Source: an uncultured Alphaproteobacteria bacterium (lineage in GTDB: Bacteria; Pseudomonadota; Alphaproteobacteria; HIMB59). From it: DNA of 61,578 nt. Shown here one piece after another: positions 1 to 61,578 of the stretch. The notes beneath the pieces were generated by a model. It was not told where the DNA came from. It ran no database searches and worked only from the letters and a program-made list of their open reading frames with translations. The position numbers were made by a program, and so were the translations under genes. The stretch's first letter is position 1; each line of letters opens with the position of its first letter. The stretch lies in contig CACKOX010000005.1 in the NCBI GenBank assembly GCA_902601865.1, forward strand, positions 1 through 61,578, given 5' to 3'.

Positions 1-833
1 TCTTTATTATTTTGAATACCGACAAAATCTCCTTTGATGATTTTAAAAAAGTTTTTCCTAAACCTCAAAAAAATAAAAAATTAAAAAAAAAAATTAACTT
101 TAATTGGGAAATTTCTGAAATGTTAATTTCAGATACTTACTCACTTTTCTCCAATAAATTAAGTTTTGTTTATGATAAAGGTTTCGAGTCTTTGATTTTC
201 TATGATAATGAAAAAGAATTTGAATTATCTATTCTCCCAAAAAAAGATGGCAATAAAAAAATTTATTTATTTTCAAAAAATGCGGGTCAATTTTTTTATG
301 CACAAAAAATATCAAAAAATATGATTGGAGGTGCATTGATGGGTCGTGGTTCATTTAGAAAATTTGATGATTATGACCTTAATGTCAAAGTTAAAGATTT
401 TAGTATTGATAAAGAGTCAAAATTTTATAATTTATTATTCACATCCAGAATGCTAGACATTTTTTCTGTATTGCAAAACAGTCAAGATGAATTCAACTAT
501 CTGGAAGTGCCTGTTTTTAGAAAAGGAAAAGTTTACAGTTTTGATCATGCAATTATGCTTGGTGGTACAGTTGCATTTTCTTTTAAAGGTGAAGCAAATC
601 CATCAGAAAGAACCGCCTCTGTTAATGGAACTTATGGCCCGTTGTATTTATTTGAGAAAAAATTTAAAAATATTCCTTTTTTAAATGAGTTTTTTGGTAA
701 AAATGTTGAAGAGAGTCTTCTTGCTGCAGATTTTAAAGTAAAAAAAAATGGGAATAAAACTGACTTTTCTTTTAATCCCTTATCTATTTTAACTCCTGGT
801 AAAACAAGAAATTTTTTTGATATTTGGGAATAG
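1..833 (+). CDS. AsmA/YhdP-like envelope protein, C-terminal part (gene runs off the left edge)
   Basis: The reading frame is open to the left edge, so this is the last ~275 residues of a longer protein. The C-terminus has the signature of the large AsmA-like (DUF3971/YhdP-type) proteins: a GTYGPLYLFE segment, then 'NIPFLNEFFG' and a closing 'NPLSILTPGKTRNFFDIWE', equivalent to the usual NPLSxLxPGxxRxxF end. In this family the protein is anchored in the inner membrane, spans the periplasm and is linked to lipid transport to the outer membrane. The N-terminal anchor is outside the window. The family is recognised from the tail only; an internal TTG at position 12 is not a credible start. Confidence 0.72.
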   Translation, partial: FIILNTDKISFDDFKKVFPKPQKNKKLKKKINFNWEISEMLISDTYSLFSNKLSFVYDKGFESLIFYDNEKEFELSILPKKDGNKKIYLFSKNAGQFFYAQKISKNMIGGALMGRGSFRKFDDYDLNVKVKDFSIDKESKFYNLLFTSRMLDIFSVLQNSQDEFNYLEVPVFRKGKVYSFDHAIMLGGTVAFSFKGEANPSERTASVNGTYGPLYLFEKKFKNIPFLNEFFGKNVEESLLAADFKVKKNGNKTDFSFNPLSILTPGKTRNFFDIWE

Positions 834-1280
834 TTAATTAATTATCTTTATTCCATCAAAATTTGAAATTATTCCAGATTGAACTATTTCTGCACATACA
901 CCACCTCTATTCATCAGTATTTTAACTAAATTATCTACATTCAATTTATTTTGAAGGTATCTACATGGTTGACATAATTTATGAACTTTTAAAACTACAT
1001 TATTTATCTGTATTTTTTTATTAACCATTTTATTTAGATCAATTCCTGTTGTTATAATATTTCTTCTAAAATCCTTATAATTAAAATTACTTTTGACAGT
1101 ATTATTAAAATAACTAATCTTTTCAGACTCTATTAGAGTTACTTGCTCATACTTTTTTTTAAAATTTTCATAATATCTGTCATTAATAATACCCTTATTT
1201 CTTTTTAAGATCGCTTGATTTACATAAATAGTGCCCTCTCCACTTAGATTTGTAATATTGATTGCTTTAATTTTCGGCAT
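834..1280 (-). CDS. MOSC domain protein
   Basis: A 148-residue protein with the core of the MOSC (molybdenum cofactor sulfurase C-terminal) fold: 'RRNIITTGIDLN' near residues 72-83, a 'KLCQPCRYLQ' segment with Cys103 and Cys106, and 'MNRGGVCAEIV' towards the end. Small stand-alone MOSC proteins are thought to carry or transfer sulfur to a metal-pterin centre; YiiM and YcbX are the studied relatives. Its stop abuts the stop of the AsmA-like gene (833/834), a convergent pair with no spacer. It starts 30 bp from the divergent gene at 1311. The family call is firm; the substrate is unknown. Confidence 0.8.
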   Translation of the reverse strand: MPKIKAINITNLSGEGTIYVNQAILKRNKGIINDRYYENFKKKYEQVTLIESEKISYFNNTVKSNFNYKDFRRNIITTGIDLNKMVNKKIQINNVVLKVHKLCQPCRYLQNKLNVDNLVKILMNRGGVCAEIVQSGIISNFDGIKIIN

Positions 1281-1310
1281 TTTTGAATATATTTACTTTA
1301 GTTTATATAT

Positions 1311-1583
1311 ATGGAAGATAACACAAATTTATATAGTCAAAGGAATATATTAATTCGTAATTTCCTTATTTTTTCAAGATTGGCACCTTTTATAACTAGT
1401 TTTATTAGTTCCGTGCTTATTAATAAGATTTTTTTGAAAGCTCCTAATTTAATTAATTTAGACTTCATATTGATCTTTATATCTCTTTATTTAATTTTAT
1501 ATGTTTTTATTTCTCACACTAAGTCACTTTGTGAGCAGCTTGCTGTTGTTAATCAAAAAATTAACTCACATGGCGACGAATAA
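1311..1583 (+). CDS. small two-helix membrane protein, unknown function
   Basis: I do not recognise this 90-residue protein. It has two hydrophobic stretches, about residues 20-40 ('FSRLAPFITSFISSVLI') and 50-68 ('LDFILIFISLYLILYVFIS'), and a polar C-terminal tail with a short helix. This suggests a small inner-membrane protein with both ends on the same side. It is divergent from the MOSC gene across 30 bp and stands 65 bp before umuD. Nothing in the sequence links it to DNA repair. Confidence 0.6.
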   Translation: MEDNTNLYSQRNILIRNFLIFSRLAPFITSFISSVLINKIFLKAPNLINLDFILIFISLYLILYVFISHTKSLCEQLAVVNQKINSHGDE

Positions 1584-1639
1584 TTAATTTTATTTTACAA
1601 ATTTTGTTATTTCTTTTGCGATCATGATAGTTTATAAAA

Positions 1640-1654
1640 GAACAAAATATGAAC
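1640..1654 (+). promoter_or_regulatory. LexA (SOS) box overlapping the umuD start codon
   Basis: GAAC-AAAATAT-GAAC is an exact match to GAAC-N7-GAAC, the reverse complement of the direct-repeat SOS box GTTC-N7-GTTC known in Alphaproteobacteria. The umuD ATG (1649-1651) lies inside the box. A possible -10 (TATAAA, 1633-1638, or GATAGT, 1626-1631, with TTGTTA at 1604-1609) sits just upstream, so LexA bound here would cover the transcription start. The box match is seen directly; repression by LexA is inferred. Confidence 0.8.
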
Positions 1655-2086
1655 AAAAATACTTTAGTAAAAAAATATAAAGACAACAGTCTTGAGACAG
1701 TACCTTATATTTTATCTAGAATTTCAGCTGGATTTCCATCTCCAGCCGATGATTATATAGAAAATAATTTAAGCATATCTGAACTATTAATTAAAAATCA
1801 ATTATCAACCTTTTTAATGAAAGCTAGCGGCGAGTCCATGATAGAAGCAGGAATTAATGATGGTGATGTATTAGTAGTAGATAGAAGTTTGGAAGCCAGA
1901 AGTAGGGACATAGTGATAGCTATATTTGAGGGAAACTTAACTGTAAAAAGACTAATCATCAAAGCAGATGGTTCTGCCATCCTAAAATCTGAGAACCCAT
2001 TATACAAAAATATACTAATATCAGAGTACACAGAACTAGAGATATGGGGAGTTGTCACTAGTGCCATCCATCAATTTATTAAGTAA
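1649..2086 (+). CDS. umuD: UmuD, LexA-like self-cleaving subunit of DNA polymerase V
   Basis: A 145-residue S24 peptidase-fold protein. RecA-driven self-cleavage should occur in 'RISAGFPSPADDY' between Ala27 and Gly28. The Ser/Lys dyad is visible as Ser63 in 'SGESMIEAG' and Lys100 in 'NLTVKRL'; the 'LEIWGVVTS' end is also typical. UmuD' forms the accessory dimer of error-prone polymerase V. Length fits E. coli UmuD (~139 residues). No other start is available: an in-frame TAG lies at 1628 and the next Met is residue 57. The leader must therefore be very short, with the SOS box over the start codon. umuC follows after 2 bp. Confidence 0.95.
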   Translation: MNKNTLVKKYKDNSLETVPYILSRISAGFPSPADDYIENNLSISELLIKNQLSTFLMKASGESMIEAGINDGDVLVVDRSLEARSRDIVIAIFEGNLTVKRLIIKADGSAILKSENPLYKNILISEYTELEIWGVVTSAIHQFIK

Positions 2087-2088
2087 CG

Positions 2089-3363
2089 ATGAATATTGTA
2101 GCCCTAGTAGATTGTAATTCTTTTTATGCCTCGTGTGAGACTATTTTTAAGCCTCATTTGAATAAAAAACCCATAGTTGTCTTATCAAATAATGATGGAT
2201 GTGTCATAGCCAGAAGTTCAAAAGCTAAAAAATTAGGAATTAAAATGGGAGTACCTTTTTTTGAGATAAAACAAATAATAAAAAAATATCCAGTACACGT
2301 GTTTTCATCAAATTATAGTTTATATGGAAATATCTCATCTAGGGTAATGGGAGTATTAAAAGAGTACTGTGATAGACTAGAAGTCTATTCCATAGATGAA
2401 GCATTTTTAATACTAAATAAATACTCTGAGAGAAGTTTTTTTTTAAGAGCAGAGGGAATTAAAAAAATGATAAAGAAATGGATAGGCATACCTGTTAGCA
2501 TAGGTATAGCTAACAATAAAACTTTATCTAAGGTAGCAAATCATTTAGCCAAAAAAGATGAATTAGGATCCCAAATAGTAGAAATAATAAACCAAAAACA
2601 AATAGAAATATCTTTGAAGGTACTAGGAGTAGGTGATGTTTGGGGCATAGGTACTAGGATAGAAAAATTCCTTCAAAAAAATAATATTTACACTGCTTAC
2701 GATTTATATAGAGCAGATCCAAGATGGGTTAGACAACACTTAGGAGTGGTGGGAGAGAGGACCTATAGAGAACTACACGGTGAAATATGTATACCTATAG
2801 TTGAAAGATCAGAACCAAAAAAACAATGTCGAGTATCAAGATCCTTTGAAAATTATGTAACTAGTTTCGAAGAATTAGAGAAAAGAGTAATATCTTATGC
2901 AACTAGGGCTTCAGAAAAGATTAGATCTGATGGCTTGCAAGCAAAAAAGATAACTACATTTATTCGTTCAAATAAATTTAACAATAACAATAAACAATAC
3001 CATGCAGCTAGGACTTATGATTTTATATCTCCTTCAAATGATTTATTTGAAACGATAAGATTAGCCGTAGAAGCACTAAAATCTATTTATCGGCCAGAAA
3101 TTAAATATAAAAAAGCAGGTGTTTTACTCTCAGACTTAACAATAGAAGGAGAGTACAATAGGGATTTATTTATCCACCAGTCAGAAGAGAGTCTTTTGAA
3201 AAAAGTTAGAGTAAACAAAGTATTTGACAATCTAAATAATAGATATGGTAGCGGGACTATTTGCGTTGCTAAAGAGAACTATGAAAAGTTCTATATAACT
3301 AGACGGCAAAACCTGAGCCCCGCATACACATCAAATTTTGAAGAACTACCTAATGTAAATTAG
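2089..3363 (+). CDS. umuC: UmuC, Y-family catalytic subunit of DNA polymerase V
   Basis: A 424-residue translesion polymerase of normal UmuC length. The palm carboxylates are Asp8 ('VDCNSFYASCE') and Asp103-Glu104 ('YSIDEAF'). The YASCE steric-gate region, the 'NNDGCVIARS' fingers, the little finger and the closing 'RRQNLSPAYTSN' are all typical of UmuC. With UmuD' it copies past DNA lesions during the SOS response. It is co-transcribed with umuD and its stop overlaps the convergent TrpB2 gene by 4 bp. The ata, agg and cta codons look commoner in umuDC than in nearby genes, which may mean transfer; this is an impression and was not computed. Confidence 0.96.
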   Translation: MNIVALVDCNSFYASCETIFKPHLNKKPIVVLSNNDGCVIARSSKAKKLGIKMGVPFFEIKQIIKKYPVHVFSSNYSLYGNISSRVMGVLKEYCDRLEVYSIDEAFLILNKYSERSFFLRAEGIKKMIKKWIGIPVSIGIANNKTLSKVANHLAKKDELGSQIVEIINQKQIEISLKVLGVGDVWGIGTRIEKFLQKNNIYTAYDLYRADPRWVRQHLGVVGERTYRELHGEICIPIVERSEPKKQCRVSRSFENYVTSFEELEKRVISYATRASEKIRSDGLQAKKITTFIRSNKFNNNNKQYHAARTYDFISPSNDLFETIRLAVEALKSIYRPEIKYKKAGVLLSDLTIEGEYNRDLFIHQSEESLLKKVRVNKVFDNLNNRYGSGTICVAKENYEKFYITRRQNLSPAYTSNFEELPNVN

Positions 3364-4721
3364 TTCACAGCAGGTATTGAGCCCATAGACTCTTCAAAAG
3401 CCTTTGAGTCAAATTTATCTTCAGCAAGATTACCCGAAAAATAATCCATATAAGCTTGCATATCAAAATGACCATGACCACAAAGATTAAATAAAATAGA
3501 TTTTGATTTACCTTCAGCTTTACATTTAAGAGCCTCATCTACAGCACCTTTAATGGCATGTGTAGCTTCAGGAGCAGGCATAATACCTTCAGTTCTAGCA
3601 AACTGTATACCAGCCTCTAAACATTCCTTTTGGCCATAAGCTCTGGGCTCCATGTGCCCATTATGAACTAGGTGAGATAACATTGGAGCCATTCCATGAT
3701 ATCTTAAACCACCAACATGAGTAGGTGAAGGCATAAAATCAGAACCCAGTGTGTGCATCTTTAACAAAGGTGCAGATTTTAGAGTATCTCCAAAGTCATA
3801 AGAGTATTTACCTTTGGTCAATGAAGGACAAGAAGATGGTTCAACCGCAATAGCATGCACGTCTTGTTCTCCTCTAAATTTTTTACCTAAGAAAGGATTA
3901 CACAAGCCTGAAAAATTACTTCCACCGCCAGTGCACCCTATAACTATATCTGGATAGTCATCAGCCATTTCCATTTGAAGAAGTGCTTCCTGCCCAATAA
4001 TAGATTGATGCATTAATACATGATTTAAAACACTTCCAAGTGCATATTTAGTATCTTCATTTGTAGCGGCTACTTCTGCTGCTTCAGATATGGCAATACC
4101 AAGAGAACCAGCACTATTAGGATCTTTTTCTAATATAGCTCTTCCAGAGTTTGTTTCATTTGAGGGACTTGCAACTACACTACCACCATAACTTTCAATT
4201 ATTGCTCTTCTATAAGGTTTTTGATCATAGCTTACTCTTACCATAAATACTTTAATTTCAATTCCAAAGACAGCTCCGGCATAACTTAGAGCAGTACCCC
4301 ATTGACCTGCACCTGTTTCAGTTGCTATTTTCTTTACACCAGCCTCTTTGTTATAAAATGCTTGTGCTAATGCAGTATTAGGTTTGTGACTACCTGAAGG
4401 ACTGGCACCTTCATATTTGTAATAAATCCTAGCAGGCGTATCTAAAGCTTTCTCTAAAGCTCTTGCTCTAACTAAAGGAGTACACCTCCATCGACTATAG
4501 GCCTCTAAAACAGGACCGGGGATGTCGATATATCTCTCTTGTGAAACCTCTTGCATAATTAAATCCATCGGAAATAAAGGTGCTAAATCATCAGGACCTA
4601 AAGGTTGTTTTGTTCCAGGATTTAAGGGTGGGCTCATTGGCTCTTTTAAATCCGCTACCAGATTGTACCATTGTTTCGGCACATCACTGTCTTTAATAAA
4701 AAATTTACTATCCTCACTCAT
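3360..4721 (-). CDS. trpB2: TrpB2-type tryptophan synthase beta chain-like PLP enzyme
   Basis: A 453-residue fold-type II PLP enzyme of the TrpB2 family, longer than the ~400 residues of TrpB1. It has the extended N-terminus with 'LNPGTKQPLGPDDLAPLFP', the PLP lysine Lys113 in 'GASPSGSHKPNTA', 'TETGAGQWG' and the phosphate-binding glycine loop 'GCTGGGSNFSG'. TrpB2 enzymes make tryptophan from indole or phosphoindole compounds and serine, often without TrpA. No trpA or other trp gene is next to it, so it may be a salvage enzyme or act on another substrate. It meets umuC tail to tail with a 4-bp overlap. Confidence 0.9.
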   Translation of the reverse strand: MSEDSKFFIKDSDVPKQWYNLVADLKEPMSPPLNPGTKQPLGPDDLAPLFPMDLIMQEVSQERYIDIPGPVLEAYSRWRCTPLVRARALEKALDTPARIYYKYEGASPSGSHKPNTALAQAFYNKEAGVKKIATETGAGQWGTALSYAGAVFGIEIKVFMVRVSYDQKPYRRAIIESYGGSVVASPSNETNSGRAILEKDPNSAGSLGIAISEAAEVAATNEDTKYALGSVLNHVLMHQSIIGQEALLQMEMADDYPDIVIGCTGGGSNFSGLCNPFLGKKFRGEQDVHAIAVEPSSCPSLTKGKYSYDFGDTLKSAPLLKMHTLGSDFMPSPTHVGGLRYHGMAPMLSHLVHNGHMEPRAYGQKECLEAGIQFARTEGIMPAPEATHAIKGAVDEALKCKAEGKSKSILFNLCGHGHFDMQAYMDYFSGNLAEDKFDSKAFEESMGSIPAVN

Positions 4722-4765
4722 AATTCCTAATTTTATTGTATTTGTTAGATAAAAAGTAGGATTAT

Positions 4766-5677
4766 TTATTCACTATAAAACCTATTTAAGGCCGCTTCTT
4801 TATTTATTAATGGTAAAAGTTGTGCTACTAGCACACCAATAAGTATTAAAAAACACCCAAAAATTTGAACATTTGTCAAAAATTGAGAAAGAATAACCCA
4901 AGCTGCCAAAGATCCAAAAACACCCTCAAGAGAAAATGTAATTGCTGCTGTGGATGGTTTTACATACCTTTGCCCAAAAACTTGAAGGGTATAAGCAATT
5001 CCACTTGACAAGACACCTACATATAAAAGCTCAAAGATTTCTTTTGATATTCCCTCAATTGTAGGATTTTCAAATATAAACATGAAAGGCAAACTATAAA
5101 AAAAACATAATAGAAATTGGGATGATGCTAAAGTAAATGGTGCATTTATAATTTCAAAGTATTCATCAATTAAAATGCAATGTATTGCAAAAAATAAAGC
5201 ACATACAATTACAAGTATATCAGCAAATTGTGCTTCAAAACTATTCTCAAGAGTTAAGTAATAAGACCCTACTAGACATATTGATACGGATAGCCAAATA
5301 CTCCAGTGTATTTTTTTTTTTAAAAATAATCTCGATATTATAGGAACAAATGGAACATATAATATTGTTAAGAAAGCTGCATTTCCTACTTTAGTATACT
5401 GTAAAGCGTATTGTTGAAGGTAAGTTCCTAATAATAAACTTAAACCAGTTAAAAGAACTACAATTATAAATTTTTTTTTATTTTTAAGATTTTTAATTTT
5501 ATTAATTTCATAAAAAGCAAAAGGTAAAACTATTATTCCACCAATTAAAAAACGCATATTTGTAAACGTTAGTGGACCAATAAATTCCATTCCTGTTGTT
5601 TGAGCCACAAATGCAGTACCCCAAATTATTGATGCTACAATGAGACATAAGGTAGATAAGAGATGTTTGGAGTTCAT
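4766..5677 (-). CDS. EamA-family drug/metabolite transporter
   Basis: A 303-residue membrane protein with about ten hydrophobic helices in two EamA halves. The first opens with 'SIIWGTAFVAQTTGMEFIGP' and 'TNMRFLIGG'; the second has 'SGIAYTLQVFGQRYVKPSTAA', the usual EamA repeat signature. These proteins export or import amino acids, nucleosides or other small metabolites across the inner membrane; the substrate cannot be read from the sequence. It starts 8 bp after the CCA end of tRNA-Asn on the same strand, so it may be read through from the tRNA promoter. Confidence 0.88.
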   Translation of the reverse strand: MNSKHLLSTLCLIVASIIWGTAFVAQTTGMEFIGPLTFTNMRFLIGGIIVLPFAFYEINKIKNLKNKKKFIIVVLLTGLSLLLGTYLQQYALQYTKVGNAAFLTILYVPFVPIISRLFLKKKIHWSIWLSVSICLVGSYYLTLENSFEAQFADILVIVCALFFAIHCILIDEYFEIINAPFTLASSQFLLCFFYSLPFMFIFENPTIEGISKEIFELLYVGVLSSGIAYTLQVFGQRYVKPSTAAITFSLEGVFGSLAAWVILSQFLTNVQIFGCFLILIGVLVAQLLPLINKEAALNRFYSE

Positions 5678-5684
5678 AAAAAAC

Positions 5685-5759
5685 TGGCTCCGCAGGTAGG
5701 ATTCGAACCTACGACCTGTCGGTTAACAGCCGAATGCTCTACCGCTGAGCTACTGCGGA
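5685..5759 (-). tRNA. tRNA-Asn, anticodon GTT
   Basis: Read on the minus strand this is a 75-nt cloverleaf. The acceptor stem TCCGCAG pairs with CTGCGGA, the discriminator is G and the CCA end is encoded. The D-arm is GCTCAGCGGTAGAGC, the anticodon loop CTGTTAA has GTT (5725-5727), and the T-arm contains GGTTCGAATCC. All stems pair. Confidence 0.98.
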
Positions 5760-5868
5760 ACGTTGCATCAAACTACAATAATTTTTTAATTTTTCAATTA
5801 ACATTTTTTAATTCGATTTTAAAAAAAATTTTCAATGATATTAGGGTTTATTTGGATATAATGTGTTT

Positions 5869-6126
5869 ATGGAAAAAATTATTTCACCTTGTATATCAAT
5901 ATGCAAAACTGATCCATCTACCGGATACTGTTATGGCTGTGCTAGAACTTCTGAAGAAAAAGCGACATGGAAAGACGAAAATACGACAAATGAATGGAAA
6001 ATAAATAATATTTCTGAGTTAAAAAATAGACTTTCTGGTTGGCAATTATCATCATTTGAAGAGTCATATGATTTTAAAATAAAAAACGGAATATCTTTAG
6101 CAAAGCACAAAATGATGAATAAATGA
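5869..6126 (+). CDS. DUF1289 family small cysteine-rich protein
   Basis: An 85-residue protein opening with 'ISPCISICKTDPSTGYCYGCART', the DUF1289 signature with four spaced cysteines, followed by the conserved Trp region ('ATWKDE'). The family is widespread in Proteobacteria and is presumed to bind metal through the cysteines; no function is established. I chose ATG 5869 over the in-frame GTG at 5863, because the family normally begins only a few residues before the first Cys. It starts a compact co-directional run to 9556 and overlaps the next gene by 4 bp. Confidence 0.82.
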   Translation: MEKIISPCISICKTDPSTGYCYGCARTSEEKATWKDENTTNEWKINNISELKNRLSGWQLSSFEESYDFKIKNGISLAKHKMMNK

Positions 6127-6545
6127 AAAAAATTAAAGGCTCGTGTCTTTGCAAGAAAATTAGCTTTGAGATTAAGAATGAATGTAGATACTCAGTTTTT
6201 TGCCATTGCCAAATGTGTCAGGCTTCAAATGCTGAATTTAGTTCTTATACAAAAGTAAAAAATGAAAATCTTAATTTTAAAAGTAAAAAAACTTTAAAAT
6301 GGTTTGTTTCTAGTAAACATTATAAAAGAGGTTTTTGTTCAATTTGTGGAAGTTCATTATTTTTTCAAAAAAAATCTTCAGATGACTATATCTCAATATC
6401 AACAGGTACCTTAAATAAAAATATACCTTCTATCGGCCATATTTTTTACAAATATAAAAAATCAAAAATTAATTTCTCTAAATTAAAAAAATTTCCTCAA
6501 TCTGCCCAAGGATATTTTGATAAGTTTATTTATAGAATTAAATGA
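6123..6545 (+). CDS. GFA/CENP-V family zinc protein
   Basis: A 140-residue protein with the zinc-binding cysteines of the GFA (glutathione-dependent formaldehyde-activating) fold: Cys8 and Cys10 ('GSCLCKK'), Cys27, Cys29 and Cys32 ('FCHCQMCQ'), and Cys72 and Cys75 ('GFCSICGSS'). 'ISISTGTLN' follows as usual. The type enzyme binds glutathione to formaldehyde, but most family members have no proven activity, so the name should be read as a fold. It shares 4-bp overlaps with the genes on both sides, implying one transcript and possible translational coupling. Confidence 0.85.
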   Translation: MKKIKGSCLCKKISFEIKNECRYSVFCHCQMCQASNAEFSSYTKVKNENLNFKSKKTLKWFVSSKHYKRGFCSICGSSLFFQKKSSDDYISISTGTLNKNIPSIGHIFYKYKKSKINFSKLKKFPQSAQGYFDKFIYRIK

Positions 6546-7360
6546 ATTACTCATTAACAATCAAGATTATCTTAATATTACTATTTATATACCTTTTAAT
6601 TATCTTTTATGTTTATACAAAACAAAGATCTCTTCTTTATGTCCCTCAAATTGATAATTATGATGACGAATTACTAATCATCCCTGCGGAAAAAGTATTT
6701 ATTGAAAATAGCTCAAATATAAAATTAAGGTCAATTTTTTATAAACATCCATCTAATACTAAAACTACATTACTAATGTTTCACGGTAATGCTGGTCCTA
6801 TTGAAAATAGATTTTATAAAATTAACAAGTTATCAAAATATGACCAAAACATTTTACTTATTTCTTGGAGATCATATAGCGGTAATGATGGTGAACCTAC
6901 GGAGGATGGTTTATATGATGACGCTAGAAGTGCTATAAAATGGCTTGAAGAAAAAAATATTTCTAAAAAGGATATTATTATTTATGGGGAATCTCTAGGA
7001 ACTGCTGTTACTATAGAAATAGCTCAGAATAATAATTTTAAGGGTTTAATCTTGGAGGCTCCATTTACTTCAATGATTGATGCAGCTAAATTTCATTATC
7101 CATACCTTCCTGTTTCAATCATGCTTAAAGATAAGTATTTAAGTGATAAAAAGATTAAAAACGTTATTTCACCTATATTTATTATGCACGCCATAGGGGA
7201 TGATATTGTTCCATTTAGAATGGGTGAAAAAATTTACGAATTAGCAAATTCACCTAAAAGTAGTTATTTCGTTGATGAGAATGAACATTTAGTAACTTAT
7301 GATGAAAATTTAATGAATAAGATGGATGAATTTTATGAAACTATAATTAATTATGAATAA
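6542..7360 (+). CDS. membrane-anchored alpha/beta hydrolase (BEM46/ABHD13-like)
   Basis: A 272-residue protein with one N-terminal hydrophobic helix (about residues 6-26) and a hydrolase domain. The oxyanion motif is 'MFHGNAG' (79-85), the nucleophile elbow is 'YGESLG' with Ser151, and the likely acid and base are in 'GDDIVPF' and 'NEHLVTY'. This layout is that of BEM46/ABHD13-like serine hydrolases, held in the inner membrane by the first helix. The substrate is unknown, although an acyl-CoA synthetase follows with an 8-bp overlap, so a role in freeing or remodelling fatty acyl groups is plausible. Confidence 0.85.
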   Translation: MNYSLTIKIILILLFIYLLIIFYVYTKQRSLLYVPQIDNYDDELLIIPAEKVFIENSSNIKLRSIFYKHPSNTKTTLLMFHGNAGPIENRFYKINKLSKYDQNILLISWRSYSGNDGEPTEDGLYDDARSAIKWLEEKNISKKDIIIYGESLGTAVTIEIAQNNNFKGLILEAPFTSMIDAAKFHYPYLPVSIMLKDKYLSDKKIKNVISPIFIMHAIGDDIVPFRMGEKIYELANSPKSSYFVDENEHLVTYDENLMNKMDEFYETIINYE

Positions 7361-9056
7361 ATTTAATAATCTTCCAGAGCTATTTTATTTTCAAGCAGAT
7401 AAGAACGAAAATAATCACCACTTACTAAAACTCGACTCAAATAATCAAGTTGTCTCAATGAGTTGGTTAGAGACAAAAAATCTAACAAAGAAAATACATA
7501 ATTTTTTAGCAAACAAATATTTAGGTGAATTAGAGAGAGTTTTATTGGTTTCAGAAAATAGACCTGAATGGATGGCCTCTGATATCGCTATAATGTCTAA
7601 TAAACTTATTTGTGTTCCCAACTATACTACATATACATCAAGAGATTTTGAGCATATTTTAAATGACTCTCAGCCTGTTGGTTTAATAGTTTCAAATAAA
7701 AATTTACTTCAGACAATTTTAACTGCCAGCGAAAAAATTAAATATAATTTCAAATTTATCTTATGTTTTGATTATTTTGAAAATAATTCAATTTCAAATT
7801 TAGTATTTTTAAATGACTTAACAGACGACAATAATGATAATAACAGAGAAAAAATTAAAGAAATTAAGCGCACAGATCCAGCTTGTATAATTTACACCTC
7901 AGGTACACAAGGATTACCGAAAGGTGTTATTTTAAGTCATGGGGGCATATTAAGTAATTGTGAAGGAGCATATGAACTTCTTAAAACTATAAAGGGTCCA
8001 GATTTAACTTTTCTTACTTGGTTACCTTTATCTCATTCTTATGAACATGCAGTTCAATTTGTTCAGATTATTTTAGAAGCAAAAGTATTTTATAATAAAA
8101 GTATTGAAACACTTCTACCTACAATAAAAATTGCACAACCTCATATAATGACTGCTGTGCCAAGATTTTATAATAATCTCCATGCAAAAATGAAGATCAA
8201 TTTGAAAAATCAGTCTAATCTTAAACAAAATTTGTTTAATAAGACTATCCAGTTAGGAACAAAAAAATTTAAAAATATTAAATTAAGTTTTAGTGAAAAT
8301 ATATTTAACCTAATATTAGATAAATTAGTCAGAAAAAAAGTAAAAAATAATTTTGGTGGCAGATTAGAGGCTTTTATATCAGGTGGAGGACCTCTTGATA
8401 GACAAGTAGGGGAAGCGCTTAATGCCCTTGGTTTAAAGACATTACAAGGTTATGGCTTAACAGAAACCTCACCAGTTGTAAGCTGTAATTTATTAAATAA
8501 GGTAAAAGTTGATACAGTAGGTCCTATTTTTCCTGGAGTTGAAGTTAAATTAGCAGAAGATGGTGAAATATTAGTTAAAGGTGAAAACCTTATGCTGGGT
8601 TACTGGAATAACAAAGAAGCTACTGAGCAAACAATAAAAGATGGTTGGCTCCATACGGGTGATATTGGTGAATTTGATGAGGACAATTATCTTAAAATAA
8701 CAGATCGTAAAAAGGATATAATTGTTTCTCTAGGAGGTGATAATATAGCACCATCTAAGATTGAAAATCTATTAACTTTATCTCCTGAGATAGAACAAGC
8801 CTGTGTCTTTGGTGAACAAAAGAATTATATTGCAGCACTATTAGTATTAAGCTCAGAGAGTAAATCTAGTGATGAAGATATTCAAAGATACATTGATGAA
8901 GTAAATAAAGACTTAACTCAACCAGAAAAAATAAAAAAGTTTATCTTTATTGATGAGCCTTTTAGTATTGAAAATAACCTAATGACACCGACAATGAAAG
9001 TTAGGAGACATGAAGTACAAAAAAAATATCAAAATCAAATTGATCAATTATTTTAA
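7353..9056 (+). CDS. long-chain acyl-CoA synthetase (AMP-forming)
   Basis: A 567-residue ANL-superfamily ligase. The nucleotide loop is 'YTSGTQGLPKG' (181-191; the usual second Thr is Gln), followed by 'GYGLTETSP', 'GWLHTGDIG' and 'ITDRKKDIIV'. It most resembles FadD15-type long-chain fatty acid CoA ligases, which lack a C-terminal extension and are often membrane-associated. It would activate fatty acids with ATP and CoA. It overlaps the hydrolase upstream by 8 bp and the exonuclease downstream by 1 bp. The class call is firm; chain length is inferred. Confidence 0.88.
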   Translation: MNKFNNLPELFYFQADKNENNHHLLKLDSNNQVVSMSWLETKNLTKKIHNFLANKYLGELERVLLVSENRPEWMASDIAIMSNKLICVPNYTTYTSRDFEHILNDSQPVGLIVSNKNLLQTILTASEKIKYNFKFILCFDYFENNSISNLVFLNDLTDDNNDNNREKIKEIKRTDPACIIYTSGTQGLPKGVILSHGGILSNCEGAYELLKTIKGPDLTFLTWLPLSHSYEHAVQFVQIILEAKVFYNKSIETLLPTIKIAQPHIMTAVPRFYNNLHAKMKINLKNQSNLKQNLFNKTIQLGTKKFKNIKLSFSENIFNLILDKLVRKKVKNNFGGRLEAFISGGGPLDRQVGEALNALGLKTLQGYGLTETSPVVSCNLLNKVKVDTVGPIFPGVEVKLAEDGEILVKGENLMLGYWNNKEATEQTIKDGWLHTGDIGEFDEDNYLKITDRKKDIIVSLGGDNIAPSKIENLLTLSPEIEQACVFGEQKNYIAALLVLSSESKSSDEDIQRYIDEVNKDLTQPEKIKKFIFIDEPFSIENNLMTPTMKVRRHEVQKKYQNQIDQLF

Positions 9057-9556
9057 TGCAATTATTTGCAGCTATAGATTTTGAAACAGCCACAAGTGAG
9101 AGAACATCAGCATGCGCTATTGGATATGTAATATTTAATAAAACTAAAATTATAAAAAAAGTCTCCCATTTAATAAGACCACCTAAACCTGAAGTTCATT
9201 TTACAGATATTCATGGTTTAACATGGGATATGTTAAAGAAAGCTAAAACATTTGAAAAAGTGTGGCACCAAATTAAGAGTGAATTATCAGCTGTTGATTA
9301 CTTTTTTGCACATAATGCTCCTTTTGATCGATCTGTCCTACATTCTTGTTGTTATTTTTATAATATTGACCTACCTAAACAGGAATTTAAAGATACTGTT
9401 GCAATCGCAAGAAAATATTGGGAATTTGAAAACAATAAACTAAATACAGTATGTAAAAATTTAAGAATTCCTTTAAATCATCACGATGCATTATCAGATG
9501 CTAAAGGATGCGCTTTGATAGTTATTGAGGCTTTTAAAAAAGGTTATTTTATTTAA
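9056..9556 (+). CDS. DnaQ-like 3'-5' exonuclease (DEDDh family)
   Basis: A 166-residue stand-alone exonuclease domain. ExoI is 'AAIDFETA' with Asp8 and Glu10, ExoII 'FFAHNAPFDRSVL', and ExoIII 'NHHDALSDAKGCA' with the general-base His and last Asp. This DEDDh arrangement is that of the DNA polymerase III epsilon-like exonucleases. It lacks a polymerase-binding tail or BRCT domain, so it is probably a small repair or RNA-trimming nuclease and not the replicative proofreader. It is the last gene of the run from 5869 and overlaps the convergent MFS gene by 8 bp. Confidence 0.88.
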   Translation: MQLFAAIDFETATSERTSACAIGYVIFNKTKIIKKVSHLIRPPKPEVHFTDIHGLTWDMLKKAKTFEKVWHQIKSELSAVDYFFAHNAPFDRSVLHSCCYFYNIDLPKQEFKDTVAIARKYWEFENNKLNTVCKNLRIPLNHHDALSDAKGCALIVIEAFKKGYFI

Positions 9557-10742
9557 TTTTATTACCAATAAAGCTCATAGAAGAAAAAATAATTATTAAG
9601 GCAAGGCTCATATAGATTAAGGTGTTTATCGAATTTGTCTCATCCAATATCAAACCGTATAAGAAAGGGGAAGCTGCTGAGGCCAAAACACCAAAAAATG
9701 TTAAAAGGGCCCTTATTGACCCTAGGTTTTTGACTCCATACATTTCTGCCCACAAAGAATTAGACATATTTTCTGTAAAGCCATTTGATAATCCAAGACC
9801 TGCCATGTAAAGATATAACACAAATATATGATTTGAAAATAACATCACAATAAATATTAAAGCCATGGGAATTAAGTGAAATGTGATTACTCTCCTACCA
9901 GAAAATTTATCGACTAACAAACCAGAAACTAATGAACCACCAATTCCACAGATTGCATAAAAAATAAAACTTTGTGCAATATCTAACATTGTCCAATTAT
10001 TTAATTGCCCAATAAAAACTTGATGAAATAAAAAACCAGTTACTGTAAATGACATAAATAATGTAAGAGGTAAATAAAGATAAAATTTAAGATCTTTTAA
10101 AACATCTCTTCTTCTCCAAGAAAATGAATTTTGTATATCTTCATTCTCAAACCCAGTTTCACTTTGAAAATTATTTTTATTTAATAGGTAGTATAAAAAT
10201 ACTCCGAAAAATATTATTATAAATAGAGATGAACTAAACCAGGTAATTCTCCAGCCAAAAGTTAATATTAAAATTACTACTATAAATGGATAAATCATCT
10301 CACCAAAAGAGAAACCAAATCCAGATATAGCTAATGCTTTTCCTCTATTAGCTTTAAAATATCTTGCCATAGTTGTTCTTGAAGTGTGCCCCATAAGCCC
10401 TTGTCCAAAAAGTCTTAAAAAATAAATTACAAAAAAAAGAAGAACTACATTAAATACAACACCTGCAAAAAAACACGTTATCGAAAGACCTAATACAATT
10501 GTTAAAGTATATTTTTTGAGAGAAACTGTATCTATAAGTTTGCCAGCCCATATAATTGTTAACGCACTTAAAATTGTAGCTATTGAATATAGACTGCCAA
10601 ACTGCGTATTACTTAGGTTAAATGTTTCTCTGAAATCTTCACTAAAAAGAGAAATAAAAAATGTTTGTCCAAACCCTGATGCAAATGCTATTAAAAAGCC
10701 AAATATTAATAAATTTGAATTTTTATATATAAAATTAATCAA
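9549..10742 (-). CDS. MFS transporter
   Basis: A 397-residue, about 12-helix membrane protein of the major facilitator superfamily. 'FLIAFASGFGQTFFISLFSEDFRETFNLSN' spans helix 1, 'GKLIDTVSLKK' is the loop 2-3 motif, and the second half has the matching 'GLLVDKFSGRR'. The 'R..LG.G' surroundings in helix 4 ('YFLRLFGQGLMGHTSRT') resemble the oxalate/monocarboxylate group. It is a single gene, convergent with the exonuclease. The substrate is not identifiable. Confidence 0.88.
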   Translation of the reverse strand: MINFIYKNSNLLIFGFLIAFASGFGQTFFISLFSEDFRETFNLSNTQFGSLYSIATILSALTIIWAGKLIDTVSLKKYTLTIVLGLSITCFFAGVVFNVVLLFFVIYFLRLFGQGLMGHTSRTTMARYFKANRGKALAISGFGFSFGEMIYPFIVVILILTFGWRITWFSSSLFIIIFFGVFLYYLLNKNNFQSETGFENEDIQNSFSWRRRDVLKDLKFYLYLPLTLFMSFTVTGFLFHQVFIGQLNNWTMLDIAQSFIFYAICGIGGSLVSGLLVDKFSGRRVITFHLIPMALIFIVMLFSNHIFVLYLYMAGLGLSNGFTENMSNSLWAEMYGVKNLGSIRALLTFFGVLASAASPFLYGLILDETNSINTLIYMSLALIIIFSSMSFIGNKIK

Positions 10743-10805
10743 AACAAGAGGGATATTATGATTAAATGACTATATATCAATTATTATAAGTGAAAGGACT
10801 GGCTA

Positions 10806-11213
10806 GTGAGCACAATTAAAAAGATAAATGATGAAAGTCATCCAATTGTAGAGGACATCTATAAAGACATTAAACAAACAAGGAATACAAGCTATATAGG
10901 TAATTTTTGGAAATATTTAGCTTTCGATCCTAATTTACTCAAAAATGTTTGGACTGATATAAAAAATATAATGATTAAAGAGTCTATAATCCCCAATAAG
11001 ACAAAAGAAATGATTTATATGGCTGTTTCTATTACTAACAATTGTAGTTACTGTACGCACTCACACACAGCTGCAGCTAAAAAAATGGGTATGACTTCAG
11101 ATGAGCACTCTGAATTTTTAAGTGTCATAGCGTTGGCAGCAAAAACAAATCAATTGGTAAATAGTATACAGGTACCAGTAGATGAAATTTTCAATGAAGA
11201 TATAGAAAAATAA
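10806..11213 (+). CDS. AhpD-like / carboxymuconolactone decarboxylase family protein
   Basis: A 135-residue helical protein with the AhpD active-site motif 'NNCSYCTHSHTAAAKKMG' (CxxC followed by His). In AhpD-type members the cysteine pair is redox active and reduces peroxiredoxins; other members are decarboxylases. The CxxC favours a peroxidase-related redox role. The start is GTG at 10806, with a good ribosome site (GAAAGGA) about 10 bp upstream. A 33-residue membrane peptide begins 4 bp after its stop. Confidence 0.85.
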   Translation: MSTIKKINDESHPIVEDIYKDIKQTRNTSYIGNFWKYLAFDPNLLKNVWTDIKNIMIKESIIPNKTKEMIYMAVSITNNCSYCTHSHTAAAKKMGMTSDEHSEFLSVIALAAKTNQLVNSIQVPVDEIFNEDIEK

Positions 11214-11217
11214 ATAA

Positions 11218-11319
11218 ATGGAATTTTTAACTTGGTTTTGGAATGCAGGAGAACTGCTAATGATTATTGGTGTGGGAATAATTATTATTGGATTATTGTT
11301 CTATAGGAAAAAAAAATAA
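11218..11319 (+). CDS. 33-residue single-helix membrane peptide
   Basis: This short frame begins with ATG 4 bp after the AhpD-like stop and ends with TAA at 11317. The peptide starts 'MEFLTWFWNAGELL', continues with a strongly hydrophobic, Ile/Gly-rich helix and ends with a positive tail 'YRKKK'. The Trp-rich head, one helix and a cytoplasmic basic tail are what one expects of a real small membrane protein. Position directly behind the AhpD-like gene suggests co-expression. I do not recognise the family, and coding status rests on composition and spacing only. Confidence 0.55.
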   Translation: MEFLTWFWNAGELLMIIGVGIIIIGLLFYRKKK

Positions 11320-11384
11320 ACTTCTTACGGAATATTATTTAATTATTTTATTTATGAACATCAATTTTATTGTAGTATAGATTT

Positions 11385-11624
11385 ATGTATTACGATGAAG
11401 ATAATAATGATGACAACACTTTGTTAGGAAGACTAACAGAATTAAATAGAGCTTTAAGCCAAATGATGAGAAATACTAGTGAGAGAAACATAGTTGAAAA
11501 ACTACACACTTACCAGCTTGCAATAAAAAAAACTATTGAAGTAATGACTAAAAAACAACTTAATACCGTGTCTGAGTCTTCAAATGAATATGAGGATAGG
11601 CTAGAGCGTGGAGATTTTGATTAA
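11385..11624 (+). CDS. conserved-looking small acidic protein, unknown function
   Basis: A 79-residue soluble protein with an acidic N-terminus ('MYYDEDNNDDNT'), a central amphipathic helical stretch ('LLGRLTELNRALSQMMRN' and beyond) and an acidic end ('EYEDRLERGDFD'). It has no Cys, no membrane segment and no motif I recognise. It ends 3 bp before the convergent GTP cyclohydrolase gene. Composition and length look like a real small protein, perhaps acting through a helical bundle, but no function can be given. Confidence 0.6.
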   Translation: MYYDEDNNDDNTLLGRLTELNRALSQMMRNTSERNIVEKLHTYQLAIKKTIEVMTKKQLNTVSESSNEYEDRLERGDFD

Positions 11625-11627
11625 TTT

Positions 11628-12746
11628 TTAATCTAAATTCTTAAAACCGTAACCAGTTTTTTTTACTCTTGTTTTAAAATAATTTTTATTAAATTTATTT
11701 ATAGTAGGTTTTGTATTTATTTGTTTAACTATTTTAATACCAGCTTTTTTTAATGATGATACTTTAGTAAAGTTATTAGTGATTATATTGACTTTATTTA
11801 CTTTTAGTAACTTCAACATTTTAGCAGCTATATTAAAATCTCTTTCATCATCTAAAAAACCTATATTGTGATCAGCATCAATTGTATCCAAACCTTTCGA
11901 TTGAAGAGAATAAGCACGCATTTTATTAGCTAGACCAATCCCTCTGCCTTCTTGATCTAGATATAATATAATTCCACCTTTATTTTTAATCATATAGTTG
12001 ATGGAATTATTTAATTGCTCTCCACAATCACATTTTCTAGAGTGAAATATATCTCCCGTAAAACATGCAGAGTGTATTCTAAGATTTGTGGGCTGTTTTA
12101 AATTTTCTGGTTTAATTATAATTGCAATATGTCTTCTAGCACCAATATAAGATTTAAAAATATTAAAAGATGTTGATGCCACATTAGGGAGTGGAACATT
12201 AGCACTGGAAACCAATTTTATACTATTTGTGATAAATTTATTCTGATTTTTAAGTTCTTTGTGATTAAATTTTAACAAACCAAGTTGTAAAATTAGATTA
12301 TCAATATTCTTATAATATTTAGAATTAATTTTTTTAAAAACAAGTGAGGGAATGACTTTAGCATTTTTAGCTATATCTAAGCAGACATTATGAAAGTCTC
12401 TACTTTTATTGCGAACCACATCTTTAAATAATAATTTATTTTGATTAGATAAGGGGTTAATAAATAAATTTAAAATTGATTTATTGGATATTTTATCATC
12501 AATTTTTAAGAATATATTTGATGTTATTTTATTATTGAAAACAGATTGTGCTTTTTGTTTTGTTATTAAAAGATATTTTTCCTTTAGTAAGTATTTATTA
12601 AATTGATTTAGAATTTTATTCTCAGAGTGTTCAATATTAAAGAACATCCAATAGTTTTTATTCTCTTTTATAACTATTGGTCTTCCCGTTCTTAACTCAT
12701 TAATAGATCTATCAATAAAAGTACCAAAATTTGATTTTAAACTCAT
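11628..12746 (-). CDS. ribA: GTP cyclohydrolase II (RibA-type) with alphaproteobacterial N-terminal extension
   Basis: A 372-residue protein. The C-terminal ~200 residues are GTP cyclohydrolase II: the zinc cysteines in 'HSACFTGDIFHSRKCDCGEQL', the catalytic 'LDQEGRGIGLANKMRAY', and 'THNIGF'-like 'DADHNIGFLDDERDF'. The enzyme opens GTP, releasing formate and pyrophosphate, to give a diamino-ribosylamino-pyrimidinone phosphate. The N-terminal ~170 residues ('INELRTGRPIVI...') are the weakly conserved extension found in alphaproteobacterial RibA; no dihydroxybutanone phosphate synthase motif is visible. It is divergent from a RibD-type reductase with only 38 bp between, at one end of a seven-gene pterin-like cluster, so it may feed a special product and not riboflavin. 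Confidence 0.9.
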   Translation of the reverse strand: MSLKSNFGTFIDRSINELRTGRPIVIKENKNYWMFFNIEHSENKILNQFNKYLLKEKYLLITKQKAQSVFNNKITSNIFLKIDDKISNKSILNLFINPLSNQNKLLFKDVVRNKSRDFHNVCLDIAKNAKVIPSLVFKKINSKYYKNIDNLILQLGLLKFNHKELKNQNKFITNSIKLVSSANVPLPNVASTSFNIFKSYIGARRHIAIIIKPENLKQPTNLRIHSACFTGDIFHSRKCDCGEQLNNSINYMIKNKGGIILYLDQEGRGIGLANKMRAYSLQSKGLDTIDADHNIGFLDDERDFNIAAKMLKLLKVNKVNIITNNFTKVSSLKKAGIKIVKQINTKPTINKFNKNYFKTRVKKTGYGFKNLD

Positions 12747-12784
12747 AGACTATATATATACTCATTGACTGTTGATACAGATGA

Positions 12785-13618
12785 TTGATGATAACAAAGC
12801 ATAATATTTCCTCTTTATTTGAGTTCGTAAAAAATCAAAAAAAATCAAATAATTTAGGAGTTGATTTAATTAACAAATCGTTTGTCCTTAGTCAACATTC
12901 TAAAATAGCTGATATCTCAATAGACAAATATAAAGTTGTTTTTAATTGTAAAATTGAAAAAAAGATTAAAGAAATAGGCCAAATATTATTGCCTATCTTG
13001 ATGTTAAAAAAAAAATTTTATATTGGACAAATAGGCCAAAGCTTAGATGGTAAGATTGCTCTTTTAAATGGTAATTCTCATTATATAAACGATAAAAATA
13101 GTATTTCTTATCTTCATAGTCTTCGTTCGATATGTGATGCTGTGGTAGTAGGGGTTAACACTATTAGAAAAGATGATCCTTTATTAACTACAAGAGCTAT
13201 TAAGGGGCCAAATCCTCAACGGATAATTATTGATCCCTCTTTAAAATTAACAAATAAATATAAAGTGTTTAAAGATGGTATGCCTAATATTATATTTACC
13301 CATTCTAAATTAAATAAAAAATTTAATAACACTCAAATATACAAATTACCTGAAAGAAATTTTACCAATCTTATTTACCAAAATATTAATAGATTAGGAT
13401 ATAAATTAGTATTAGTTGAAGGCGGATCTAAAACTATATCTAAGTTTCTAGAAAATAGATTATTAAATATTATGCAATTTATTATTGCACCAACTATTAT
13501 CGGCTCTGGAATTAATTCTATAAATATTGAGCCTATAACTAATTTAAAAAATGTTATAAGGACCAAAAACAATATTTTTAAGTTTGGTAAAGAGATTATT
13601 GTAAGTTTAGAGTTTTAA
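12785..13618 (+). CDS. RibD C-terminal-type (DHFR-fold) pyrimidine reductase, no deaminase domain
   Basis: A 277-residue protein whose last ~200 residues form the RibD reductase domain: 'GQIGQSLDGKIA', 'AVVVGVNTIRKDDPLLTTR', 'PQRIIIDPSLKLT' and 'KLVLVEGGSKTISKFL'. It would use NADPH to reduce the ribosyl side chain of the GTP cyclohydrolase II product to ribityl. The ~75-residue N-terminal region shows no HxE or PCxxC zinc motif, so the deaminase half of bifunctional RibD is absent. An adjacent ATG at 12788 is an equally good start. It shares a 38-bp divergent spacer with the cyclohydrolase gene and overlaps the convergent methyltransferase by 12 bp. Confidence 0.85.
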   Translation: MMITKHNISSLFEFVKNQKKSNNLGVDLINKSFVLSQHSKIADISIDKYKVVFNCKIEKKIKEIGQILLPILMLKKKFYIGQIGQSLDGKIALLNGNSHYINDKNSISYLHSLRSICDAVVVGVNTIRKDDPLLTTRAIKGPNPQRIIIDPSLKLTNKYKVFKDGMPNIIFTHSKLNKKFNNTQIYKLPERNFTNLIYQNINRLGYKLVLVEGGSKTISKFLENRLLNIMQFIIAPTIIGSGINSINIEPITNLKNVIRTKNNIFKFGKEIIVSLEF

Positions 13619-14395
13619 AGCTAAAAAATCTTTATTCCTTAATAATAATTTAGATTTATTAAGTCTGATATTTTCCCTTCTAAATTTTATCCACGGTTCT
13701 AGGGAAATTTTATTTTTTTTAATAACGTTTTCGCAAAAGTTTATAAACATGTCTTGAAACATTTTATTTTTGGACACATTCCAATTTGAATTAAGTACAA
13801 AAGTTTTATGAGTTTTTGTGAAAACTTTATTTATTATTTGACTACAATTTTTTCCAACAGCTTTTTTTCCAATTCCTTTATCAGACTCCTGATCTTTATT
13901 AAATAGTTTTAGAACATATTCATCATCTTTGTGTTTTGGATAAAATTTAAAATATCCATCATAATTAATTGAAAAATATATTACTTTTGTATTTAAGTTC
14001 TGTTTCTTAAATTCACGAAACCACTTTTTGGGCATTATATCTAAATATGCTGATCCAGTGATAAGATCGTAATTTTCAAATTTAAATTTTTTTATATCTT
14101 TAATTAAATCAAATTTTTTATAATTAATATTAATAATTTTATTTGTATTAGCTGTTATTTTTTTGAACTCTTTGATTGATTCAAAAGATATATCAATCAT
14201 ATCCCATTTTTGCTTAACCTTTATCTTAGGATACATATATCTATAGTTTGATCCTGTACCACATCCTAAATCTGCTATAGACAATATTTTATAATCTTTA
14301 AAATATTTGTTTATTTTTTTGATTATTTTTTCATTTCTTGAAATTGCATCAATCTTTTCTCTATAAAATAGCCAATCATTATTAAATTTATGCAT
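13607..14395 (-). CDS. class I SAM-dependent methyltransferase
   Basis: A 262-residue Rossmann-fold methyltransferase. The SAM-binding loop 'IADLGCGTGSNYRYM' is near residues 40-54, with the acidic strand-2 end 'WDMIDISFESI' and 'NYDLITGSAYLDIMP' as motif IV. The substrate is unknown. It overlaps the glycosyltransferase upstream by 8 bp and sits last in a minus-strand operon with that gene, a pterin-synthase-like gene and a dehydrogenase. This suggests it methylates a small molecule made by the cluster and not DNA or protein. Confidence 0.85.
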   Translation of the reverse strand: MHKFNNDWLFYREKIDAISRNEKIIKKINKYFKDYKILSIADLGCGTGSNYRYMYPKIKVKQKWDMIDISFESIKEFKKITANTNKIININYKKFDLIKDIKKFKFENYDLITGSAYLDIMPKKWFREFKKQNLNTKVIYFSINYDGYFKFYPKHKDDEYVLKLFNKDQESDKGIGKKAVGKNCSQIINKVFTKTHKTFVLNSNWNVSKNKMFQDMFINFCENVIKKNKISLEPWIKFRRENIRLNKSKLLLRNKDFLALKL

Positions 14396-15431
14396 TTTTA
14401 ATTTCCTTTATGAATAAGTCTGCTGACTGTATAGGTGTTAGAAACTTTCTTTGATTTTTTATGATTTTGTTTTGAATTTTAACATTATTAAAATTTCTTA
14501 ATATCAATTTTGACAAACTTTTTTCTTTAAAATCATTAAGATATATAATTCCATCTTTTTTAAGTGTGTTCATTAAAGTTAGAGTTTTAAATGTGATTAT
14601 CATTTTTTTTTGCTGTAGGGCATTTGCAAGGGACATCCCAAATCCTTCATATCTACTAACAGATATATAAAAATCACACTGTGAATATAGCTGTGATAAA
14701 TGTTTTGTTGAGATATTGCTATAAAAACTTATTTTTTCTTCTAGTCCATAATTACTAATTATGTTTTGTAATTTGTTATAATATTTGCTCTCTCTGGTTG
14801 TATCCCCAACAATTTTTAATTTTACATTATCAATAAATCTTAATTCTTTAATGAGATATTGGTAATTTTTTCTCTCAATAATACTGCCAACTGATAGCAA
14901 ATTAATATTTTTATCTTTTTTGACTTTAAATTTTTTTAATTTTTCAATTCCAGGCTCTACTATTTGAATTTTTTGTTTATTTATTTTAAATTTTTGAGCA
15001 ATTAAATTTTTTGTTTCATTTGAAGTGACAATAATTTTGTTAGCTTTTGGATATAATTGCATTGCTTGCTTAACAAAATATTTACTTCTTTTACTTTTAA
15101 ATTCTAAATAAATAGGGTGATGTATTAATGCTATTATTTTGAACCTTTTAAGATTGAATATGATTTTATCAATAGTTTCAAAGACTAGTCCATCAAAAAC
15201 TAAAACTGAATTATCTGATAGTTTATTTATAATATTTTTAAGAGTGCTGATATCATTTTGTTTTTGAAAAGGATAATTTTCACTTAATTGAATAGCTTTT
15301 AAATTAAAATTTAGTGTCTTAGCTCTTTGTAAAATATTTTTTTCATATATATATCCACCTGTTTTAGTATTAATGTCTCCAGGATAGAAAAAATAGTAGG
15401 TTCTATTTGATTTCGTTGATATTTTGTTCAT
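14388..15431 (-). CDS. family 4 glycosyltransferase (GT-B fold)
   Basis: A 347-residue GT4-type enzyme. The C-terminal nucleotide-sugar domain carries 'INLLSVGSIIERKNYQYLI', 'KLKIVGD' and 'SVSRYEGFGMSLANALQQKK'. In that last motif the usual EX7E second Glu is Asn, a change worth noting for catalysis. The N-terminal acceptor domain begins 'TYYFFYPGDINTKTGGYIYEK'. Its start overlaps the pterin-synthase-like gene by 29 bp and its end overlaps the methyltransferase by 8 bp, so it belongs to the same transcript. A small-molecule acceptor, such as a pterin, fits the context better than a cell-wall polymer; this is inference. Confidence 0.85.
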   Translation of the reverse strand: MNKISTKSNRTYYFFYPGDINTKTGGYIYEKNILQRAKTLNFNLKAIQLSENYPFQKQNDISTLKNIINKLSDNSVLVFDGLVFETIDKIIFNLKRFKIIALIHHPIYLEFKSKRSKYFVKQAMQLYPKANKIIVTSNETKNLIAQKFKINKQKIQIVEPGIEKLKKFKVKKDKNINLLSVGSIIERKNYQYLIKELRFIDNVKLKIVGDTTRESKYYNKLQNIISNYGLEEKISFYSNISTKHLSQLYSQCDFYISVSRYEGFGMSLANALQQKKMIITFKTLTLMNTLKKDGIIYLNDFKEKSLSKLILRNFNNVKIQNKIIKNQRKFLTPIQSADLFIKEIKNA

Positions 15432-15810
15432 AAGAAGCCCAAGCTACATTTGACTCGGTTAGAATAATTTTAATTTTATGTAACTTGTCATAATCTTCTG
15501 AGTATTCTTTTTGTAACTTTGAGCTTATTTTATCAAATATATCTTTAGCTAGGAATTCAGTAGATGTTATTGTGTTTTTAAATTCTTCAATTTCATCTAA
15601 ATTTTTGTAACTATAAAATTTAAGTACATCAGATAGTATCTCTGTTACAACTCCTAAATCCATAATAATATTATATTTATTAACTTCTTTTGCATAAAAC
15701 TCTGCATCAACTATATAGGTTGCACCATGCATATTTTGGGCGGGACCAAAGACTTCTCCAGGTAGGGAATGTGCTATTAAAATATTGTTTCGTACTGTTA
15801 TTGAATACAT
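15403..15810 (-). CDS. 6-pyruvoyl-tetrahydropterin synthase/QueD-like protein with altered zinc site
   Basis: A 135-residue T-fold protein of the PTPS/QueD superfamily. His14 ('IAHSLPGE') and His28 ('NMHGATYIVD') match two zinc ligands, but the usual HGH is HGA, so the third His is Ala30. The catalytic Cys four residues before the His pair is Ala24. The 'TSTEFLAKDIF' helix and the Glu in 'ILTESNVAWASYE' remain. It is therefore unlikely to be a standard queuosine or biopterin enzyme and may act on a related pyrimidine or pterin. It follows the dehydrogenase gene after 1 bp in the same operon. Confidence 0.8.
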   Translation of the reverse strand: MYSITVRNNILIAHSLPGEVFGPAQNMHGATYIVDAEFYAKEVNKYNIIMDLGVVTEILSDVLKFYSYKNLDEIEEFKNTITSTEFLAKDIFDKISSKLQKEYSEDYDKLHKIKIILTESNVAWASYEQNINEIK

Positions 15811-15811
15811 A

Positions 15812-16774
15812 TCAATACTTTATAGCATGCATTACGCTGTCTGGATTATTTATTATTGAAATATAATTTTTATCTAATTTGTTAAAGTCACTCTCTGTAT
15901 TGACCAGTTTGAGAAGTTTATTATTAGACAACGCATCGATTGCCATGTTCAATCTACTTTTATAATTAAATCTTTTTGACATATATCTTGGTATGTTCGA
16001 AACCTGAGAGCCAATTATTTTAAGTCTTTTGGAGTGAAAATTCCCTCCCAATTTGATCTGTCCTTTTTTATTACCATACCAACTTGCTTCAATTAATTTT
16101 CCTTCTAATGTTAATTTATCAAGAGACTGATTTAATACTTCATAATTAGATGTAGTGTTAATTATTACATCAGCTTCTTTAATTTTTTTAAAATTAGTGA
16201 ATTTTAATCCTAATATTTTTGAAAACTTCTTCTTTTTGATATTATTGTCAGTGATATATACATTTTTAAATTTTTTTAATTTATAGTAGTAAGCGGTTAA
16301 AATACCAACAGAGCCCATTCCTAAAATTACTATTTTGTTATTCTTATGTGCTTGAGCATCCCAAAAGATATTAATTGCTGTTTCCATATTTGCTGTAAGT
16401 AAATATTTTTTTAAATTATTATTACTTTTCAAGATATGCACATCATTTATATCCATTTCAAACAAGGACTGATGAGGAAAGAGACAAAAAGTTTTTTTAT
16501 TTAAATATTTTTTTGGACCATTGATAATTTCACCTACATTTATATATCCATATTTAATCGGATAAGAAAATGTTCCTTCTTGAAAAGGTGATTTCATGAT
16601 TTTAAATTGATCTTTACTAATTTTACCTGAGGCAACTAATTTCTCTGTTCCTTTACTGATACCCGAATAGTGTGTCTTGATGAGAACAGTTTTAGAATTT
16701 ACTTTAAAATTTAAAGATTTTTTCTTGATAATTGGTTTATTTTTATTTTCAAGCCATAGAGAATAAGTTTCCAT
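15812..16774 (-). CDS. medium-chain (zinc-type) alcohol dehydrogenase family protein
   Basis: A 320-residue MDR-superfamily oxidoreductase. The N-terminal GroES-like domain has 'HYSGISKGTEKLVASG', like the BchC-type branch, without the usual catalytic Cys-His zinc set. The Rossmann domain has 'IVILGMGSVGILTAYYY' with an acidic residue ending strand 2 ('VYITDNN'), suggesting NAD+. It heads the four-gene minus-strand operon (dehydrogenase, PTPS-like, glycosyltransferase, methyltransferase) and is divergent from the creatininase-family gene across 29 bp. A role in oxidising or reducing a side chain of the cluster product is inferred. Confidence 0.82.
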   Translation of the reverse strand: METYSLWLENKNKPIIKKKSLNFKVNSKTVLIKTHYSGISKGTEKLVASGKISKDQFKIMKSPFQEGTFSYPIKYGYINVGEIINGPKKYLNKKTFCLFPHQSLFEMDINDVHILKSNNNLKKYLLTANMETAINIFWDAQAHKNNKIVILGMGSVGILTAYYYKLKKFKNVYITDNNIKKKKFSKILGLKFTNFKKIKEADVIINTTSNYEVLNQSLDKLTLEGKLIEASWYGNKKGQIKLGGNFHSKRLKIIGSQVSNIPRYMSKRFNYKSRLNMAIDALSNNKLLKLVNTESDFNKLDKNYISIINNPDSVMHAIKY

Positions 16775-16803
16775 AATAATTATATAAATGTTAAATATCA
16801 GTT

Positions 16804-17562
16804 ATGCTATCAAAGTTTTGGATTGATTTAACTTCAGATGACATAAAAAAATTAGGTAAAAATAAAGTACTTATTATGCCTTTTTCATCAGTTGAGCAAC
16901 ATGGCGACCATCTACCTTCAGGTACTGATAAATTGATTTTAGACGGTATTTTAAATACTTTTATTAAAAACAATCCAAAATTAAATAACTTTTTAGTTTT
17001 ACCAAATATCTCAATAGGATCAGCAAGTGAGCATAATAGCTTTGATGGTACTATCTCAGCAAGCTCTACAAATTATATTGAATACATTATTAGTGTAGTA
17101 GAGGAGTTATGTATTCGTAAATATAAAAAATTTATTTTCTTAAATAGCCATGGAGGACAAATCAGTCATTTAGATATAGCTGCAAAAGAAATTAAAAGTA
17201 CATTCAAAAATGTCGATATAGTGAAGGCTCACTATTTTTTGTTTAAAGGTTTTGAAAAAATTATTCCTAAAAAAGAACTTCTTTATGGTTATCACGGAGG
17301 TGAATTTGAAACCTCAATTATGCTTCATCTTCACCCAGAATTGATAAAAATTAATAATATAAAAAAAAGAAGTCTATCATCTGATGTTAATTCAAAAAAA
17401 ATTATTTCTTATGAAAAAATAATAAAAAGAGCTTGGAATACTAAAGATTTGTCAAAAACAGGCATAATAGGCAATCCTAAAAACTCCTCTGCGGATAAAG
17501 GAAAGAAAATCCTAGATCTTACATCAAGGACCCTAAAAAAAATAATTGATGAAATGAAATAG
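16804..17562 (+). CDS. creatininase-family amidohydrolase
   Basis: A 252-residue protein with the metal-binding pattern of the creatininase fold: Glu31 and His33 in 'SSVEQHGDHLP', Asp42 in 'SGTDKL', His116 in 'LNSHGGQ', and Glu167/Glu169 in 'YHGGEFETS'. Family members cut cyclic or formyl amides: creatininase, the archaeal formamidopyrimidine deformylase ArfB of riboflavin/F420 synthesis, and the mycofactocin peptidase. Beside a GTP cyclohydrolase II and RibD-type reductase, an ArfB-like or pterin-ring-opening activity is attractive but unproven. It is divergent from the dehydrogenase gene (29-bp spacer) and ends 1 bp before the tRNA-Cys CCA. Confidence 0.85.
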   Translation: MLSKFWIDLTSDDIKKLGKNKVLIMPFSSVEQHGDHLPSGTDKLILDGILNTFIKNNPKLNNFLVLPNISIGSASEHNSFDGTISASSTNYIEYIISVVEELCIRKYKKFIFLNSHGGQISHLDIAAKEIKSTFKNVDIVKAHYFLFKGFEKIIPKKELLYGYHGGEFETSIMLHLHPELIKINNIKKRSLSSDVNSKKIISYEKIIKRAWNTKDLSKTGIIGNPKNSSADKGKKILDLTSRTLKKIIDEMK

Positions 17563-17636
17563 TGGAGGCCCACCCCGGAATCGAACCGAGCTACAAGGAT
17601 TTGCAGTCCTCTGCATAACCAATCTGCCAGCGGGCC
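17563..17636 (-). tRNA. tRNA-Cys, anticodon GCA
   Basis: The minus strand gives a 74-nt cloverleaf. The acceptor stem GGCCCGC pairs with GTGGGCC (one G-U), the discriminator is U73 as required for tRNA-Cys, and CCA is encoded. The anticodon loop CTGCAAA has GCA, and the T-arm contains GGTTCGATTCC. The stop codon of the creatininase-family gene lies immediately before its 3' end. Confidence 0.97.
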
Positions 17637-17811
17637 TTACAATTTAAAGATTTGCAAGATAACAACCTTAGTTAATACTTCAATATATAAAAATATAAAA
17701 TTATTGAATTAGGCTAAAAAATATCAATAAAAAACTAAGAAATTCGGTTAATTTTGAAATTGTTTTATCCAAATTCTTTAAATCCTTTTTATAATATGAT
17801 TTAATGTAAAT
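17637..17811. other. intergenic spacer between tRNA-Cys and the HTH gene
   Basis: This 175-bp AT-rich stretch should hold the tRNA-Cys promoter (minus strand) and that of the HTH gene. A TATAAT at 17790-17795 is a likely -10 for the latter, 17 bp before its ATG. I see no convincing -35, hairpin or operator. Confidence 0.4.
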
Positions 17812-18246
17812 ATGGTTAATGATAAAAAATTATTAATTTTAATCGATCATATTAACAGTTCATTATCTCTGTTTAAAAAAAAATTCAAAAATTCTAATTT
17901 TGAAACTGATTGGAAAATTTTTTCATTTTGTATCAAAAATAATATTCAAAATAAATTAACTAATATTACCAGTCTTATAAATATATCTGGTCTGCCTCAT
18001 TCAACAGGTCTAAGAAAAATAAATAAATTAATAGAAGAAAAAAAACTTATCAAAAGATCCAAAACTAGTTCTGGAAAATCTTTCTCTATTCATCCTTCTT
18101 CAAAATTGATTGAAGATCTTGTTTCTTATCTAAATTCTATTAATAATTTATTAGAACCAAAATCATTAACAGAAAATCAAACTGATAGATTCCCCACAAC
18201 TATATCGTTATCCTCAAGATACGTGCTCTATCCTCGAATACACTAA
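17812..18246 (+). CDS. winged-helix (MarR-like) transcriptional regulator
   Basis: A 144-residue protein with a helical N-terminus and a winged helix-turn-helix around residues 45-90: 'LTNITSLINISGLPHSTGLRKINKLIEEKKLIKR' is turn, recognition helix and wing entry, followed by 'SSGKSFSIHPSSKLIE'. It looks MarR-like but the C-terminal dimer helix is short and the tail ('SRYVLYPRIH') is odd. It is the only obvious regulator beside the catabolic region. It is therefore a candidate for the palindromic operator found before both binding-protein genes, though direct evidence is lacking. Confidence 0.65.
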   Translation: MVNDKKLLILIDHINSSLSLFKKKFKNSNFETDWKIFSFCIKNNIQNKLTNITSLINISGLPHSTGLRKINKLIEEKKLIKRSKTSSGKSFSIHPSSKLIEDLVSYLNSINNLLEPKSLTENQTDRFPTTISLSSRYVLYPRIH

Positions 18247-18262
18247 TATAAGTATAAAGTTT

Positions 18263-19411
18263 TTAATAAATTGAAATAATTCTGGCAGGCGCTACATTAC
18301 ATTTAGCTATCTTTAATATACCAAATATTATTTTAGACTCTGGTTTTATTTTATCTAAATTTTCTAGGTTTATAAAAATTTTACTAACATATTTATGTAA
18401 TTTATTAATTTCTGTTAAATTTGGTTGATTTGATAGACATAATACTTCAACTTTAATATTCTTGATTTTTTGTATCAAAAGCTCAAAATCAATTTGATTA
18501 TTATCTATTATCAAAATTTCTTTATCTTTGTCATTTATTTCAGAAAGATTTTTTACTTTATCAAATCTATCTACTACTAATTTAGTAAACATTTCTTCAT
18601 AATACTTATTATCTGAGGCAATAAACATAGTATGAGTAAAACCTGATAACAAAAAACCTGTTTCTTGGACCTGATCTCCTTTATCGAAAGATAAAGTTAA
18701 AAAGCTTTTAAATGAATTATCGTTTATCATATCTTTTGAATGATCAATGATAGAGTATTCTCTCTTATCTAATCCTTGTATTGAGATAGGCATACAGTTA
18801 CCACCATCTGCTTTTGGTAATTTAATAGGTAATGCACAAATAAATACCTCATTATTTTGAATCTTTTCTAATTTTATTACGTGTTCAACATGCATAACAC
18901 CTGCACCCAGAACTATTTGATGCTCAGTAAATTCTTTATTCATGACCACTCTATGCTGTAAGTCTTTAGCGGCTCTATCCTGGGGGAAGTCAAATATTAT
19001 TGATTTAATTTTTTTAGAAATAAGTAAATTTGACCCACTATCTTCTAGGTACGGTGAGTTTATCCAATATTCACTTGATGTATTTGGGTATATTTCATTT
19101 AAATTACTTTTAAGAATAACTATATCTCCACTGTTTACACTTTGAATTTTATCTTCTAGAACTTGACTAGTAATTGCTTTATCTCCAATACACTTAGAAA
19201 CATCAACTATTTTTGCCCAGCCACACAATAAATCTAAGTTACAATCACTTAACGACTTACCATTTTGTATCATGTGGGACGGTGCATCGACATGAGTAAA
19301 GCCATGTTTGGTTACTTCAATTTCAAAACTCTCCAAAGAATTATAATATATATTCGACGACCAGTTCCAATGATCTCCTATAACATTTGAGTGGTTGATG
19401 GATTTAAGCAT
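18263..19411 (-). CDS. double-domain cyclase family protein, active N-terminal half
   Basis: A cyclase (KynB, arylformamidase-like) protein of 382 residues from ATG 19411; a TTG at 19426 would add five residues. The N-terminal half has the metal motif 'HGFTHVDAPSHM' (HxDxPxH) and 'IIFDFPQDRAAKDL'. The C-terminal ~150 residues look like a second cyclase fold that has lost it: 'SGFTHTMFIASDN' stands where the motif should be, and 'NVAPARIISIY' is the typical cyclase end. Such enzymes hydrolyse formyl amides or cyclic amides using a metal. It is divergent from the PotD-like gene and may share its operator. The gene at 20716 has the opposite half intact. Confidence 0.8.
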   Translation of the reverse strand: MLKSINHSNVIGDHWNWSSNIYYNSLESFEIEVTKHGFTHVDAPSHMIQNGKSLSDCNLDLLCGWAKIVDVSKCIGDKAITSQVLEDKIQSVNSGDIVILKSNLNEIYPNTSSEYWINSPYLEDSGSNLLISKKIKSIIFDFPQDRAAKDLQHRVVMNKEFTEHQIVLGAGVMHVEHVIKLEKIQNNEVFICALPIKLPKADGGNCMPISIQGLDKREYSIIDHSKDMINDNSFKSFLTLSFDKGDQVQETGFLLSGFTHTMFIASDNKYYEEMFTKLVVDRFDKVKNLSEINDKDKEILIIDNNQIDFELLIQKIKNIKVEVLCLSNQPNLTEINKLHKYVSKIFINLENLDKIKPESKIIFGILKIAKCNVAPARIISIY

Positions 19412-19478
19412 AAAGGAACATATCAAATATGAAAAGATTCAGTAATAATTTTATTGAAAAAATTATTAAAATTATAAA

Positions 19479-19493
19479 TGTCCAAAATGAACA
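19479..19493. promoter_or_regulatory. palindromic operator TGTCCA-N3-TGAACA (copy 1)
   Basis: An imperfect 15-bp palindrome, followed by ATTTAAAATTT, in the divergent spacer between the cyclase gene and the PotD-like gene. The same element, there a perfect palindrome, lies at 30952-30966 before the second binding-protein gene. Distance to the start codon is 65 bp here and 67 bp there. The centre falls near -50 relative to the likely transcription start, a position more usual for an activator. The regulator is unknown; the HTH protein at 17812 is a candidate. Confidence 0.65.
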
Positions 19494-19502
19494 ATTTAAA
19501 AT

Positions 19503-19531
19503 TTACTGTTGTAATCCTTATGTATTATAAT
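19503..19531 (+). promoter_or_regulatory. likely sigma-70 promoter of the PotD-like gene
   Basis: TTACTG (19503-19508) and a consensus TATAAT (19526-19531) are separated by 17 bp. The predicted start of transcription is near 19538, about 20 bp before the ATG. The palindromic operator ends 9 bp upstream of the -35. Confidence 0.6.
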
Positions 19532-19558
19532 TTATTTTTTCTGTATAAGGAGGAAGTA

Positions 19559-20659
19559 ATGAAAAAAAATAAATTTAGTAGAAGAAAATTTATTAAGTCT
19601 ACAGCTGCTACAGCTGGTCTAATAACTTTGGCTCCATACGGTTTTGTGAGAAACTCATGGGCAGCGTCAGAAGTTAATGTATTAGCATTTGGTGGTTATG
19701 AAGAACCAGGCATGTTGGATGCTTTTGAAAAAAATTCTGGCATAAAAGTAAATTTGAAAATACATGATGGATCAGATGAAGAAATGGTTGCCCTCATTAA
19801 GTCATCAGCACCAGGAACATTTGATTTAATTACACCAACAAGTGCTTATATCCCACAGGCAGCCAAAGATGGTTTATTAATGGAGTTAAATCCATCTGAT
19901 TTTCCATTAGAAGATTATTTTAGCATCATTGCTAATTGGCCACCTTGCTACATCGACGGAAAAATGTACGCAATCGTTAATAGATTTGGTTACTATGGCA
20001 TAACATATAATCACAATAAATTTAGTGAGTCTGATGTCTCTAGCTATGATGTTATGTTTGATAGTGCTAATAAAGGTAGAGTTGCTTTATTTGATTGGTT
20101 TTTACCAAATATGGGTTGCATGTCAAAGTATAATGGTAATGCAAATCCATATGATTTAAGCGGTTCTGAGTTTAATGCACTTAATGATACATTGTCTAAT
20201 TTAAGACCTAATGTTGGATTTATAGGTAATACCTCTCAAGTGATACAAGCCATGGCAAGCGAGAGCTATGATCTTGCAATTGCAGGTGAGTGGGTTCAAG
20301 CTGGAATGTATGACGATGGACTTCCATTTAAAGCTTTAGTTCCAAAAGAGGGTGGAGTTACTTGGGATCAAGCAGTTTGTATTGCAGCAAATACACCAAG
20401 AAAAACAAATGCTATTAAATTCCTTAGGTATGTAACTGAACCTGACTTTCAGGCTAAGTTAGCTACTGCTAAAACTTATTATAGTATGGTACCTAACAAG
20501 AAAGCTGCCTCAAAGTTACCTATGGATAAGAGGGAACTATTGAACCTCGCAGATATAGATAAATTTGATGAGGTATTTATGGCTAATCTTTCCCCAAGAA
20601 AATCACCTGATAATAGAGAAGAGTGGTTAAATTCTTGGGAGTCATTTAAAAACTCCTAA
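19559..20659 (+). CDS. PotD-like ABC transporter substrate-binding protein, Tat-exported
   Basis: A 366-residue periplasmic binding protein of the spermidine/putrescine type. The start is ATG 19559, preceded by a strong AAGGAGG; upstream Met codons lie in the promoter. The leader has a twin-arginine motif 'SRRKFIK' (Arg8-Arg9) and a hydrophobic stretch ending 'NSWAA', so it should be exported folded by the TatABC genes near the right end. The mature part has 'VLAFGGYEEPGMLDAFEKN' and 'GVTWDQAVCIAANTP', typical PotD/PotF features. An operator and promoter lie upstream and a strong terminator follows, before its permease operon. The exact ligand is not readable. Confidence 0.9.
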   Translation: MKKNKFSRRKFIKSTAATAGLITLAPYGFVRNSWAASEVNVLAFGGYEEPGMLDAFEKNSGIKVNLKIHDGSDEEMVALIKSSAPGTFDLITPTSAYIPQAAKDGLLMELNPSDFPLEDYFSIIANWPPCYIDGKMYAIVNRFGYYGITYNHNKFSESDVSSYDVMFDSANKGRVALFDWFLPNMGCMSKYNGNANPYDLSGSEFNALNDTLSNLRPNVGFIGNTSQVIQAMASESYDLAIAGEWVQAGMYDDGLPFKALVPKEGGVTWDQAVCIAANTPRKTNAIKFLRYVTEPDFQAKLATAKTYYSMVPNKKAASKLPMDKRELLNLADIDKFDEVFMANLSPRKSPDNREEWLNSWESFKNS

Positions 20660-20674
20660 AATATATTATAATCT

Positions 20675-20702
20675 AAAAGGCCAGATATATCTGGCCTTTT
20701 TT
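20675..20702 (+). terminator. Rho-independent terminator after the PotD-like gene
   Basis: AAAAGGCCAGA-TATA-TCTGGCCTTTT forms an 11-bp perfect stem with a GC core and a T-rich tail. It lies 15 bp after the stop codon and 13 bp before the next gene. Partial read-through would give more binding protein than permease. Confidence 0.9.
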
Positions 20703-20715
20703 ATTTATTTTAACA

Positions 20716-22065
20716 ATGTCTCAAATAATAGATTGTTCACAAAGAATTGAAGCTAATTGGAATTGGAATACAACAACTTTTATTTCACAAGCATATAAAA
20801 ATCATGATCAATTTCAAGAATTTGGACTTAAATGGTGTGGATCAGGATTTACATATATAACAACTCCAAAATGGATAAATAATAAATATAAAAGTTTAGA
20901 TAACTATGACTTGAGCTTATTTTGTGGTCCTTCTGTAATTATTGACTTACCTAATGGAGAAAAAATTGAAAGTAGTCATATTGAAAAAGAACTTCAAAAT
21001 ATAGATAACATTAATGAAATTAAAATATGTATTATTTCAACCAAACATTCAAAAAATTACACTACAAAAGATTTTAATTATTGGAGAAAAACTCCAATAT
21101 TAGATGTAAACTTAATCAATATACTTAAGAAATATGAAATTAAGCATTTAGTTTTAGATTTTAATTGTGAGAGTATTTTATCCAAAAGATCTGATGAAAA
21201 AATCAATTTTATAAATCCTAATGAAAATTTTAAAATTCAACTTCTCGAAAATGATATTGTTCTTACAGAAAACTTTGTTTCAAATAATACAAACAACAAA
21301 AGCTACTATATAGGTTTACCGATCTCAATACCTAATGGCTCAACATCACCAACAAGACCAATTCTAATAAATGATTGGTTTAATAAAAATGGAAAAATTA
21401 TTGATTTGTCAACACCTTTATTTAATCATTGGAGGTGGAAGCTTGATATATGGGAGAATAATTTTAATGATCATACAGGGCAACCAAGAAATGAGACAAA
21501 TTTTATTTTCTCAGGACATGGATTCAATCATTGCGACGCACCTATTCATATGAATCATGATGGAAAAACTATCCAAGAACTTCCAAATGAAGGGTTAGAT
21601 ATTTTTATTAATGAAGCAAATCTCATTGATATGAGTGAATATGAATTACCCTTTAAAGTTTCCAAAGAAATCATCGAAAGTAAAATTAGAAATCAAGATA
21701 AAAAAAACTTAATAATTCTAAGAACAGATCTAACAAATAAAGTTGGTTATGAAAGTAAGGAATGGCATTTAAAAGCCCCTTCTATAGAGTTAGAAGCTGC
21801 AAATTGGATTGTTGATAATGAATTTAAATCAGTTTGTTTAGATTTTCCTCAAGATTTCATTGCAAGGGAAATGCCAAATAGAATGGTTTACAATGAGGAA
21901 TTTGAAATTCATCATAAAATATTTGATAATGGTATCACTTTTATCGAAGATTTAATGAATTTAGGTGAAATAACTAAAAAAACTACTCAAATTTGTGCAA
22001 TACCTCTCAAAATGGACTGTTTTGATGGAGCACCCATGAGGACTGTTGCAATTGATTGGTCTTAA
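20716..22065 (+). CDS. double-domain cyclase family protein, active C-terminal half
   Basis: A 449-residue protein of two cyclase-like halves. The C-terminal half starts at 'GKIIDLSTPLFNHW' (~226) and holds the metal motif 'HGFNHCDAPIHM' with His272, Asp274 and His278, then 'VCLDFPQDFIAREMPNR' and the end 'GAPMRTVAIDWS'. The N-terminal half has the same outline ('IIDCSQRIEANWNW', 'HLVLDFN') but reads 'GFTYITTPKW' at residues 44-53, so the metal residues are gone. This mirrors the gene at 18263, which keeps its N-terminal site. It begins the long catabolic operon after the terminator; the permease follows with a 20-bp overlap. Confidence 0.8.
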   Translation: MSQIIDCSQRIEANWNWNTTTFISQAYKNHDQFQEFGLKWCGSGFTYITTPKWINNKYKSLDNYDLSLFCGPSVIIDLPNGEKIESSHIEKELQNIDNINEIKICIISTKHSKNYTTKDFNYWRKTPILDVNLINILKKYEIKHLVLDFNCESILSKRSDEKINFINPNENFKIQLLENDIVLTENFVSNNTNNKSYYIGLPISIPNGSTSPTRPILINDWFNKNGKIIDLSTPLFNHWRWKLDIWENNFNDHTGQPRNETNFIFSGHGFNHCDAPIHMNHDGKTIQELPNEGLDIFINEANLIDMSEYELPFKVSKEIIESKIRNQDKKNLIILRTDLTNKVGYESKEWHLKAPSIELEAANWIVDNEFKSVCLDFPQDFIAREMPNRMVYNEEFEIHHKIFDNGITFIEDLMNLGEITKKTTQICAIPLKMDCFDGAPMRTVAIDWS

Positions 22066-22903
22066 TAGAAAACCTGTAATTAATCTGTGGTATGGCGTGT
22101 TGCCATGTTTGTTATTGATGACATTTTTTTTTATTTTTCCAATATTTCATACATTAAGATTGAGCTTTTTAGACCCAAATACTGGTGTATTTACTTTTAA
22201 TAATTATTTTGCTTTTTTTTCTAAAGATATTTTTTATGACTCCTTTTTCAGAACTTTAAAATTATCTTTTTTTGTTATTTCTTTTTCAGTAATCTTGGCT
22301 TTTCCTCTGGCTTATTTTATATGTTTTGTTGTAAAAAAAAAATTTAGAACTTTAGCATTATTGATTCTTGTTGCTCCATTTTGGACTAGTTTTACTATTA
22401 GGGCTTTTTCATGGCAATTAATACTATCTGATAAGGGTCTCGTGACCTGGCTCATTAATAAATTAACTGGGTACGAAGTTAAACTTAATTTTTTATATAC
22501 TATGAATGCATCAATATTTGGTTTAACATTATTTGGAGTAATGTTAATAACATTATTGTTATTTAATTCTATGATAACAATAGATAAGAGATTGCTTGAA
22601 GCAAATTCTGATCTTGGTGGGAATAAATTCACTGAAATTAAAAACATCATCCTTCCTTTAAGTTTACCAGGTCTGATTATTGGAAGTGTTTTAACATTTA
22701 TTATTGCTGTAGGAGACTATGCAGTGCCAACATTGCTTGGTGGCGGTTTTAAACCTGTCTTGGCTCAATTAATGCTTTCTACAATTAAAGGAACTTTTGA
22801 TTTGAATACGGCAGCTACTATGGCCATCTTGCTTGTAATTGTTATTATTATTGCCTGCATACCACTTTTAAGTTTAATTAAACAAATAAGGTTTGAGAAA
22901 TGA
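22046..22903 (+). CDS. PotB-like ABC transporter permease
   Basis: A 285-residue inner-membrane permease with about six helices. The EAA loop that touches the ATPase reads 'LEANSDLGGNKFTEIKNIILPLSLPGL', the form found in spermidine/putrescine permeases. The start is a TTG at 22046, 20 bp inside the cyclase gene; a second TTG at 22052 or GTG near 22094 cannot be excluded. It overlaps the next permease by 4 bp, and the ATPase follows. Together with the Tat-exported binding protein these form a complete polyamine-type importer. Confidence 0.88.
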   Translation: MQLIGLNRKPVINLWYGVLPCLLLMTFFFIFPIFHTLRLSFLDPNTGVFTFNNYFAFFSKDIFYDSFFRTLKLSFFVISFSVILAFPLAYFICFVVKKKFRTLALLILVAPFWTSFTIRAFSWQLILSDKGLVTWLINKLTGYEVKLNFLYTMNASIFGLTLFGVMLITLLLFNSMITIDKRLLEANSDLGGNKFTEIKNIILPLSLPGLIIGSVLTFIIAVGDYAVPTLLGGGFKPVLAQLMLSTIKGTFDLNTAATMAILLVIVIIIACIPLLSLIKQIRFEK

Positions 22904-23679
22904 AAAAATTTTCCCTATTAAATAATTTTCTATATATCTTATTTGCCACAATTGTTTCTCTTATCTATTTACCAATTCTTGTCATGATTGTATTTTCTTT
23001 TAACTCTAGCAAATATCAAATCATGCCTTTTAGAAATTTTACAACTACTTGGTATCAAAGGGTTCTAACCGATAGTCAGTATATTGAAGGTCTAAGTAAT
23101 AGTTTAATTGTTTCAATCTCCGTATCACTGTTCGCAACTTTATTAGCTTTTTTCTGCGCTTATTCTCTAGTAAATTCCAATTTTAAAGGAAAAAGTTTTC
23201 TAAATTTATTCTTTTTAACTCCTCTTGTAGTCCCTTTGATTTTAATAGGAATTAGCTTAAGATTTTTTTTAACTTCAAAAGGATATGAGCCTTCATTATT
23301 TTTAGTTGCAATAGGGCAATCTATTTTTGTAATGCCCTTGGCTATACTGAATCTTTCTAATAGAATGTCACAAATTCCAAAAAATCTTGAGGAAGCTGCC
23401 TGGTCTTTAGGCTCGTCAAGACTCAGAAGTATGTTTGAAATAGTTCTTCCTTCTTGCAAATTTTCATTAATTGCTACCTTTATTCTAACTTTTACCTTTG
23501 CTTTTGATGAATTTATTATTGCTTACTTCTTAACAAATTTTTCTATTACTCTACCTATAAAAATTTGGACTTCATTAGTAACTGGTTTTGATCCAGCTAT
23601 CAATGCTATAGGAACAATTGTATTTTTAACTTCTTTAACACTTGGTTTAATATCACAAATACTTTTTTTAAAAAAATGA
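22900..23679 (+). CDS. PotC-like ABC transporter permease
   Basis: A 259-residue partner permease with about six helices. It opens with 'FATIVSLIYLPILVMIVFSFN', as PotC proteins do, and its EAA loop is 'LEEAAWSLGSSRLRSMFEIVLPSCKFSL'. It should pair with the 22046 product in the membrane. It has 4-bp overlaps with the genes on both sides (ATGA type), pointing to coupled translation. Confidence 0.9.
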   Translation: MKKFSLLNNFLYILFATIVSLIYLPILVMIVFSFNSSKYQIMPFRNFTTTWYQRVLTDSQYIEGLSNSLIVSISVSLFATLLAFFCAYSLVNSNFKGKSFLNLFFLTPLVVPLILIGISLRFFLTSKGYEPSLFLVAIGQSIFVMPLAILNLSNRMSQIPKNLEEAAWSLGSSRLRSMFEIVLPSCKFSLIATFILTFTFAFDEFIIAYFLTNFSITLPIKIWTSLVTGFDPAINAIGTIVFLTSLTLGLISQILFLKK

Positions 23680-24707
23680 TCTCGAAATCAATTAAATTAG
23701 AAAATATAAATAAAAAGTTTGATAAAGTAGAAGTTATCAATTCTTTCAACTTAGAAATTAACGAAGGAGAATTCATTACATTATTAGGCCCTTCAGGCTG
23801 TGGAAAAACTACACTTTTAAGAATGATAGCTGGGTTAGAACATGTATCATCCGGTAATATATTTATTGGTGATGACAATGTAACTTCTGTTTCTCCAAAC
23901 AAAAGAGATACAAGTATTATGTTTCAAGACTATGCTTTATTTCCCCATATGAATATCCAACAAAATATTGGTTATGGCTTAAAACTAAAAAAAATTAATA
24001 AATCAGAAATAGATAGAAAAACCAAAGATTGGTTAAAAAAAATTGATTTAGAAGAATATGGTTTACGAATGCCTCATGAGATATCTGGTGGCCAAAGACA
24101 AAGAGTAGCTCTTGCTCGGTCATTAATAGTAGAGCCGAGTGTTTTATTGCTTGACGAGCCTTTAGGGGCTTTGGATGCAAATTTAAGAAAAAATATGCAA
24201 TCAGAGTTAAAAAAAGTTCATTCTGATATTGGTATTACATTTGTTTATGTTACTCACGACCAAGAGGAAGCACTAAGCATGTCTACTAAAATAGTTTTAA
24301 TGAATAAGGGAAAAATAGAGCAAATGTCAAAGCCAGTTGATTTGTATAATAGCCCAAAGAGTTCTTTTGCTGCAAAATTCATGGGTTTTTCAAATATTTT
24401 TTCTATAAAGAATAAAGATAAACTAGATATTTCAAACTTTTTTAACACTTTAGAAAATAGAGATGTCGAAAATCAACAAATTTGTTTTAGATCCAATAAT
24501 GTGAATTTTAAATTAGATAATATTGGTGAATTTAAAGTTGTTTCTAAACAATATTTTGGAGGTATGTATCAAGTAGAGGTATCAAATAATAGAAATATTC
24601 TTATAAACCTGATGTCAGATGAAACTATTTCAAATGATATGAAGATTGGAGACAATTTAAATTTATCAATTGACTCAAAAGATATTATTTTTTTGGAAGA
24701 TAAATGA
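23676..24707 (+). CDS. PotA-like ABC transporter ATP-binding protein
   Basis: A 343-residue ATPase with Walker A 'LGPSGCGKTTLLRM', Q-loop 'MFQDYALFPHM', signature 'ISGGQRQRVALARSL', Walker B 'VLLLDEPLGALD' and the switch His in 'YVTHDQEEALS'. A C-terminal ~100-residue TOBE-like regulatory domain follows, as in PotA/FbpC. It powers the importer encoded by the flanking permeases and the 19559 binding protein. It overlaps the permease and the aminotransferase by 4 bp each. Confidence 0.93.
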   Translation: MISKSIKLENINKKFDKVEVINSFNLEINEGEFITLLGPSGCGKTTLLRMIAGLEHVSSGNIFIGDDNVTSVSPNKRDTSIMFQDYALFPHMNIQQNIGYGLKLKKINKSEIDRKTKDWLKKIDLEEYGLRMPHEISGGQRQRVALARSLIVEPSVLLLDEPLGALDANLRKNMQSELKKVHSDIGITFVYVTHDQEEALSMSTKIVLMNKGKIEQMSKPVDLYNSPKSSFAAKFMGFSNIFSIKNKDKLDISNFFNTLENRDVENQQICFRSNNVNFKLDNIGEFKVVSKQYFGGMYQVEVSNNRNILINLMSDETISNDMKIGDNLNLSIDSKDIIFLEDK

Positions 24708-25975
24708 TAATAACAAAAAAGCATGAAAGTTCCGCTGTAAACACTTTCAAAAATGGTAGTCCTGTGGAATTTTTTTCAGCTAGGGGTGAATACCTATTTA
24801 CCAAAAATAAAAAAAAATATTTAGATTTAGTTTGTGGTTCAGCGGTAACCAATTTAGGTCACTCACATAAGTCTCATGAGAAAGCAATTAACAAAGTTTT
24901 GAAAACAGGTATTTTTCATACTGGCACTAGACTTACTAATCAATTCAGGGAAGAATTATATTTTAAGTTAAATTCAATTACTCCTGATTACCTTAATTCA
25001 TTTCATTTATGTAATTCTGGGTCTGAAGCTGTGGAGACAGCCATCAAAGCTACTCAATATTACACTAAAAAGAAAAATATAATCTCTTTTTCAGGTGGGT
25101 ATCATGGAAGAACCATGGGATCACTGTCCTTAACCCATAATAAAAAACTTAAAGACTCTTTTTATACCTTAAAAAATGTATCCTTTTTTCCTTACCCGGG
25201 TACTTATAAGAATAAAAATACAAAATTCACAGAAGAGGAGTGTCTTAATTACGCTAAAACATTTTTTAGAAATAAGAAAAAACCTATTTGTGCTGCAATC
25301 ATTGAATGTGGTCAAGCTGTAAGTGGTATAATATTGCCAAATAAAAAATTCTTTCAAGAAATATTTAAAATTTTTAAAAAAAATAATATTTTGATTATAG
25401 TTGATGAAATATGGAATGGTTTTGGCAGAACAGGTAATTTTTTTAGTTTTCAAAATTTTAACCTTCGACCTGATCTTGTCTGTGCTGGTAAAGCAATGAG
25501 TTCATCATTGCCACTTTCTGTCGTTATGGGACCCTCTAAAATACTTAAGACATGGCCACCAGGAATACATACAAGTACTTTTCAAGGCAATCCATTATCA
25601 TGCGCAATGGCAAGTGCAACTATTGATGAAATTTTAAAAAGTAAACTAATTAATAGAGCAAATAAAATTAACCAGATTTTATGCGATTCATTATCAAAAT
25701 TAAATGATTTACCATCAATATTTGAAGTAAGAACTCATGGTGCTGGTGCTGGTATTGAATTCGTATATCCTGATGGCTCAGCAAATAGTGAAATTGTAAA
25801 AATAATAGAAAAACAGATGCTTAATAGAAATATAATAGTATACGCAGGAGGAGAAAGAGGTAATGTTTTGATGCTTATACCGCCTTTAATAATTAAGTTT
25901 AATAATTTAAAAAATTCTTTAAATGTTCTTATAGAAGAAATTTATTCATTAAAAAAAAGGAAAATTATAGTTTGA
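24704..25975 (+). CDS. class III aminotransferase
   Basis: A 423-residue PLP enzyme of the omega-amino acid/ornithine aminotransferase class. Visible are 'NSGSEAVETAIKAT', 'SFSGGYHGRTMGSLSL', 'IIVDEIWNGFGRTGNFF' with the pyridine-N Asp, and 'LVCAGKAMSSSLPLS' with the PLP lysine. It would move the terminal amino group of an imported diamine or omega-amino acid to a keto acid. It lies directly after the polyamine-type ATPase (4-bp overlap) and before a class I aminotransferase and an aldehyde dehydrogenase, which suits a polyamine-like breakdown route. The exact substrate is unknown. Confidence 0.88.
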   Translation: MIITKKHESSAVNTFKNGSPVEFFSARGEYLFTKNKKKYLDLVCGSAVTNLGHSHKSHEKAINKVLKTGIFHTGTRLTNQFREELYFKLNSITPDYLNSFHLCNSGSEAVETAIKATQYYTKKKNIISFSGGYHGRTMGSLSLTHNKKLKDSFYTLKNVSFFPYPGTYKNKNTKFTEEECLNYAKTFFRNKKKPICAAIIECGQAVSGIILPNKKFFQEIFKIFKKNNILIIVDEIWNGFGRTGNFFSFQNFNLRPDLVCAGKAMSSSLPLSVVMGPSKILKTWPPGIHTSTFQGNPLSCAMASATIDEILKSKLINRANKINQILCDSLSKLNDLPSIFEVRTHGAGAGIEFVYPDGSANSEIVKIIEKQMLNRNIIVYAGGERGNVLMLIPPLIIKFNNLKNSLNVLIEEIYSLKKRKIIV

Positions 25976-27048
25976 GAAAATCTGTAACATTATCTTTGCA
26001 AGAAAATATAGAAAAGATGCGAAGCAAAAAAAAATTTGCAGTGTCACTGAGTAATCCATCTTTTGACCCTAAAGAGTTAAAAAAAATTAATATTAAGAAC
26101 TTTAATATGCAAGGTAAGCTTTCTGGTCATGAGAGAGTTATTTCCTTAGCAGAAAAAAAACTTTTAAAAAATTGGAAAATTAATAAGAGTAATAAAACTT
26201 TGATTACTAACGGTGCCAAGGCTGGACTATATTGTATATTTAAAACTATAGCTGGTAAAAATAATAAAAACTTTGGGATAGTCAATCCTAATTGGCCAAC
26301 ATATGTTGATTTAATAGACTTATGTAATTCTAAATCTTTCTTTTTTGACACTTATATGAAGGAAAATTATGAAATTGATTTTTCAAAACTTAATAAATTT
26401 CTATCAAGTAATAAAATAAAATTGTTAGTTTTGTCATCACCAAATAACCCTAGTGGAAAAATTTATGATACTAGAACTATTTCTAATTTGATAAAAACTT
26501 GCCAAAAAAATAAATGTTATTTAGTCATAGATGAAAGCTTTTCATCTCATACATTTAATAAAAAGTTATTTAATAAACCGATTAATCTTAATAGTGAATA
26601 TTTAATTATAGTAAATTCTTTCTCTAAAAATTTTCATCTTCAAGGCTTAAGACTTGGAATTATTCACGCTTCCAAAAAACTAATTGATCGTTTTACTAAT
26701 GTTCATATTGCTGTAAATGGAGCCCCTAATACTGTCTCTCAGTTTATCATTTATTCAAAAAAAGAATTATTAGTAGAGCCTAATATTAAAGATAAAATGA
26801 CTCTTGTTGCAGACTTTTTAAAATCTAAAAATGTCAATTTTTATTCACCTGATGGTTCATTTTATTTATTTCCTCAAATCAAAAATAAAAAGAACTTTTC
26901 TCAATTGGCAAATAAAAATGGTTTATTTTTTCTTGAAGGTAGAGAATTTGGATCAAGCTATAAAGGCTTTTATAGATTTTGTTTTGAAAAAAATAAAAGT
27001 GAATTAAAAAAGATTATAAAGATTATGGAAAAAAATGAGATCTACTAA
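25972..27048 (+). CDS. class I/II aminotransferase
   Basis: A 358-residue fold-type I PLP enzyme related to histidinol-phosphate/aspartate aminotransferases: 'LISNGAKAGLY'-like 'LITNGAKAGLYCIF', 'VLSSPNNPSGKIYD', 'YLVIDESFSSH' and the PLP lysine in 'VNSFSKNFHLQGLRLG'. It starts with TTG and overlaps its neighbours by 4 and 14 bp. Having a second, unrelated aminotransferase in the same operon suggests that the imported compound carries two amino groups or that a product is re-aminated. That is inference. Confidence 0.85.
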   Translation: MRKSVTLSLQENIEKMRSKKKFAVSLSNPSFDPKELKKINIKNFNMQGKLSGHERVISLAEKKLLKNWKINKSNKTLITNGAKAGLYCIFKTIAGKNNKNFGIVNPNWPTYVDLIDLCNSKSFFFDTYMKENYEIDFSKLNKFLSSNKIKLLVLSSPNNPSGKIYDTRTISNLIKTCQKNKCYLVIDESFSSHTFNKKLFNKPINLNSEYLIIVNSFSKNFHLQGLRLGIIHASKKLIDRFTNVHIAVNGAPNTVSQFIIYSKKELLVEPNIKDKMTLVADFLKSKNVNFYSPDGSFYLFPQIKNKKNFSQLANKNGLFFLEGREFGSSYKGFYRFCFEKNKSELKKIIKIMEKNEIY

Positions 27049-28378
27049 TAATATTAAAAATACTTTTACTTTAAATTCTAAAATTACTTTTGATACTAAG
27101 AATAGTATTAAAAAAAAGATTCAGAAAACTGATAAGAGTCTATTATTACTTCAGCATCTTAATGAAAGAACTAAAAAATTAAAATCTTTAAAATCTTTTT
27201 TAATAATACATAAGAGCAATTTAATAAAATATATTCATCTGGAAGTTCACAAAACAATTGAAGAGTCAGTAGGTGAGTTTGACTATGCTCTTGAATTCGT
27301 ACAGTATTCATTATCTCTAATTTCAAACTATAAATTTGAAAAAAAAATTGACTCTAATAAGAAATTATTTTTTAAATCTACAGGCGCTGTTCTTGCCATT
27401 ACACCCTATAACGATCCTCTTGCTGGTATGACTAGAAAAATTGCTCCTAGTATTGCATCTGGCTCACCACTAATTATGAAAACTTCATCTAATTGTATTA
27501 ATTTATGTAAATATCTTGATGATAATCTTCCTAAAGACTTAAAAAATTGTATTCAATTTATTTTTATCAAAGATAAATCCTTAATAGACATGACAGTTCA
27601 AAATGAAAAGATTAAAGTTATAACTTTCACTGGGTCAACTAGTATTGGGCTTAAATTAGATAATATTCAAACAAATCACTTACAAAAAAAAATCCTAGAA
27701 TTAGGTGGTATCAATTATGCTGTTATTTTTGATAATTATAGATTAGATAACGTTATAGATGAGATTTTAACTCGTAAAATTAAAGCTGCAGGACAGGCCT
27801 GTTCATCCATAAATAAAGTTTTTGTTAATGAGGCTATAAAAAAAGATTTTGAAAAAAAATTAATATCTAAAATTATGAATTTAAGTTGTGGTAATGTTAC
27901 ATTAAAAAATCAACCTAATTTTGGTCCTGTTATTTCTAAAAATCATTACAAATTTTTAAAAAAGCTTGAAACAAATTCTTTAAAAAAAGGTAAATTATTA
28001 GCAAGATCTAATAATCTACATAATACTGACAATCTATATCCACTCACTGTAGTTGAGGTAAATATCAATGATTCCGTTTTTGATAATTATGAAACTTTTG
28101 GCCCACTTTTAGGTATTTCCTATTTCAAAAATAACGATGTAATTTTAAAAAAATTATCTAAATGCAATTATTCATTAGTCACCTATATTTTTACAAAAAA
28201 TAAATCTTTACATAAAAAAATACAATCTTTGAATTTTGGTAGTATCGGTATTAATACAACTAAAATACAAAGCCCAAGTCGTCCGACTGGTGGTAATAAT
28301 TTATCAGGTATCGGAAGAGAAGGAGGCGTTTGGGGTTTTGAAGAATTTTTAACTACAGTCAATTATGTCGGAGGGTAA
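27035..28378 (+). CDS. aldehyde dehydrogenase family protein
   Basis: A 447-residue NAD(P)-dependent aldehyde dehydrogenase, somewhat short for the ~480-residue family. It has 'AITPYNDPLAGMTRKIAPSI', the cofactor motif 'TFTGSTSIGLKL', the general-base Glu in 'KILELGGINYAV', and the nucleophile in 'AAGQACSSINKVF'. The N-terminal Pro-Trp motif is 'ITPYNDP', with Tyr for Trp. It would oxidise the aldehyde left by transamination to an acid. It overlaps the upstream aminotransferase by 14 bp and RidA follows after 6 bp. Confidence 0.87.
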   Translation: MRSTNNIKNTFTLNSKITFDTKNSIKKKIQKTDKSLLLLQHLNERTKKLKSLKSFLIIHKSNLIKYIHLEVHKTIEESVGEFDYALEFVQYSLSLISNYKFEKKIDSNKKLFFKSTGAVLAITPYNDPLAGMTRKIAPSIASGSPLIMKTSSNCINLCKYLDDNLPKDLKNCIQFIFIKDKSLIDMTVQNEKIKVITFTGSTSIGLKLDNIQTNHLQKKILELGGINYAVIFDNYRLDNVIDEILTRKIKAAGQACSSINKVFVNEAIKKDFEKKLISKIMNLSCGNVTLKNQPNFGPVISKNHYKFLKKLETNSLKKGKLLARSNNLHNTDNLYPLTVVEVNINDSVFDNYETFGPLLGISYFKNNDVILKKLSKCNYSLVTYIFTKNKSLHKKIQSLNFGSIGINTTKIQSPSRPTGGNNLSGIGREGGVWGFEEFLTTVNYVGG

Positions 28379-28384
28379 TCAATC

Positions 28385-28768
28385 ATGAATAAAAAAATTA
28401 TAAATACTGATAAGGCACCATTATCAACATCGCCAGTATCTCAATGTAATATTGTTAATAATACAATATACATTGGAGGGCAAATGCCCAGGGATTTAGA
28501 TTCTGGTTTGATCGTAGAGGGTGGATATAATCAAGCAAAACTATCTCTTCTTCACTGCTTAACAATTCTTGAAGAGGCTGGTGGCTCTATAGAAACTATA
28601 GGATTGGCGATAGTTTATGTTACAGATCTTTCAATTAAGAATGATATTAATAAAGTTTTCAGTGAATTTTTTACAGACAATGCTCCTGCAAGAAATTTAG
28701 TTGAGGTATCTGACATCGGTGAAGATGCATTGGTTGAAATTGCAATTATTGCAGGATTAAAAGCATAA
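28385..28768 (+). CDS. RidA (YjgF/YER057c) family protein
   Basis: A 127-residue trimeric-type RidA protein: '[30 protein letters not shown]', 'ILEEAGGS', 'VYVTDL', '[11 protein letters not shown]' and a Glu ('VEIAIIAG') near the end. In Rid1-type proteins an Arg holds the substrate; here 'APARNLVEV' supplies it. RidA hydrolyses reactive enamines and imines formed by PLP enzymes, which fits an operon with three aminotransferases. A GGAGG about 10 bp upstream supports ATG 28385. Confidence 0.9.
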
Positions 28769-28772
28769 TAAA

Positions 28773-29501
28773 GTGACAAATATTTTATCGATTAATAATT
28801 TAAATGTATTTTATGAAAGCTTTCACGCTGTACAAAATATCAGTCTTTCATTAAACGAAAGAGAAATTGTTGTCATATGTGGGCCCTCTGGGTCAGGTAA
28901 ATCAACTCTAATAAGAGCGATAGCTGGATTGGAAAAAGCAGACTCTGGAGATATTTTCATAAATAATAAGTTAATGAGTGAGAAAGAGGTTTTCAAAAAT
29001 AATATTTTTGGAATGGTTTTTCAGCAATTCAATTTATTTCCACATTTAACCATCATTGAAAATATAACCTTACCTCTTATTAAAGTTAAAAAAATAAACA
29101 AATCTGAGTCAATTAAAATTGCTGAAGATGTTCTAAATAAAGTAAAAATAATTGATCAAAAGGACAAGTACCCATCTAAGCTCTCTGGTGGTCAACAACA
29201 ACGCTGTGCTATTGCTAGATCATTAGCGATGAATCCAAAGATTATGCTTTTTGATGAACCTACATCTGCATTAGACCCTGAAATGATCAACGAGGTATTA
29301 GACGTGATGTCAGACTTAGCTTCTACAGGTATGACTATGATAATAGTTACCCATGAAATGGGATTTGCAAAGAAAATCGCTAATAAGATAATTTTTATGG
29401 ACAATGGTGAGATTGTTGAAAGCAACACTCCTGAGAATTTTTTTACTAATCCAAATAAAGAGAGAACTAAAACTTTTTTAAATCAAGTTCTTCAACATTA
29501 A
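28773..29501 (+). CDS. amino-acid-type ABC transporter ATP-binding protein (GlnQ/HisP-like)
   Basis: A 242-residue ATPase with Walker A '[14 protein letters not shown]', Q-loop '[13 protein letters not shown]', signature '[17 protein letters not shown]', Walker B '[14 protein letters not shown]' and '[12 protein letters not shown]'. This compact form without a C-terminal domain is typical of polar amino acid importers. Its partners are the binding protein at 31034 and the permeases at 31853 and 32532. The amidase and an operator separate them, so the importer is split into two transcription segments. The start is GTG. Confidence 0.92.
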
Positions 29502-30935
29502 ATGTCATTATATAGATTAACAGTTTCACAATTAAGGGAAGGATTATTAAAGAAATCCTTTAACCCTAAAGAGATACTTGATGATTGTATTCAAAGAATT
29601 GAAAAAATAGATCATTTACTAAATGCTTTTCCCATTAAATGTTTTGATAAAGCATACGATCAAGTTAAAAAACTTGATGAAATTAAAGAAATTGATTTTG
29701 AAAAATATCCATTATTTGGAATACCAGTTGGAGTAAAAGATTTAAATGATATTAAAGATGTTCGAACCACTCAAGGGTCTTATCTTTTTGAAAACTATAT
29801 TCCTTTAAAAGATGACAATATTGTTTCAAGTATGAGAGAAAATGGTGCTTTATTTCCTGGTAAGACTAATGTTCCCGAACATGGATTTGGTGCTACAACC
29901 ACTAATGATTTATTTGGAACCACTAATAATCCTTATTCTTTAGGGAAAAGTTGTGGAGCATCTAGTGGTGGTACTGCTGTTTCAATCGCTTCACAAATGG
30001 TTCCATTAGCCATGGGGTCTGACTTTGCTGGAAGTTTAAGGACTCCAGCTTCATTTTGTAATATTGTGGGTATGAGACCCTCAGTTGGTTTTGTTCCAAC
30101 CTCAAGGAGAGGCATGGGATGGTCTCCTTTTGATGTTGAAGGCCCGATGGCTAGAAATATTACAGATTTAAAAATACTTCTCAGTGGTATGGTTAAAAAC
30201 TGTAATTTAGATCCAATTCCCACAGCTACAATTGATAAATTAGATCTACAAAAGCAGCCAAAGAAACTCAATCTTAAAAATTTAAAAGTTGCCTTTTCCC
30301 ATGACTTAGGATTTGCCCCTATGAGTAATTTATGTATCTCAGAATTTGATAATAAAATTAACTTAATATCATCATTTTTTAAAAGTATTGAATTCGCTCA
30401 TCCTGAGATGAGTAAAGCTGATAAAACCTTTTACTTACTTAGAGGAATAGGTTTTGTTAATGATTTCAGTGAAATTAACGATAAAAATCCAGGTTCTTTA
30501 GGAAACGTTATAGTAGATGAGTTAAAAAGAGCTTCAGAAATTACAATAAAAGATATTGGATGGGCAATGTCAGAGCATACAAAAATATTTCGTAATGCTG
30601 AAAAATTTTTTGAAAGCTACGACTTACTTATAACACCAGCCGCTTCGGTGCCACCATTTAATCATGATGAAGAATATCCAAAAAAAATCGACACAAAAAA
30701 CATGGATAATTACCTTAAATGGGAGGCTATATCTTATGGTGTTACTTTATTTGGTGGGCCTTCAATTGTTATTCCATGTGGTTCTTTTAAAAATGGACTA
30801 CCTTTTGGTATACAGTTAATATCTAAAAAAAATTCAGATATAAATTTAATAGATATCGCATATTCTTTAGAGGATTCATTTAAAGATATTTCTTCTTTTT
30901 ATTTTGATGCCAATGATTATGATTTTGAAGTTTAA
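29502..30935 (+). CDS. amidase (amidase-signature family)
   Basis: A 477-residue amidase-signature enzyme with the Ser-cisSer-Lys triad: Lys79 in 'IPVGVKDLND', cis-Ser155 in 'GASSGGTAVSIAS' and nucleophile Ser178 in 'GSDFAGSLRTPASF'. It would release ammonia from a carboxamide in the cytoplasm. It begins at the base after the ATPase stop, so the two are surely co-expressed. A terminal amide made or imported by this operon is the likely substrate. Confidence 0.9.
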   Translation: MSLYRLTVSQLREGLLKKSFNPKEILDDCIQRIEKIDHLLNAFPIKCFDKAYDQVKKLDEIKEIDFEKYPLFGIPVGVKDLNDIKDVRTTQGSYLFENYIPLKDDNIVSSMRENGALFPGKTNVPEHGFGATTTNDLFGTTNNPYSLGKSCGASSGGTAVSIASQMVPLAMGSDFAGSLRTPASFCNIVGMRPSVGFVPTSRRGMGWSPFDVEGPMARNITDLKILLSGMVKNCNLDPIPTATIDKLDLQKQPKKLNLKNLKVAFSHDLGFAPMSNLCISEFDNKINLISSFFKSIEFAHPEMSKADKTFYLLRGIGFVNDFSEINDKNPGSLGNVIVDELKRASEITIKDIGWAMSEHTKIFRNAEKFFESYDLLITPAASVPPFNHDEEYPKKIDTKNMDNYLKWEAISYGVTLFGGPSIVIPCGSFKNGLPFGIQLISKKNSDINLIDIAYSLEDSFKDISSFYFDANDYDFEV

Positions 30936-30951
30936 TTTTTAAACATTAAAA

Positions 30952-30966
30952 TGTTCATTTTGAACA
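30952..30966. promoter_or_regulatory. palindromic operator TGTTCA-N3-TGAACA (copy 2)
   Basis: A perfect 15-bp palindrome (TGTTCA-TTT-TGAACA) followed by ATTTAAAATTT, matching the element at 19479-19493. It ends 67 bp before the start codon of the second binding-protein gene. A TATATT at 30994-30999 is the likely -10. The match covers 26 bp with few differences, far more than the half-sites alone. Confidence 0.7.
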
Positions 30967-31033
30967 ATTTAAAATTTTAGTAAAATTCGTAATTATATTA
31001 AAATTGAATTTATTCACAAATAAGGAGGATACT

Positions 31034-31840
31034 ATGAAATTTTTATCTATAATTATTTCAATACTATTTAGTGGATCAGTTTTTGCTGGTGCTCTAGACG
31101 ATGTTAAATCTGCTGGTAAATTTGTATTCGGATTAGAGGTTGGTTACAAACCCTTTGAATACATGGATGATAGCGGAACATTAGTTGGATATGATATTGA
31201 TGTTTCCAAGGAAGTAGCAAAGAGAATGGGCGTAGAGGCTGTTCCTCAAGATACAAATTGGTCAACTGTTATTCAAACTATGTACGATGGTGGATTTGAT
31301 TTAATTCTTGGTGGTATGACTGCAACTGAAAAAAGATACCAAAGAGTTAATTTTTCAATTCCATATATGAATGCTGCTTCTGGTATTATTGTTATGAAAG
31401 ACTCAGGCATTTCTGATCGATCTGATTTAGATGGAAAGAAAGTAAGTGCGGGAGCAGGGACACCTCAATTAGATCAATTAAATATATCTGCTGAAGAATT
31501 AGGAATATCCTACGATGGAGATATAAAATCATATGATAGCGATGCTGTAGCTTATGAGGCTATGAGAGCAAAAAGAATTGATGCTTATGCCTCCACTCTT
31601 GTAAGTTTATTGGAATTTGCAAAAACTGATGACAATTTTACAGTTTTAGCTTTTGCATCTGATAAATGGTCTCAAGAATGGACATCAATGGCTTTTACTA
31701 AAGAAGATGATGACTTAAGGGGTGCTTTTGATGATGCCATAAGATCTATGAAATCAGATGGCACACTTGCTAAACTACAAGAAAAATGGTTTGGAAAGTC
31801 TTTTGTAGATACATTGCCAGATAATTCTCCTACCTGGTAA
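31034..31840 (+). CDS. amino-acid ABC transporter substrate-binding protein (HisJ-like)
   Basis: A 268-residue periplasmic protein. It has a Sec signal peptide ending 'SGSVFAG' (cleavage about residue 18) and the polar amino acid binding fold: 'FVFGLEVGYKPFEYMDDSG', 'LVGYDIDVSKEVAKRMG' and 'DLILGGMTATEKR'. The start is ATG 31034, supported by TAAGGAGG; the ORF can be opened further up but that covers the promoter. It has its own operator and promoter, and two permeases follow. Unlike the PotD-like protein it uses the Sec route. Confidence 0.92.
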   Translation: MKFLSIIISILFSGSVFAGALDDVKSAGKFVFGLEVGYKPFEYMDDSGTLVGYDIDVSKEVAKRMGVEAVPQDTNWSTVIQTMYDGGFDLILGGMTATEKRYQRVNFSIPYMNAASGIIVMKDSGISDRSDLDGKKVSAGAGTPQLDQLNISAEELGISYDGDIKSYDSDAVAYEAMRAKRIDAYASTLVSLLEFAKTDDNFTVLAFASDKWSQEWTSMAFTKEDDDLRGAFDDAIRSMKSDGTLAKLQEKWFGKSFVDTLPDNSPTW

Positions 31841-31852
31841 TAATTTAAAACT

Positions 31853-32530
31853 TTGGACTTTATTTATATGGTAGAAGTCTTTCCAAGGCTTCTACCACCC
31901 TTATGGGTAACGATCAAAGTTAGTTTTATTTCACTATTTTTAGCTTTTTTTATAGGTCTTTTTTTTGGATCTATTAATTCAATATATTCAAAATTTAATC
32001 CTATTAATTTAGTAAGTAGGTTTTATGTTTGGATAGTCTTATGCACTCCAATAATAATTCAAATTTATGCTGCTTATCTTTTACTCCCAAAAGTTGGTAT
32101 TAAACTAGACGTATTTTGGGTAGGTGTTATTGCCCTTACTTTTAATTCAGCTGGTTACCAAACTGAAATTTCTAGAGCATCCATAACTTCAATTGACAAA
32201 GGACAGTATGAGGCTTCAAAGACTCTAGGAATGAGTCTTTTAACAACCATGATATACATAATCATTCCTCAGGCTATAAAAAGGATGCTCCCCGCTACTG
32301 CCAATGAAGCATCCCATTTAATAAAAGCCTCAGCAGTTTTATCAGTAATTGCTTTATTAGAGTTACATAAAGCTGCAATTAATCTTCAAGGAAATAGTTT
32401 TAAATTCATTGAATTACTAGCTCTACAAGCATTACTGTATTTACCCATTGTTTTAGGTACCAGCTATATTGCAAGTATACTTCAAAAAAATAATGATGAT
32501 AAGTCATCTAAAATAGATTTGGCAAAATAA
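31853..32530 (+). CDS. amino-acid ABC transporter permease (HisQ/HisM-like)
   Basis: A 225-residue permease with about five helices and the EAA loop 'QYEASKTLGMSLLTTMIYIIIPQAIKRMLPA'. The TTG start at 31853 is favoured over ATG 31868, because 'DFIYMVEVFPRLL' then lines up with 'DFMIEILPRVL' at the start of the sister permease. It lies 12 bp after the binding-protein gene and 1 bp before the second permease. Confidence 0.9.
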   Translation: MDFIYMVEVFPRLLPPLWVTIKVSFISLFLAFFIGLFFGSINSIYSKFNPINLVSRFYVWIVLCTPIIIQIYAAYLLLPKVGIKLDVFWVGVIALTFNSAGYQTEISRASITSIDKGQYEASKTLGMSLLTTMIYIIIPQAIKRMLPATANEASHLIKASAVLSVIALLELHKAAINLQGNSFKFIELLALQALLYLPIVLGTSYIASILQKNNDDKSSKIDLAK

Positions 32531-32531
32531 C

Positions 32532-33179
32532 GTGTTAGATATTGATTTTATGATAGAGATTTTACCAAGAGTTTTAAAAGCTTCATTAGTAACTTTAGAA
32601 ATTTCATTTTTATCTCTTTTTTTTAGTGTTTTTTTAGGTTTAATTTTTTCAATCATAGCTCTTTCATCAGGAAAACTAATTAATATTTTAATTAGATGCT
32701 TTGTTGAATTTACAAGGGGTGTTCCACAATTAGTTCAAATATCAATTATTTATTTTGCCCTTCCTTACATCGGTATATATTTTGATGAATTTTGGACTGG
32801 TGTAGTAGCTCTAAGTTTTATTGGTGCTGGTTATACAATTGAAATATTTAGGAATGCCGTATTAAATGTTGATAGAGGACAACATGAAGCAGGAAAAATT
32901 CTAGGATTAACAAAATATCAAACTTTGATTTATATTTTATATCCTCAAATAATAAAAAGATCACTACCTCCAATAACAAATGAGCTAATTAATGTTGTAA
33001 AAGCGTCCGCATTACTTTCAGTTATTTCTGTTAATGAACTCACTAAAATAATGAATGATGTCATTTTTGAATACTTCGTTGTAATTGAAGTATTGTTAGA
33101 GGCAACTATTATGTACTTACTTATTATCAGTGTTCTTGTTTATATATCAAGATATTTTGAAAAAAGATTAGTAGTATGA
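32532..33179 (+). CDS. amino-acid ABC transporter permease (second subunit)
   Basis: A 215-residue permease like its neighbour, with the EAA loop 'QHEAGKILGLTKYQTLIYILYPQIIKRSLPP' and 'FTRGVPQLVQISIIYFALP'. The two permeases form the heterodimeric channel of the importer served by the 28773 ATPase. The start is GTG. It overlaps the racemase-like gene by 4 bp. Confidence 0.9.
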   Translation: MLDIDFMIEILPRVLKASLVTLEISFLSLFFSVFLGLIFSIIALSSGKLINILIRCFVEFTRGVPQLVQISIIYFALPYIGIYFDEFWTGVVALSFIGAGYTIEIFRNAVLNVDRGQHEAGKILGLTKYQTLIYILYPQIIKRSLPPITNELINVVKASALLSVISVNELTKIMNDVIFEYFVVIEVLLEATIMYLLIISVLVYISRYFEKRLVV

Positions 33180-33823
33180 AAAAAAGATATATAGGAATGG
33201 CTTGGCCATCAGACGGGTTAAATGACTCGGAATATTGGAAATATCTGCCTAAAAATTATGAACTTTTAATTTCTCGATATAATGTATCTGGGTCTCTAAA
33301 TCCAAATATTTTAAAAAAAGAAGCTAATCTAAAAAAAATATCTAAATCATTAGAATTCCTCAATATAAAAAAATTAAATATATTAATTTTATGCGATTTT
33401 GCTGCTTCTGTTTTAAATAATAATTATTACAAAAATAGTGAATTATATTTTCAAGAAAAATTTAATTTACCTTGTCTTAATATAGTTTCCTCATCCCTTA
33501 ATTTTTTAAGAAATAGAAAAAAAAATATTTCAATTATTTCGCCATACAAAAATACAATAACAAAAAAATTTATTGATCTTATAGATAATAAAAAAATAAT
33601 TTCATCTATTTCAAACTTATCATTTAAATCTGAAGAGGAAATTGAAGATGTTAAGCATCTTGTTAATGATTTAAAATTGAATAATTATAAAAATGATATA
33701 CTTTTTATTGGTGGTGGTATTACAGTAAGTTCATTTACAAGGTACTATAAAAAAAAATATGGATTTAATATTTATTCCTCTCCTTTAATTTTGATTAAAG
33801 ATACAATTAAAGCTTTAAAATGA
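33176..33823 (+). CDS. Asp/Glu racemase superfamily protein (maleate isomerase/arylmalonate decarboxylase-like)
   Basis: A 215-residue protein of the Asp/Glu racemase fold, close to the maleate isomerase branch ('RYIGMAWPSDGLNDSEYW', 'NISIISPYKN', 'DILFIGGGITVSS'). The first catalytic position has Cys in 'LILCDFAASV'. The second, expected in the 'GGGITVSS' loop, has no Cys. A racemase or isomerase using two cysteines would not work with this site, so the activity may be one-base chemistry or lost. It overlaps the permease and the aminotransferase by 4 bp each. Confidence 0.65.
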   Translation: MKKRYIGMAWPSDGLNDSEYWKYLPKNYELLISRYNVSGSLNPNILKKEANLKKISKSLEFLNIKKLNILILCDFAASVLNNNYYKNSELYFQEKFNLPCLNIVSSSLNFLRNRKKNISIISPYKNTITKKFIDLIDNKKIISSISNLSFKSEEEIEDVKHLVNDLKLNNYKNDILFIGGGITVSSFTRYYKKKYGFNIYSSPLILIKDTIKALK

Positions 33824-35037
33824 AGTCAAATAACAAATATCAAAATATCTCTGCTCTTGGAAAATATTTTAGATTGTCCGATAATCCTCCAGTATTTTGT
33901 CATGGTGATAAAGAATTTTTATTCGATGAAAATAATAATAAGTATATTGATTTAGCATGTGGCTCTGGAACAACGATCTTAGGCCATAATAATCAATATA
34001 TTAATAATAATATTAAAAAAAAAATTGATGAAGGAATAATACATACTGGCCCTCATTTTATTTCATCAGTACACTTAAAATATTTTAAAGAGCTATCCAT
34101 ATTTTTTAAAAAGAAATTTCACATTTTTAATATGGCTACAAACGGATCCGAAGCCACTGAAACTGCCCTAAAACTCTCATTTCACCATACTAGTAAAAAT
34201 AAAATAATTTATTTCTCAGGTTCTTACCATGGTCGTACTGGCTATTCTTTACTTAGCTCAGGAATGAAGGGTATAAATAAAAAAATCTTTAAGAACCAAA
34301 AATTTATTGAGTGTAAATTCAATAATTTTAAGGATTTTAAAGAAAAATATGAAAAACATAAATCTGACTTGGCCGCTGTTATTATCGAACCTATTCAAGC
34401 TACTTCAGGTTTTAATTTTTCTGAAACTAAATTCTTAAAATCCCTATACTCACTTACTAAAAAAAATAATTCTTTACTTATTTTTGATGAAGTTTGGACA
34501 GGTTTTGGTAAGACTGGTTTTAATTTCGCTTATGAGTATTATGGAATTATTCCTGATATTATAATATTAGGTAAATCTATTGGGGCTGGTATGCCCTTAG
34601 GACTAGTAGCTTTCAATAAAAATATTAATCATTATTATCAAGGGGCACAATCTTCTACATTTCAGGGAAATATTATTTCAATAAATAGTTCTTATTTTTT
34701 TTTAAAATATTTGAATAAAATTAAATACTTAAAAAAGATAAAAAGAATCCAAACCTTTCTATCAAATAAAAAAAAATATTTTAAAAACTTTGAATTTGTC
34801 AAAGATTTCAGGGGTATTGGTTTTATGTGGGGGATAGAAATAGACAATTCTTTTTTTTCAGATAAAGATTATACTAATAAAATTAGAAAAATTCTTTTAG
34901 AAAAGGGCTTAATTACTTGGGAATGTGGAAAAAGATCAAATGTTATTGGTTTAATTCCTCCACTCTGTATCTCAAATAAAAGTTTAAATCAGTCTTTCGA
35001 TATTATCTTTGATGTATTTAAAGAAATGAAATCTTAA
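33820..35037 (+). CDS. class III aminotransferase (second copy)
   Basis: A 405-residue class III aminotransferase. It shows 'ATNGSEATETALKLSFHHT', 'IYFSGSYHGRTGYSLL', 'LLIFDEVWTGFGKTGFNF' and 'IIILGKSIGAGMPLG' with the PLP lysine. It is clearly diverged from the one at 24704 although similar in layout ('LDLVCGSAVTNLGH' against 'IDLACGSGTTILGH'). It is the last gene of the operon that starts at the second operator. Two class III aminotransferases, each next to one importer, suggest parallel routes for related amines. Confidence 0.87.
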   Translation: MKSNNKYQNISALGKYFRLSDNPPVFCHGDKEFLFDENNNKYIDLACGSGTTILGHNNQYINNNIKKKIDEGIIHTGPHFISSVHLKYFKELSIFFKKKFHIFNMATNGSEATETALKLSFHHTSKNKIIYFSGSYHGRTGYSLLSSGMKGINKKIFKNQKFIECKFNNFKDFKEKYEKHKSDLAAVIIEPIQATSGFNFSETKFLKSLYSLTKKNNSLLIFDEVWTGFGKTGFNFAYEYYGIIPDIIILGKSIGAGMPLGLVAFNKNINHYYQGAQSSTFQGNIISINSSYFFLKYLNKIKYLKKIKRIQTFLSNKKKYFKNFEFVKDFRGIGFMWGIEIDNSFFSDKDYTNKIRKILLEKGLITWECGKRSNVIGLIPPLCISNKSLNQSFDIIFDVFKEMKS

Positions 35038-35243
35038 CCAAATATTTTTTAATGTATTAATAGTATTATTATCTCTTTATATTTTATAAATTTATATGTT
35101 ACGAAATAAAATATTAATATTATGAAAAAATTAAAAAATAATCTTTTTTATGAAAGGGAAGCTATAAAACTTCTTCCTAAGACTATCTTTTTTCATTTTT
35201 ATTACTAATTTGTAACTGACCTTAAAGCTTAAATATAACACTT
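35038..35243. other. intergenic spacer between convergent operon ends
   Basis: This 206-bp AT-rich stretch lies between the end of the aminotransferase operon and the end of the GST gene. A 28-codon frame (35122-35208) is present but has no ribosome site or recognisable content. No strong hairpin was seen. Confidence 0.4.
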
Positions 35244-35942
35244 TTATTGATATTTGTAATTGGGATTAGTGCCAGAGGTATATTCAATACCATCTATTAT
35301 TACTTTTGGCCAAGTCCCAATATCAATTAATTTAGGCCTTGAATTAAGATATTCGGAAATACCTTTAATTTTTTCAAAATCATTCATGAACCTTTTTAAA
35401 TTTGTATAATTATCTAATATATTTTGATCAAGTATTAAAGCTAAGGAAATGTGATGATAAACATTATAGTCACAATAAAAAACTCTATCACCTAAGAAAA
35501 ATTTTCCTTCATATTTATCAAGTAACTTTTCAAAATTATTGAAAGCTTTAGGTAAAATTTTTTCAATTAAATCTTTTTTATTCTTTAAATGCATTTCTCC
35601 AACCCATACATTTATTGTTGGATTTAGTGGTAAAAATAGATCATGAGCTGACTCAAAGATTGAGTCCGCATAAGCTGCCATTTCATCATTGTCTGGTATA
35701 TTATTAGTAATTTTAGCGATGTATCTTGAAATGGTGTTGCTTTGCCATATTTCTATTTCTTCATCTATTACAAGCAACGGTAATTTATGAAAAATAACAT
35801 CTTTCTTTATTTCAGACCAAGGTTTTTTAAAATAATTCCATGCCATTTCATAAGAATATTCGATTTCAGCATTGTGTAACATCATTCTTGGTGCTTCACA
35901 CAAGGCTCTTAAGTTGAAATAAATTAACTGAAGTTTTCGCAT
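35244..35942 (-). CDS. glutathione S-transferase family protein
   Basis: A 232-residue protein. It has an N-terminal thioredoxin-like domain ('LQLIYFNLRALCEAPRMMLHNA', 'HKLPLLVIDEEIEIWQSNTISRYIA', with the cis-Pro and the Ser that binds glutamate of glutathione) and a helical C-terminal domain ('KFFLGDRVFYCDYNVYHHI'). The Tyr near the N-terminus is that of the sigma/alpha-like classes. It may join glutathione to electrophiles or act as an isomerase. It is divergent from the glutamine-synthetase-like gene across about 80 bp. Confidence 0.85.
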   Translation of the reverse strand: MRKLQLIYFNLRALCEAPRMMLHNAEIEYSYEMAWNYFKKPWSEIKKDVIFHKLPLLVIDEEIEIWQSNTISRYIAKITNNIPDNDEMAAYADSIFESAHDLFLPLNPTINVWVGEMHLKNKKDLIEKILPKAFNNFEKLLDKYEGKFFLGDRVFYCDYNVYHHISLALILDQNILDNYTNLKRFMNDFEKIKGISEYLNSRPKLIDIGTWPKVIIDGIEYTSGTNPNYKYQ

Positions 35943-36022
35943 ATACCTTTAAATTGTATTATATTACTTCTCTTAAAAATGCAAAATATATACACACCTT
36001 TAAAATCTTTTTTTATGAAATT

Positions 36023-37408
36023 ATGAAAAAAAATTCCTACATATTAGAGGCACAAAGCTTTCTTAAAAATAACCCAGATATAAAATCATTTGATATTGTT
36101 ATGCATGATTGTAATGGTATTGGTAGAGGAAAAATAATACGTCGGAACGAATTAATTAAAATTTATAAATCTGGAAGACAATTTCCTCTCTCTTTAATGG
36201 GCATGGATATAACAGGGGAGGACGTCCCAGAAACAGGATTAATATTTAATCAAGGAGATGGCGACATCAAAGCCTGGCCTATCCCCTCATCACTTAAACC
36301 AATACATAAATCCAAACCCGCAAGGGGAGAATTATTTATGAACATGCATGATATTAAAGGGAATAAACTATCTACAGATCCTCGCAATCAATTAGAAAAA
36401 AAAATTGGTGAGTTTAAAAAAAAAGGAATTTCTTTTCGTGCAGCTTTTGAACTTGAATTTTTTTTAGTTTCAAATGAATTAGATGAATATGGAAAATTGA
36501 AGCCAGCAAAATCAATAATAGGAAAAAAATCATCTAGACGTAAAACTGATGTTTATTCAGTAGATAACCTCCATGGAATGTTACCTTTGTTTGATGATAT
36601 TTATGAGGCTTCAGTATTAGCAAATATTGATGCTGAAACAATCATATCAGAATATGCTCCTGGTCAATATGAACTAACACTAAAACATCAAAATTCTATT
36701 CTTAAAGCTGCTGATGATATTTTGAGATTAAAAAGAATAATAAGAGCTCAGGCGAGATTACATGGTGTTACTGCATGCTTTATGCCCAAACCTATGGAGG
36801 ATGTTTCAGGTTCTGGCATGCACTTTCATATTTCTCTTTATAATAAAAAAAATAAAAATATTTTTGCTGAAAAAAATCAAAAAAAAATAAATAAATATTT
36901 ATCTTATGCTTTAGGTGGATTATCAAAAACTATGGGAGAGAGTATGTTAATCTTTGCACCCAATGCAAATAGTTGGAGGAGGTTTATAAAAGGCTCATAT
37001 GCTCCCATTAGTCCAAACTGGGGAATTGATAATAGGTCTGTAGCTTTTCGAATACCAAGCAGTGATGTTCAAAACACAAGAATCGAACATAGAGTTTCAG
37101 GTGTAGATGCAAATCCTTATTTAGTAGCGCTGACAGTTGTTTCAGCTATTGAGAAAGGATTTAAAAATAAAATTGATGCAGAAAGGCAAACAACTGGTAA
37201 TTCTTATTTAAAAAAAACTTCTAGCAAAAATAAAATACCAACAGATTGGAACTCTTCGATTAATTTATCAAAAAAATCTTTATTTCTAAAAGAAACCTTA
37301 GGACCAGAACTGCATAAAGCCTTCATAGCCATAAAAGAAATGGAGTACAATAAAGTAGCTAGTACAGTCTCAGAATTAGATATAGATCTATATTTGAACG
37401 CTATTTAA
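36023..37408 (+). CDS. glutamine synthetase family protein, gamma-glutamylpolyamine synthetase-like
   Basis: A 461-residue glutamine-synthetase-fold ligase. The start is ATG 36023; the longer frame from 35954 adds non-conserved residues. Motifs are 'FDIVMHDCNGIGRGK', 'RAAFELEFFLV', 'GSGMHFHISLY', 'NANSWRRFIKGSYAP', and 'NRSVAFRIPSSD' with 'RIEHRVSGVDANPYL'. This PuuA-like group joins glutamate to amines such as putrescine instead of ammonia, which fits the neighbouring polyamine-type importer and aminotransferases. The last 133 bp are repeated at 41324, across a four-gene islet. Confidence 0.88.
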   Translation: MKKNSYILEAQSFLKNNPDIKSFDIVMHDCNGIGRGKIIRRNELIKIYKSGRQFPLSLMGMDITGEDVPETGLIFNQGDGDIKAWPIPSSLKPIHKSKPARGELFMNMHDIKGNKLSTDPRNQLEKKIGEFKKKGISFRAAFELEFFLVSNELDEYGKLKPAKSIIGKKSSRRKTDVYSVDNLHGMLPLFDDIYEASVLANIDAETIISEYAPGQYELTLKHQNSILKAADDILRLKRIIRAQARLHGVTACFMPKPMEDVSGSGMHFHISLYNKKNKNIFAEKNQKKINKYLSYALGGLSKTMGESMLIFAPNANSWRRFIKGSYAPISPNWGIDNRSVAFRIPSSDVQNTRIEHRVSGVDANPYLVALTVVSAIEKGFKNKIDAERQTTGNSYLKKTSSKNKIPTDWNSSINLSKKSLFLKETLGPELHKAFIAIKEMEYNKVASTVSELDIDLYLNAI

Positions 37409-37409
37409 T
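37277..37409. repeat. 133-bp direct repeat, left copy (3' end of the glutamine-synthetase-like gene)
   Basis: These bases recur at 41324-41456 at a constant offset of 4047 bp, with five mismatches (37369, 37396, 37397, 37399, 37400), so 128 of 133 match. Four of the five differences cluster in the last codons, giving YLNAI here and YLDSI in the distal copy. Both copies end in TAA. The repeat brackets the polysaccharide islet. Confidence 0.95.
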
Positions 37410-37473
37410 TTTATTAATTAAATAATTACATTATCCCATCTTAAATTCTATCTTTATAAAATCTATAATACTT

Positions 37474-38562
37474 TTAATTAATATCTATATTGTACTCATC
37501 AAATGATAGTACTTTACTATTCTTTTTTGGAATTCTTGAGTAATTACTTGCCGATATGTCAACTTCATCCATTCCAATATGTGTTCCAAATTTATTTCTA
37601 GAAAAAAAATCTATTATATCAATAAAATAAAAATCAATCTTTTCATCAAATATCAAAGTCAATGATTTTGCTAATGTTGATCCCATATGACATATATGTT
37701 TTGGAATTTTATCTGTTTCAATTAAGACAAGTTCAAGGGGAAGTTCAAATTGAAGAGTTTTTATACCGTTATTATTAAAATATAATAATTTTTCTTTAGA
37801 GGTTGCTCTTTTTCCAACGTAATAAAATTCTTTACCTTTTTTAGACCAGTAATTTTTCAGACTTTTTATCAGTTTTAACTCATGATCTATTTTTATAGCA
37901 CCTCTTTCAGGCATTCCGGTGCCTATGAAATAAACTAGATTTTCATATATCTTCCCTTTATTATTAACATTAATCTTTCGAAGTTCAGTAAGTTGATTAA
38001 ATTTTATATTTTTATTTACTATTTCATCAGCATAGATAGTAAATAAATTAATAGGCCTATTGATTAATTTATTATAACTCTGTCCAAAGTATAGCCATCT
38101 TTTGAATTTTCCAACTATATTAGAGTATCTCGTTACTGGTAAGTATAAATTTTTAGAAATAAAATTTTCATAAGCTACATAAGTATAAAAACCATCGTCT
38201 ATTAAAGTAAATTTAGAGTCGTCAAAAAAACGTCTCAGGGATTGCATAAAAATATTTCGAAAATCTATAATTACAAAGCTAAGTTTTCTTTGTCTATATT
38301 TAGCTTTTAATTTAAGTATAAAAAAAATTTCAAATATTACTCTTAAATATTTATTCTTTGGCATCCAAATACTTTCATATACAGTTAAGTTAAGTTTTTT
38401 AAATGTTTTATACATTTGTTGCATAGCTAATTTTTTTTGGTCAGAATAAAAAAAAAATAATTTATATTTTTCATTTTCACTTTTTTTTATTAGTTCGTTT
38501 ATACAAATAAGTTGTAAGGGTGAAGCTGTAAAATATATTGTTAATTCTTTATCATCTACCAT
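37474..38562 (-). CDS. capsule-type glycosyltransferase (polysialyltransferase/GT52-like)
   Basis: A 362-residue protein that looks like the bacterial polysialyltransferase/GT52 sialyltransferase group. It opens with 'LTIYFTASPLQLICINELI', has the 'FTLIDDGFYTYV' acidic motif, then 'FIGTGMPERG', and late on 'HICHMGSTLAKSLTLI', in place of the HP...S motif that binds CMP-sugar. The N-terminus has no signal. It would transfer a nonulosonic-acid-like or related sugar to a surface glycan. It is separated by 94 bp from the acetamidino genes, on the same strand, and lies within the islet. Family recognition is by motif only. Confidence 0.6.
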   Translation of the reverse strand: MVDDKELTIYFTASPLQLICINELIKKSENEKYKLFFFYSDQKKLAMQQMYKTFKKLNLTVYESIWMPKNKYLRVIFEIFFILKLKAKYRQRKLSFVIIDFRNIFMQSLRRFFDDSKFTLIDDGFYTYVAYENFISKNLYLPVTRYSNIVGKFKRWLYFGQSYNKLINRPINLFTIYADEIVNKNIKFNQLTELRKINVNNKGKIYENLVYFIGTGMPERGAIKIDHELKLIKSLKNYWSKKGKEFYYVGKRATSKEKLLYFNNNGIKTLQFELPLELVLIETDKIPKHICHMGSTLAKSLTLIFDEKIDFYFIDIIDFFSRNKFGTHIGMDEVDISASNYSRIPKKNSKVLSFDEYNIDIN

Positions 38563-38656
38563 CGTGTAAATAACCTTTTCATTTCAAATTTTTTTAATAA
38601 TTAATATCTAGTATAATATAAAATGAATTAAATACGTTTATATATTATTTAGAGAA

Positions 38657-39421
38657 CTAAGTAGATCTCATAACTATATTTTCTAATTTTTTTTGAAGAA
38701 TTATTCTAGATTTAATTAAACCATCTTTCACAAAATTCAAAAGATTAGCGGTTACTACTCCATTTACAAAATCTAATTTTAAACCTTCATAAATGTGCTC
38801 TGTTTTACCTACACCACCAGAAATAAGTATTGGTTTATTAAAATCTTTACAATTTTTATTATAAAAATTTATATCTAATCCTTGTCCTGTCCCATCAAAA
38901 TCTATTGAATTAAACATTAATTCCCCTATATCAAGTTTATTTAAAAACTTTTTGTAGTCTTCAAAAGACTCTACTTCAGTTTTTCCATTATTTATAAAAA
39001 ATGCTTTTTTTTTCAATAATGAAAAATCTATTGATCCAATTATAGCTTGAGCTCCATATTTTGATGAAATTTCATTTATTAACTTTATATTTTTTAATTC
39101 AGAATTTATTATTATTTTGTCAGCTCCTAAATTAAAATAATCATCAACTTGCTTTATATTTTTAATACCACCACCTATTGAAATAGGTATATAGAAGTTT
39201 GCTGTAATTAGTTCTAATACTTTATAAAACTTTTCCGTATTTTTTTTATCTCTTGAAACATTTAATATTATCAATTCGTCAATTGCATTATAAATATTAT
39301 AAAAACCATAATTATCAATAAGCCATTTATAATCCCCAATTTTTTGTAATCGAAAATTTCTACTTAAACAAAAATAACCATCATTATATAATAATGAAAA
39401 TATTAATCTTTTTTTAAGCAT
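38657..39421 (-). CDS. HisF-like subunit of an acetamidino-sugar amidotransferase (AglZ/HisF2 family)
   Basis: A 254-residue TIM barrel related to HisF. The second catalytic Asp is kept in 'IIGSIDFSLLKK', but the first, in the usual CLDVKDG, is lost: this protein has 'FSLLYNDG'. A true imidazole-glycerol-phosphate cyclase needs both. The gene overlaps a HisH-like gene by 8 bp and follows a sugar amidotransferase, the arrangement of wbpG-hisH-hisF in Pseudomonas O-antigen synthesis. Its probable job is to channel ammonia from HisH to the amidotransferase. It is not a histidine biosynthesis gene. Confidence 0.82.
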   Translation of the reverse strand: MLKKRLIFSLLYNDGYFCLSRNFRLQKIGDYKWLIDNYGFYNIYNAIDELIILNVSRDKKNTEKFYKVLELITANFYIPISIGGGIKNIKQVDDYFNLGADKIIINSELKNIKLINEISSKYGAQAIIGSIDFSLLKKKAFFINNGKTEVESFEDYKKFLNKLDIGELMFNSIDFDGTGQGLDINFYNKNCKDFNKPILISGGVGKTEHIYEGLKLDFVNGVVTANLLNFVKDGLIKSRIILQKKLENIVMRST

Positions 39422-40058
39422 TGAATTTTATAAAATTTTCTAAAATTTTTAGTCCATATTTATGACTTTTTTCTGGGTGAAATTGTGTACCAAATAAATT
39501 TTTATATTCTATAGCTGAAATGAAATTTTCCCCATATGTTGTTACAGACGAGATACCACTATAAGTGTTTTCATATTTTACCCTGAACGAATTAGCAAAA
39601 TAGAAGTCACTATTTTGAGGTATATCTTTAAATAGTTTAGAGTTAGGTGGGTATTTTACATTATTAAAACCCATATGTGGTACTTTCAATTTTCCACTAA
39701 ATCTCTCAACTTTTCCTTGAAAGATACCCATACCCTTGGTTATTTTTTTTTCTTCACTTGATTTAAAAAAAAGTTGTAATCCGAGGCATATCCCAAAAAT
39801 AATAGATTTATTTTCTATAAATTTTTTTTTAATTAATTGATCAATTTTAAATTTTTTTAAACTAGTCATACCAGTTAAAAAAGATCCTACTCCAGGTAAA
39901 ATAATTTTATCTGAGTTCTCTATTTCTTTTATATCTGATGTTACTAGAGGGTTTTGACCTAGGTACTTTAAAGAGTTGTTTAAAGACTTTAAATTACTTG
40001 CCTCATAATTTATAATTGTAATATTATTAGTCAAATAATTTGGAATTGAGGCTCCCAC
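39414..40058 (-). CDS. HisH-like glutaminase subunit of an acetamidino-sugar amidotransferase
   Basis: A class I glutamine amidotransferase of up to 214 residues, with the nucleophile Cys in 'IFGICLGLQLFF' and the His-x-Glu pair in 'FGTQFHPEKSH'. It frees ammonia from glutamine for its partners. The GTG at 40058 overlaps the upstream gene by 28 bp; a TTG at 40034 overlapping its stop (TTGA) is an equally likely start and begins closer to the conserved 'ITIINYEASN'. It sits between the amidotransferase and HisF-like genes. Confidence 0.85.
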   Translation of the reverse strand: MGASIPNYLTNNITIINYEASNLKSLNNSLKYLGQNPLVTSDIKEIENSDKIILPGVGSFLTGMTSLKKFKIDQLIKKKFIENKSIIFGICLGLQLFFKSSEEKKITKGMGIFQGKVERFSGKLKVPHMGFNNVKYPPNSKLFKDIPQNSDFYFANSFRVKYENTYSGISSVTTYGENFISAIEYKNLFGTQFHPEKSHKYGLKILENFIKFNA

Positions 40059-41152
40059 CTATTTTTAATCTTTTTAAATAGCTTTTTATTAACAAATTTA
40101 TCAAGTATTTTATTAAATTGCCTAAATGACATTTTGTAATAACTTAAATATTCATCTATGAATTGTTCAGGATAAAAATTATCATAAAGTTTGGCTAAAT
40201 TTTTAGCCTGCTCTCTATCCATAGCACCTCTTCTAATTTCTATTCCAGCATCTTGTGTGGCTCTTCCAAAACCATATTTTAAATACATAAGGTATGTATG
40301 AAGGGCATATAACCCCTGATCGTTTTGAGCAAAATTCGTAAATGTACCTTCATTAGTCATTTCAGATTCTTGTAATCCACAATTATTTTTTGCTATTAAA
40401 TAATTTCTATATGGGTCCCAATCTTCATAATAAGACCAATGAGTTAATTTTATAGGCCTCTCTTTTAATTCTTTTTTACTTGGAAATGTAAAGAAAAACT
40501 TATCTTTTTTTTCTAATTTACATTTTTTTAGTAAATCATCATAGTGACTTGCAAGGAAAGCTTTCTTTGAATAGTCAATATCAAATATAAATTTATTTTT
40601 TTTCTCCTCCATTCCTCCATATTCAACTTCACCGTCTTCACCCCAAAAAATTAATTCTATATTCATACTTTGAGCAACTCTTACAACGCCAGTATAAATA
40701 GACAAAAGCCAACCATAATATGGAAATCCATAATCCTTGAAACCATGAGTACAAATAGTTTGCATCACATCTGGGTTGATATTTAATGAAATATGATCAT
40801 ACCCTGAATTAATAAATGATTGTAAATTTTTTTGACCCAGTTCTCGAGTTAAAGGAGGTGTAATTGTTATACATAAAGGATTCATATTAAATTTATGTTT
40901 TAAATTATAAGCAACATAAGACCCATCTTTTCCTCCACTAACGGTAGCTATACAATCAAAGTAATTTTTTTTTCTATGCTTATCTAAAAGGCTCTCTAAT
41001 ATTTTTTGCCTCTCTCTCCAATTTATTCTTTTCTTTTTCTCTGCCCAAGTACATGCATTACAGTAACCTTTAGCATCAAAAGTGATCCTTGGTCTTGTAG
41101 ACATCATTAAACAATTTGTACATCTTTTTAAAGATTTAATATAATTGTTCAT
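40031..41152 (-). CDS. N-acetyl sugar amidotransferase (WbpG/PseA-like)
   Basis: A 373-residue N-type ATP pyrophosphatase. Cys pairs bind zinc near the start ('RCTNCLMMSTRP' and 'GYCNACTWAEKK'), and the PP-loop is 'ATVSGGKDGSYVAY'. Later come 'IFWGEDGEVEYGG' and 'GFGRATQDAGIEIRRG', as in the WbpG family. The enzyme turns an N-acetyl group into an acetamidino group using ammonia from HisH/HisF-like partners. It heads the three-gene operon hisH/hisF-like inside the islet. The sugar (uronic acid or nonulosonic acid) cannot be told. Confidence 0.88.
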   Translation of the reverse strand: MNNYIKSLKRCTNCLMMSTRPRITFDAKGYCNACTWAEKKKRINWRERQKILESLLDKHRKKNYFDCIATVSGGKDGSYVAYNLKHKFNMNPLCITITPPLTRELGQKNLQSFINSGYDHISLNINPDVMQTICTHGFKDYGFPYYGWLLSIYTGVVRVAQSMNIELIFWGEDGEVEYGGMEEKKNKFIFDIDYSKKAFLASHYDDLLKKCKLEKKDKFFFTFPSKKELKERPIKLTHWSYYEDWDPYRNYLIAKNNCGLQESEMTNEGTFTNFAQNDQGLYALHTYLMYLKYGFGRATQDAGIEIRRGAMDREQAKNLAKLYDNFYPEQFIDEYLSYYKMSFRQFNKILDKFVNKKLFKKIKNRWEPQFQII

Positions 41153-41323
41153 AATTATTTATAAGATACTTACTTTCAGCATAGTATTTATAATCATAAT
41201 TTTCATTTTAGAAGAATGTAATTTATTATAACTCATAGTAATAGTAAAATTAATTTTATTTAAATTTTAAAAATAACCTTAACCATTTATTAAATTATTT
41301 GAACGAATTAGTTAGAAAAAATA

Positions 41324-41455
41324 TCTTTATTTCTAAAAGAAACCTTAGGACCAGAACTGCATAAAGCCTTCATAGCCATAAAAGAAATGGAGTACAATAA
41401 AGTAGCTAGTACAGTTTCAGAATTAGATATAGATCTATATTTAGATTCTATTTAA
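41324..41455 (+). pseudogene. displaced 3' fragment of the glutamine-synthetase-like gene (right repeat copy)
   Basis: This fragment reads as the last ~43 residues of the ligase, from 'LFLKETLGPELHKAF' to 'ELDIDLYLDSI' and TAA, but has no start or upstream part. It matches 37277-37408 at all but five positions. It overlaps the stop of the convergent DUF1501 gene by 3 bp, which was presumably the original junction. It is probably the old 3' end left behind when the islet came in with its own copy. Confidence 0.9.
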
Positions 41456-42606
41456 TCTATATTTTTAAATAATTTCTCAGAATAATTTTTAATATCTTGA
41501 TCCCAAAACACGTCCCTTTTAATTTTTTCAAAATCGGTATCAAAGACACTTGACATAGCAGACGCATAGATTGATCTTGAATCAATTGTGCTATTAAGAT
41601 CTCTCCCTTCAAATAAACTACTTTTTTTCAAACCTGGCCAATCAGTAAATACTTGAGATCTTTTCAATAATCCTCCCGCCATCAGGATAGCACCCCCGTA
41701 ACCATGTTCTGTTCCATTCCCACCATTTTGTTCAATAGTCCTTCCAAATTCTGTTAAAGTTATTATAAGGGTGTTGTTAAAAGACTCTCCCATGTCTTGA
41801 TAAAGATTTTTTACTATTAAATCGATATCTTGTAAGTTATCTGCATGCTCTCCATTTTCATTTCCCTGAGCTGTATGTGTATCAAATCCCTCTAAATCAA
41901 ACACAGCAACTCTTGGACCAAGTGGATCATTCAAAATTTTTGCAGCTCTTTTTGATAAACTATCTAGTGAGTCATTTCCCCCTTGCATAGTTAATGGCCT
42001 GTTTAATATGACATCATAAACATTTCCTAAATCATCTTTTTTGACATCACCATATGCCTCTGTAACTATTTTAATCAAATCTCTATTTGGTAATTGGAGA
42101 TGTGTTGGAAAATAATTATTGTTGTCAATAGCTCCTCTTAACAAAAGGGGCATTGGCAAGCTTAATGCTAAACTTGTTTCATATAAACCTGCTGATTTCA
42201 TCCCTCTACCAAGCCATCCTGTTTTTTCGATATATGGTTTAAGAGCGCCTGTTTCCATCATATTTTGGCCATCAAAATGTGATCTTTTGGTATATGGGAT
42301 ATTTGTAGCATGAACCACTGAAGCTAAGTCCTTGCTCCACAAATCGTAAAATGTTTTTAATTTAGGATGAAGTGAAAAATCACTATTTAAATTTAGTTTT
42401 TTATTCAGGACTAAATCAGATCTGTATTTAGATATCATTTGATCAGAAACAGGAACAGCTGTTAAACCGTCCATTCCTCCCCTTAGACTTATAACGACAA
42501 TGTTTTTTTTAGGATTTTGAATTGACCCATATAGCGGAATGTTAAAATTAGAAAAAAATAATGTGGCCAGACTACCTTTTAAAAAACTCCTTCTAGTACA
42601 GTTCAT
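41452..42606 (-). CDS. DUF1501 protein with Tat signal
   Basis: A 384-residue protein of the DUF1501 (sulfatase-like) family. A twin-arginine leader 'CTRRSFLKGSLATLFFS' (Arg5-Arg6) opens it. 'VVISLRGGMDGLTAVPV' and 'GPRVAVFDLEGFDTHTAQG' are the metal-binding landmarks, and 'LIITLTEFGRTIEQNGGNGTEHG' follows. These proteins resemble alkaline-phosphatase/sulfatase folds and should be exported by TatABC. Function is unknown, but they nearly always sit beside DUF1800, as here with a 4-bp overlap. Confidence 0.88.
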   Translation of the reverse strand: MNCTRRSFLKGSLATLFFSNFNIPLYGSIQNPKKNIVVISLRGGMDGLTAVPVSDQMISKYRSDLVLNKKLNLNSDFSLHPKLKTFYDLWSKDLASVVHATNIPYTKRSHFDGQNMMETGALKPYIEKTGWLGRGMKSAGLYETSLALSLPMPLLLRGAIDNNNYFPTHLQLPNRDLIKIVTEAYGDVKKDDLGNVYDVILNRPLTMQGGNDSLDSLSKRAAKILNDPLGPRVAVFDLEGFDTHTAQGNENGEHADNLQDIDLIVKNLYQDMGESFNNTLIITLTEFGRTIEQNGGNGTEHGYGGAILMAGGLLKRSQVFTDWPGLKKSSLFEGRDLNSTIDSRSIYASAMSSVFDTDFEKIKRDVFWDQDIKNYSEKLFKNID

Positions 42607-44054
42607 GATCTCATTACCTCTGGACTATTAGCAAATAATACAAACTGATCAGAATAGCTTAACGAATTGCTTAATAGTTTTAATAATTTATCTGGTTTAT
42701 CAAAATTATTTAAGACAACTCTCTCAAAAAACTCACTATCGTAGGTAATATTTGTATTGGCTATGCCAGTAAATCTTTTTGCAACTGCTAATCTACGTAT
42801 AATTAATTCTGGTGATAACCATTCACTCTCCAAGTCTGTGTACCCATTTGGTTGTTTTGCCCTGTATATACTATGCCCTAAATCATAAAGCATATTCTTT
42901 AATCTTTTTTGAGATCGATTAGCGTTAAAACCGTTAAATTCAAATCCATCTGGATAATTATCTATATATCTCAAGTCTAGCATTTTAGCATTTTGTAATA
43001 CCCATAGTTCAGGCATGGAGAATTTCTGATGAATTTCACTAAAATCGAAAACAATATCTAATAAAGTTTTATGAATTTCTATAAGATTACCATCATTTTT
43101 ATTCCAAGTTTGGACAATAGGTTCAATCATGTCATTAGTTGGTTCATCGCATATGAAATGTTGACAAAGCTTTCTTGATATATGTTTTATAGTTGAAGGG
43201 TGGTTTGCTAAATCTTTGATTACTATTTTTAGTTCTTTACCCTGATTTACAGTATTAAAATCTTTAATATCATATAATTTTCCTAAAATTTTATACGGTC
43301 CATTCTCATGAAATGAAGATTGAAATTTTATAGGTCCTGCCTCTAAGTCTTTTTTGTTCCACAAATGGGCCCAACCTGTCATTACTTTAGCCATATTTAT
43401 CACGTCTTCTTGACTATAATTCGCATCAGGAGAGACAGTGTGTAATTCTAACAATTCTCTGGCATGATTTTCATTTAGTCCCACTTTTTTATTTTTATTG
43501 TTTATTCTCAAACCTTCTTTTGAATTTGGCCCAATATTTTCAGCATTATCAAGGTGATGTAGCATGCACCAAGAAGTTGTAACTTGATATACTAAATCTT
43601 CGAATGAACCACACATGTTAGGTCTAATAACATCTCTTTGATAGACACCAGTTGAAAAACTAGCAAGAAAATCTTTTTCACTAATAGCAAAAAAATTTGA
43701 CCAAAAATGCCACATTCTCTCAAAAACAGGATTTGTTGACCTTAAAGCAGTATTATGTCTTATGGATAATTCTAATGACTCAAAGAATTTTTCACCTGTT
43801 TTTGCTCTGAGTAAATCTTTTTCTTTTTCATACATAAGGCGATCATTTTTAAATTTTTTCCTAAGTACTTCTCTATCACCATAGACCCATTCTCCATATT
43901 TTTTTCTTTGATCAACTAAACTAGGAAGTTTATAGCTCCATATAAAGTCAGGTACGTTATTAAATTGTTTCTTTGACCAAAATAAAGGATCCTCATTTAT
44001 TTCTTCTTCAGGACCTAAACCAAAAGCAACTTTTCTGAAAAAGTCTTTTTTCAT
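42603..44054 (-). CDS. DUF1800 family protein
   Basis: A 483-residue protein with the family landmarks 'FFSKMWHFWSNFF'-like 'FERMWHFWSNFFAIS', 'GLNENHARELLELHTVSPD', 'SQEDVINMAKVMTGWAH', 'HPSTIKHISRKLCQHFICDEP' and 'PDGFEFN'. It has no obvious signal peptide, so it may leave the cell together with its Tat-exported DUF1501 partner, with which it overlaps by 4 bp. No reaction is known for this family. It follows the PanB-like gene after 1 bp. Confidence 0.87.
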   Translation of the reverse strand: MKKDFFRKVAFGLGPEEEINEDPLFWSKKQFNNVPDFIWSYKLPSLVDQRKKYGEWVYGDREVLRKKFKNDRLMYEKEKDLLRAKTGEKFFESLELSIRHNTALRSTNPVFERMWHFWSNFFAISEKDFLASFSTGVYQRDVIRPNMCGSFEDLVYQVTTSWCMLHHLDNAENIGPNSKEGLRINNKNKKVGLNENHARELLELHTVSPDANYSQEDVINMAKVMTGWAHLWNKKDLEAGPIKFQSSFHENGPYKILGKLYDIKDFNTVNQGKELKIVIKDLANHPSTIKHISRKLCQHFICDEPTNDMIEPIVQTWNKNDGNLIEIHKTLLDIVFDFSEIHQKFSMPELWVLQNAKMLDLRYIDNYPDGFEFNGFNANRSQKRLKNMLYDLGHSIYRAKQPNGYTDLESEWLSPELIIRRLAVAKRFTGIANTNITYDSEFFERVVLNNFDKPDKLLKLLSNSLSYSDQFVLFANSPEVMRS

Positions 44055-44055
44055 C

Positions 44056-44841
44056 TTATTTAATTTTATTTAGAAAATTATTAAACTCTTTTTCTTCCAT
44101 TCTTATCTGATGTTTGTCTTCTGGGTATTTCCCATTATTAACTTCATCGATAAACATTTTAAATCCATTAACTCTTAATTTTTGTAATTCTTTTTCTTTA
44201 GACAGCATATCGACATATTTTTTTGCATGTCTTGGATAATGACCTGTATTAGTTCCAAGTATGTCATTACAAAAAAGATATTGTGTATCACAAACATCCC
44301 CACATCCCATTCCCATCGTAATCATTTTTGTATTTTTTGTAATATAGTCTGCCACTTCAATAGGAACTACCTCGACTTCTACACAAGCAGCACCAGCATT
44401 CTCAAGATCTTTAACCTTTTGACATACTTTTAAAGCTTCTTCTGCTGTTTTCCCAACTGCTCTAAAGTTAGTCCAAGTGGATAGATTGGGTACCAAACCT
44501 ACATGAGAAGTAATGGGTATTCCTTCTTTTGCCATAGCTTCTATAAAATATATGGAATGAGAACAATAAACCGCGTCAGCTCCCATTTCTAATATTTCAA
44601 AACCATATTTTATTGCCTCTTGAGGTGAACTTACTGAACCATGTCTAAGCCCTACAGACAAAAAAGCAGTAGGTGCTACTTTTCTTACTTCTTGAAAATG
44701 ATGGTCTGGTTCACAAGAGATGATTTCTATACCTGCCTGATAAGCTGCTTCTGCTTCTTCAGCGTTATCTATGTGAGTTTGAGGCCACTTTTTTTTTCCT
44801 TTTTGAGTCCATAAATCAAAAACGGTAGTCCTTTTACCCAT
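44056..44841 (-). CDS. PanB-like (ketopantoate hydroxymethyltransferase fold) protein, altered active site
   Basis: A 261-residue TIM-barrel protein of the PanB superfamily: 'SHVGLVPN', 'CVEVEVVPIEVADYI', 'KMITMGMGCGDVCDTQYLFCNDILG' match GHIGLTPQ, ECVP and IGIGAGxxxDGQVLVxxDxLG. Key PanB sites are changed: the metal motif GDSLG is 'CEPDHH', the ADMPFGSY strand is 'LRHGSV', and KLEGG is 'CSHSI'. It is thus probably not pantothenate synthesis but a related aldol or lyase step on another acid. It overlaps the desaturase by 8 bp. Confidence 0.78.
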   Translation of the reverse strand: MGKRTTVFDLWTQKGKKKWPQTHIDNAEEAEAAYQAGIEIISCEPDHHFQEVRKVAPTAFLSVGLRHGSVSSPQEAIKYGFEILEMGADAVYCSHSIYFIEAMAKEGIPITSHVGLVPNLSTWTNFRAVGKTAEEALKVCQKVKDLENAGAACVEVEVVPIEVADYITKNTKMITMGMGCGDVCDTQYLFCNDILGTNTGHYPRHAKKYVDMLSKEKELQKLRVNGFKMFIDEVNNGKYPEDKHQIRMEEKEFNNFLNKIK

Positions 44842-45826
44842 TTGAATTTGATGGGACTGGAACCTCTAGAACATAATCAGGATCTTTTGCTTGTTTCATT
44901 ATAGTAGGAATGATCTCAGAATAAGCTCCCCAAAGTCCTTTTTTAGCCGGAGGCATTTGTTCCTTAATTAAATTATGGAGTTTTGGTAGATTATGAGATG
45001 GTACGGTTGGGAACATATGATGCTCTATATGATATTCCATTTGCCAATATAAAAAGCTAAAAATTGGGTTTAAATGCATGGTACGTGTGCTGTATCTGTG
45101 ATCTTTAATATTATCTTTCAAACCAGTGTGCTGTGTTAGACCAAACAATCTTTTAAGTGTTATTCCATAAAAGTTCGGTAATAGTAAATAAAGAGCAGGT
45201 AACCAAGACTGAAAAATAATAGATATAATTATTATAGATGCCCATATCCCTACATGTAGTCTGGATGAATTAATACACTTTTGCTGTTCTCTTTCAGGTA
45301 TCACTTGTTGCATCACCTCAGTTTTTATCCCCAAAGCATGTAATATAGTTTCATATTGAGTTGTTTTTTTAAAATTTAACAAATCAAGAAAAGGAACAAA
45401 CAAACTAAAAAAATAAAAAATATCAGCTGGTTTTCTTATAGCTATTTCAAAATCTAAGGGATCATCAAAATAAGTGTAACCATGATGGCGAAAGTGAGAC
45501 CATCTCCATCTTACAGGTTCAAAACCATTCATGTAACTTCCTATCTGATAAAAAAAGTTATTCCAGTAGTTAGTTTTAAATGCAGTTTTATGACCAGTCT
45601 CATGCCATATTGGATCAGCACAATTCCAAATATTACCATAGATTAAAAAAAATAATAAAGACCACCATGTACCCCAAGTTATATAAGCTAATAAACCAAA
45701 AAAAAATAATGACCCAAAGAATATAGCCATGTGTTTAAAACCCTCATAGTCTGATTTTTTTAGAAGTTTTACAAAATCTTCTTTATTAACTTCACAGTGA
45801 TACCATTTATCCAAATCAACTTTCAT
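44834..45826 (-). CDS. membrane fatty acid desaturase
   Basis: A 330-residue di-iron membrane enzyme. The three His boxes are 'WHETGHKTAF', 'WSHFRHHGYTYF' and 'EYHIEHHMFPTVPSHNL'. Hydrophobic helices lie around residues 30-65 and 190-220. It inserts double bonds or hydroxyls into acyl chains in the inner membrane. It heads a minus-strand operon with the PanB-like, DUF1800 and DUF1501 genes. A Rieske oxygenase gene nearby might serve the same product. Confidence 0.9.
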   Translation of the reverse strand: MKVDLDKWYHCEVNKEDFVKLLKKSDYEGFKHMAIFFGSLFFFGLLAYITWGTWWSLLFFLIYGNIWNCADPIWHETGHKTAFKTNYWNNFFYQIGSYMNGFEPVRWRWSHFRHHGYTYFDDPLDFEIAIRKPADIFYFFSLFVPFLDLLNFKKTTQYETILHALGIKTEVMQQVIPEREQQKCINSSRLHVGIWASIIIISIIFQSWLPALYLLLPNFYGITLKRLFGLTQHTGLKDNIKDHRYSTRTMHLNPIFSFLYWQMEYHIEHHMFPTVPSHNLPKLHNLIKEQMPPAKKGLWGAYSEIIPTIMKQAKDPDYVLEVPVPSNSNG

Positions 45827-45864
45827 AGTGAGAAATTATCATAATAGAAAAAAAAAATAAATAT

Positions 45865-46287
45865 CTAGGCAAATGAGCCAATTGCCCCAGCTATAGCTAA
45901 TACCAAGCCAACTCTTGAAATAGTTGCAGAATATTTCAGATATGACTGATTTGGCGATGATTTTTTTTGTGATGAATTGTATAAATGAAAGTTAATAAAA
46001 GTCACAGATATCAACACAAGCGTTGCACCAAAAAGCTTCATATGAAATGTCCATCCAAGAGCAAAAGAGCCATATATGTAAATGACTAAAATTACACCTG
46101 TAACCCACATTGTAAGGATAGCCAAAAGTGATAAAAAAGCCAAAATTTTAAAACCTTTTGATAAATGAGGTTCAGGAACTTTTCCTTCTTTCTTATATAT
46201 AGATTGAATAACAGCACTACCTATGCCCCCGCCACCTGCTACAAAAAGAGATATTAAATGAAGAAATTTACATACAAATAAAAACAT
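45865..46287 (-). CDS. small four-helix membrane protein, unknown function
   Basis: A 140-residue protein with about four hydrophobic helices: 'FVCKFLHLISLFVAGGGGIG', 'ILAFLSLLAILTMWVTGVIL', 'MKLFGATLVLISVTFI' and 'VGLVLAIAGAIGSFA'. The first helix contains a His ('KFLHLIS') and the second region a conserved-looking Trp. This pattern recalls small haem- or copper-related membrane proteins (CopD/DUF2269-like) but is not strong enough to name. It lies 38 bp upstream of the desaturase on the same strand and may supply electrons; that is a guess. Confidence 0.6.
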   Translation of the reverse strand: MFLFVCKFLHLISLFVAGGGGIGSAVIQSIYKKEGKVPEPHLSKGFKILAFLSLLAILTMWVTGVILVIYIYGSFALGWTFHMKLFGATLVLISVTFINFHLYNSSQKKSSPNQSYLKYSATISRVGLVLAIAGAIGSFA

Positions 46288-46341
46288 ATAAAAATGATAT
46301 CTTAAATAATCAGTATTTACTTAATATAATTATATTAATTT

Positions 46342-47481
46342 ATGACGAGCAATTCTTTAAAAAAACCATCCAAATCATTACCCTTTGATTGGTATTATAA
46401 TTCTAGGATTTATAATAAAGAGATAGAGACGATTTTCAATGAAGAGTGGTTATATGTTTGCCATGTTAATACAATTAAAAGCAAACATTATAGAACTCTT
46501 CAAGTAGATAATAAAAATATAGTCATAATAAAAAATAACAATAATGAAATATCAGTTTTCTTTAATACATGTATGCACAGAGGCTCACAAATATTTACAG
46601 AAGAGCAGGGGAAACTTAATTCACCTGTTATTGTTTGCCCATATCATCAATGGTCGTACAAAAGTGATAATGGGGAATTAATAAATACCACTTCAATTAA
46701 ATATAATTCTTTTGACAAAAAAAAATACAATCTCAAACAAGTCAATTACTATGTCTGGAAGGGATTAATCTTTATTAATTTTAAAAATAACAAAAAATTT
46801 AAATTAAAATCTGTTTTTCAATATTATGACACTGCAATTGAAAAAGTTAATTTAGAAAACTTTGTCAGTGGGCATATATGGAAAAAAACTGTCCAATGTA
46901 ATTGGAAAATATATTGGGAAAATTATAGTGAGTGTTTGCACTGTCCTAATATTCACCCTGAATTATCAGAACTTGTGCCATTATACAAAAGAAGGTTAGT
47001 GGATATTAAAGATCATCCAGAATGGAACGTTTTAAAAGAAAATAATCAATCTGAGATGTACCATGGCGGTCTCAAAAAAGGTTCAGAAACATGGTCCTAC
47101 AATGGTAGTGCTCAGGGACATATTATGAAAGAATTAAAATCAGACCTTGAGACCAGAGGCCAAATTTTTATTTCAACTTGGCCATCAATGTTTCTTGGTA
47201 TTTATGGTGACCATATTCGTATCGTAAGGTTAATATCTAAAGGACCTGAGCAAATGGAATTAACAGTTGAGTGGCTATTTGAAGAAAATACATTGAAAGA
47301 TCCAAAATATGATAAAACCAACGTAGTCGATTTTGCTATTTTGGTAATGGAACAAGATGCATCAATTTCTGAGGTTAACCAGCGTGGTTTATATAATCTT
47401 CAAAATAGTCAGGGTGTTTTAATGCCAGAGGAATACATGATAAGAGATTTTCAAAAATATATTAGAAGTAAAGTAAAATAG
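46342..47481 (+). CDS. Rieske non-haem iron oxygenase, alpha subunit-like
   Basis: A 379-residue ring-hydroxylating-type oxygenase. The Rieske cluster ligands are in 'FNTCMHRGSQ' and 'VCPYHQWSYKSDNG' (CxH and CxxH). The mononuclear iron site begins with 'ENYSECLHCPNIHPEL', and a late Asp is in 'MEQDASISEVNQRG'. These enzymes hydroxylate or demethylate aromatic or quaternary ammonium compounds. No reductase is next to it. It is divergent from the small membrane protein with a 54-bp spacer. Confidence 0.9.
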   Translation: MTSNSLKKPSKSLPFDWYYNSRIYNKEIETIFNEEWLYVCHVNTIKSKHYRTLQVDNKNIVIIKNNNNEISVFFNTCMHRGSQIFTEEQGKLNSPVIVCPYHQWSYKSDNGELINTTSIKYNSFDKKKYNLKQVNYYVWKGLIFINFKNNKKFKLKSVFQYYDTAIEKVNLENFVSGHIWKKTVQCNWKIYWENYSECLHCPNIHPELSELVPLYKRRLVDIKDHPEWNVLKENNQSEMYHGGLKKGSETWSYNGSAQGHIMKELKSDLETRGQIFISTWPSMFLGIYGDHIRIVRLISKGPEQMELTVEWLFEENTLKDPKYDKTNVVDFAILVMEQDASISEVNQRGLYNLQNSQGVLMPEEYMIRDFQKYIRSKVK

Positions 47482-47567
47482 ATTTTACTAAATAATTTGA
47501 ATTCAACAAATCTGAGGCGATTATGATCTATGAAAAACAGTTAATTTTGTTATAAATCAATTTTATC

Positions 47568-48230
47568 ATGAATTTTGAACAAGCAAGATCAAACATGGTT
47601 CTTAATCAACTAAGAGCTAATCGTATCAGAAATTCATCACTAATTGAAAAAATTGAATTATTTCCGAGAGAGAGTTTATATCCTAAGGAATGGAAACATC
47701 TTGCATATTCAGATAAAATTTTATTTTTAGATGATGGCCGTTTTATTCTGCCTCCCTTAACGTCATTTCACTTAGTTCAGGCCTTAGGAGAGATTAATAA
47801 TGATAACATATTAGAAATTGGATCTGGATTTGGAACATCTACATCAATTATGAGTCAATTTTCCTCTAATATTGACTGCGTAGAGACCTCCAAACAAATG
47901 ACACAGGTGTTTAAAGACAGTATGGAAGATGTTTTATTCAATGCATCTCTATTAGATTTATCTATCGAAGAATTTTTTAATAATAAAAAAATAAAAATTC
48001 AGAAGTACCAAAAGATTATTATTAATGGCTCATTAGATGAGGAACCTTTAGATATTATTAAAAATGCATCTGATAATACAGAAATAGTTTGTATTATTGA
48101 CAATAAAAATTTTAAACACAAAATAGTGAAGTATGTAAAAGTAGATGGCAACTCAAATAGATTTATTATAGACGAAGCATCATCCTCCTATATTTTTAAA
48201 TATGTTCAATCTGAACCATTTGTTTTTTAG
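47568..48230 (+). CDS. pcm: protein-L-isoaspartate O-methyltransferase-like protein
   Basis: A 220-residue methyltransferase of the alphaproteobacterial Pcm group. It starts with 'NFEQARSNMVLNQLRANRI', has 'DDGRFILPPLTSFHLVQAL' as the substrate loop and 'NILEIGSGFGTSTSIMSQ' as the SAM loop. The family repairs isoaspartate in aged proteins, although this subgroup is diverged and its activity is less certain. valS follows after 3 bp. In many Alphaproteobacteria a tolC gene and popZ lie between the two; they are missing here. Confidence 0.8.
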   Translation: MNFEQARSNMVLNQLRANRIRNSSLIEKIELFPRESLYPKEWKHLAYSDKILFLDDGRFILPPLTSFHLVQALGEINNDNILEIGSGFGTSTSIMSQFSSNIDCVETSKQMTQVFKDSMEDVLFNASLLDLSIEEFFNNKKIKIQKYQKIIINGSLDEEPLDIIKNASDNTEIVCIIDNKNFKHKIVKYVKVDGNSNRFIIDEASSSYIFKYVQSEPFVF

Positions 48231-48233
48231 CAA

Positions 48234-50831
48234 ATGGATGATTTTCAAAATAAAAAAGAATATGAAAATGAAATTTACCAACTGTGGTTAGAAAAAGAGT
48301 GTTTCAAACCTAAATACAATTTTGATAAAAATTTTTCTATCTGTATACCACCACCAAATGTCACTGGTTCTTTACACATGGGGCATGCCTTAAATAACAC
48401 AATTCAAGATATATTAACCAGATATCATCGGATGAATGGTTTTAATACTTTATGGCAACCGGGCACAGATCACGCAGGTATAGCTACCCAAATGGTCGTT
48501 GAAAGAAATTTAGCTGAGAAAAATATTTATCGAAAAGATTTATCACGAAATGAATTCATTAAAAAAATATGGGATTGGAAAGAATATTCAGGCTCTACTA
48601 TTATCAACCAATTAAAAAGATTAGGAAGTTCATGTGATTGGTCAAGAGAAAGATTTACAATGGATGATGGATTATCCTCTGCTGTTAGAAAAGTCTTTGT
48701 ATCATTGTATAATGAAGGTTTAATTTACAAAGATCAAGCCCTTGTAAATTGGGATACTAAATTCAAAACTGCTATTTCAGATTTAGAGGTTGTGCCTACT
48801 GATGTTAGTACTCAAATTTATTATATAAGGTATCCCTGTTCTAACTCGAAAACCATAACTGTAGCTACTGTAAGACCAGAAACTATATTTGGTGATGTTG
48901 CCATTGCAGTGAATCCTAAAGACAGTAGGTACATCTCATTAAAAAATGAAACCTTTACAATTCCTTTAACATCAAGATCAATCCCACTCATACTTGATGA
49001 ATATTCTGATCCTGATATGGGAAGTGGTGCAGTAAAAATTACCCCTGCTCATGATTTTAATGACTTTGAAATTGGTAAAAGGCACAATTTAGAGTCATTA
49101 AATATTCTAAATGACGATGGGTCATTAAATGAAAATTGCCCAAAAGAATTTCAAGGAGTAGATCGATTTGAGGCTAGAAAAAAAGTTGTTCGTCTATTAA
49201 AAGAAAAAGGCTTCATAGAAAAAATTGAAGATTATAAAACTACAATACCTTATGGTGATCGCTCAAATACAATTGTAGAACCTTATTTAACCCATCAATG
49301 GTTTTGTAATGCTGAAGAATTAGCAAAGCAGGCAATGAAAGTTGTAAAAGATGGTGATACCAAATTTTTTCCATCAAATTGGGAGAAGACTTATTTCCAA
49401 TGGATGGAAAATATAAGACCATGGTGCATTTCTCGGCAAATATGGTGGGGTCATCAAATACCTGTGTGGTATGGTCCAGATGGTAAAGAATTTTGTGCAG
49501 AGACAGAGGAAGAGGCTAAAAATTTAGCTATAGATTTCTACAAGGCAGATAAAATTATTCTAAAAAGAGACCAAGATGTCTTAGATACATGGTTTTCTTC
49601 AGCTCTCTGGCCTTTTTCTACATTGGGTTGGCCCAATAAAGAACAAACCTTAGATACGTTTTACCCTAACTCTGTCTTGGTTACAGGTTTTGATATTATC
49701 TTTTTCTGGGTTGCGCGCATGATGATGATGGGAAACAAATTTATGTCAGAAACGCCTTTTAAAACTGTTTATGTCCATGCCCTTGTCCGGGATGAAAAAG
49801 GGCAAAAAATGTCTAAATCAAAAGGTAATGTAATAGATCCTTTAGAAATAATCGATAAGTATGGAGCTGATACACTTCGTTTTACCTTGACATCATTAAA
49901 TACTCCTGGAAGAGACGTAAGATTAAGTGAGCAACGTATTGCAGGTTATAGAAATTTTGTCACTAAAATTACAAATGCATATAAATTTGCTGAATTTAAA
50001 GAAATTTATCCTCTAACATTTAAGGACAATATTAATCCAGAACATATATTTAATCTTTGGATCATCAATGAATTTCAAGATTTATATAAAAAAGTACAAG
50101 AAAATTATAAAAAATATTATTTTCATGAAGTGGCTAACCAATTATATCATTTTACATGGCATACTTTTTGCGACTGGTATATTGAATTATCTAAAAATTT
50201 ATTAGATGACAATCAATATGCCAATGAAACTAAATTTACTTTTCATTTGATATTTAATTCTTTACTGCAACTTTTACACCCGGTCATTCCATTTATAACT
50301 GAAAAGTTGTGGGGTAAAAATAACAAAGATATTTTAATGAATCATCAATGGGACTATATTGATTTAAAGATTGATAGTGAATATGTATCTAAAACAAAAT
50401 TATTTATCGACTTCATAGAAGAGTACAGATCAATTGAAAAACTTTTTGAAATAAAAAAAGAAGATGATGTAAAAATTTTTTCTAAAAATCAATCGATCCA
50501 ATTAATATTATTTGATAACAAAGAAACCTTTGAATTTTTAACAAGAAAAAAACTTTCTACTTCGCAAAATGAAAATAGTGTTACATTACCTTTTAAGGAG
50601 TTTGATTTTGAAATTTCTACAAATCAAATAGATAAATCTAAAATTAAAGTAAAACTTAATGATAATAAAAATTCTTTAGAAAAAGAAAAAAATACAATTG
50701 ATAAAAACTTATCTAATGAAAATTTTGTATCTAGAGCTCCTAAGCAATTAATCGACCAAAATACAGAAAGACAGGGATCAATAAATATGGAATTGTCTAA
50801 AATTGATAGTATATTAAAAAACATTCAATAA
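48234..50831 (+). CDS. valS: valyl-tRNA synthetase
   Basis: An 865-residue class Ia synthetase. 'PPPNVTGSLHMGHALN' carries the HIGH motif (HMGH, 48-51) and 'DEKGQKMSKSKGNVID' the KMSKS motif. The editing domain shows 'TVRPETIFGDVAIAVNPKD' and 'GSGAVKITPAHDFNDFE', and the end has the ValRS tail helices ('FVSRAPKQLIDQ'). It charges tRNA-Val. The start is 3 bp after pcm and the stop overlaps the ilvD start by one base. Confidence 0.97.
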   Translation: MDDFQNKKEYENEIYQLWLEKECFKPKYNFDKNFSICIPPPNVTGSLHMGHALNNTIQDILTRYHRMNGFNTLWQPGTDHAGIATQMVVERNLAEKNIYRKDLSRNEFIKKIWDWKEYSGSTIINQLKRLGSSCDWSRERFTMDDGLSSAVRKVFVSLYNEGLIYKDQALVNWDTKFKTAISDLEVVPTDVSTQIYYIRYPCSNSKTITVATVRPETIFGDVAIAVNPKDSRYISLKNETFTIPLTSRSIPLILDEYSDPDMGSGAVKITPAHDFNDFEIGKRHNLESLNILNDDGSLNENCPKEFQGVDRFEARKKVVRLLKEKGFIEKIEDYKTTIPYGDRSNTIVEPYLTHQWFCNAEELAKQAMKVVKDGDTKFFPSNWEKTYFQWMENIRPWCISRQIWWGHQIPVWYGPDGKEFCAETEEEAKNLAIDFYKADKIILKRDQDVLDTWFSSALWPFSTLGWPNKEQTLDTFYPNSVLVTGFDIIFFWVARMMMMGNKFMSETPFKTVYVHALVRDEKGQKMSKSKGNVIDPLEIIDKYGADTLRFTLTSLNTPGRDVRLSEQRIAGYRNFVTKITNAYKFAEFKEIYPLTFKDNINPEHIFNLWIINEFQDLYKKVQENYKKYYFHEVANQLYHFTWHTFCDWYIELSKNLLDDNQYANETKFTFHLIFNSLLQLLHPVIPFITEKLWGKNNKDILMNHQWDYIDLKIDSEYVSKTKLFIDFIEEYRSIEKLFEIKKEDDVKIFSKNQSIQLILFDNKETFEFLTRKKLSTSQNENSVTLPFKEFDFEISTNQIDKSKIKVKLNDNKNSLEKEKNTIDKNLSNENFVSRAPKQLIDQNTERQGSINMELSKIDSILKNIQ

Positions 50832-52543
50832 TGGTCGATAAAAGTAAATTACCAAGCAGGCATGTATCTATAGGCCCTAAAAGTGCTCCTCATAGAGCTT
50901 TTTATTATGCTATGGGAATTACAGAGGAACAAATAAATCAACCTTTTGTAGGTGTTGTAACTACTTGGAATGAGTCTGCACCTTGTAATATTTCACTTTC
51001 TCGTCAAGCCCAATCAGCTAAAAAAGGTGTTTGGGATGCTAAAGGTACACCAAGAGAATTTACTACCATTACTGTAACAGATGGTATTGCCATGGGACAT
51101 GAAGGAATGAAATCATCTTTAACAAGTAGAGAAATTATAGCTGACTCTACTGAACTTTCTGTAAGAGGGCATTGTTATGATGCCTTAGTTGGTTTAGCTG
51201 GATGTGATAAATCTTTACCTGGATTGATGATGGCAATGCTTCGGCTTAATGTGCCCTCTGTATTCATGTATGGCGGTTCTATATTACCGGGTGTATACAA
51301 AGATAGAGATGTAACGATTGTAGATGTTTTTGAAGCTGTTGGAAAACACTCTACTGGAAAAATATCAGATCAAGAACTTCATGACATAGAGTGTGTTGCC
51401 TGTCCCTCTGCTGGATCTTGCGGTGGTCAGTTTACTGCTAATACTATGGCATGTGTGTCAGAGACAATTGGTTTAGCTCTTCCTGGATCTGCAATGACAC
51501 CTGCACCATACGAAAGCAGAGATAAATATGCTTACGAAAGTGGAAAAGTTGTTATGGATTTAATTGAAAAAAATTTAAGACCAAGAGACATAGTAACTAA
51601 ACAATCTTTAATTAATGCAGCTGTAGTTGTATCAGCTTCTGGAGGATCAACTAATGCAGGTTTACATTTACCTGCTATGGCTCATGAGGCTGGTATTGAA
51701 TTTACATTAGAGGATGTATGCAAAATTTTCCAATCCACTCCTTACATTGGTAATTTGGCTCCTGGTGGAAAATATGTTGCTAAAGATTTATATGAAGTAG
51801 GAGGAGTTCCAGTTTTGATAAAGACTCTTATTGATGGAGGATTAATTGATGGCTCATGCATGACTGTTACTGGAAAAACACTAGCAGAAAATGTAAAAGA
51901 TGTTGAATTACCAAAAAACCAAGATGTTATTTTTCCTGTAAGCAATCCGATAACCAAAACGGGTGGAGTAGTTGGTTTAAAAGGTTCACTTGCTCCAGAT
52001 GGGGCAATTGTAAAAATAGCAGGTCTTAAAAAATTACAATTCAAAGGTAAGGCAATTTGTTTTGAACGTGAAGAACACGCCTTAGATGCTGTGTTAAATG
52101 GTAAAATAAAACCTGGTCATGTTGTAATCATTAGATATGAGGGTCCAAAAGGTGGACCTGGCATGAGAGAAATGTTATCCACCACTAGTGCTTTGTATGG
52201 ACAAGACCTTGGAGAAGACGTAGCACTAATAACAGACGGTAGATTTTCAGGAGGAACCCGTGGCTTTTGTATTGGTCATGTAGGTCCAGAGGCTTATGAT
52301 TGTGGACCTATAGCATTAGTTGAAGATGGTGATGAAATAGAAATAGATGCAGATAAAAATTTATTAAATTTAAATGTTGATGAAAAAACTTTAGCTGAAA
52401 GAAAAACTAAATGGGTAAATAAAGAACCAGAATTTACATCAGGCACCTTATGGAAATATATGAATTGTGTTGGACCTGCACACTTAGGTGCAGTTACTCA
52501 TCCTGGTGCAAAAATAGAAAAGAAGACTTACTCAGATATTTAA
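50831..52543 (+). CDS. ilvD: dihydroxy-acid dehydratase
   Basis: A 570-residue iron-sulfur dehydratase of normal length. Cluster-type cysteines are in 'SAPCNISLS', 'LAGCDKSLPGLMMA' and 'CPSAGSCGGQFTANTM', and the substrate region is 'DGRFSGGTRGFCIGHVGPEA'. It makes the 2-keto acids for valine, isoleucine and pantothenate. The start overlaps the valS stop (TAATG), a pairing that links branched-chain amino acid supply with valine charging. It overlaps the convergent xthA gene by 12 bp. Confidence 0.97.
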   Translation: MVDKSKLPSRHVSIGPKSAPHRAFYYAMGITEEQINQPFVGVVTTWNESAPCNISLSRQAQSAKKGVWDAKGTPREFTTITVTDGIAMGHEGMKSSLTSREIIADSTELSVRGHCYDALVGLAGCDKSLPGLMMAMLRLNVPSVFMYGGSILPGVYKDRDVTIVDVFEAVGKHSTGKISDQELHDIECVACPSAGSCGGQFTANTMACVSETIGLALPGSAMTPAPYESRDKYAYESGKVVMDLIEKNLRPRDIVTKQSLINAAVVVSASGGSTNAGLHLPAMAHEAGIEFTLEDVCKIFQSTPYIGNLAPGGKYVAKDLYEVGGVPVLIKTLIDGGLIDGSCMTVTGKTLAENVKDVELPKNQDVIFPVSNPITKTGGVVGLKGSLAPDGAIVKIAGLKKLQFKGKAICFEREEHALDAVLNGKIKPGHVVIIRYEGPKGGPGMREMLSTTSALYGQDLGEDVALITDGRFSGGTRGFCIGHVGPEAYDCGPIALVEDGDEIEIDADKNLLNLNVDEKTLAERKTKWVNKEPEFTSGTLWKYMNCVGPAHLGAVTHPGAKIEKKTYSDI

Positions 52544-53299
52544 ATCTATCATTATTGGACAGTGATCAGAGGGTCTATCCAAATCTCTATATTCTTTTAA
52601 AACTTTTAATTTTAACATTTTGCTTTTTATAAATGGTGATAAAAGAAAAAAATCAATTCTTATGCCCTCATCTTTGCCAAACTTATATGTTTTATAATCA
52701 AAGAATGTGTAGCTTTGCTTTTTTGGAACAGTCTTGAATACATCTATTAAATCTAAATTTATTAATTTGTTGAATTCTTTTCTTGATTGAGGTTGAGCGA
52801 GAGCATCATTTTTGTATTTTTTGATATCATAAGCGTCTTCATCATCAGGTATTACATTAAAATCTCCAGTTAATAATATTTCATAATCATCTTTTAAACT
52901 TTTAATTTCCTTAAAGAGTGTTTTCATCCATTCAATTTTATTAATAAATTTTTCAGTATCTATAGGATTACCGTTAGGAAAATAACAATTTATTATTACC
53001 AATTTCAAATTCTCAAGAATAATCGTATTATTTCTTGCCTGTATTAAATTTAATTTTTTTAAGGGTATTTCTTTTAAATTTATATCTTCTTTATATGAAA
53101 TGCTGACTCCATTATAGCTTTTTTGTGTTTCTGATAATGTTTTTAATGAAAACTTATTAAAAAAACTTTCAACATAATCTTTATCTAAGATTTTAAGCTC
53201 TTGCAGACATAAGATGTCAGGTTTTTCTGTTAATACTAACTTCTCTAAAAGGGGCTCTCTAGCTCTTAATGAGTTTACATTCCAACTTATTACTCTCAC
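52532..53299 (-). CDS. xthA: exodeoxyribonuclease III (AP endonuclease)
   Basis: A 255-residue EEP-fold nuclease. Conserved blocks are 'ISWNVNSLRAREP', 'DILCLQELKI' with the metal Glu, 'GDFNVIPDDEDAYD', and 'RIDFFLLSP' followed by 'DRPSDHCPIMIDL' with the catalytic Asp-His. It cuts DNA at abasic sites and removes 3' blocks in base excision repair. It lies 2 bp after erpA on the same strand. Confidence 0.94.
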   Translation of the reverse strand: MRVISWNVNSLRAREPLLEKLVLTEKPDILCLQELKILDKDYVESFFNKFSLKTLSETQKSYNGVSISYKEDINLKEIPLKKLNLIQARNNTIILENLKLVIINCYFPNGNPIDTEKFINKIEWMKTLFKEIKSLKDDYEILLTGDFNVIPDDEDAYDIKKYKNDALAQPQSRKEFNKLINLDLIDVFKTVPKKQSYTFFDYKTYKFGKDEGIRIDFFLLSPFIKSKMLKLKVLKEYRDLDRPSDHCPIMIDLNI

Positions 53300-53301
53300 A
53301 A

Positions 53302-53628
53302 TTAAACGCTAAATGATGTACCACAACCACAGGAGTTTTTAGCATTAGGATTTGTAATAGAGAAACTTGAACCTATTAATTCATCTTTATAATCTAATTC
53401 AGATTCATTTATGAAATCCATAGAATTTTTATCAATTAAAATCTGAAGATTTTTAAAGTTGAAAATAATATCTTTGTTTTCATTAATTGAATCTTCGCTT
53501 TTAAATACATATTGAAAACCAGAGCAGCCACCACCTTTTACTCTTATTCTAAAATATTTCATATTTTGCTCTTTTAAAACTTCTTGAATTTTACTTATGG
53601 CTTTATCTGTTATATTAATATTTCCCAT
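53302..53628 (-). CDS. erpA: ErpA/HesB-type iron-sulfur carrier protein
   Basis: A 108-residue A-type carrier. Cys35 ('GGGCSGFQY') and the pair Cys100/Cys102 ('NSCGCGTSFSV') form the cluster site. It passes iron-sulfur clusters to target enzymes; ilvD close by is one possible client. Its ATG is back to back with the dgt ATG (CAT-ATG, 53626-53631), so each gene's leader lies within the other's coding region. Confidence 0.93.
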   Translation of the reverse strand: MGNINITDKAISKIQEVLKEQNMKYFRIRVKGGGCSGFQYVFKSEDSINENKDIIFNFKNLQILIDKNSMDFINESELDYKDELIGSSFSITNPNAKNSCGCGTSFSV

Positions 53629-54738
53629 ATGTTCAGTAATTTAGCAGTTTTACCAGAAAATTCAAAAGGAAGACTTTATGATGAGATAAATGACCATCGA
53701 TCTCTTTATGAAAGAGATAGAGATAGAATTTATCACTCAACTGCTTTTAGAAAACTGAAAGATAAAACACAAGTTTTTATGTTTGAAAAAGGGGATTATT
53801 ATAGAAATAGGCTAACCCATACTCTTGAAGTTTCTCAAATAGCAAGATCTATCAGTAGAAAGTTATCTTTAAATGAAGATCTCACTGAATGCATCGCTTT
53901 GTCTCACGACTTAGGACATAGTCCATTTGGTCATGTCGGTGAAGAAATAATTTCACAAGAACTAGATGCAAATTTTAATCACAATTATCAATCGTTTCGA
54001 CAAATAACCCTTTTAGAAAAAAGATATGTTAATTTCGATGGATTGAATTTAACCTGGGAAACTATTGATGGATTAATTAAACACAATGGAATAATTCAAG
54101 AAACTATTAAGACTTATGATCTCTCAAAAAATTTCACATTTGATTTATATAAGAACCCTTCTCTAGAAGCTCAAATAGCTTCTTTGTCAGATGATATAGC
54201 ATATATAGCTCATGATTTTGATGATGCTTTAAGATCAGGTATTTTTTCAATCTCAGGATTAGCTAAAAATCAAGATCAATTCAATTTTATAGATTTTTCA
54301 TATATTGCAAATTTAGATAAAAGTGTAGCAAGAAATTATTTCTCAAGATCAATTATGAACTTTCTAATTTTAGATCTTTTAAACGAAACAGAAACTACTC
54401 TTATGAATTCCCCACAAATTAAATCATGTGTGGATGTCATTAATAATCCTAATTTTTTAATAAAATTTAGCCCAGTGGTATTAGAAAAAGTGAAATTTCT
54501 CAAAAATTATTTATTTGAATATTTTTATACATCTGATTTTGTTTTTAAAAATAGAACACAAGCAGAAAAAATCTTAGTATCAATTATAAAATTACTAAAT
54601 AACGATATAAATATTCTTCCATCTAAATGGAGAGATAAAATACAAGATGATAAAGATAAAAATCAAACAATAGTTGATTATGTATGTGGCATGACAGATC
54701 AGTATGCTATAAATTTCTATAATACTTATGCTTCATAA
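53629..54738 (+). CDS. dgt: dGTP triphosphohydrolase-like HD protein
   Basis: A 369-residue HD-domain protein. The metal residues are in 'NRLTHTLEVSQIARSI' and 'ALSHDLGHSPFGHVGEE', with 'SDDIAYIAHDFDDA' later. 'RDRIYHSTAFRKLKDKTQV' is the family opening. It hydrolyses dNTPs to nucleoside and triphosphate. ATG 53629 gives the normal start; a longer frame from 53584 would run into erpA. It overlaps argS by 11 bp. Confidence 0.94.
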   Translation: MFSNLAVLPENSKGRLYDEINDHRSLYERDRDRIYHSTAFRKLKDKTQVFMFEKGDYYRNRLTHTLEVSQIARSISRKLSLNEDLTECIALSHDLGHSPFGHVGEEIISQELDANFNHNYQSFRQITLLEKRYVNFDGLNLTWETIDGLIKHNGIIQETIKTYDLSKNFTFDLYKNPSLEAQIASLSDDIAYIAHDFDDALRSGIFSISGLAKNQDQFNFIDFSYIANLDKSVARNYFSRSIMNFLILDLLNETETTLMNSPQIKSCVDVINNPNFLIKFSPVVLEKVKFLKNYLFEYFYTSDFVFKNRTQAEKILVSIIKLLNNDINILPSKWRDKIQDDKDKNQTIVDYVCGMTDQYAINFYNTYAS

Positions 54739-56377
54739 TTTAAAAAAAAATCTCTTTGAAATTCTAGTTAAAATTGACAAAAATATTATGATCAACATTG
54801 ATGATATCGAAGTTGAAACTCTATTTGATAAAAGAGGTGATTTTACAACTAATTCCGCTCTTAAATTTTCAAAAATATACAACTCAAATCCAAAACAATT
54901 AGCAAATTTAATTATAGAAAATCTTAAAATAAATGATTTTGAAAAAGTAGAAATAGCAGGTCCGGGTTTTATTAATTTCACTCTTAAAGATGAAACTTTT
55001 AATTCTCAATTAATTAATAACAAAATAGAATTTAAAAATACTGATAAAGTAAATATTGAATTTGTCTCTGCAAACCCTACAGGACCATTACACTTAGCAC
55101 ACGGTAGAGGTGCTGTTGTCGGTGATATTTTATCAAATTTATTTGAATATTTTGGACATAAAGTTACCCGTGAATACTATGTTAATAATACAGGTAATCA
55201 GATAAATGAATTTTTATCATCAATTCTTTATTCAATATCAAATAAAAATAATTTAAGTCTTAATGAAAATCAATTTTATAAAGGTGATTACATAAACGAT
55301 ATTGCAAACTACTGTTACGAAAATTTTAAATCCTTATTTAATAAAGAGCTAAGTCCCAGTGACAGAATAAATATTGTTAACTTTGCCATTGAAAATCTTG
55401 TCAATCAAACTATTCAAACGCTTGGCAGTGCGGGAATTAATTTCGATGAAATTTCATATGAGACAAACATTATGGAAAAAGAATATTTGCCATTAATTTT
55501 AGAAAAACTTAATCAAAGTGAACTCATTTATAAAGGACAATTAAATGCACCAAAAGATTATACTGGCACTCAAAAAGATAATGATTTAACAATATTCAAA
55601 TCAACACTCTTTAATGACGATGAAGATAGGGCATTAACTAAGAATGATGGATCCCCGACATATTTTGCAAATGATATAGCTTATCATGAAGATAAATACC
55701 AAAGAGGCTATAATAAATTAATAAATATATGGGGGGCAGATCATTTAGGTTACCTTAAAAGACTATCATCTGCGATAACTTCCCTACATCCTGAAATAGA
55801 TTTTTCAGTTGTTTTTTGCCAAATTGTAAATTTAAAACGCGATAATAAAATACAAAAACTATCAAAAAGAGAAGGTAATATTTTTGAATTAAAAAATTTA
55901 ATAAACGAAATTGGAGTTGATAACTTTAGATATTTTATGTCGTACAGAAAAAATGATACCCATATGGATTTAGACATAGATTTAATTAAAAAAGAAAATA
56001 AAGAAAATCCTATATACTACATTCAGTACTCTTATGCCAGAACACAGTCCGTCTTAGACAAAACAAATAAAATTATTGAAACTCAATTATTGGTTACATC
56101 AGAATTAAAAAATTTATATAAAAAATTACTAGAGTGGGAAAATGTTATTAAATCTGCATATCAAAAAAAAGAGGTTCATTTAATTGCTCATTATTTAGAG
56201 AGTCTATCATCTTACTTTCACACACTATGGTCTTCCTCAAAAAATAATCCAAAGGCTAAATTTCTAGATAAAGATAACAATATTTCCTCTGATTTACATA
56301 AGTTACTATGTAATTACCAAAATATTTTAAAAGATGGTTTAAAAATATTAGGCATCAAACCTAAATTACAAATGTGA
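54728..56377 (+). CDS. argS: arginyl-tRNA synthetase
   Basis: A 549-residue class I synthetase. It has the Add1 N-terminal domain, 'FVSANPTGPLHLAHGRGAVVG' split around the HIGH motif (HLAHG, 122-126), the 'LSKREGNIFELKNLI' region that takes the KMSKS place, and an anticodon-binding DALR end ('LCNYQNILKDGLKILGI'). It charges tRNA-Arg. It starts inside dgt (11-bp overlap) and ends in ATGTGA, where the next small gene begins. Confidence 0.96.
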   Translation: MLHNLKKNLFEILVKIDKNIMINIDDIEVETLFDKRGDFTTNSALKFSKIYNSNPKQLANLIIENLKINDFEKVEIAGPGFINFTLKDETFNSQLINNKIEFKNTDKVNIEFVSANPTGPLHLAHGRGAVVGDILSNLFEYFGHKVTREYYVNNTGNQINEFLSSILYSISNKNNLSLNENQFYKGDYINDIANYCYENFKSLFNKELSPSDRINIVNFAIENLVNQTIQTLGSAGINFDEISYETNIMEKEYLPLILEKLNQSELIYKGQLNAPKDYTGTQKDNDLTIFKSTLFNDDEDRALTKNDGSPTYFANDIAYHEDKYQRGYNKLINIWGADHLGYLKRLSSAITSLHPEIDFSVVFCQIVNLKRDNKIQKLSKREGNIFELKNLINEIGVDNFRYFMSYRKNDTHMDLDIDLIKKENKENPIYYIQYSYARTQSVLDKTNKIIETQLLVTSELKNLYKKLLEWENVIKSAYQKKEVHLIAHYLESLSSYFHTLWSSSKNNPKAKFLDKDNNISSDLHKLLCNYQNILKDGLKILGIKPKLQM

Positions 56378-56520
56378 AAAATCTAAAAATAGTAATTATA
56401 ATTTCAGTTCTTTTATTGGTATTACTTTTGACATATTTAGTGTTTGATAATTATCTCAAATATATTTTTTTCAATAATTTTATAACTATTACTGCTGATG
56501 AATTAGATTTTATTAGATGA
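56374..56520 (+). CDS. 48-residue membrane peptide in the SPOR-protein position
   Basis: A GTG at 56374 overlaps the argS stop by 4 bp (GTGA), and its TGA overlaps the nagZ ATG by 4 bp (ATGA). It encodes a short basic head, one hydrophobic helix ('IVIIISVLLLVLLLTYLVF') and a ~24-residue tail ending 'ITADELDFIR'. In Alphaproteobacteria a one-helix SPOR-domain protein commonly sits between argS and nagZ. Here the helix and the two coupling overlaps remain but no SPOR domain follows. It is either a shrunken remnant or a small protein in its own right. Confidence 0.7.
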   Translation: MKNLKIVIIISVLLLVLLLTYLVFDNYLKYIFFNNFITITADELDFIR

Positions 56521-57533
56521 ATTTTCCTATCATTATTTCTGTTGAAAGTATTTCTCTGTCAAAACAAGAAAAAAAAAGTATTTCTAAGTTCAAGCCATTT
56601 GGTGTGATAATATTTTCTAGAAATATTAAAAACTTTTCACAAATATCAAAGCTAAATCAGTCTATTAAATTATTAAGTAAAAATACTTTAATATTTATAG
56701 ATCAGGAGGGTGGCATAGTTAATAGATTTAAAAACTTTAAAGAATTTAACTTTCCAGACAATTTTGATCTTTATAAAATTTATTTAAAATATCCCTCACT
56801 TGCAAAACAGTTAGTCTTTTTAAAATCTTTTATAACCTCATTTTACCTTAAGAGACTATATTTTGATGTAAACACAGTCCCAGTTCTAGATATCCCAACT
56901 AAAAATACAATTCAAATGATAAAAAAAAGAACCTTTGGCCCTAATATCAACATCAATATCACTCTTCAAAATATTTATTTAGAAAATTTATTTAACTTTG
57001 GATTAATTCCCTTAATGAAACATATACCTGGACATGGTGTTACAAATAAAGATTCACATTTAACAATGCCAATATCAAATTTAAGTAATAGATCTCTTAG
57101 CAATCACATAAATATTTTTAAGCACTTTAATACATTACCCTTAGCTATGACAGCACACATTAAATATTTGTCATGGGATCAAAAGTATATTGCAACTTTT
57201 TCTAAAATTATAATTAATGAAATCATTAGAAATAAAATTGGATTTCAAGGTTTGATTATGACTGATGATCTAGTAATGAATGCAAATACTTATGATATCG
57301 AAGAGTCTATTAACCTATCAAATAACTCAAGCATAGACATTATGTTAGATTGTAGTTCTAATTGGAGTAAATATTCAAAAATAATTGATACTTTTAATGT
57401 GTCTAAAAACTATACAAGATTTTATAAACTCAAAATGTTGAAAAAATATAACCCTAGAATAAATATAGAATCTATTAATATTAATCAGTACCATCATTTG
57501 TATAATCAATTAGTAAGAACTCATGGAATCTAA
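56517..57533 (+). CDS. nagZ: beta-N-acetylhexosaminidase (NagZ)
   Basis: A 338-residue GH3 enzyme. The conserved loop is 'KHIPGHGVTNKDSHLTMP' (168-185) with the His/Asp acid-base pair, and the nucleophile Asp is in 'LIMTDDLVMNA' (250-251). It removes N-acetylglucosamine from anhydro-muropeptides in the cytoplasm during cell-wall recycling. 'FIDQEGGIVNRF' is also typical. It overlaps the small gene upstream by 4 bp and scpA downstream by 11 bp. Confidence 0.93.
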   Translation: MNFPIIISVESISLSKQEKKSISKFKPFGVIIFSRNIKNFSQISKLNQSIKLLSKNTLIFIDQEGGIVNRFKNFKEFNFPDNFDLYKIYLKYPSLAKQLVFLKSFITSFYLKRLYFDVNTVPVLDIPTKNTIQMIKKRTFGPNININITLQNIYLENLFNFGLIPLMKHIPGHGVTNKDSHLTMPISNLSNRSLSNHINIFKHFNTLPLAMTAHIKYLSWDQKYIATFSKIIINEIIRNKIGFQGLIMTDDLVMNANTYDIEESINLSNNSSIDIMLDCSSNWSKYSKIIDTFNVSKNYTRFYKLKMLKKYNPRINIESININQYHHLYNQLVRTHGI

Positions 57534-58257
57534 CTTAAATATTGATATTAAAGATTTTAATGGTCCTTTAGATGTTCTTCTTGAGCTAGTGCACAAAAAT
57601 AAATTTGATTTAAAAAACCTGCCAATACTTAGTCTTTGTAATCAATATATTGCTTTTATTGTAGATTTAAAAAAAGTTAGCATAGAAATTGCATCAGAAT
57701 ACTTACTTATGGCAGCTATTATGGTTTTTTTAAAATCTAAATACCTTGTAAACAAAGATAAAGAAGAGGATGTAAAGAAAGTTACAAGGTTCTTAACAAA
57801 TCGACTAACCATTCTTGAAATGGTTAATCAAAATAGTAAAAAATTGTTTGACCTACCGAAGTTTAAGCAGGAGTTCTTCCCTAATACCCAAAAACATAAA
57901 TTAAAAATAGAAAAAAACTTTATCATTAAAGATAAGCTTATTGATCTTCTAAAAGCATATGCTAATATTCATAAAAGAAATCAACAATATACTCTTAAAT
58001 TTAGTTCCTCAAAATTATTTACAATCAAAGATGGACAGAACGTTATTTCAAAAGAAATCCTATCCAATCAAGATTGGTTTACATTAAGAAGCTTAATACC
58101 TGATAATTTAAGATCCGATATTTTAAATAAATCATTTTTTTCTAGTACTTTTAATGCAAGTCTCCACATGGCAAAAGAAGATAAAAATGAAGAAAAAAAA
58201 ATAGTTATCAAGCAATCTTTACCTTTTTCTGATATATACTTAAAAAAAGATGAGTGA
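57523..58257 (+). CDS. scpA: segregation and condensation protein A
   Basis: A 244-residue kleisin: 'FNGPLDVLLELVHKNKFDL' at the start, 'SEYLLMAAIMVFLKSKYLV' as the SMC-neck helix, and a winged-helix end. It bridges the two SMC heads in chromosome condensation. It overlaps nagZ by 11 bp and scpB by 8 bp, in the standard alphaproteobacterial order. Confidence 0.93.
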   Translation: MESNLNIDIKDFNGPLDVLLELVHKNKFDLKNLPILSLCNQYIAFIVDLKKVSIEIASEYLLMAAIMVFLKSKYLVNKDKEEDVKKVTRFLTNRLTILEMVNQNSKKLFDLPKFKQEFFPNTQKHKLKIEKNFIIKDKLIDLLKAYANIHKRNQQYTLKFSSSKLFTIKDGQNVISKEILSNQDWFTLRSLIPDNLRSDILNKSFFSSTFNASLHMAKEDKNEEKKIVIKQSLPFSDIYLKKDE

Positions 58258-58900
58258 AACATCTCAAAAAATAGAAGCTTTAATATTCGCTTCAAGTAAA
58301 CCTGTTTCAGAAAATGAAATTAAAAAAAGGTTAGATCTTCATGAGGATATTACTGAAGTTATGTCAAATTTAGAGACTGCCTATCAACACAGAGGAATTA
58401 ACTTAAAAAAAATTTCAAATAAATGGATTTTTTTAACAAATACAGAAGTAAGTGACATATTTCATGAAAAAAAAGAAATCCAAAAAAGACTTTCAAAACA
58501 AGCTATAGAAACTCTGGCTATTGTCGTTTACCACCAACCTATAACTAAATCAGAAATTGAAAGCATAAGAGGGGTTGTGATTGGTCAGGGAATATTCGAT
58601 CAACTAATGGAATTTGGATGGATCGCTCCAGGTGGCCGTAAAGAAGTTCCTGGTAGACCAATTCTGTGGGGAACTACTGATGATTTTCTTCTTCATTTTG
58701 GTTTAGGCACACTAGATAACTTACCTGGTATTGAGGAAATGAAAAATTCTGGAATTTTAGATGAAAATTTTGCTTCAATGAATATTCAAGAAGTAACTGA
58801 TGATTTGAACAAAGATGACGCTTTTATAGATGATGATGAAGAAACTGAAACTTTAGATGAATTTTCAAAAAGCCAATTAAATCAAAATAATGATACTTGA
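58250..58900 (+). CDS. scpB: segregation and condensation protein B
   Basis: A 216-residue protein with two winged helices: 'KIEALIFASSKPVSENEI' opens the first, and 'IVVYHQPITKSEIESIRGV' with 'APGGRKEVPGRPILWGTT' forms the second. The C-terminus is a long acidic tail ('DDDEETETLDEF'). It binds ScpA and helps the SMC complex. It overlaps scpA by 8 bp and the ABC ATPase by 11 bp. Confidence 0.93.
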   Translation: MSETSQKIEALIFASSKPVSENEIKKRLDLHEDITEVMSNLETAYQHRGINLKKISNKWIFLTNTEVSDIFHEKKEIQKRLSKQAIETLAIVVYHQPITKSEIESIRGVVIGQGIFDQLMEFGWIAPGGRKEVPGRPILWGTTDDFLLHFGLGTLDNLPGIEEMKNSGILDENFASMNIQEVTDDLNKDDAFIDDDEETETLDEFSKSQLNQNNDT

Positions 58901-59936
58901 TATCAAAGACCTTCATCATTCTTTTGGTGAAGTAAATGCTATTAATAAATTAAGTTTTTCTATAGAACAAAATTCAATAGTTTCTATTTTAGGTCCTTCT
59001 GGTTGTGGAAAAACTACTTTAATTCGTTTAATAGCTGGTTTGGAAGAAGTTCAAACGGGAGAAATTTTCTTCGAAGATAAGTTGGTTGCAAATGTAAAAT
59101 TTAACACACCACCTGAAGAAAGATCAATATCCTATGTGTTCCAAGACTTTGCATTATTTCCTCATATGACTGTTAAAGAAAATATTAGTTTTGCCGCTAG
59201 TTCTAAAATAAATAAAAAACAATTAATAGACCAAGTTATACAATTATCAAAAGTAGAGAGTTTTCTGAATAAATACCCTCATACTCTTAGCGGGGGAGAA
59301 CAGCAAAGAGTCGCATTAGCAAGATCAATAGCAGTTCAACCAAAACTATTACTTTTGGATGAACCTTTCTCAGATTTAGATACAAACTTAAAACGTGAAA
59401 TTATTGATGATACGCTTCACTTAATTAACAGCCTAGACTCCTCTGCAATTGTAGTTACTCATAATGCAGAAGAAGCCATGTTCTTAAGTGATTTTATTGT
59501 TGTAATGGAAAAAGGAAGAATAGTTCAAATTGGAAAACCTCACGATATTTACTTTAAACCATCTAATGTTTATGTAGCCTCTCTTTTTGGAGAAGTAAAT
59601 ATTTTTGAGTCAATTATCAAAAATAAAAAATGTAATACCCCACTAGGTCTACTAGAGGCAAATAATTTTAGAGATAATCAAAAAGTTAATGTAGTTGTAA
59701 GGCCAGAGGCCATAAAATTGAATGTAGAGAAATCTCCAGTTGCAAATCCTAACTCAGGTGTTGTTGTTGATTCTAAATTTTTAGGCAATAACGCTATTGT
59801 TCATATGACTGTCATTGATAGTGATAATAACAAACATCATATACATAGTAAGTTAATTGGAGAATTTTTACCTTCTCCTGCTAGTTCAGTTTCTTTTTCT
59901 TTAGATTTAAATCATGTATTTATTTTTCCTAGATAA
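58890..59936 (+). CDS. ABC transporter ATP-binding protein (FbpC/PotA-like), orphan
   Basis: A 348-residue ATPase with Walker A 'LGPSGCGKTTLIRL', Q-loop 'VFQDFALFPHM', signature 'LSGGEQQRVALARSI', Walker B 'LLLLDEPFSDLD' and 'VVTHNAEEAMF', plus a C-terminal TOBE-like region. It resembles iron(III)/polyamine importer ATPases. No permease or binding protein lies near it; partners must be elsewhere. It is wedged between scpB (11-bp overlap) and tatA, where it is not usual. Confidence 0.88.
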   Translation: MILDIKDLHHSFGEVNAINKLSFSIEQNSIVSILGPSGCGKTTLIRLIAGLEEVQTGEIFFEDKLVANVKFNTPPEERSISYVFQDFALFPHMTVKENISFAASSKINKKQLIDQVIQLSKVESFLNKYPHTLSGGEQQRVALARSIAVQPKLLLLDEPFSDLDTNLKREIIDDTLHLINSLDSSAIVVTHNAEEAMFLSDFIVVMEKGRIVQIGKPHDIYFKPSNVYVASLFGEVNIFESIIKNKKCNTPLGLLEANNFRDNQKVNVVVRPEAIKLNVEKSPVANPNSGVVVDSKFLGNNAIVHMTVIDSDNNKHHIHSKLIGEFLPSPASSVSFSLDLNHVFIFPR

Positions 59937-59964
59937 CATATTAATTATATAGTAATATTAATAA

Positions 59965-60159
59965 ATGGGCACATTTAGCATTTGGCATTGGATAATAGTA
60001 TTAATTATAGTCCTTCTATTATTTGGAAAAGGTAAAATACCATCTTTAATGGCTGACATGGCAAAAGGTATTAAGTCTTTTAAAAGTAATATGGCCGAAG
60101 ATGAGAAACCTACCAACCCAGATCAAGATAACCCAGATAATCAAAATAAGGACCAGTAA
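59965..60159 (+). CDS. tatA: Sec-independent translocase TatA
   Basis: A 64-residue protein with one N-terminal helix ('[18 protein letters not shown]', with the FGxxKxP hinge), an amphipathic helix ('[16 protein letters not shown]') and an acidic tail. It forms the pore of the twin-arginine export system in the inner membrane. Its stop overlaps the tatB start. Two Tat-type leaders (19559 and 41452) are in this window. Confidence 0.93.
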
Positions 60160-60452
60160 TGTTTTCTTTAGGTTGGATGGAGATATCCATCGTCCTAATT
60201 ATAACAGTAATAGTAGTAGGTCCTAAAGAAATACCAACTGTAATTAAATTCATTAAAGGAATAACTTCAAGTTTAGGAAAACTCTCTAGAGAGTTTAAAT
60301 CAACTGTTAATGAAATATCTCACTTAGAAGAAGTAAAAGATATTAAAAAAGAAATTTTAGAAACAAAAGAGTCAGTAGTTAAAGAAGGAAAAGAGTTGGA
60401 TGAATTTATTGAAAAAAGTAATGATGAAATAATGAAAGATGAAAAAAAATGA
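60159..60452 (+). CDS. tatB: Sec-independent translocase TatB
   Basis: A 97-residue protein: 'LGWMEISIVLIITVIVVGPKEIPTVI' is the helix and hinge with the TatB-type Glu and VGPKxxP, followed by an amphipathic helix and a long charged coil. It receives the twin-arginine signal together with TatC. It overlaps tatA by 1 bp and tatC by 4 bp. Confidence 0.92.
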   Translation: MFSLGWMEISIVLIITVIVVGPKEIPTVIKFIKGITSSLGKLSREFKSTVNEISHLEEVKDIKKEILETKESVVKEGKELDEFIEKSNDEIMKDEKK

Positions 60453-61213
60453 CTGAAGTTGAAAGTTCAATGAATTTCTTTGATCATATAAAGGAGTTAA
60501 GACAAAAATTATTATATGTCATAATTTTCTTTCTAATAACATTCATTGTTTCTTTTTATTTCTCACAATCAATATTTGAATTTCTAGCTAAGCCTTTAAC
60601 TTCTATTTTAGGAGAGGGTAATGGATTAATTTATACTGCCTTACAAGAGGCATTTTTAACAAATGTTAAAGTTGCATTTTTCACAGCTGCTTTTATTTCA
60701 TTTCCTTTTTTGTCAATTCAGATTTGGTCTTTTGTATCCCCAGGATTACTTAAAAAAGAAAAACAAATTTCATTACCAACTTTGGTAGCTATTCCGTTTT
60801 TATTTGTTTTAGGTGCCGCGGTTGTTTATTATGTAATATCTCCTGTAGCTTGGAAATTTTTTTTGAGTTTTCAAAGTTCCCAAGCAGATGGAATTAATAT
60901 TACTCTTCAAGCTAAAATGAATGAGTATTTGTCATTAATGATGACATTCATATTCGCTTTCGGATTAGCATTTCAATTACCTGTAATTTTACTTCTACTT
61001 GTAAAATTTGGTGTACTTACTATAGAACAACTAGTTTCTTTTAGAAAATATGCGATTGTTTTATCATTTGTATTTGCTGCAATAGTGACACCTCCTGATC
61101 CATTTTCACAAATTTCTCTAGCGTTACCTATAATAATTTTGTATGAAATATCTATTCTGGTATCTAGATTTATGGCTAAGCGACAAAATAAAAAGGATGA
61201 AAATAGTAAGTAA
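60449..61213 (+). CDS. tatC: Sec-independent translocase TatC
   Basis: A 254-residue six-helix protein with the landmarks 'FFDHIKELRQKLLYVII', 'EAFLTNVKVAFFTAAFISFPFLSIQIWSFVSPGL' and 'FGLAFQLPVILLLL'. 'AIVTPPDPFSQ' is also typical. It binds twin-arginine signals. It overlaps tatB by 4 bp, and serS starts 8 bp after its stop. Confidence 0.95.
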   Translation: MTEVESSMNFFDHIKELRQKLLYVIIFFLITFIVSFYFSQSIFEFLAKPLTSILGEGNGLIYTALQEAFLTNVKVAFFTAAFISFPFLSIQIWSFVSPGLLKKEKQISLPTLVAIPFLFVLGAAVVYYVISPVAWKFFLSFQSSQADGINITLQAKMNEYLSLMMTFIFAFGLAFQLPVILLLLVKFGVLTIEQLVSFRKYAIVLSFVFAAIVTPPDPFSQISLALPIIILYEISILVSRFMAKRQNKKDENSK

Positions 61214-61221
61214 AAACTTTT

Positions 61222-61578
61222 ATGCACGATATTAATTTTATTAGAGAAAATCCTGATTTATTTGATGAATTATTAAAGAAGAGAAATATAACTTCAAAAT
61301 CTAGTGAAATTATTTCTTTAGATGCTGATAAAAGAAGTATCTTAACAAAATCCCAAGAATTACGAGCTGAAAGAAAAAGTTTATCTTCTTCATTTTCAAA
61401 GCTGAATGAAAGTGAAAAGAGCGATCTTCAAAAAAAAGTTCAATTAATAAAAAATGAAATAGATGAGATTGAAAATAAAATTTTCAAGATAGATGAGCAA
61501 CTCAAAAATATTCTATCTAGCCTACCAAATCTTCCACATAAAGATGTACCAGTGGGTGAAGATGAGTCATCAAATATA
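61222..61578 (+). CDS. serS: seryl-tRNA synthetase, N-terminal part (gene runs off the right edge)
   Basis: The first 119 residues of SerRS. 'MHDINFIRENPDLFDELLKKRN' is the family start, then comes the long antiparallel coiled coil that holds the tRNA-Ser long arm, and 'ILSSLPNLPHKDVPVGEDES' leads into the catalytic domain, which lies outside the window. The tatC-serS order supports the call. Confidence 0.93.
   Translation, partial: MHDINFIRENPDLFDELLKKRNITSKSSEIISLDADKRSILTKSQELRAERKSLSSSFSKLNESEKSDLQKKVQLIKNEIDEIENKIFKIDEQLKNILSSLPNLPHKDVPVGEDESSNI

Follow-up and report, generated by a model that had tools for sequence, protein, structure and literature searches.

What do two riboflavin-type enzymes do beside a glycosyltransferase and a methyltransferase in an uncultured alphaproteobacterium of the HIMB59 lineage? 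The window, a stretch of 61,578 nucleotides, carries seven tightly packed genes (Table 1) that a sequence-only reading had assigned to the synthesis of an undescribed glycosylated, methylated, pteridine-like compound from GTP.

The locus and its recurrence

All seven reading frames and their coordinates were reproduced by an ORF check, as was the packing described earlier: divergent spacers of 38 bp (RibA/RibD_C) and 29 bp (DH/creatininase), same-strand overlaps of 8 bp (GT/MT) and 29 bp (PTPS/GT), and a 12-bp overlap between the convergent RibD_C and MT genes. No intact ribB, ribE or ribH was found within the cluster by ORF and Pfam scanning, in agreement with the statement that no other riboflavin gene is present, and Pfam reported no RibD deaminase domain there, leaving the PF01872 protein, as had been proposed, a RibD-type reductase without deaminase. 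The cluster thus holds no intact copy of the RibD deaminase, RibB, RibE or RibH of the riboflavin pathway. In tblastn searches, the flanking MFS and CMD genes recurred in 7 of 120 loci, all of them closest relatives, and the four right-flank genes tested (17812-22065) in 0 of 120; because these flanking genes scarcely recur, 11628-17562 is a good cluster boundary.

Table 1. Genes of the seven-gene cluster, with window positions, strands and Pfam matches
Product	Position	Strand	Match
RibA, GTP cyclohydrolase II, 372 aa	11628-12746	-	PF00925, E 2.9e-47
RibD_C reductase without deaminase domain, 277 aa	12785-13618	+	PF01872, E 6.8e-29
Class I SAM-dependent methyltransferase (MT), 262 aa	13607-14395	-	PF13649, E 7.7e-07
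GT4-family glycosyltransferase (GT), 347 aa	14388-15431	-	PF00534, E 5.3e-24
PTPS-IV T-fold protein, 135 aa	15403-15810	-	PF01242, E 5.5e-22
MDR-fold dehydrogenase (DH), 320 aa, marker gene of the cluster	15812-16774	-	PF00107, E 4.9e-04, below cut-off
Creatininase-family amidohydrolase, 252 aa, candidate FAPy formamidase	16804-17562	+	PF02633, E 3.2e-52

Of 385 genomes of Alphaproteobacteria, the window's class, 45 have a DH-family match, with the window's genome counted and one match per genome (weakest accepted E 4.1e-36; limit 1e-8). Neighbourhoods were taken for 40 of the 44 other genomes, and a wider contig scan gave at least 595 stretches, at least 572 of them confirmed, of which the best 80 were retained as new loci. 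The resulting 120 loci contain two contigs twice (L035/L107 and L039/L163), and the first 40, used to build the profiles, match partly by construction (A1 omits L034, L039, L062 and L072). Searched over about 10 kb in each, the 80 new loci (the best 80 of at least 572) gave matches to PTPS in 76, to MT in 72, to GT in 69 at 60 bits or more, to RibD_C in 67, to RibA in 44 and to creatininase in 34. We merged close relatives into 93 groups, a choice of our own, and 80 groups with DH, PTPS, GT and MT were treated as independent core loci; some are truncated by contig ends, and L133 and L135, whose weak GT matches place them outside the 69, are counted among them. At a distance of 3 kb or less from the core, RibD_C was present in 69 of these 80, RibA in 31 and creatininase in 16. 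Many lineages must therefore use a distant RibA or another precursor, with contig ends accounting for part of the gaps.

Among the matches listed, the marker gene also occurs in halomonads, Streptomyces and haloarchaea, and clusters of Proteobacteria, Streptomyces and haloarchaea repeatedly include either RibA or GTP cyclohydrolase III; at the Streptomyces fungicidicus locus DH, PTPS, GT, MT, creatininase and RibA stand together, with no RibD_C listed there. Because distantly related genomes repeatedly carry these genes side by side, their grouping is more than chance, on the recurrence counts by themselves. The seven genes form a conserved locus, apparently the compact form that a widespread cluster takes in this marine lineage; the earlier suggestion of a biosynthetic cluster with GTP ring-opening enzymes is borne out.

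The marker gene is thus present in about one in nine sampled Alphaproteobacteria genomes, yet we found no product in the literature; searching by gene names, with subscription papers mostly outside the search, gave no description of the cluster either. "Undescribed" was nevertheless too strong, as the PTPS-IV and RibA/RibD_C neighbourhood is already in print: the accessible part of a 2017 paper places GTP cyclohydrolase II and RibD_C beside PTPS-IV (PMC5445326). As far as the available portions of the sources go, that neighbourhood and the window have in common the FGPAQ signature and PF00925/PF01872 neighbours (cluster-node 62 of 561 sequences; PMC5445326; PMC5041015). Where the published neighbourhood names PF00925 and PF01872, the window adds DH, GT, MT and creatininase, and relatives add a phosphatidyltransferase, a flippase-like protein and GTP cyclohydrolase III. 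The phospholipid genes of many relatives' clusters were absent from the gene set first considered.

Residues and families of the encoded proteins

RibA of the window keeps three Cys and a Tyr (HSACFTGDIFHSRKCDCGEQL and RAYSLQ) that we take, from E. coli RibA, to be the zinc ligands and the catalytic residue, as befits a GTP cyclohydrolase II. All four are kept in 60 of 60 non-Streptomyces rows, while the single Streptomyces copy aligned has Met at the Tyr position. SCO6655 of Streptomyces coelicolor is said to form FAPy because its Tyr is likewise Met, unlike the window protein. The N-terminal region of the window RibA is RibB-like but decayed (hhalign probability 85.7, pairwise E 5.5e-06 against six RibB sequences).

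The T-fold protein does not carry the motifs of canonical PTPS/QueD (PTPS-I, II and III; CxxxHGH, CxxxxxHGH and ExxHGH) and scores below the curated NCBIfam cut-off for QueD. F21, G22, P23 and A24 are present in 40 of 40 aligned members, the window's included, and Q25 in 38 of 40. In all 40, Ala stands at positions 24 (the Cys of CxxxHGH) and 30 (its last His), so that the catalytic Cys is absent and the third zinc His lost throughout. Glu119, the pterin-anchoring residue, is invariant both in these 40 and in 13 of 13 sequences of a set with five haloarchaea, whose T-fold proteins have an HSH motif instead of FGPAQ; this Glu presumably binds the 2-amino-4-oxo ring. No deaminase is found in the cluster and the ring-binding Glu is kept, so a pterin-like ring is favoured over a lumazine-like one, narrowing the earlier "pterin- or lumazine-like" to its first half. 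The nearest solved structure is 3d7j (E 1.9e-32), S. coelicolor SCO6650. FGPAQ in place of CxxxHGH defines PTPS-IV (COG0720) in the accessible text of PMC5445326, and by sequence the window protein is a member of that subfamily.

Zinc alcohol dehydrogenases have conserved catalytic zinc ligands that include Cys, and DH has no invariant or nearly invariant Cys among 37 or 35 aligned members. It is a distant relative of BchC (NCBIfam E 7.3e-14, below cut-off), and its model (pLDDT 93.5) has an MDR fold whose best-matching rows include polyol dehydrogenases, tied with many other MDR enzymes. The MT model has a class I methyltransferase fold, with many tied rows in the fold comparison; MT probably acts on a small molecule. 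By phmmer, RibD_C, of a DHFR-like fold, matches RibD (2hxv) and the DARPP-type reductases 6p8c and 2azn; against the curated NCBIfam models of riboflavin reductases its scores stay below the cut-offs.

In the creatininase-family protein, E31, H33, D42 and H116, which we take to be the metal-ligand positions of the creatininase family, are kept in 44 of 44 aligned rows. True creatininases have the motif NGHYEN; cluster members carry N(S/G)HGG or SAHGG in its place, and that identity was rejected. Membership of the family had been rightly recognised (Table 1); the placing of this protein beside the tailoring genes may be less apt. Because a FAPy formamidase of this family, BrbF, needed for riboflavin in Sinorhizobium, is described in the available part of PMC9478397, the cluster protein may act in the first step as a candidate FAPy formamidase. 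BrbF and archaeal ArfA/ArfB follow the same logic of a GTP cyclohydrolase with a separate formamidase, and the portion of that source available also states that two more distant BrbF homologues failed to complement (PMC9478397). A RibA that keeps its Tyr may itself deformylate FAPy, leaving the creatininase without that task. In plasmid records these genes are misnamed as queuosine, zinc alcohol dehydrogenase and creatinine genes, which calls for caution.

A proposed route from GTP

We hold with moderate confidence that the widespread cluster makes a glycosylated, methylated small molecule whose ring derives from GTP by the ring-opening FAPy/DARPP route. RibA would open GTP, leading by way of the formamidopyrimidine FAPy to the diaminopyrimidine DARPP; the creatininase-family enzyme would strip the formyl group from released FAPy, and RibD_C would carry out an NADPH-dependent reduction without deamination, so that the 2-amino-4-oxo ring would be kept. 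PTPS-IV would then grip the ring through Glu119 and, in a non-canonical reaction, rearrange or close it; the MDR dehydrogenase would oxidise a side-chain alcohol, and GT4 and MT would decorate the product. From gene content, conservation, residues, partner genes and the exchange of cyclohydrolases, all of them observed, we infer the reactions, their order, the product and its use.

That exchange is seen in Haloarcula halophila, where a PF05165 GTP cyclohydrolase III (E 6.6e-81) lies directly upstream of DH; the annotation "GTP cyclohydrolase IIa" has this position in four of nine haloarchaeal loci (three of them Haloarcula; incomplete gene table). In Haloarcula the unrelated enzyme replaces RibA, which supports a start by GTP ring opening. 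Counting against the route, GTP cyclohydrolase III adjoins DH in only those four of nine loci, haloarchaeal T-fold proteins lack FGPAQ, and RibA and creatininase are near the core in a minority of the independent loci. In the RibA tree some cluster-linked RibAs are of the housekeeping type, with poor support (0.095) for the branch joining all cluster-type RibAs and 0.868 for the window with halomonads, and the placement of the window RibA could reflect riboflavin supply.

Of the 80 independent loci, 38 have a CDP-alcohol phosphatidyltransferase gene near the core and 22 a flippase-like gene; the frequent association of these genes with the cluster suggests that the relatives' product is lipid-linked or membrane-attached, and in many relatives the two proteins would couple the product to lipid and carry it to the other side of the membrane. 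Neither gene adjoins the window cluster. Because the cluster-type phosphatidyltransferase was found in none of five genomes of the window's order, this step may not apply to the window. The exchange of cyclohydrolases and the lipid genes together predict a metabolite that takes up label from guanosine and bears a sugar and perhaps a lipid. In some lineages, genes for cytochrome b561 and YceI proteins lie near the cluster.

A fuller version, speculative and on balance unlikely, is a new class of membrane-linked redox cofactor common to bacteria and haloarchaea: a glycosylated, methylated pterin (or ribityl-diaminopyrimidine) made from GTP via FAPy/DARPP. The route would be split and cyclohydrolase-I-like, with RibA or GTP cyclohydrolase III opening GTP, the creatininase removing the formyl group and PTPS-IV closing the ring. 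A CDP-alcohol phosphatidyltransferase would join the molecule to phospholipid, and once flipped outward it would work in the periplasm with cytochrome b561 and YceI, the window's lineage having a soluble, streamlined version. The proposed ring-opening route would give a pathway to PTPS-IV, to the reportedly FAPy-forming Streptomyces cyclohydrolase and to part of the "creatininase" family.

Pterin glycosides of cyanobacteria and Chlorobium are made from the product of GTP cyclohydrolase I with canonical PTPS and sepiapterin reductase, and we know of no part in their pathways for RibA, RibD_C or lipid genes. A doubtful alternative is that the cluster makes such a glycoside from dihydroneopterin triphosphate, with PTPS-IV and DH building the side chain, RibD_C reducing the dihydropterin ring, GT and MT decorating it, and RibA and creatininase being parked riboflavin genes. 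The latter two do vary most from locus to locus, lying near the core in 31 and 16 of the 80 independent loci, the PTPS family and its anchor Glu are retained, and the known glycosides, as far as the accessible parts of their descriptions go, resemble the proposed product in joining a sugar to a GTP-derived ring (PMC13259868; PMC5683033). Against it, all 40 aligned PTPS-IV members lack the catalytic Cys and the third zinc His, RibA or GTP cyclohydrolase III recurs in clusters of three distant groups, and no creatininase match was found in G030, a genome without the cluster.

Riboflavin supply and the remaining alternatives

It is improbable, to our mind, that RibA, a BrbF-like creatininase and RibD_C merely feed riboflavin, with the other four genes as unrelated neighbours, although part of this account applies to RibA. 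In G000, G259, G337 and G030 the zinc Cys motif is missing from the GTP cyclohydrolase II half of the main operon's RibBA (14 loci tried; nine gave RibBA rows and five gave none). In G000, G259 and G337, the window's genome among them, no intact GTP cyclohydrolase II other than the cluster RibA was found. Because the RibBA half is lost and no other intact copy was found, the window RibA probably serves riboflavin as well as the cluster. G030 retains a RibA of the same clade (SH support 0.969) without having the cluster. BrbF, required for riboflavin in Sinorhizobium according to the available part of PMC9478397, points the same way.

A separate rib set nevertheless exists, as had been anticipated: G259 has ribD, ribE, ribBA and ribH in one operon (ribE and ribH identified by eye), G337 has a full-length RibD near RibBA, apart from the cluster, and G000 has RibBA and RibH at a contig edge, RibD not being found there, where contig C11 begins inside RibBA and cuts the operon. 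RibD, RibE and RibH thus lie outside the cluster in G259, and riboflavin alone is not our main account. The finding named in advance as fatal, a RibA and RibD-like pair unique in its genome, holds for RibA, the only intact cyclohydrolase II, and fails for RibD, of which G259 and G337 have a second. Further, 49 of 80 independent core loci have no RibA within 3 kb while 69 keep RibD_C, the creatininase is unmatched in G030, and in G161 the cluster copy of RibA is retained although another lies elsewhere. A pairing in G161 of a deaminase-only RibD with the cluster reductase was dropped, the contig ending just after the match. The first interpretation is partly supported: the cluster, its ring-opening enzymes and the separate rib set stand, and RibA probably serves riboflavin too.

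Quite improbable is a cluster for a glycan or lipid of the cell envelope, its pterin-like enzymes recruited to unrelated sugar chemistry and its product neither pterin nor pyrimidine. OpgH-like glucosyltransferase and FkbM methyltransferase genes recur nearby, as do the phosphatidyltransferase and flippase-like genes, and polyol dehydrogenases are among the tied MDR rows of DH; but RibA or GTP cyclohydrolase III, RibD_C and PTPS recur jointly, with GTP-chemistry and ring-binding residues kept.

F420 and toxoflavin pathways borrow riboflavin's GTP ring-opening steps; the cluster does not look like that for toxoflavin and has no RibD deaminase, and we know of no role for GT or MT in F420. A step in F420 (deazaflavin) synthesis, to which an unpublished note on archaeal PTPS-IV mentioned in the accessible part of PMC5041015 would point, is highly improbable and was rejected for bacteria, the ligase (PF01996) being matched in 7 of 45 cluster genomes and 3 of 14 controls and unmatched in the other 38, the window's own genome included, as well as in G000, G259, G337 and G161, as the earlier exclusion of F420 had implied.

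Among neighbour families, searched in Pfam with one member each or a homologue at the same place, those antisense to known genes were set aside as shadow ORFs. One family of about 560 aa had no Pfam match, and the pAt gene at its place is annotated "sulfatase".

Conservation and reach of the cluster

All seven open reading frames lie where the sequence-only reading had placed them, with the overlaps it described and divergent spacers of 38 bp and 29 bp; the contig is C5 of a genome of 1.22 Mb that is 85% complete. Pfam agreed on the GTP cyclohydrolase II (RibA), the RibD_C protein without deaminase, the class I methyltransferase (MT), the GT4 glycosyltransferase (GT), the PTPS-family protein (PTPS) and the creatininase-family protein, but the claimed dehydrogenase (DH), our marker for the cluster, could be assigned to its family only weakly.

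Features of the window and other loci discussed in the text
Feature	Position in window	Other loci
Seven-gene cluster	11628-17562	
RibA	11628-12746	
MFS transporter and carboxymuconolactone decarboxylase-family gene, flanking the cluster	9549-11213	
Two cyclase-like proteins around an apparent polyamine-type ABC transporter	18263-23679	
RibBA without zinc CxC motif		L183, L184, L185, L186, L097, L099, L100, L101, L102

Among 385 genomes from the window's class, 45 (its own among them) have a DH-family match, each a single one, the weakest with an E value of 4.1e-36 (limit 1e-8); across the phylum, 27 of 398 genomes had it at 1e-30. A scan of one-per-species genomes yielded at least 572 confirmed DH loci, of which the best 80 were kept. 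Profiles from the first 40 loci were run on those 40 and on these 80 new loci, over approximately 10 kb either side or up to the contig end. The new loci contained DH (80), PTPS (76), MT (72), GT (69 at 60 bits or more; 71 counting two weak ones), RibD_C (67), RibA (44) and creatininase (34); for all 120, profile-building loci included, the counts were PTPS 115, MT 106, GT 106 (108 with two weak ones), RibD_C 99, RibA 59 and creatininase 42. The seven genes are a conserved unit. The core of DH, PTPS, GT and MT occurs in 80 independent loci after merging of close relatives; of these, 69 have RibD_C within 3 kb of the core, 31 have RibA and 16 have creatininase.

Among the matches listed, the closest named records are of single-cell or metagenome-assembled uncultured Alphaproteobacteria, followed by records labelled Pelagibacteraceae or Pelagibacterales; hosts also include Rhizobiales, Rhodobacterales, Halomonadaceae, Thioalkalivibrio, Gemmatimonadetes and Acidobacteria records. 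Annotated plasmids of Streptomyces, Microbacterium and haloarchaea bear the cluster. Haloarchaeal DH-PTPS-(GT)-MT versions lie on large plasmids (L230, L231, L233, L234, L244), and the L231 stretch also has a creatininase-family gene. Neither DH nor creatininase has a match in G030, a genome of the window's genus that is 99% complete. At two loci (L145, L172) DH copies adjoin an OpgH-like glucosyltransferase, and PTPS, GT and MT were not found in the stretches compared; on a Rhodococcus opacus plasmid (L235) a distant DH relative adjoins a DegT/DnrJ aminotransferase, the rest of the cluster being absent around it in the stretch shown.

Proposed GTP ring opening and product

We read the cluster as encoding a glycosylated, methylated small molecule whose ring would come from GTP by way of formamidopyrimidine (FAPy) and diaminopyrimidine (DARPP), intermediates of the riboflavin route; as a whole, this reading is moderately probable. 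Both the zinc Cys residues and the Tyr that mark GTP cyclohydrolase II are kept in the window RibA, and likewise in 60 of 60 non-Streptomyces RibA rows aligned, while the Streptomyces cluster RibA has Met in place of Tyr. Such a Tyr-to-Met change, according to what Spoonamore reportedly found in 2006, makes S. coelicolor SCO6655 stop at FAPy. In Haloarcula halophila, a GTP cyclohydrolase III (PF05165, E 6.6e-81) lies directly upstream of DH; by annotation the same holds at 4 of 9 haloarchaeal loci, three of them Haloarcula, a count drawn from an incomplete gene table, with Pfam run on the H. halophila protein only. GTP cyclohydrolase III, unrelated to GTP cyclohydrolase II, is described as producing FAPy (PMC9478397). 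Versions of one cluster thus carry two unrelated first-step enzymes, and this swap is our strongest evidence that the cluster is supplied by the opening of the GTP ring.

A creatininase-family enzyme would then serve as FAPy deformylase. The family member BrbF is described as converting FAPy to DARPP (PMC9478397), and the cluster creatininases retain the family's metal ligands in alignment, so by analogy they may be candidate deformylases of the first step. Against this role, a RibA of the Tyr type should be able to do without a deformylase; more distant BrbF homologues are also described as failing to complement (PMC9478397).

The cluster PTPS belongs to PTPS-IV, which has a homologue of solved structure (3d7j, SCO6650 of S. 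coelicolor). The PTPS-IV neighbourhood has been described as holding PF00925 and PF01872 (PMC5445326), and PTPS-IV was called an F420 enzyme on unpublished grounds (PMC5041015). Since 38 of 45 cluster genomes show no F420 ligase match, an F420 role cannot hold for bacteria in general. The main text of a 2026 bacterial pterin review nowhere mentions "GTP cyclohydrolase II" or "PTPS", and gene-name searches, within incomplete literature coverage, found no published description of the cluster. The core of the sequence-only interpretation, an unsolved GTP-fed pathway adding a sugar and a methyl group, stands, with the chemistry beyond the first steps being what we infer; the cluster is, however, more widespread than that reading had it, part of it has already been noticed in print, and its RibA is probably shared with riboflavin synthesis.

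Riboflavin supply

A separate rib set exists: one operon in G259 holds ribD, ribE, ribBA and ribH. In the cyclohydrolase II half of this RibBA the zinc CxC motif is missing. The same loss was seen in all nine RibBA proteins read (14 loci tried), from the window's genome (G000), G259, G337, G030 and five others. It may bear on the absence of riboflavin auxotrophy described for a Sinorhizobium ribBA deletion (PMC9478397). G000, G259 and G337 have two PF00925 matches each, one in the RibBA remnant and one in the cluster RibA. This leaves the latter as the only plausible cyclohydrolase found in these genomes for riboflavin, and it probably serves both pathways. Such sharing is not general, as G161 has a second RibA with zinc Cys outside the cluster.

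In the RibA tree, the window grouped with halomonad and other cluster RibAs (support 0.868), some cluster-linked RibAs were of housekeeping type, and G030, which lacks the cluster, carried a RibA of the window's clade at another place (SH support 0.969). The node joining Rhodobacter cluster copies had support of 0.095; because deep support is poor, we hold the GTP-derived reading slightly less firmly. In the window RibA, the N-terminal half, spanning roughly residues 10-143, is a RibB (DHBP synthase)-like domain that has decayed (hhalign probability 85.7).

Lipid partners and flanking genes

Within 3 kb of the core, the 80 independent loci also contained CDP-alcohol phosphatidyltransferase (38), FkbM methyltransferase (23), LPG_synthase_TM flippase-like protein (22), cytochrome b561 (16), an approximately 560-aa family without assignment (16), OpgH-like glucosyltransferase (15) and YceI (13). 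Chromohalobacter has a single array of phosphatidyltransferase, DH, PTPS, GT, MT, flippase-like gene, RibD_C, RibA and creatininase. A phosphatidyltransferase is annotated at Streptomyces, Microbacterium, Agrobacterium and Thiodictyon loci and at 5 of 9 haloarchaeal ones, and the Chromohalobacter protein as query matched in 8 of 18 genomes. These neighbours make lipid linkage plausible for many relatives, whose product may be attached to a lipid; for the window itself such linkage is unsupported, because the Chromohalobacter-type enzyme was found in 0 of 5 genomes of its order.

To the right of the cluster, the first cyclase-like protein is PF04199 and the second resembles it by eye; three genes tested from that region recurred in 0 of 120 loci. 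The flanking MFS and carboxymuconolactone decarboxylase genes recur in 7 of 120, all closest relatives.
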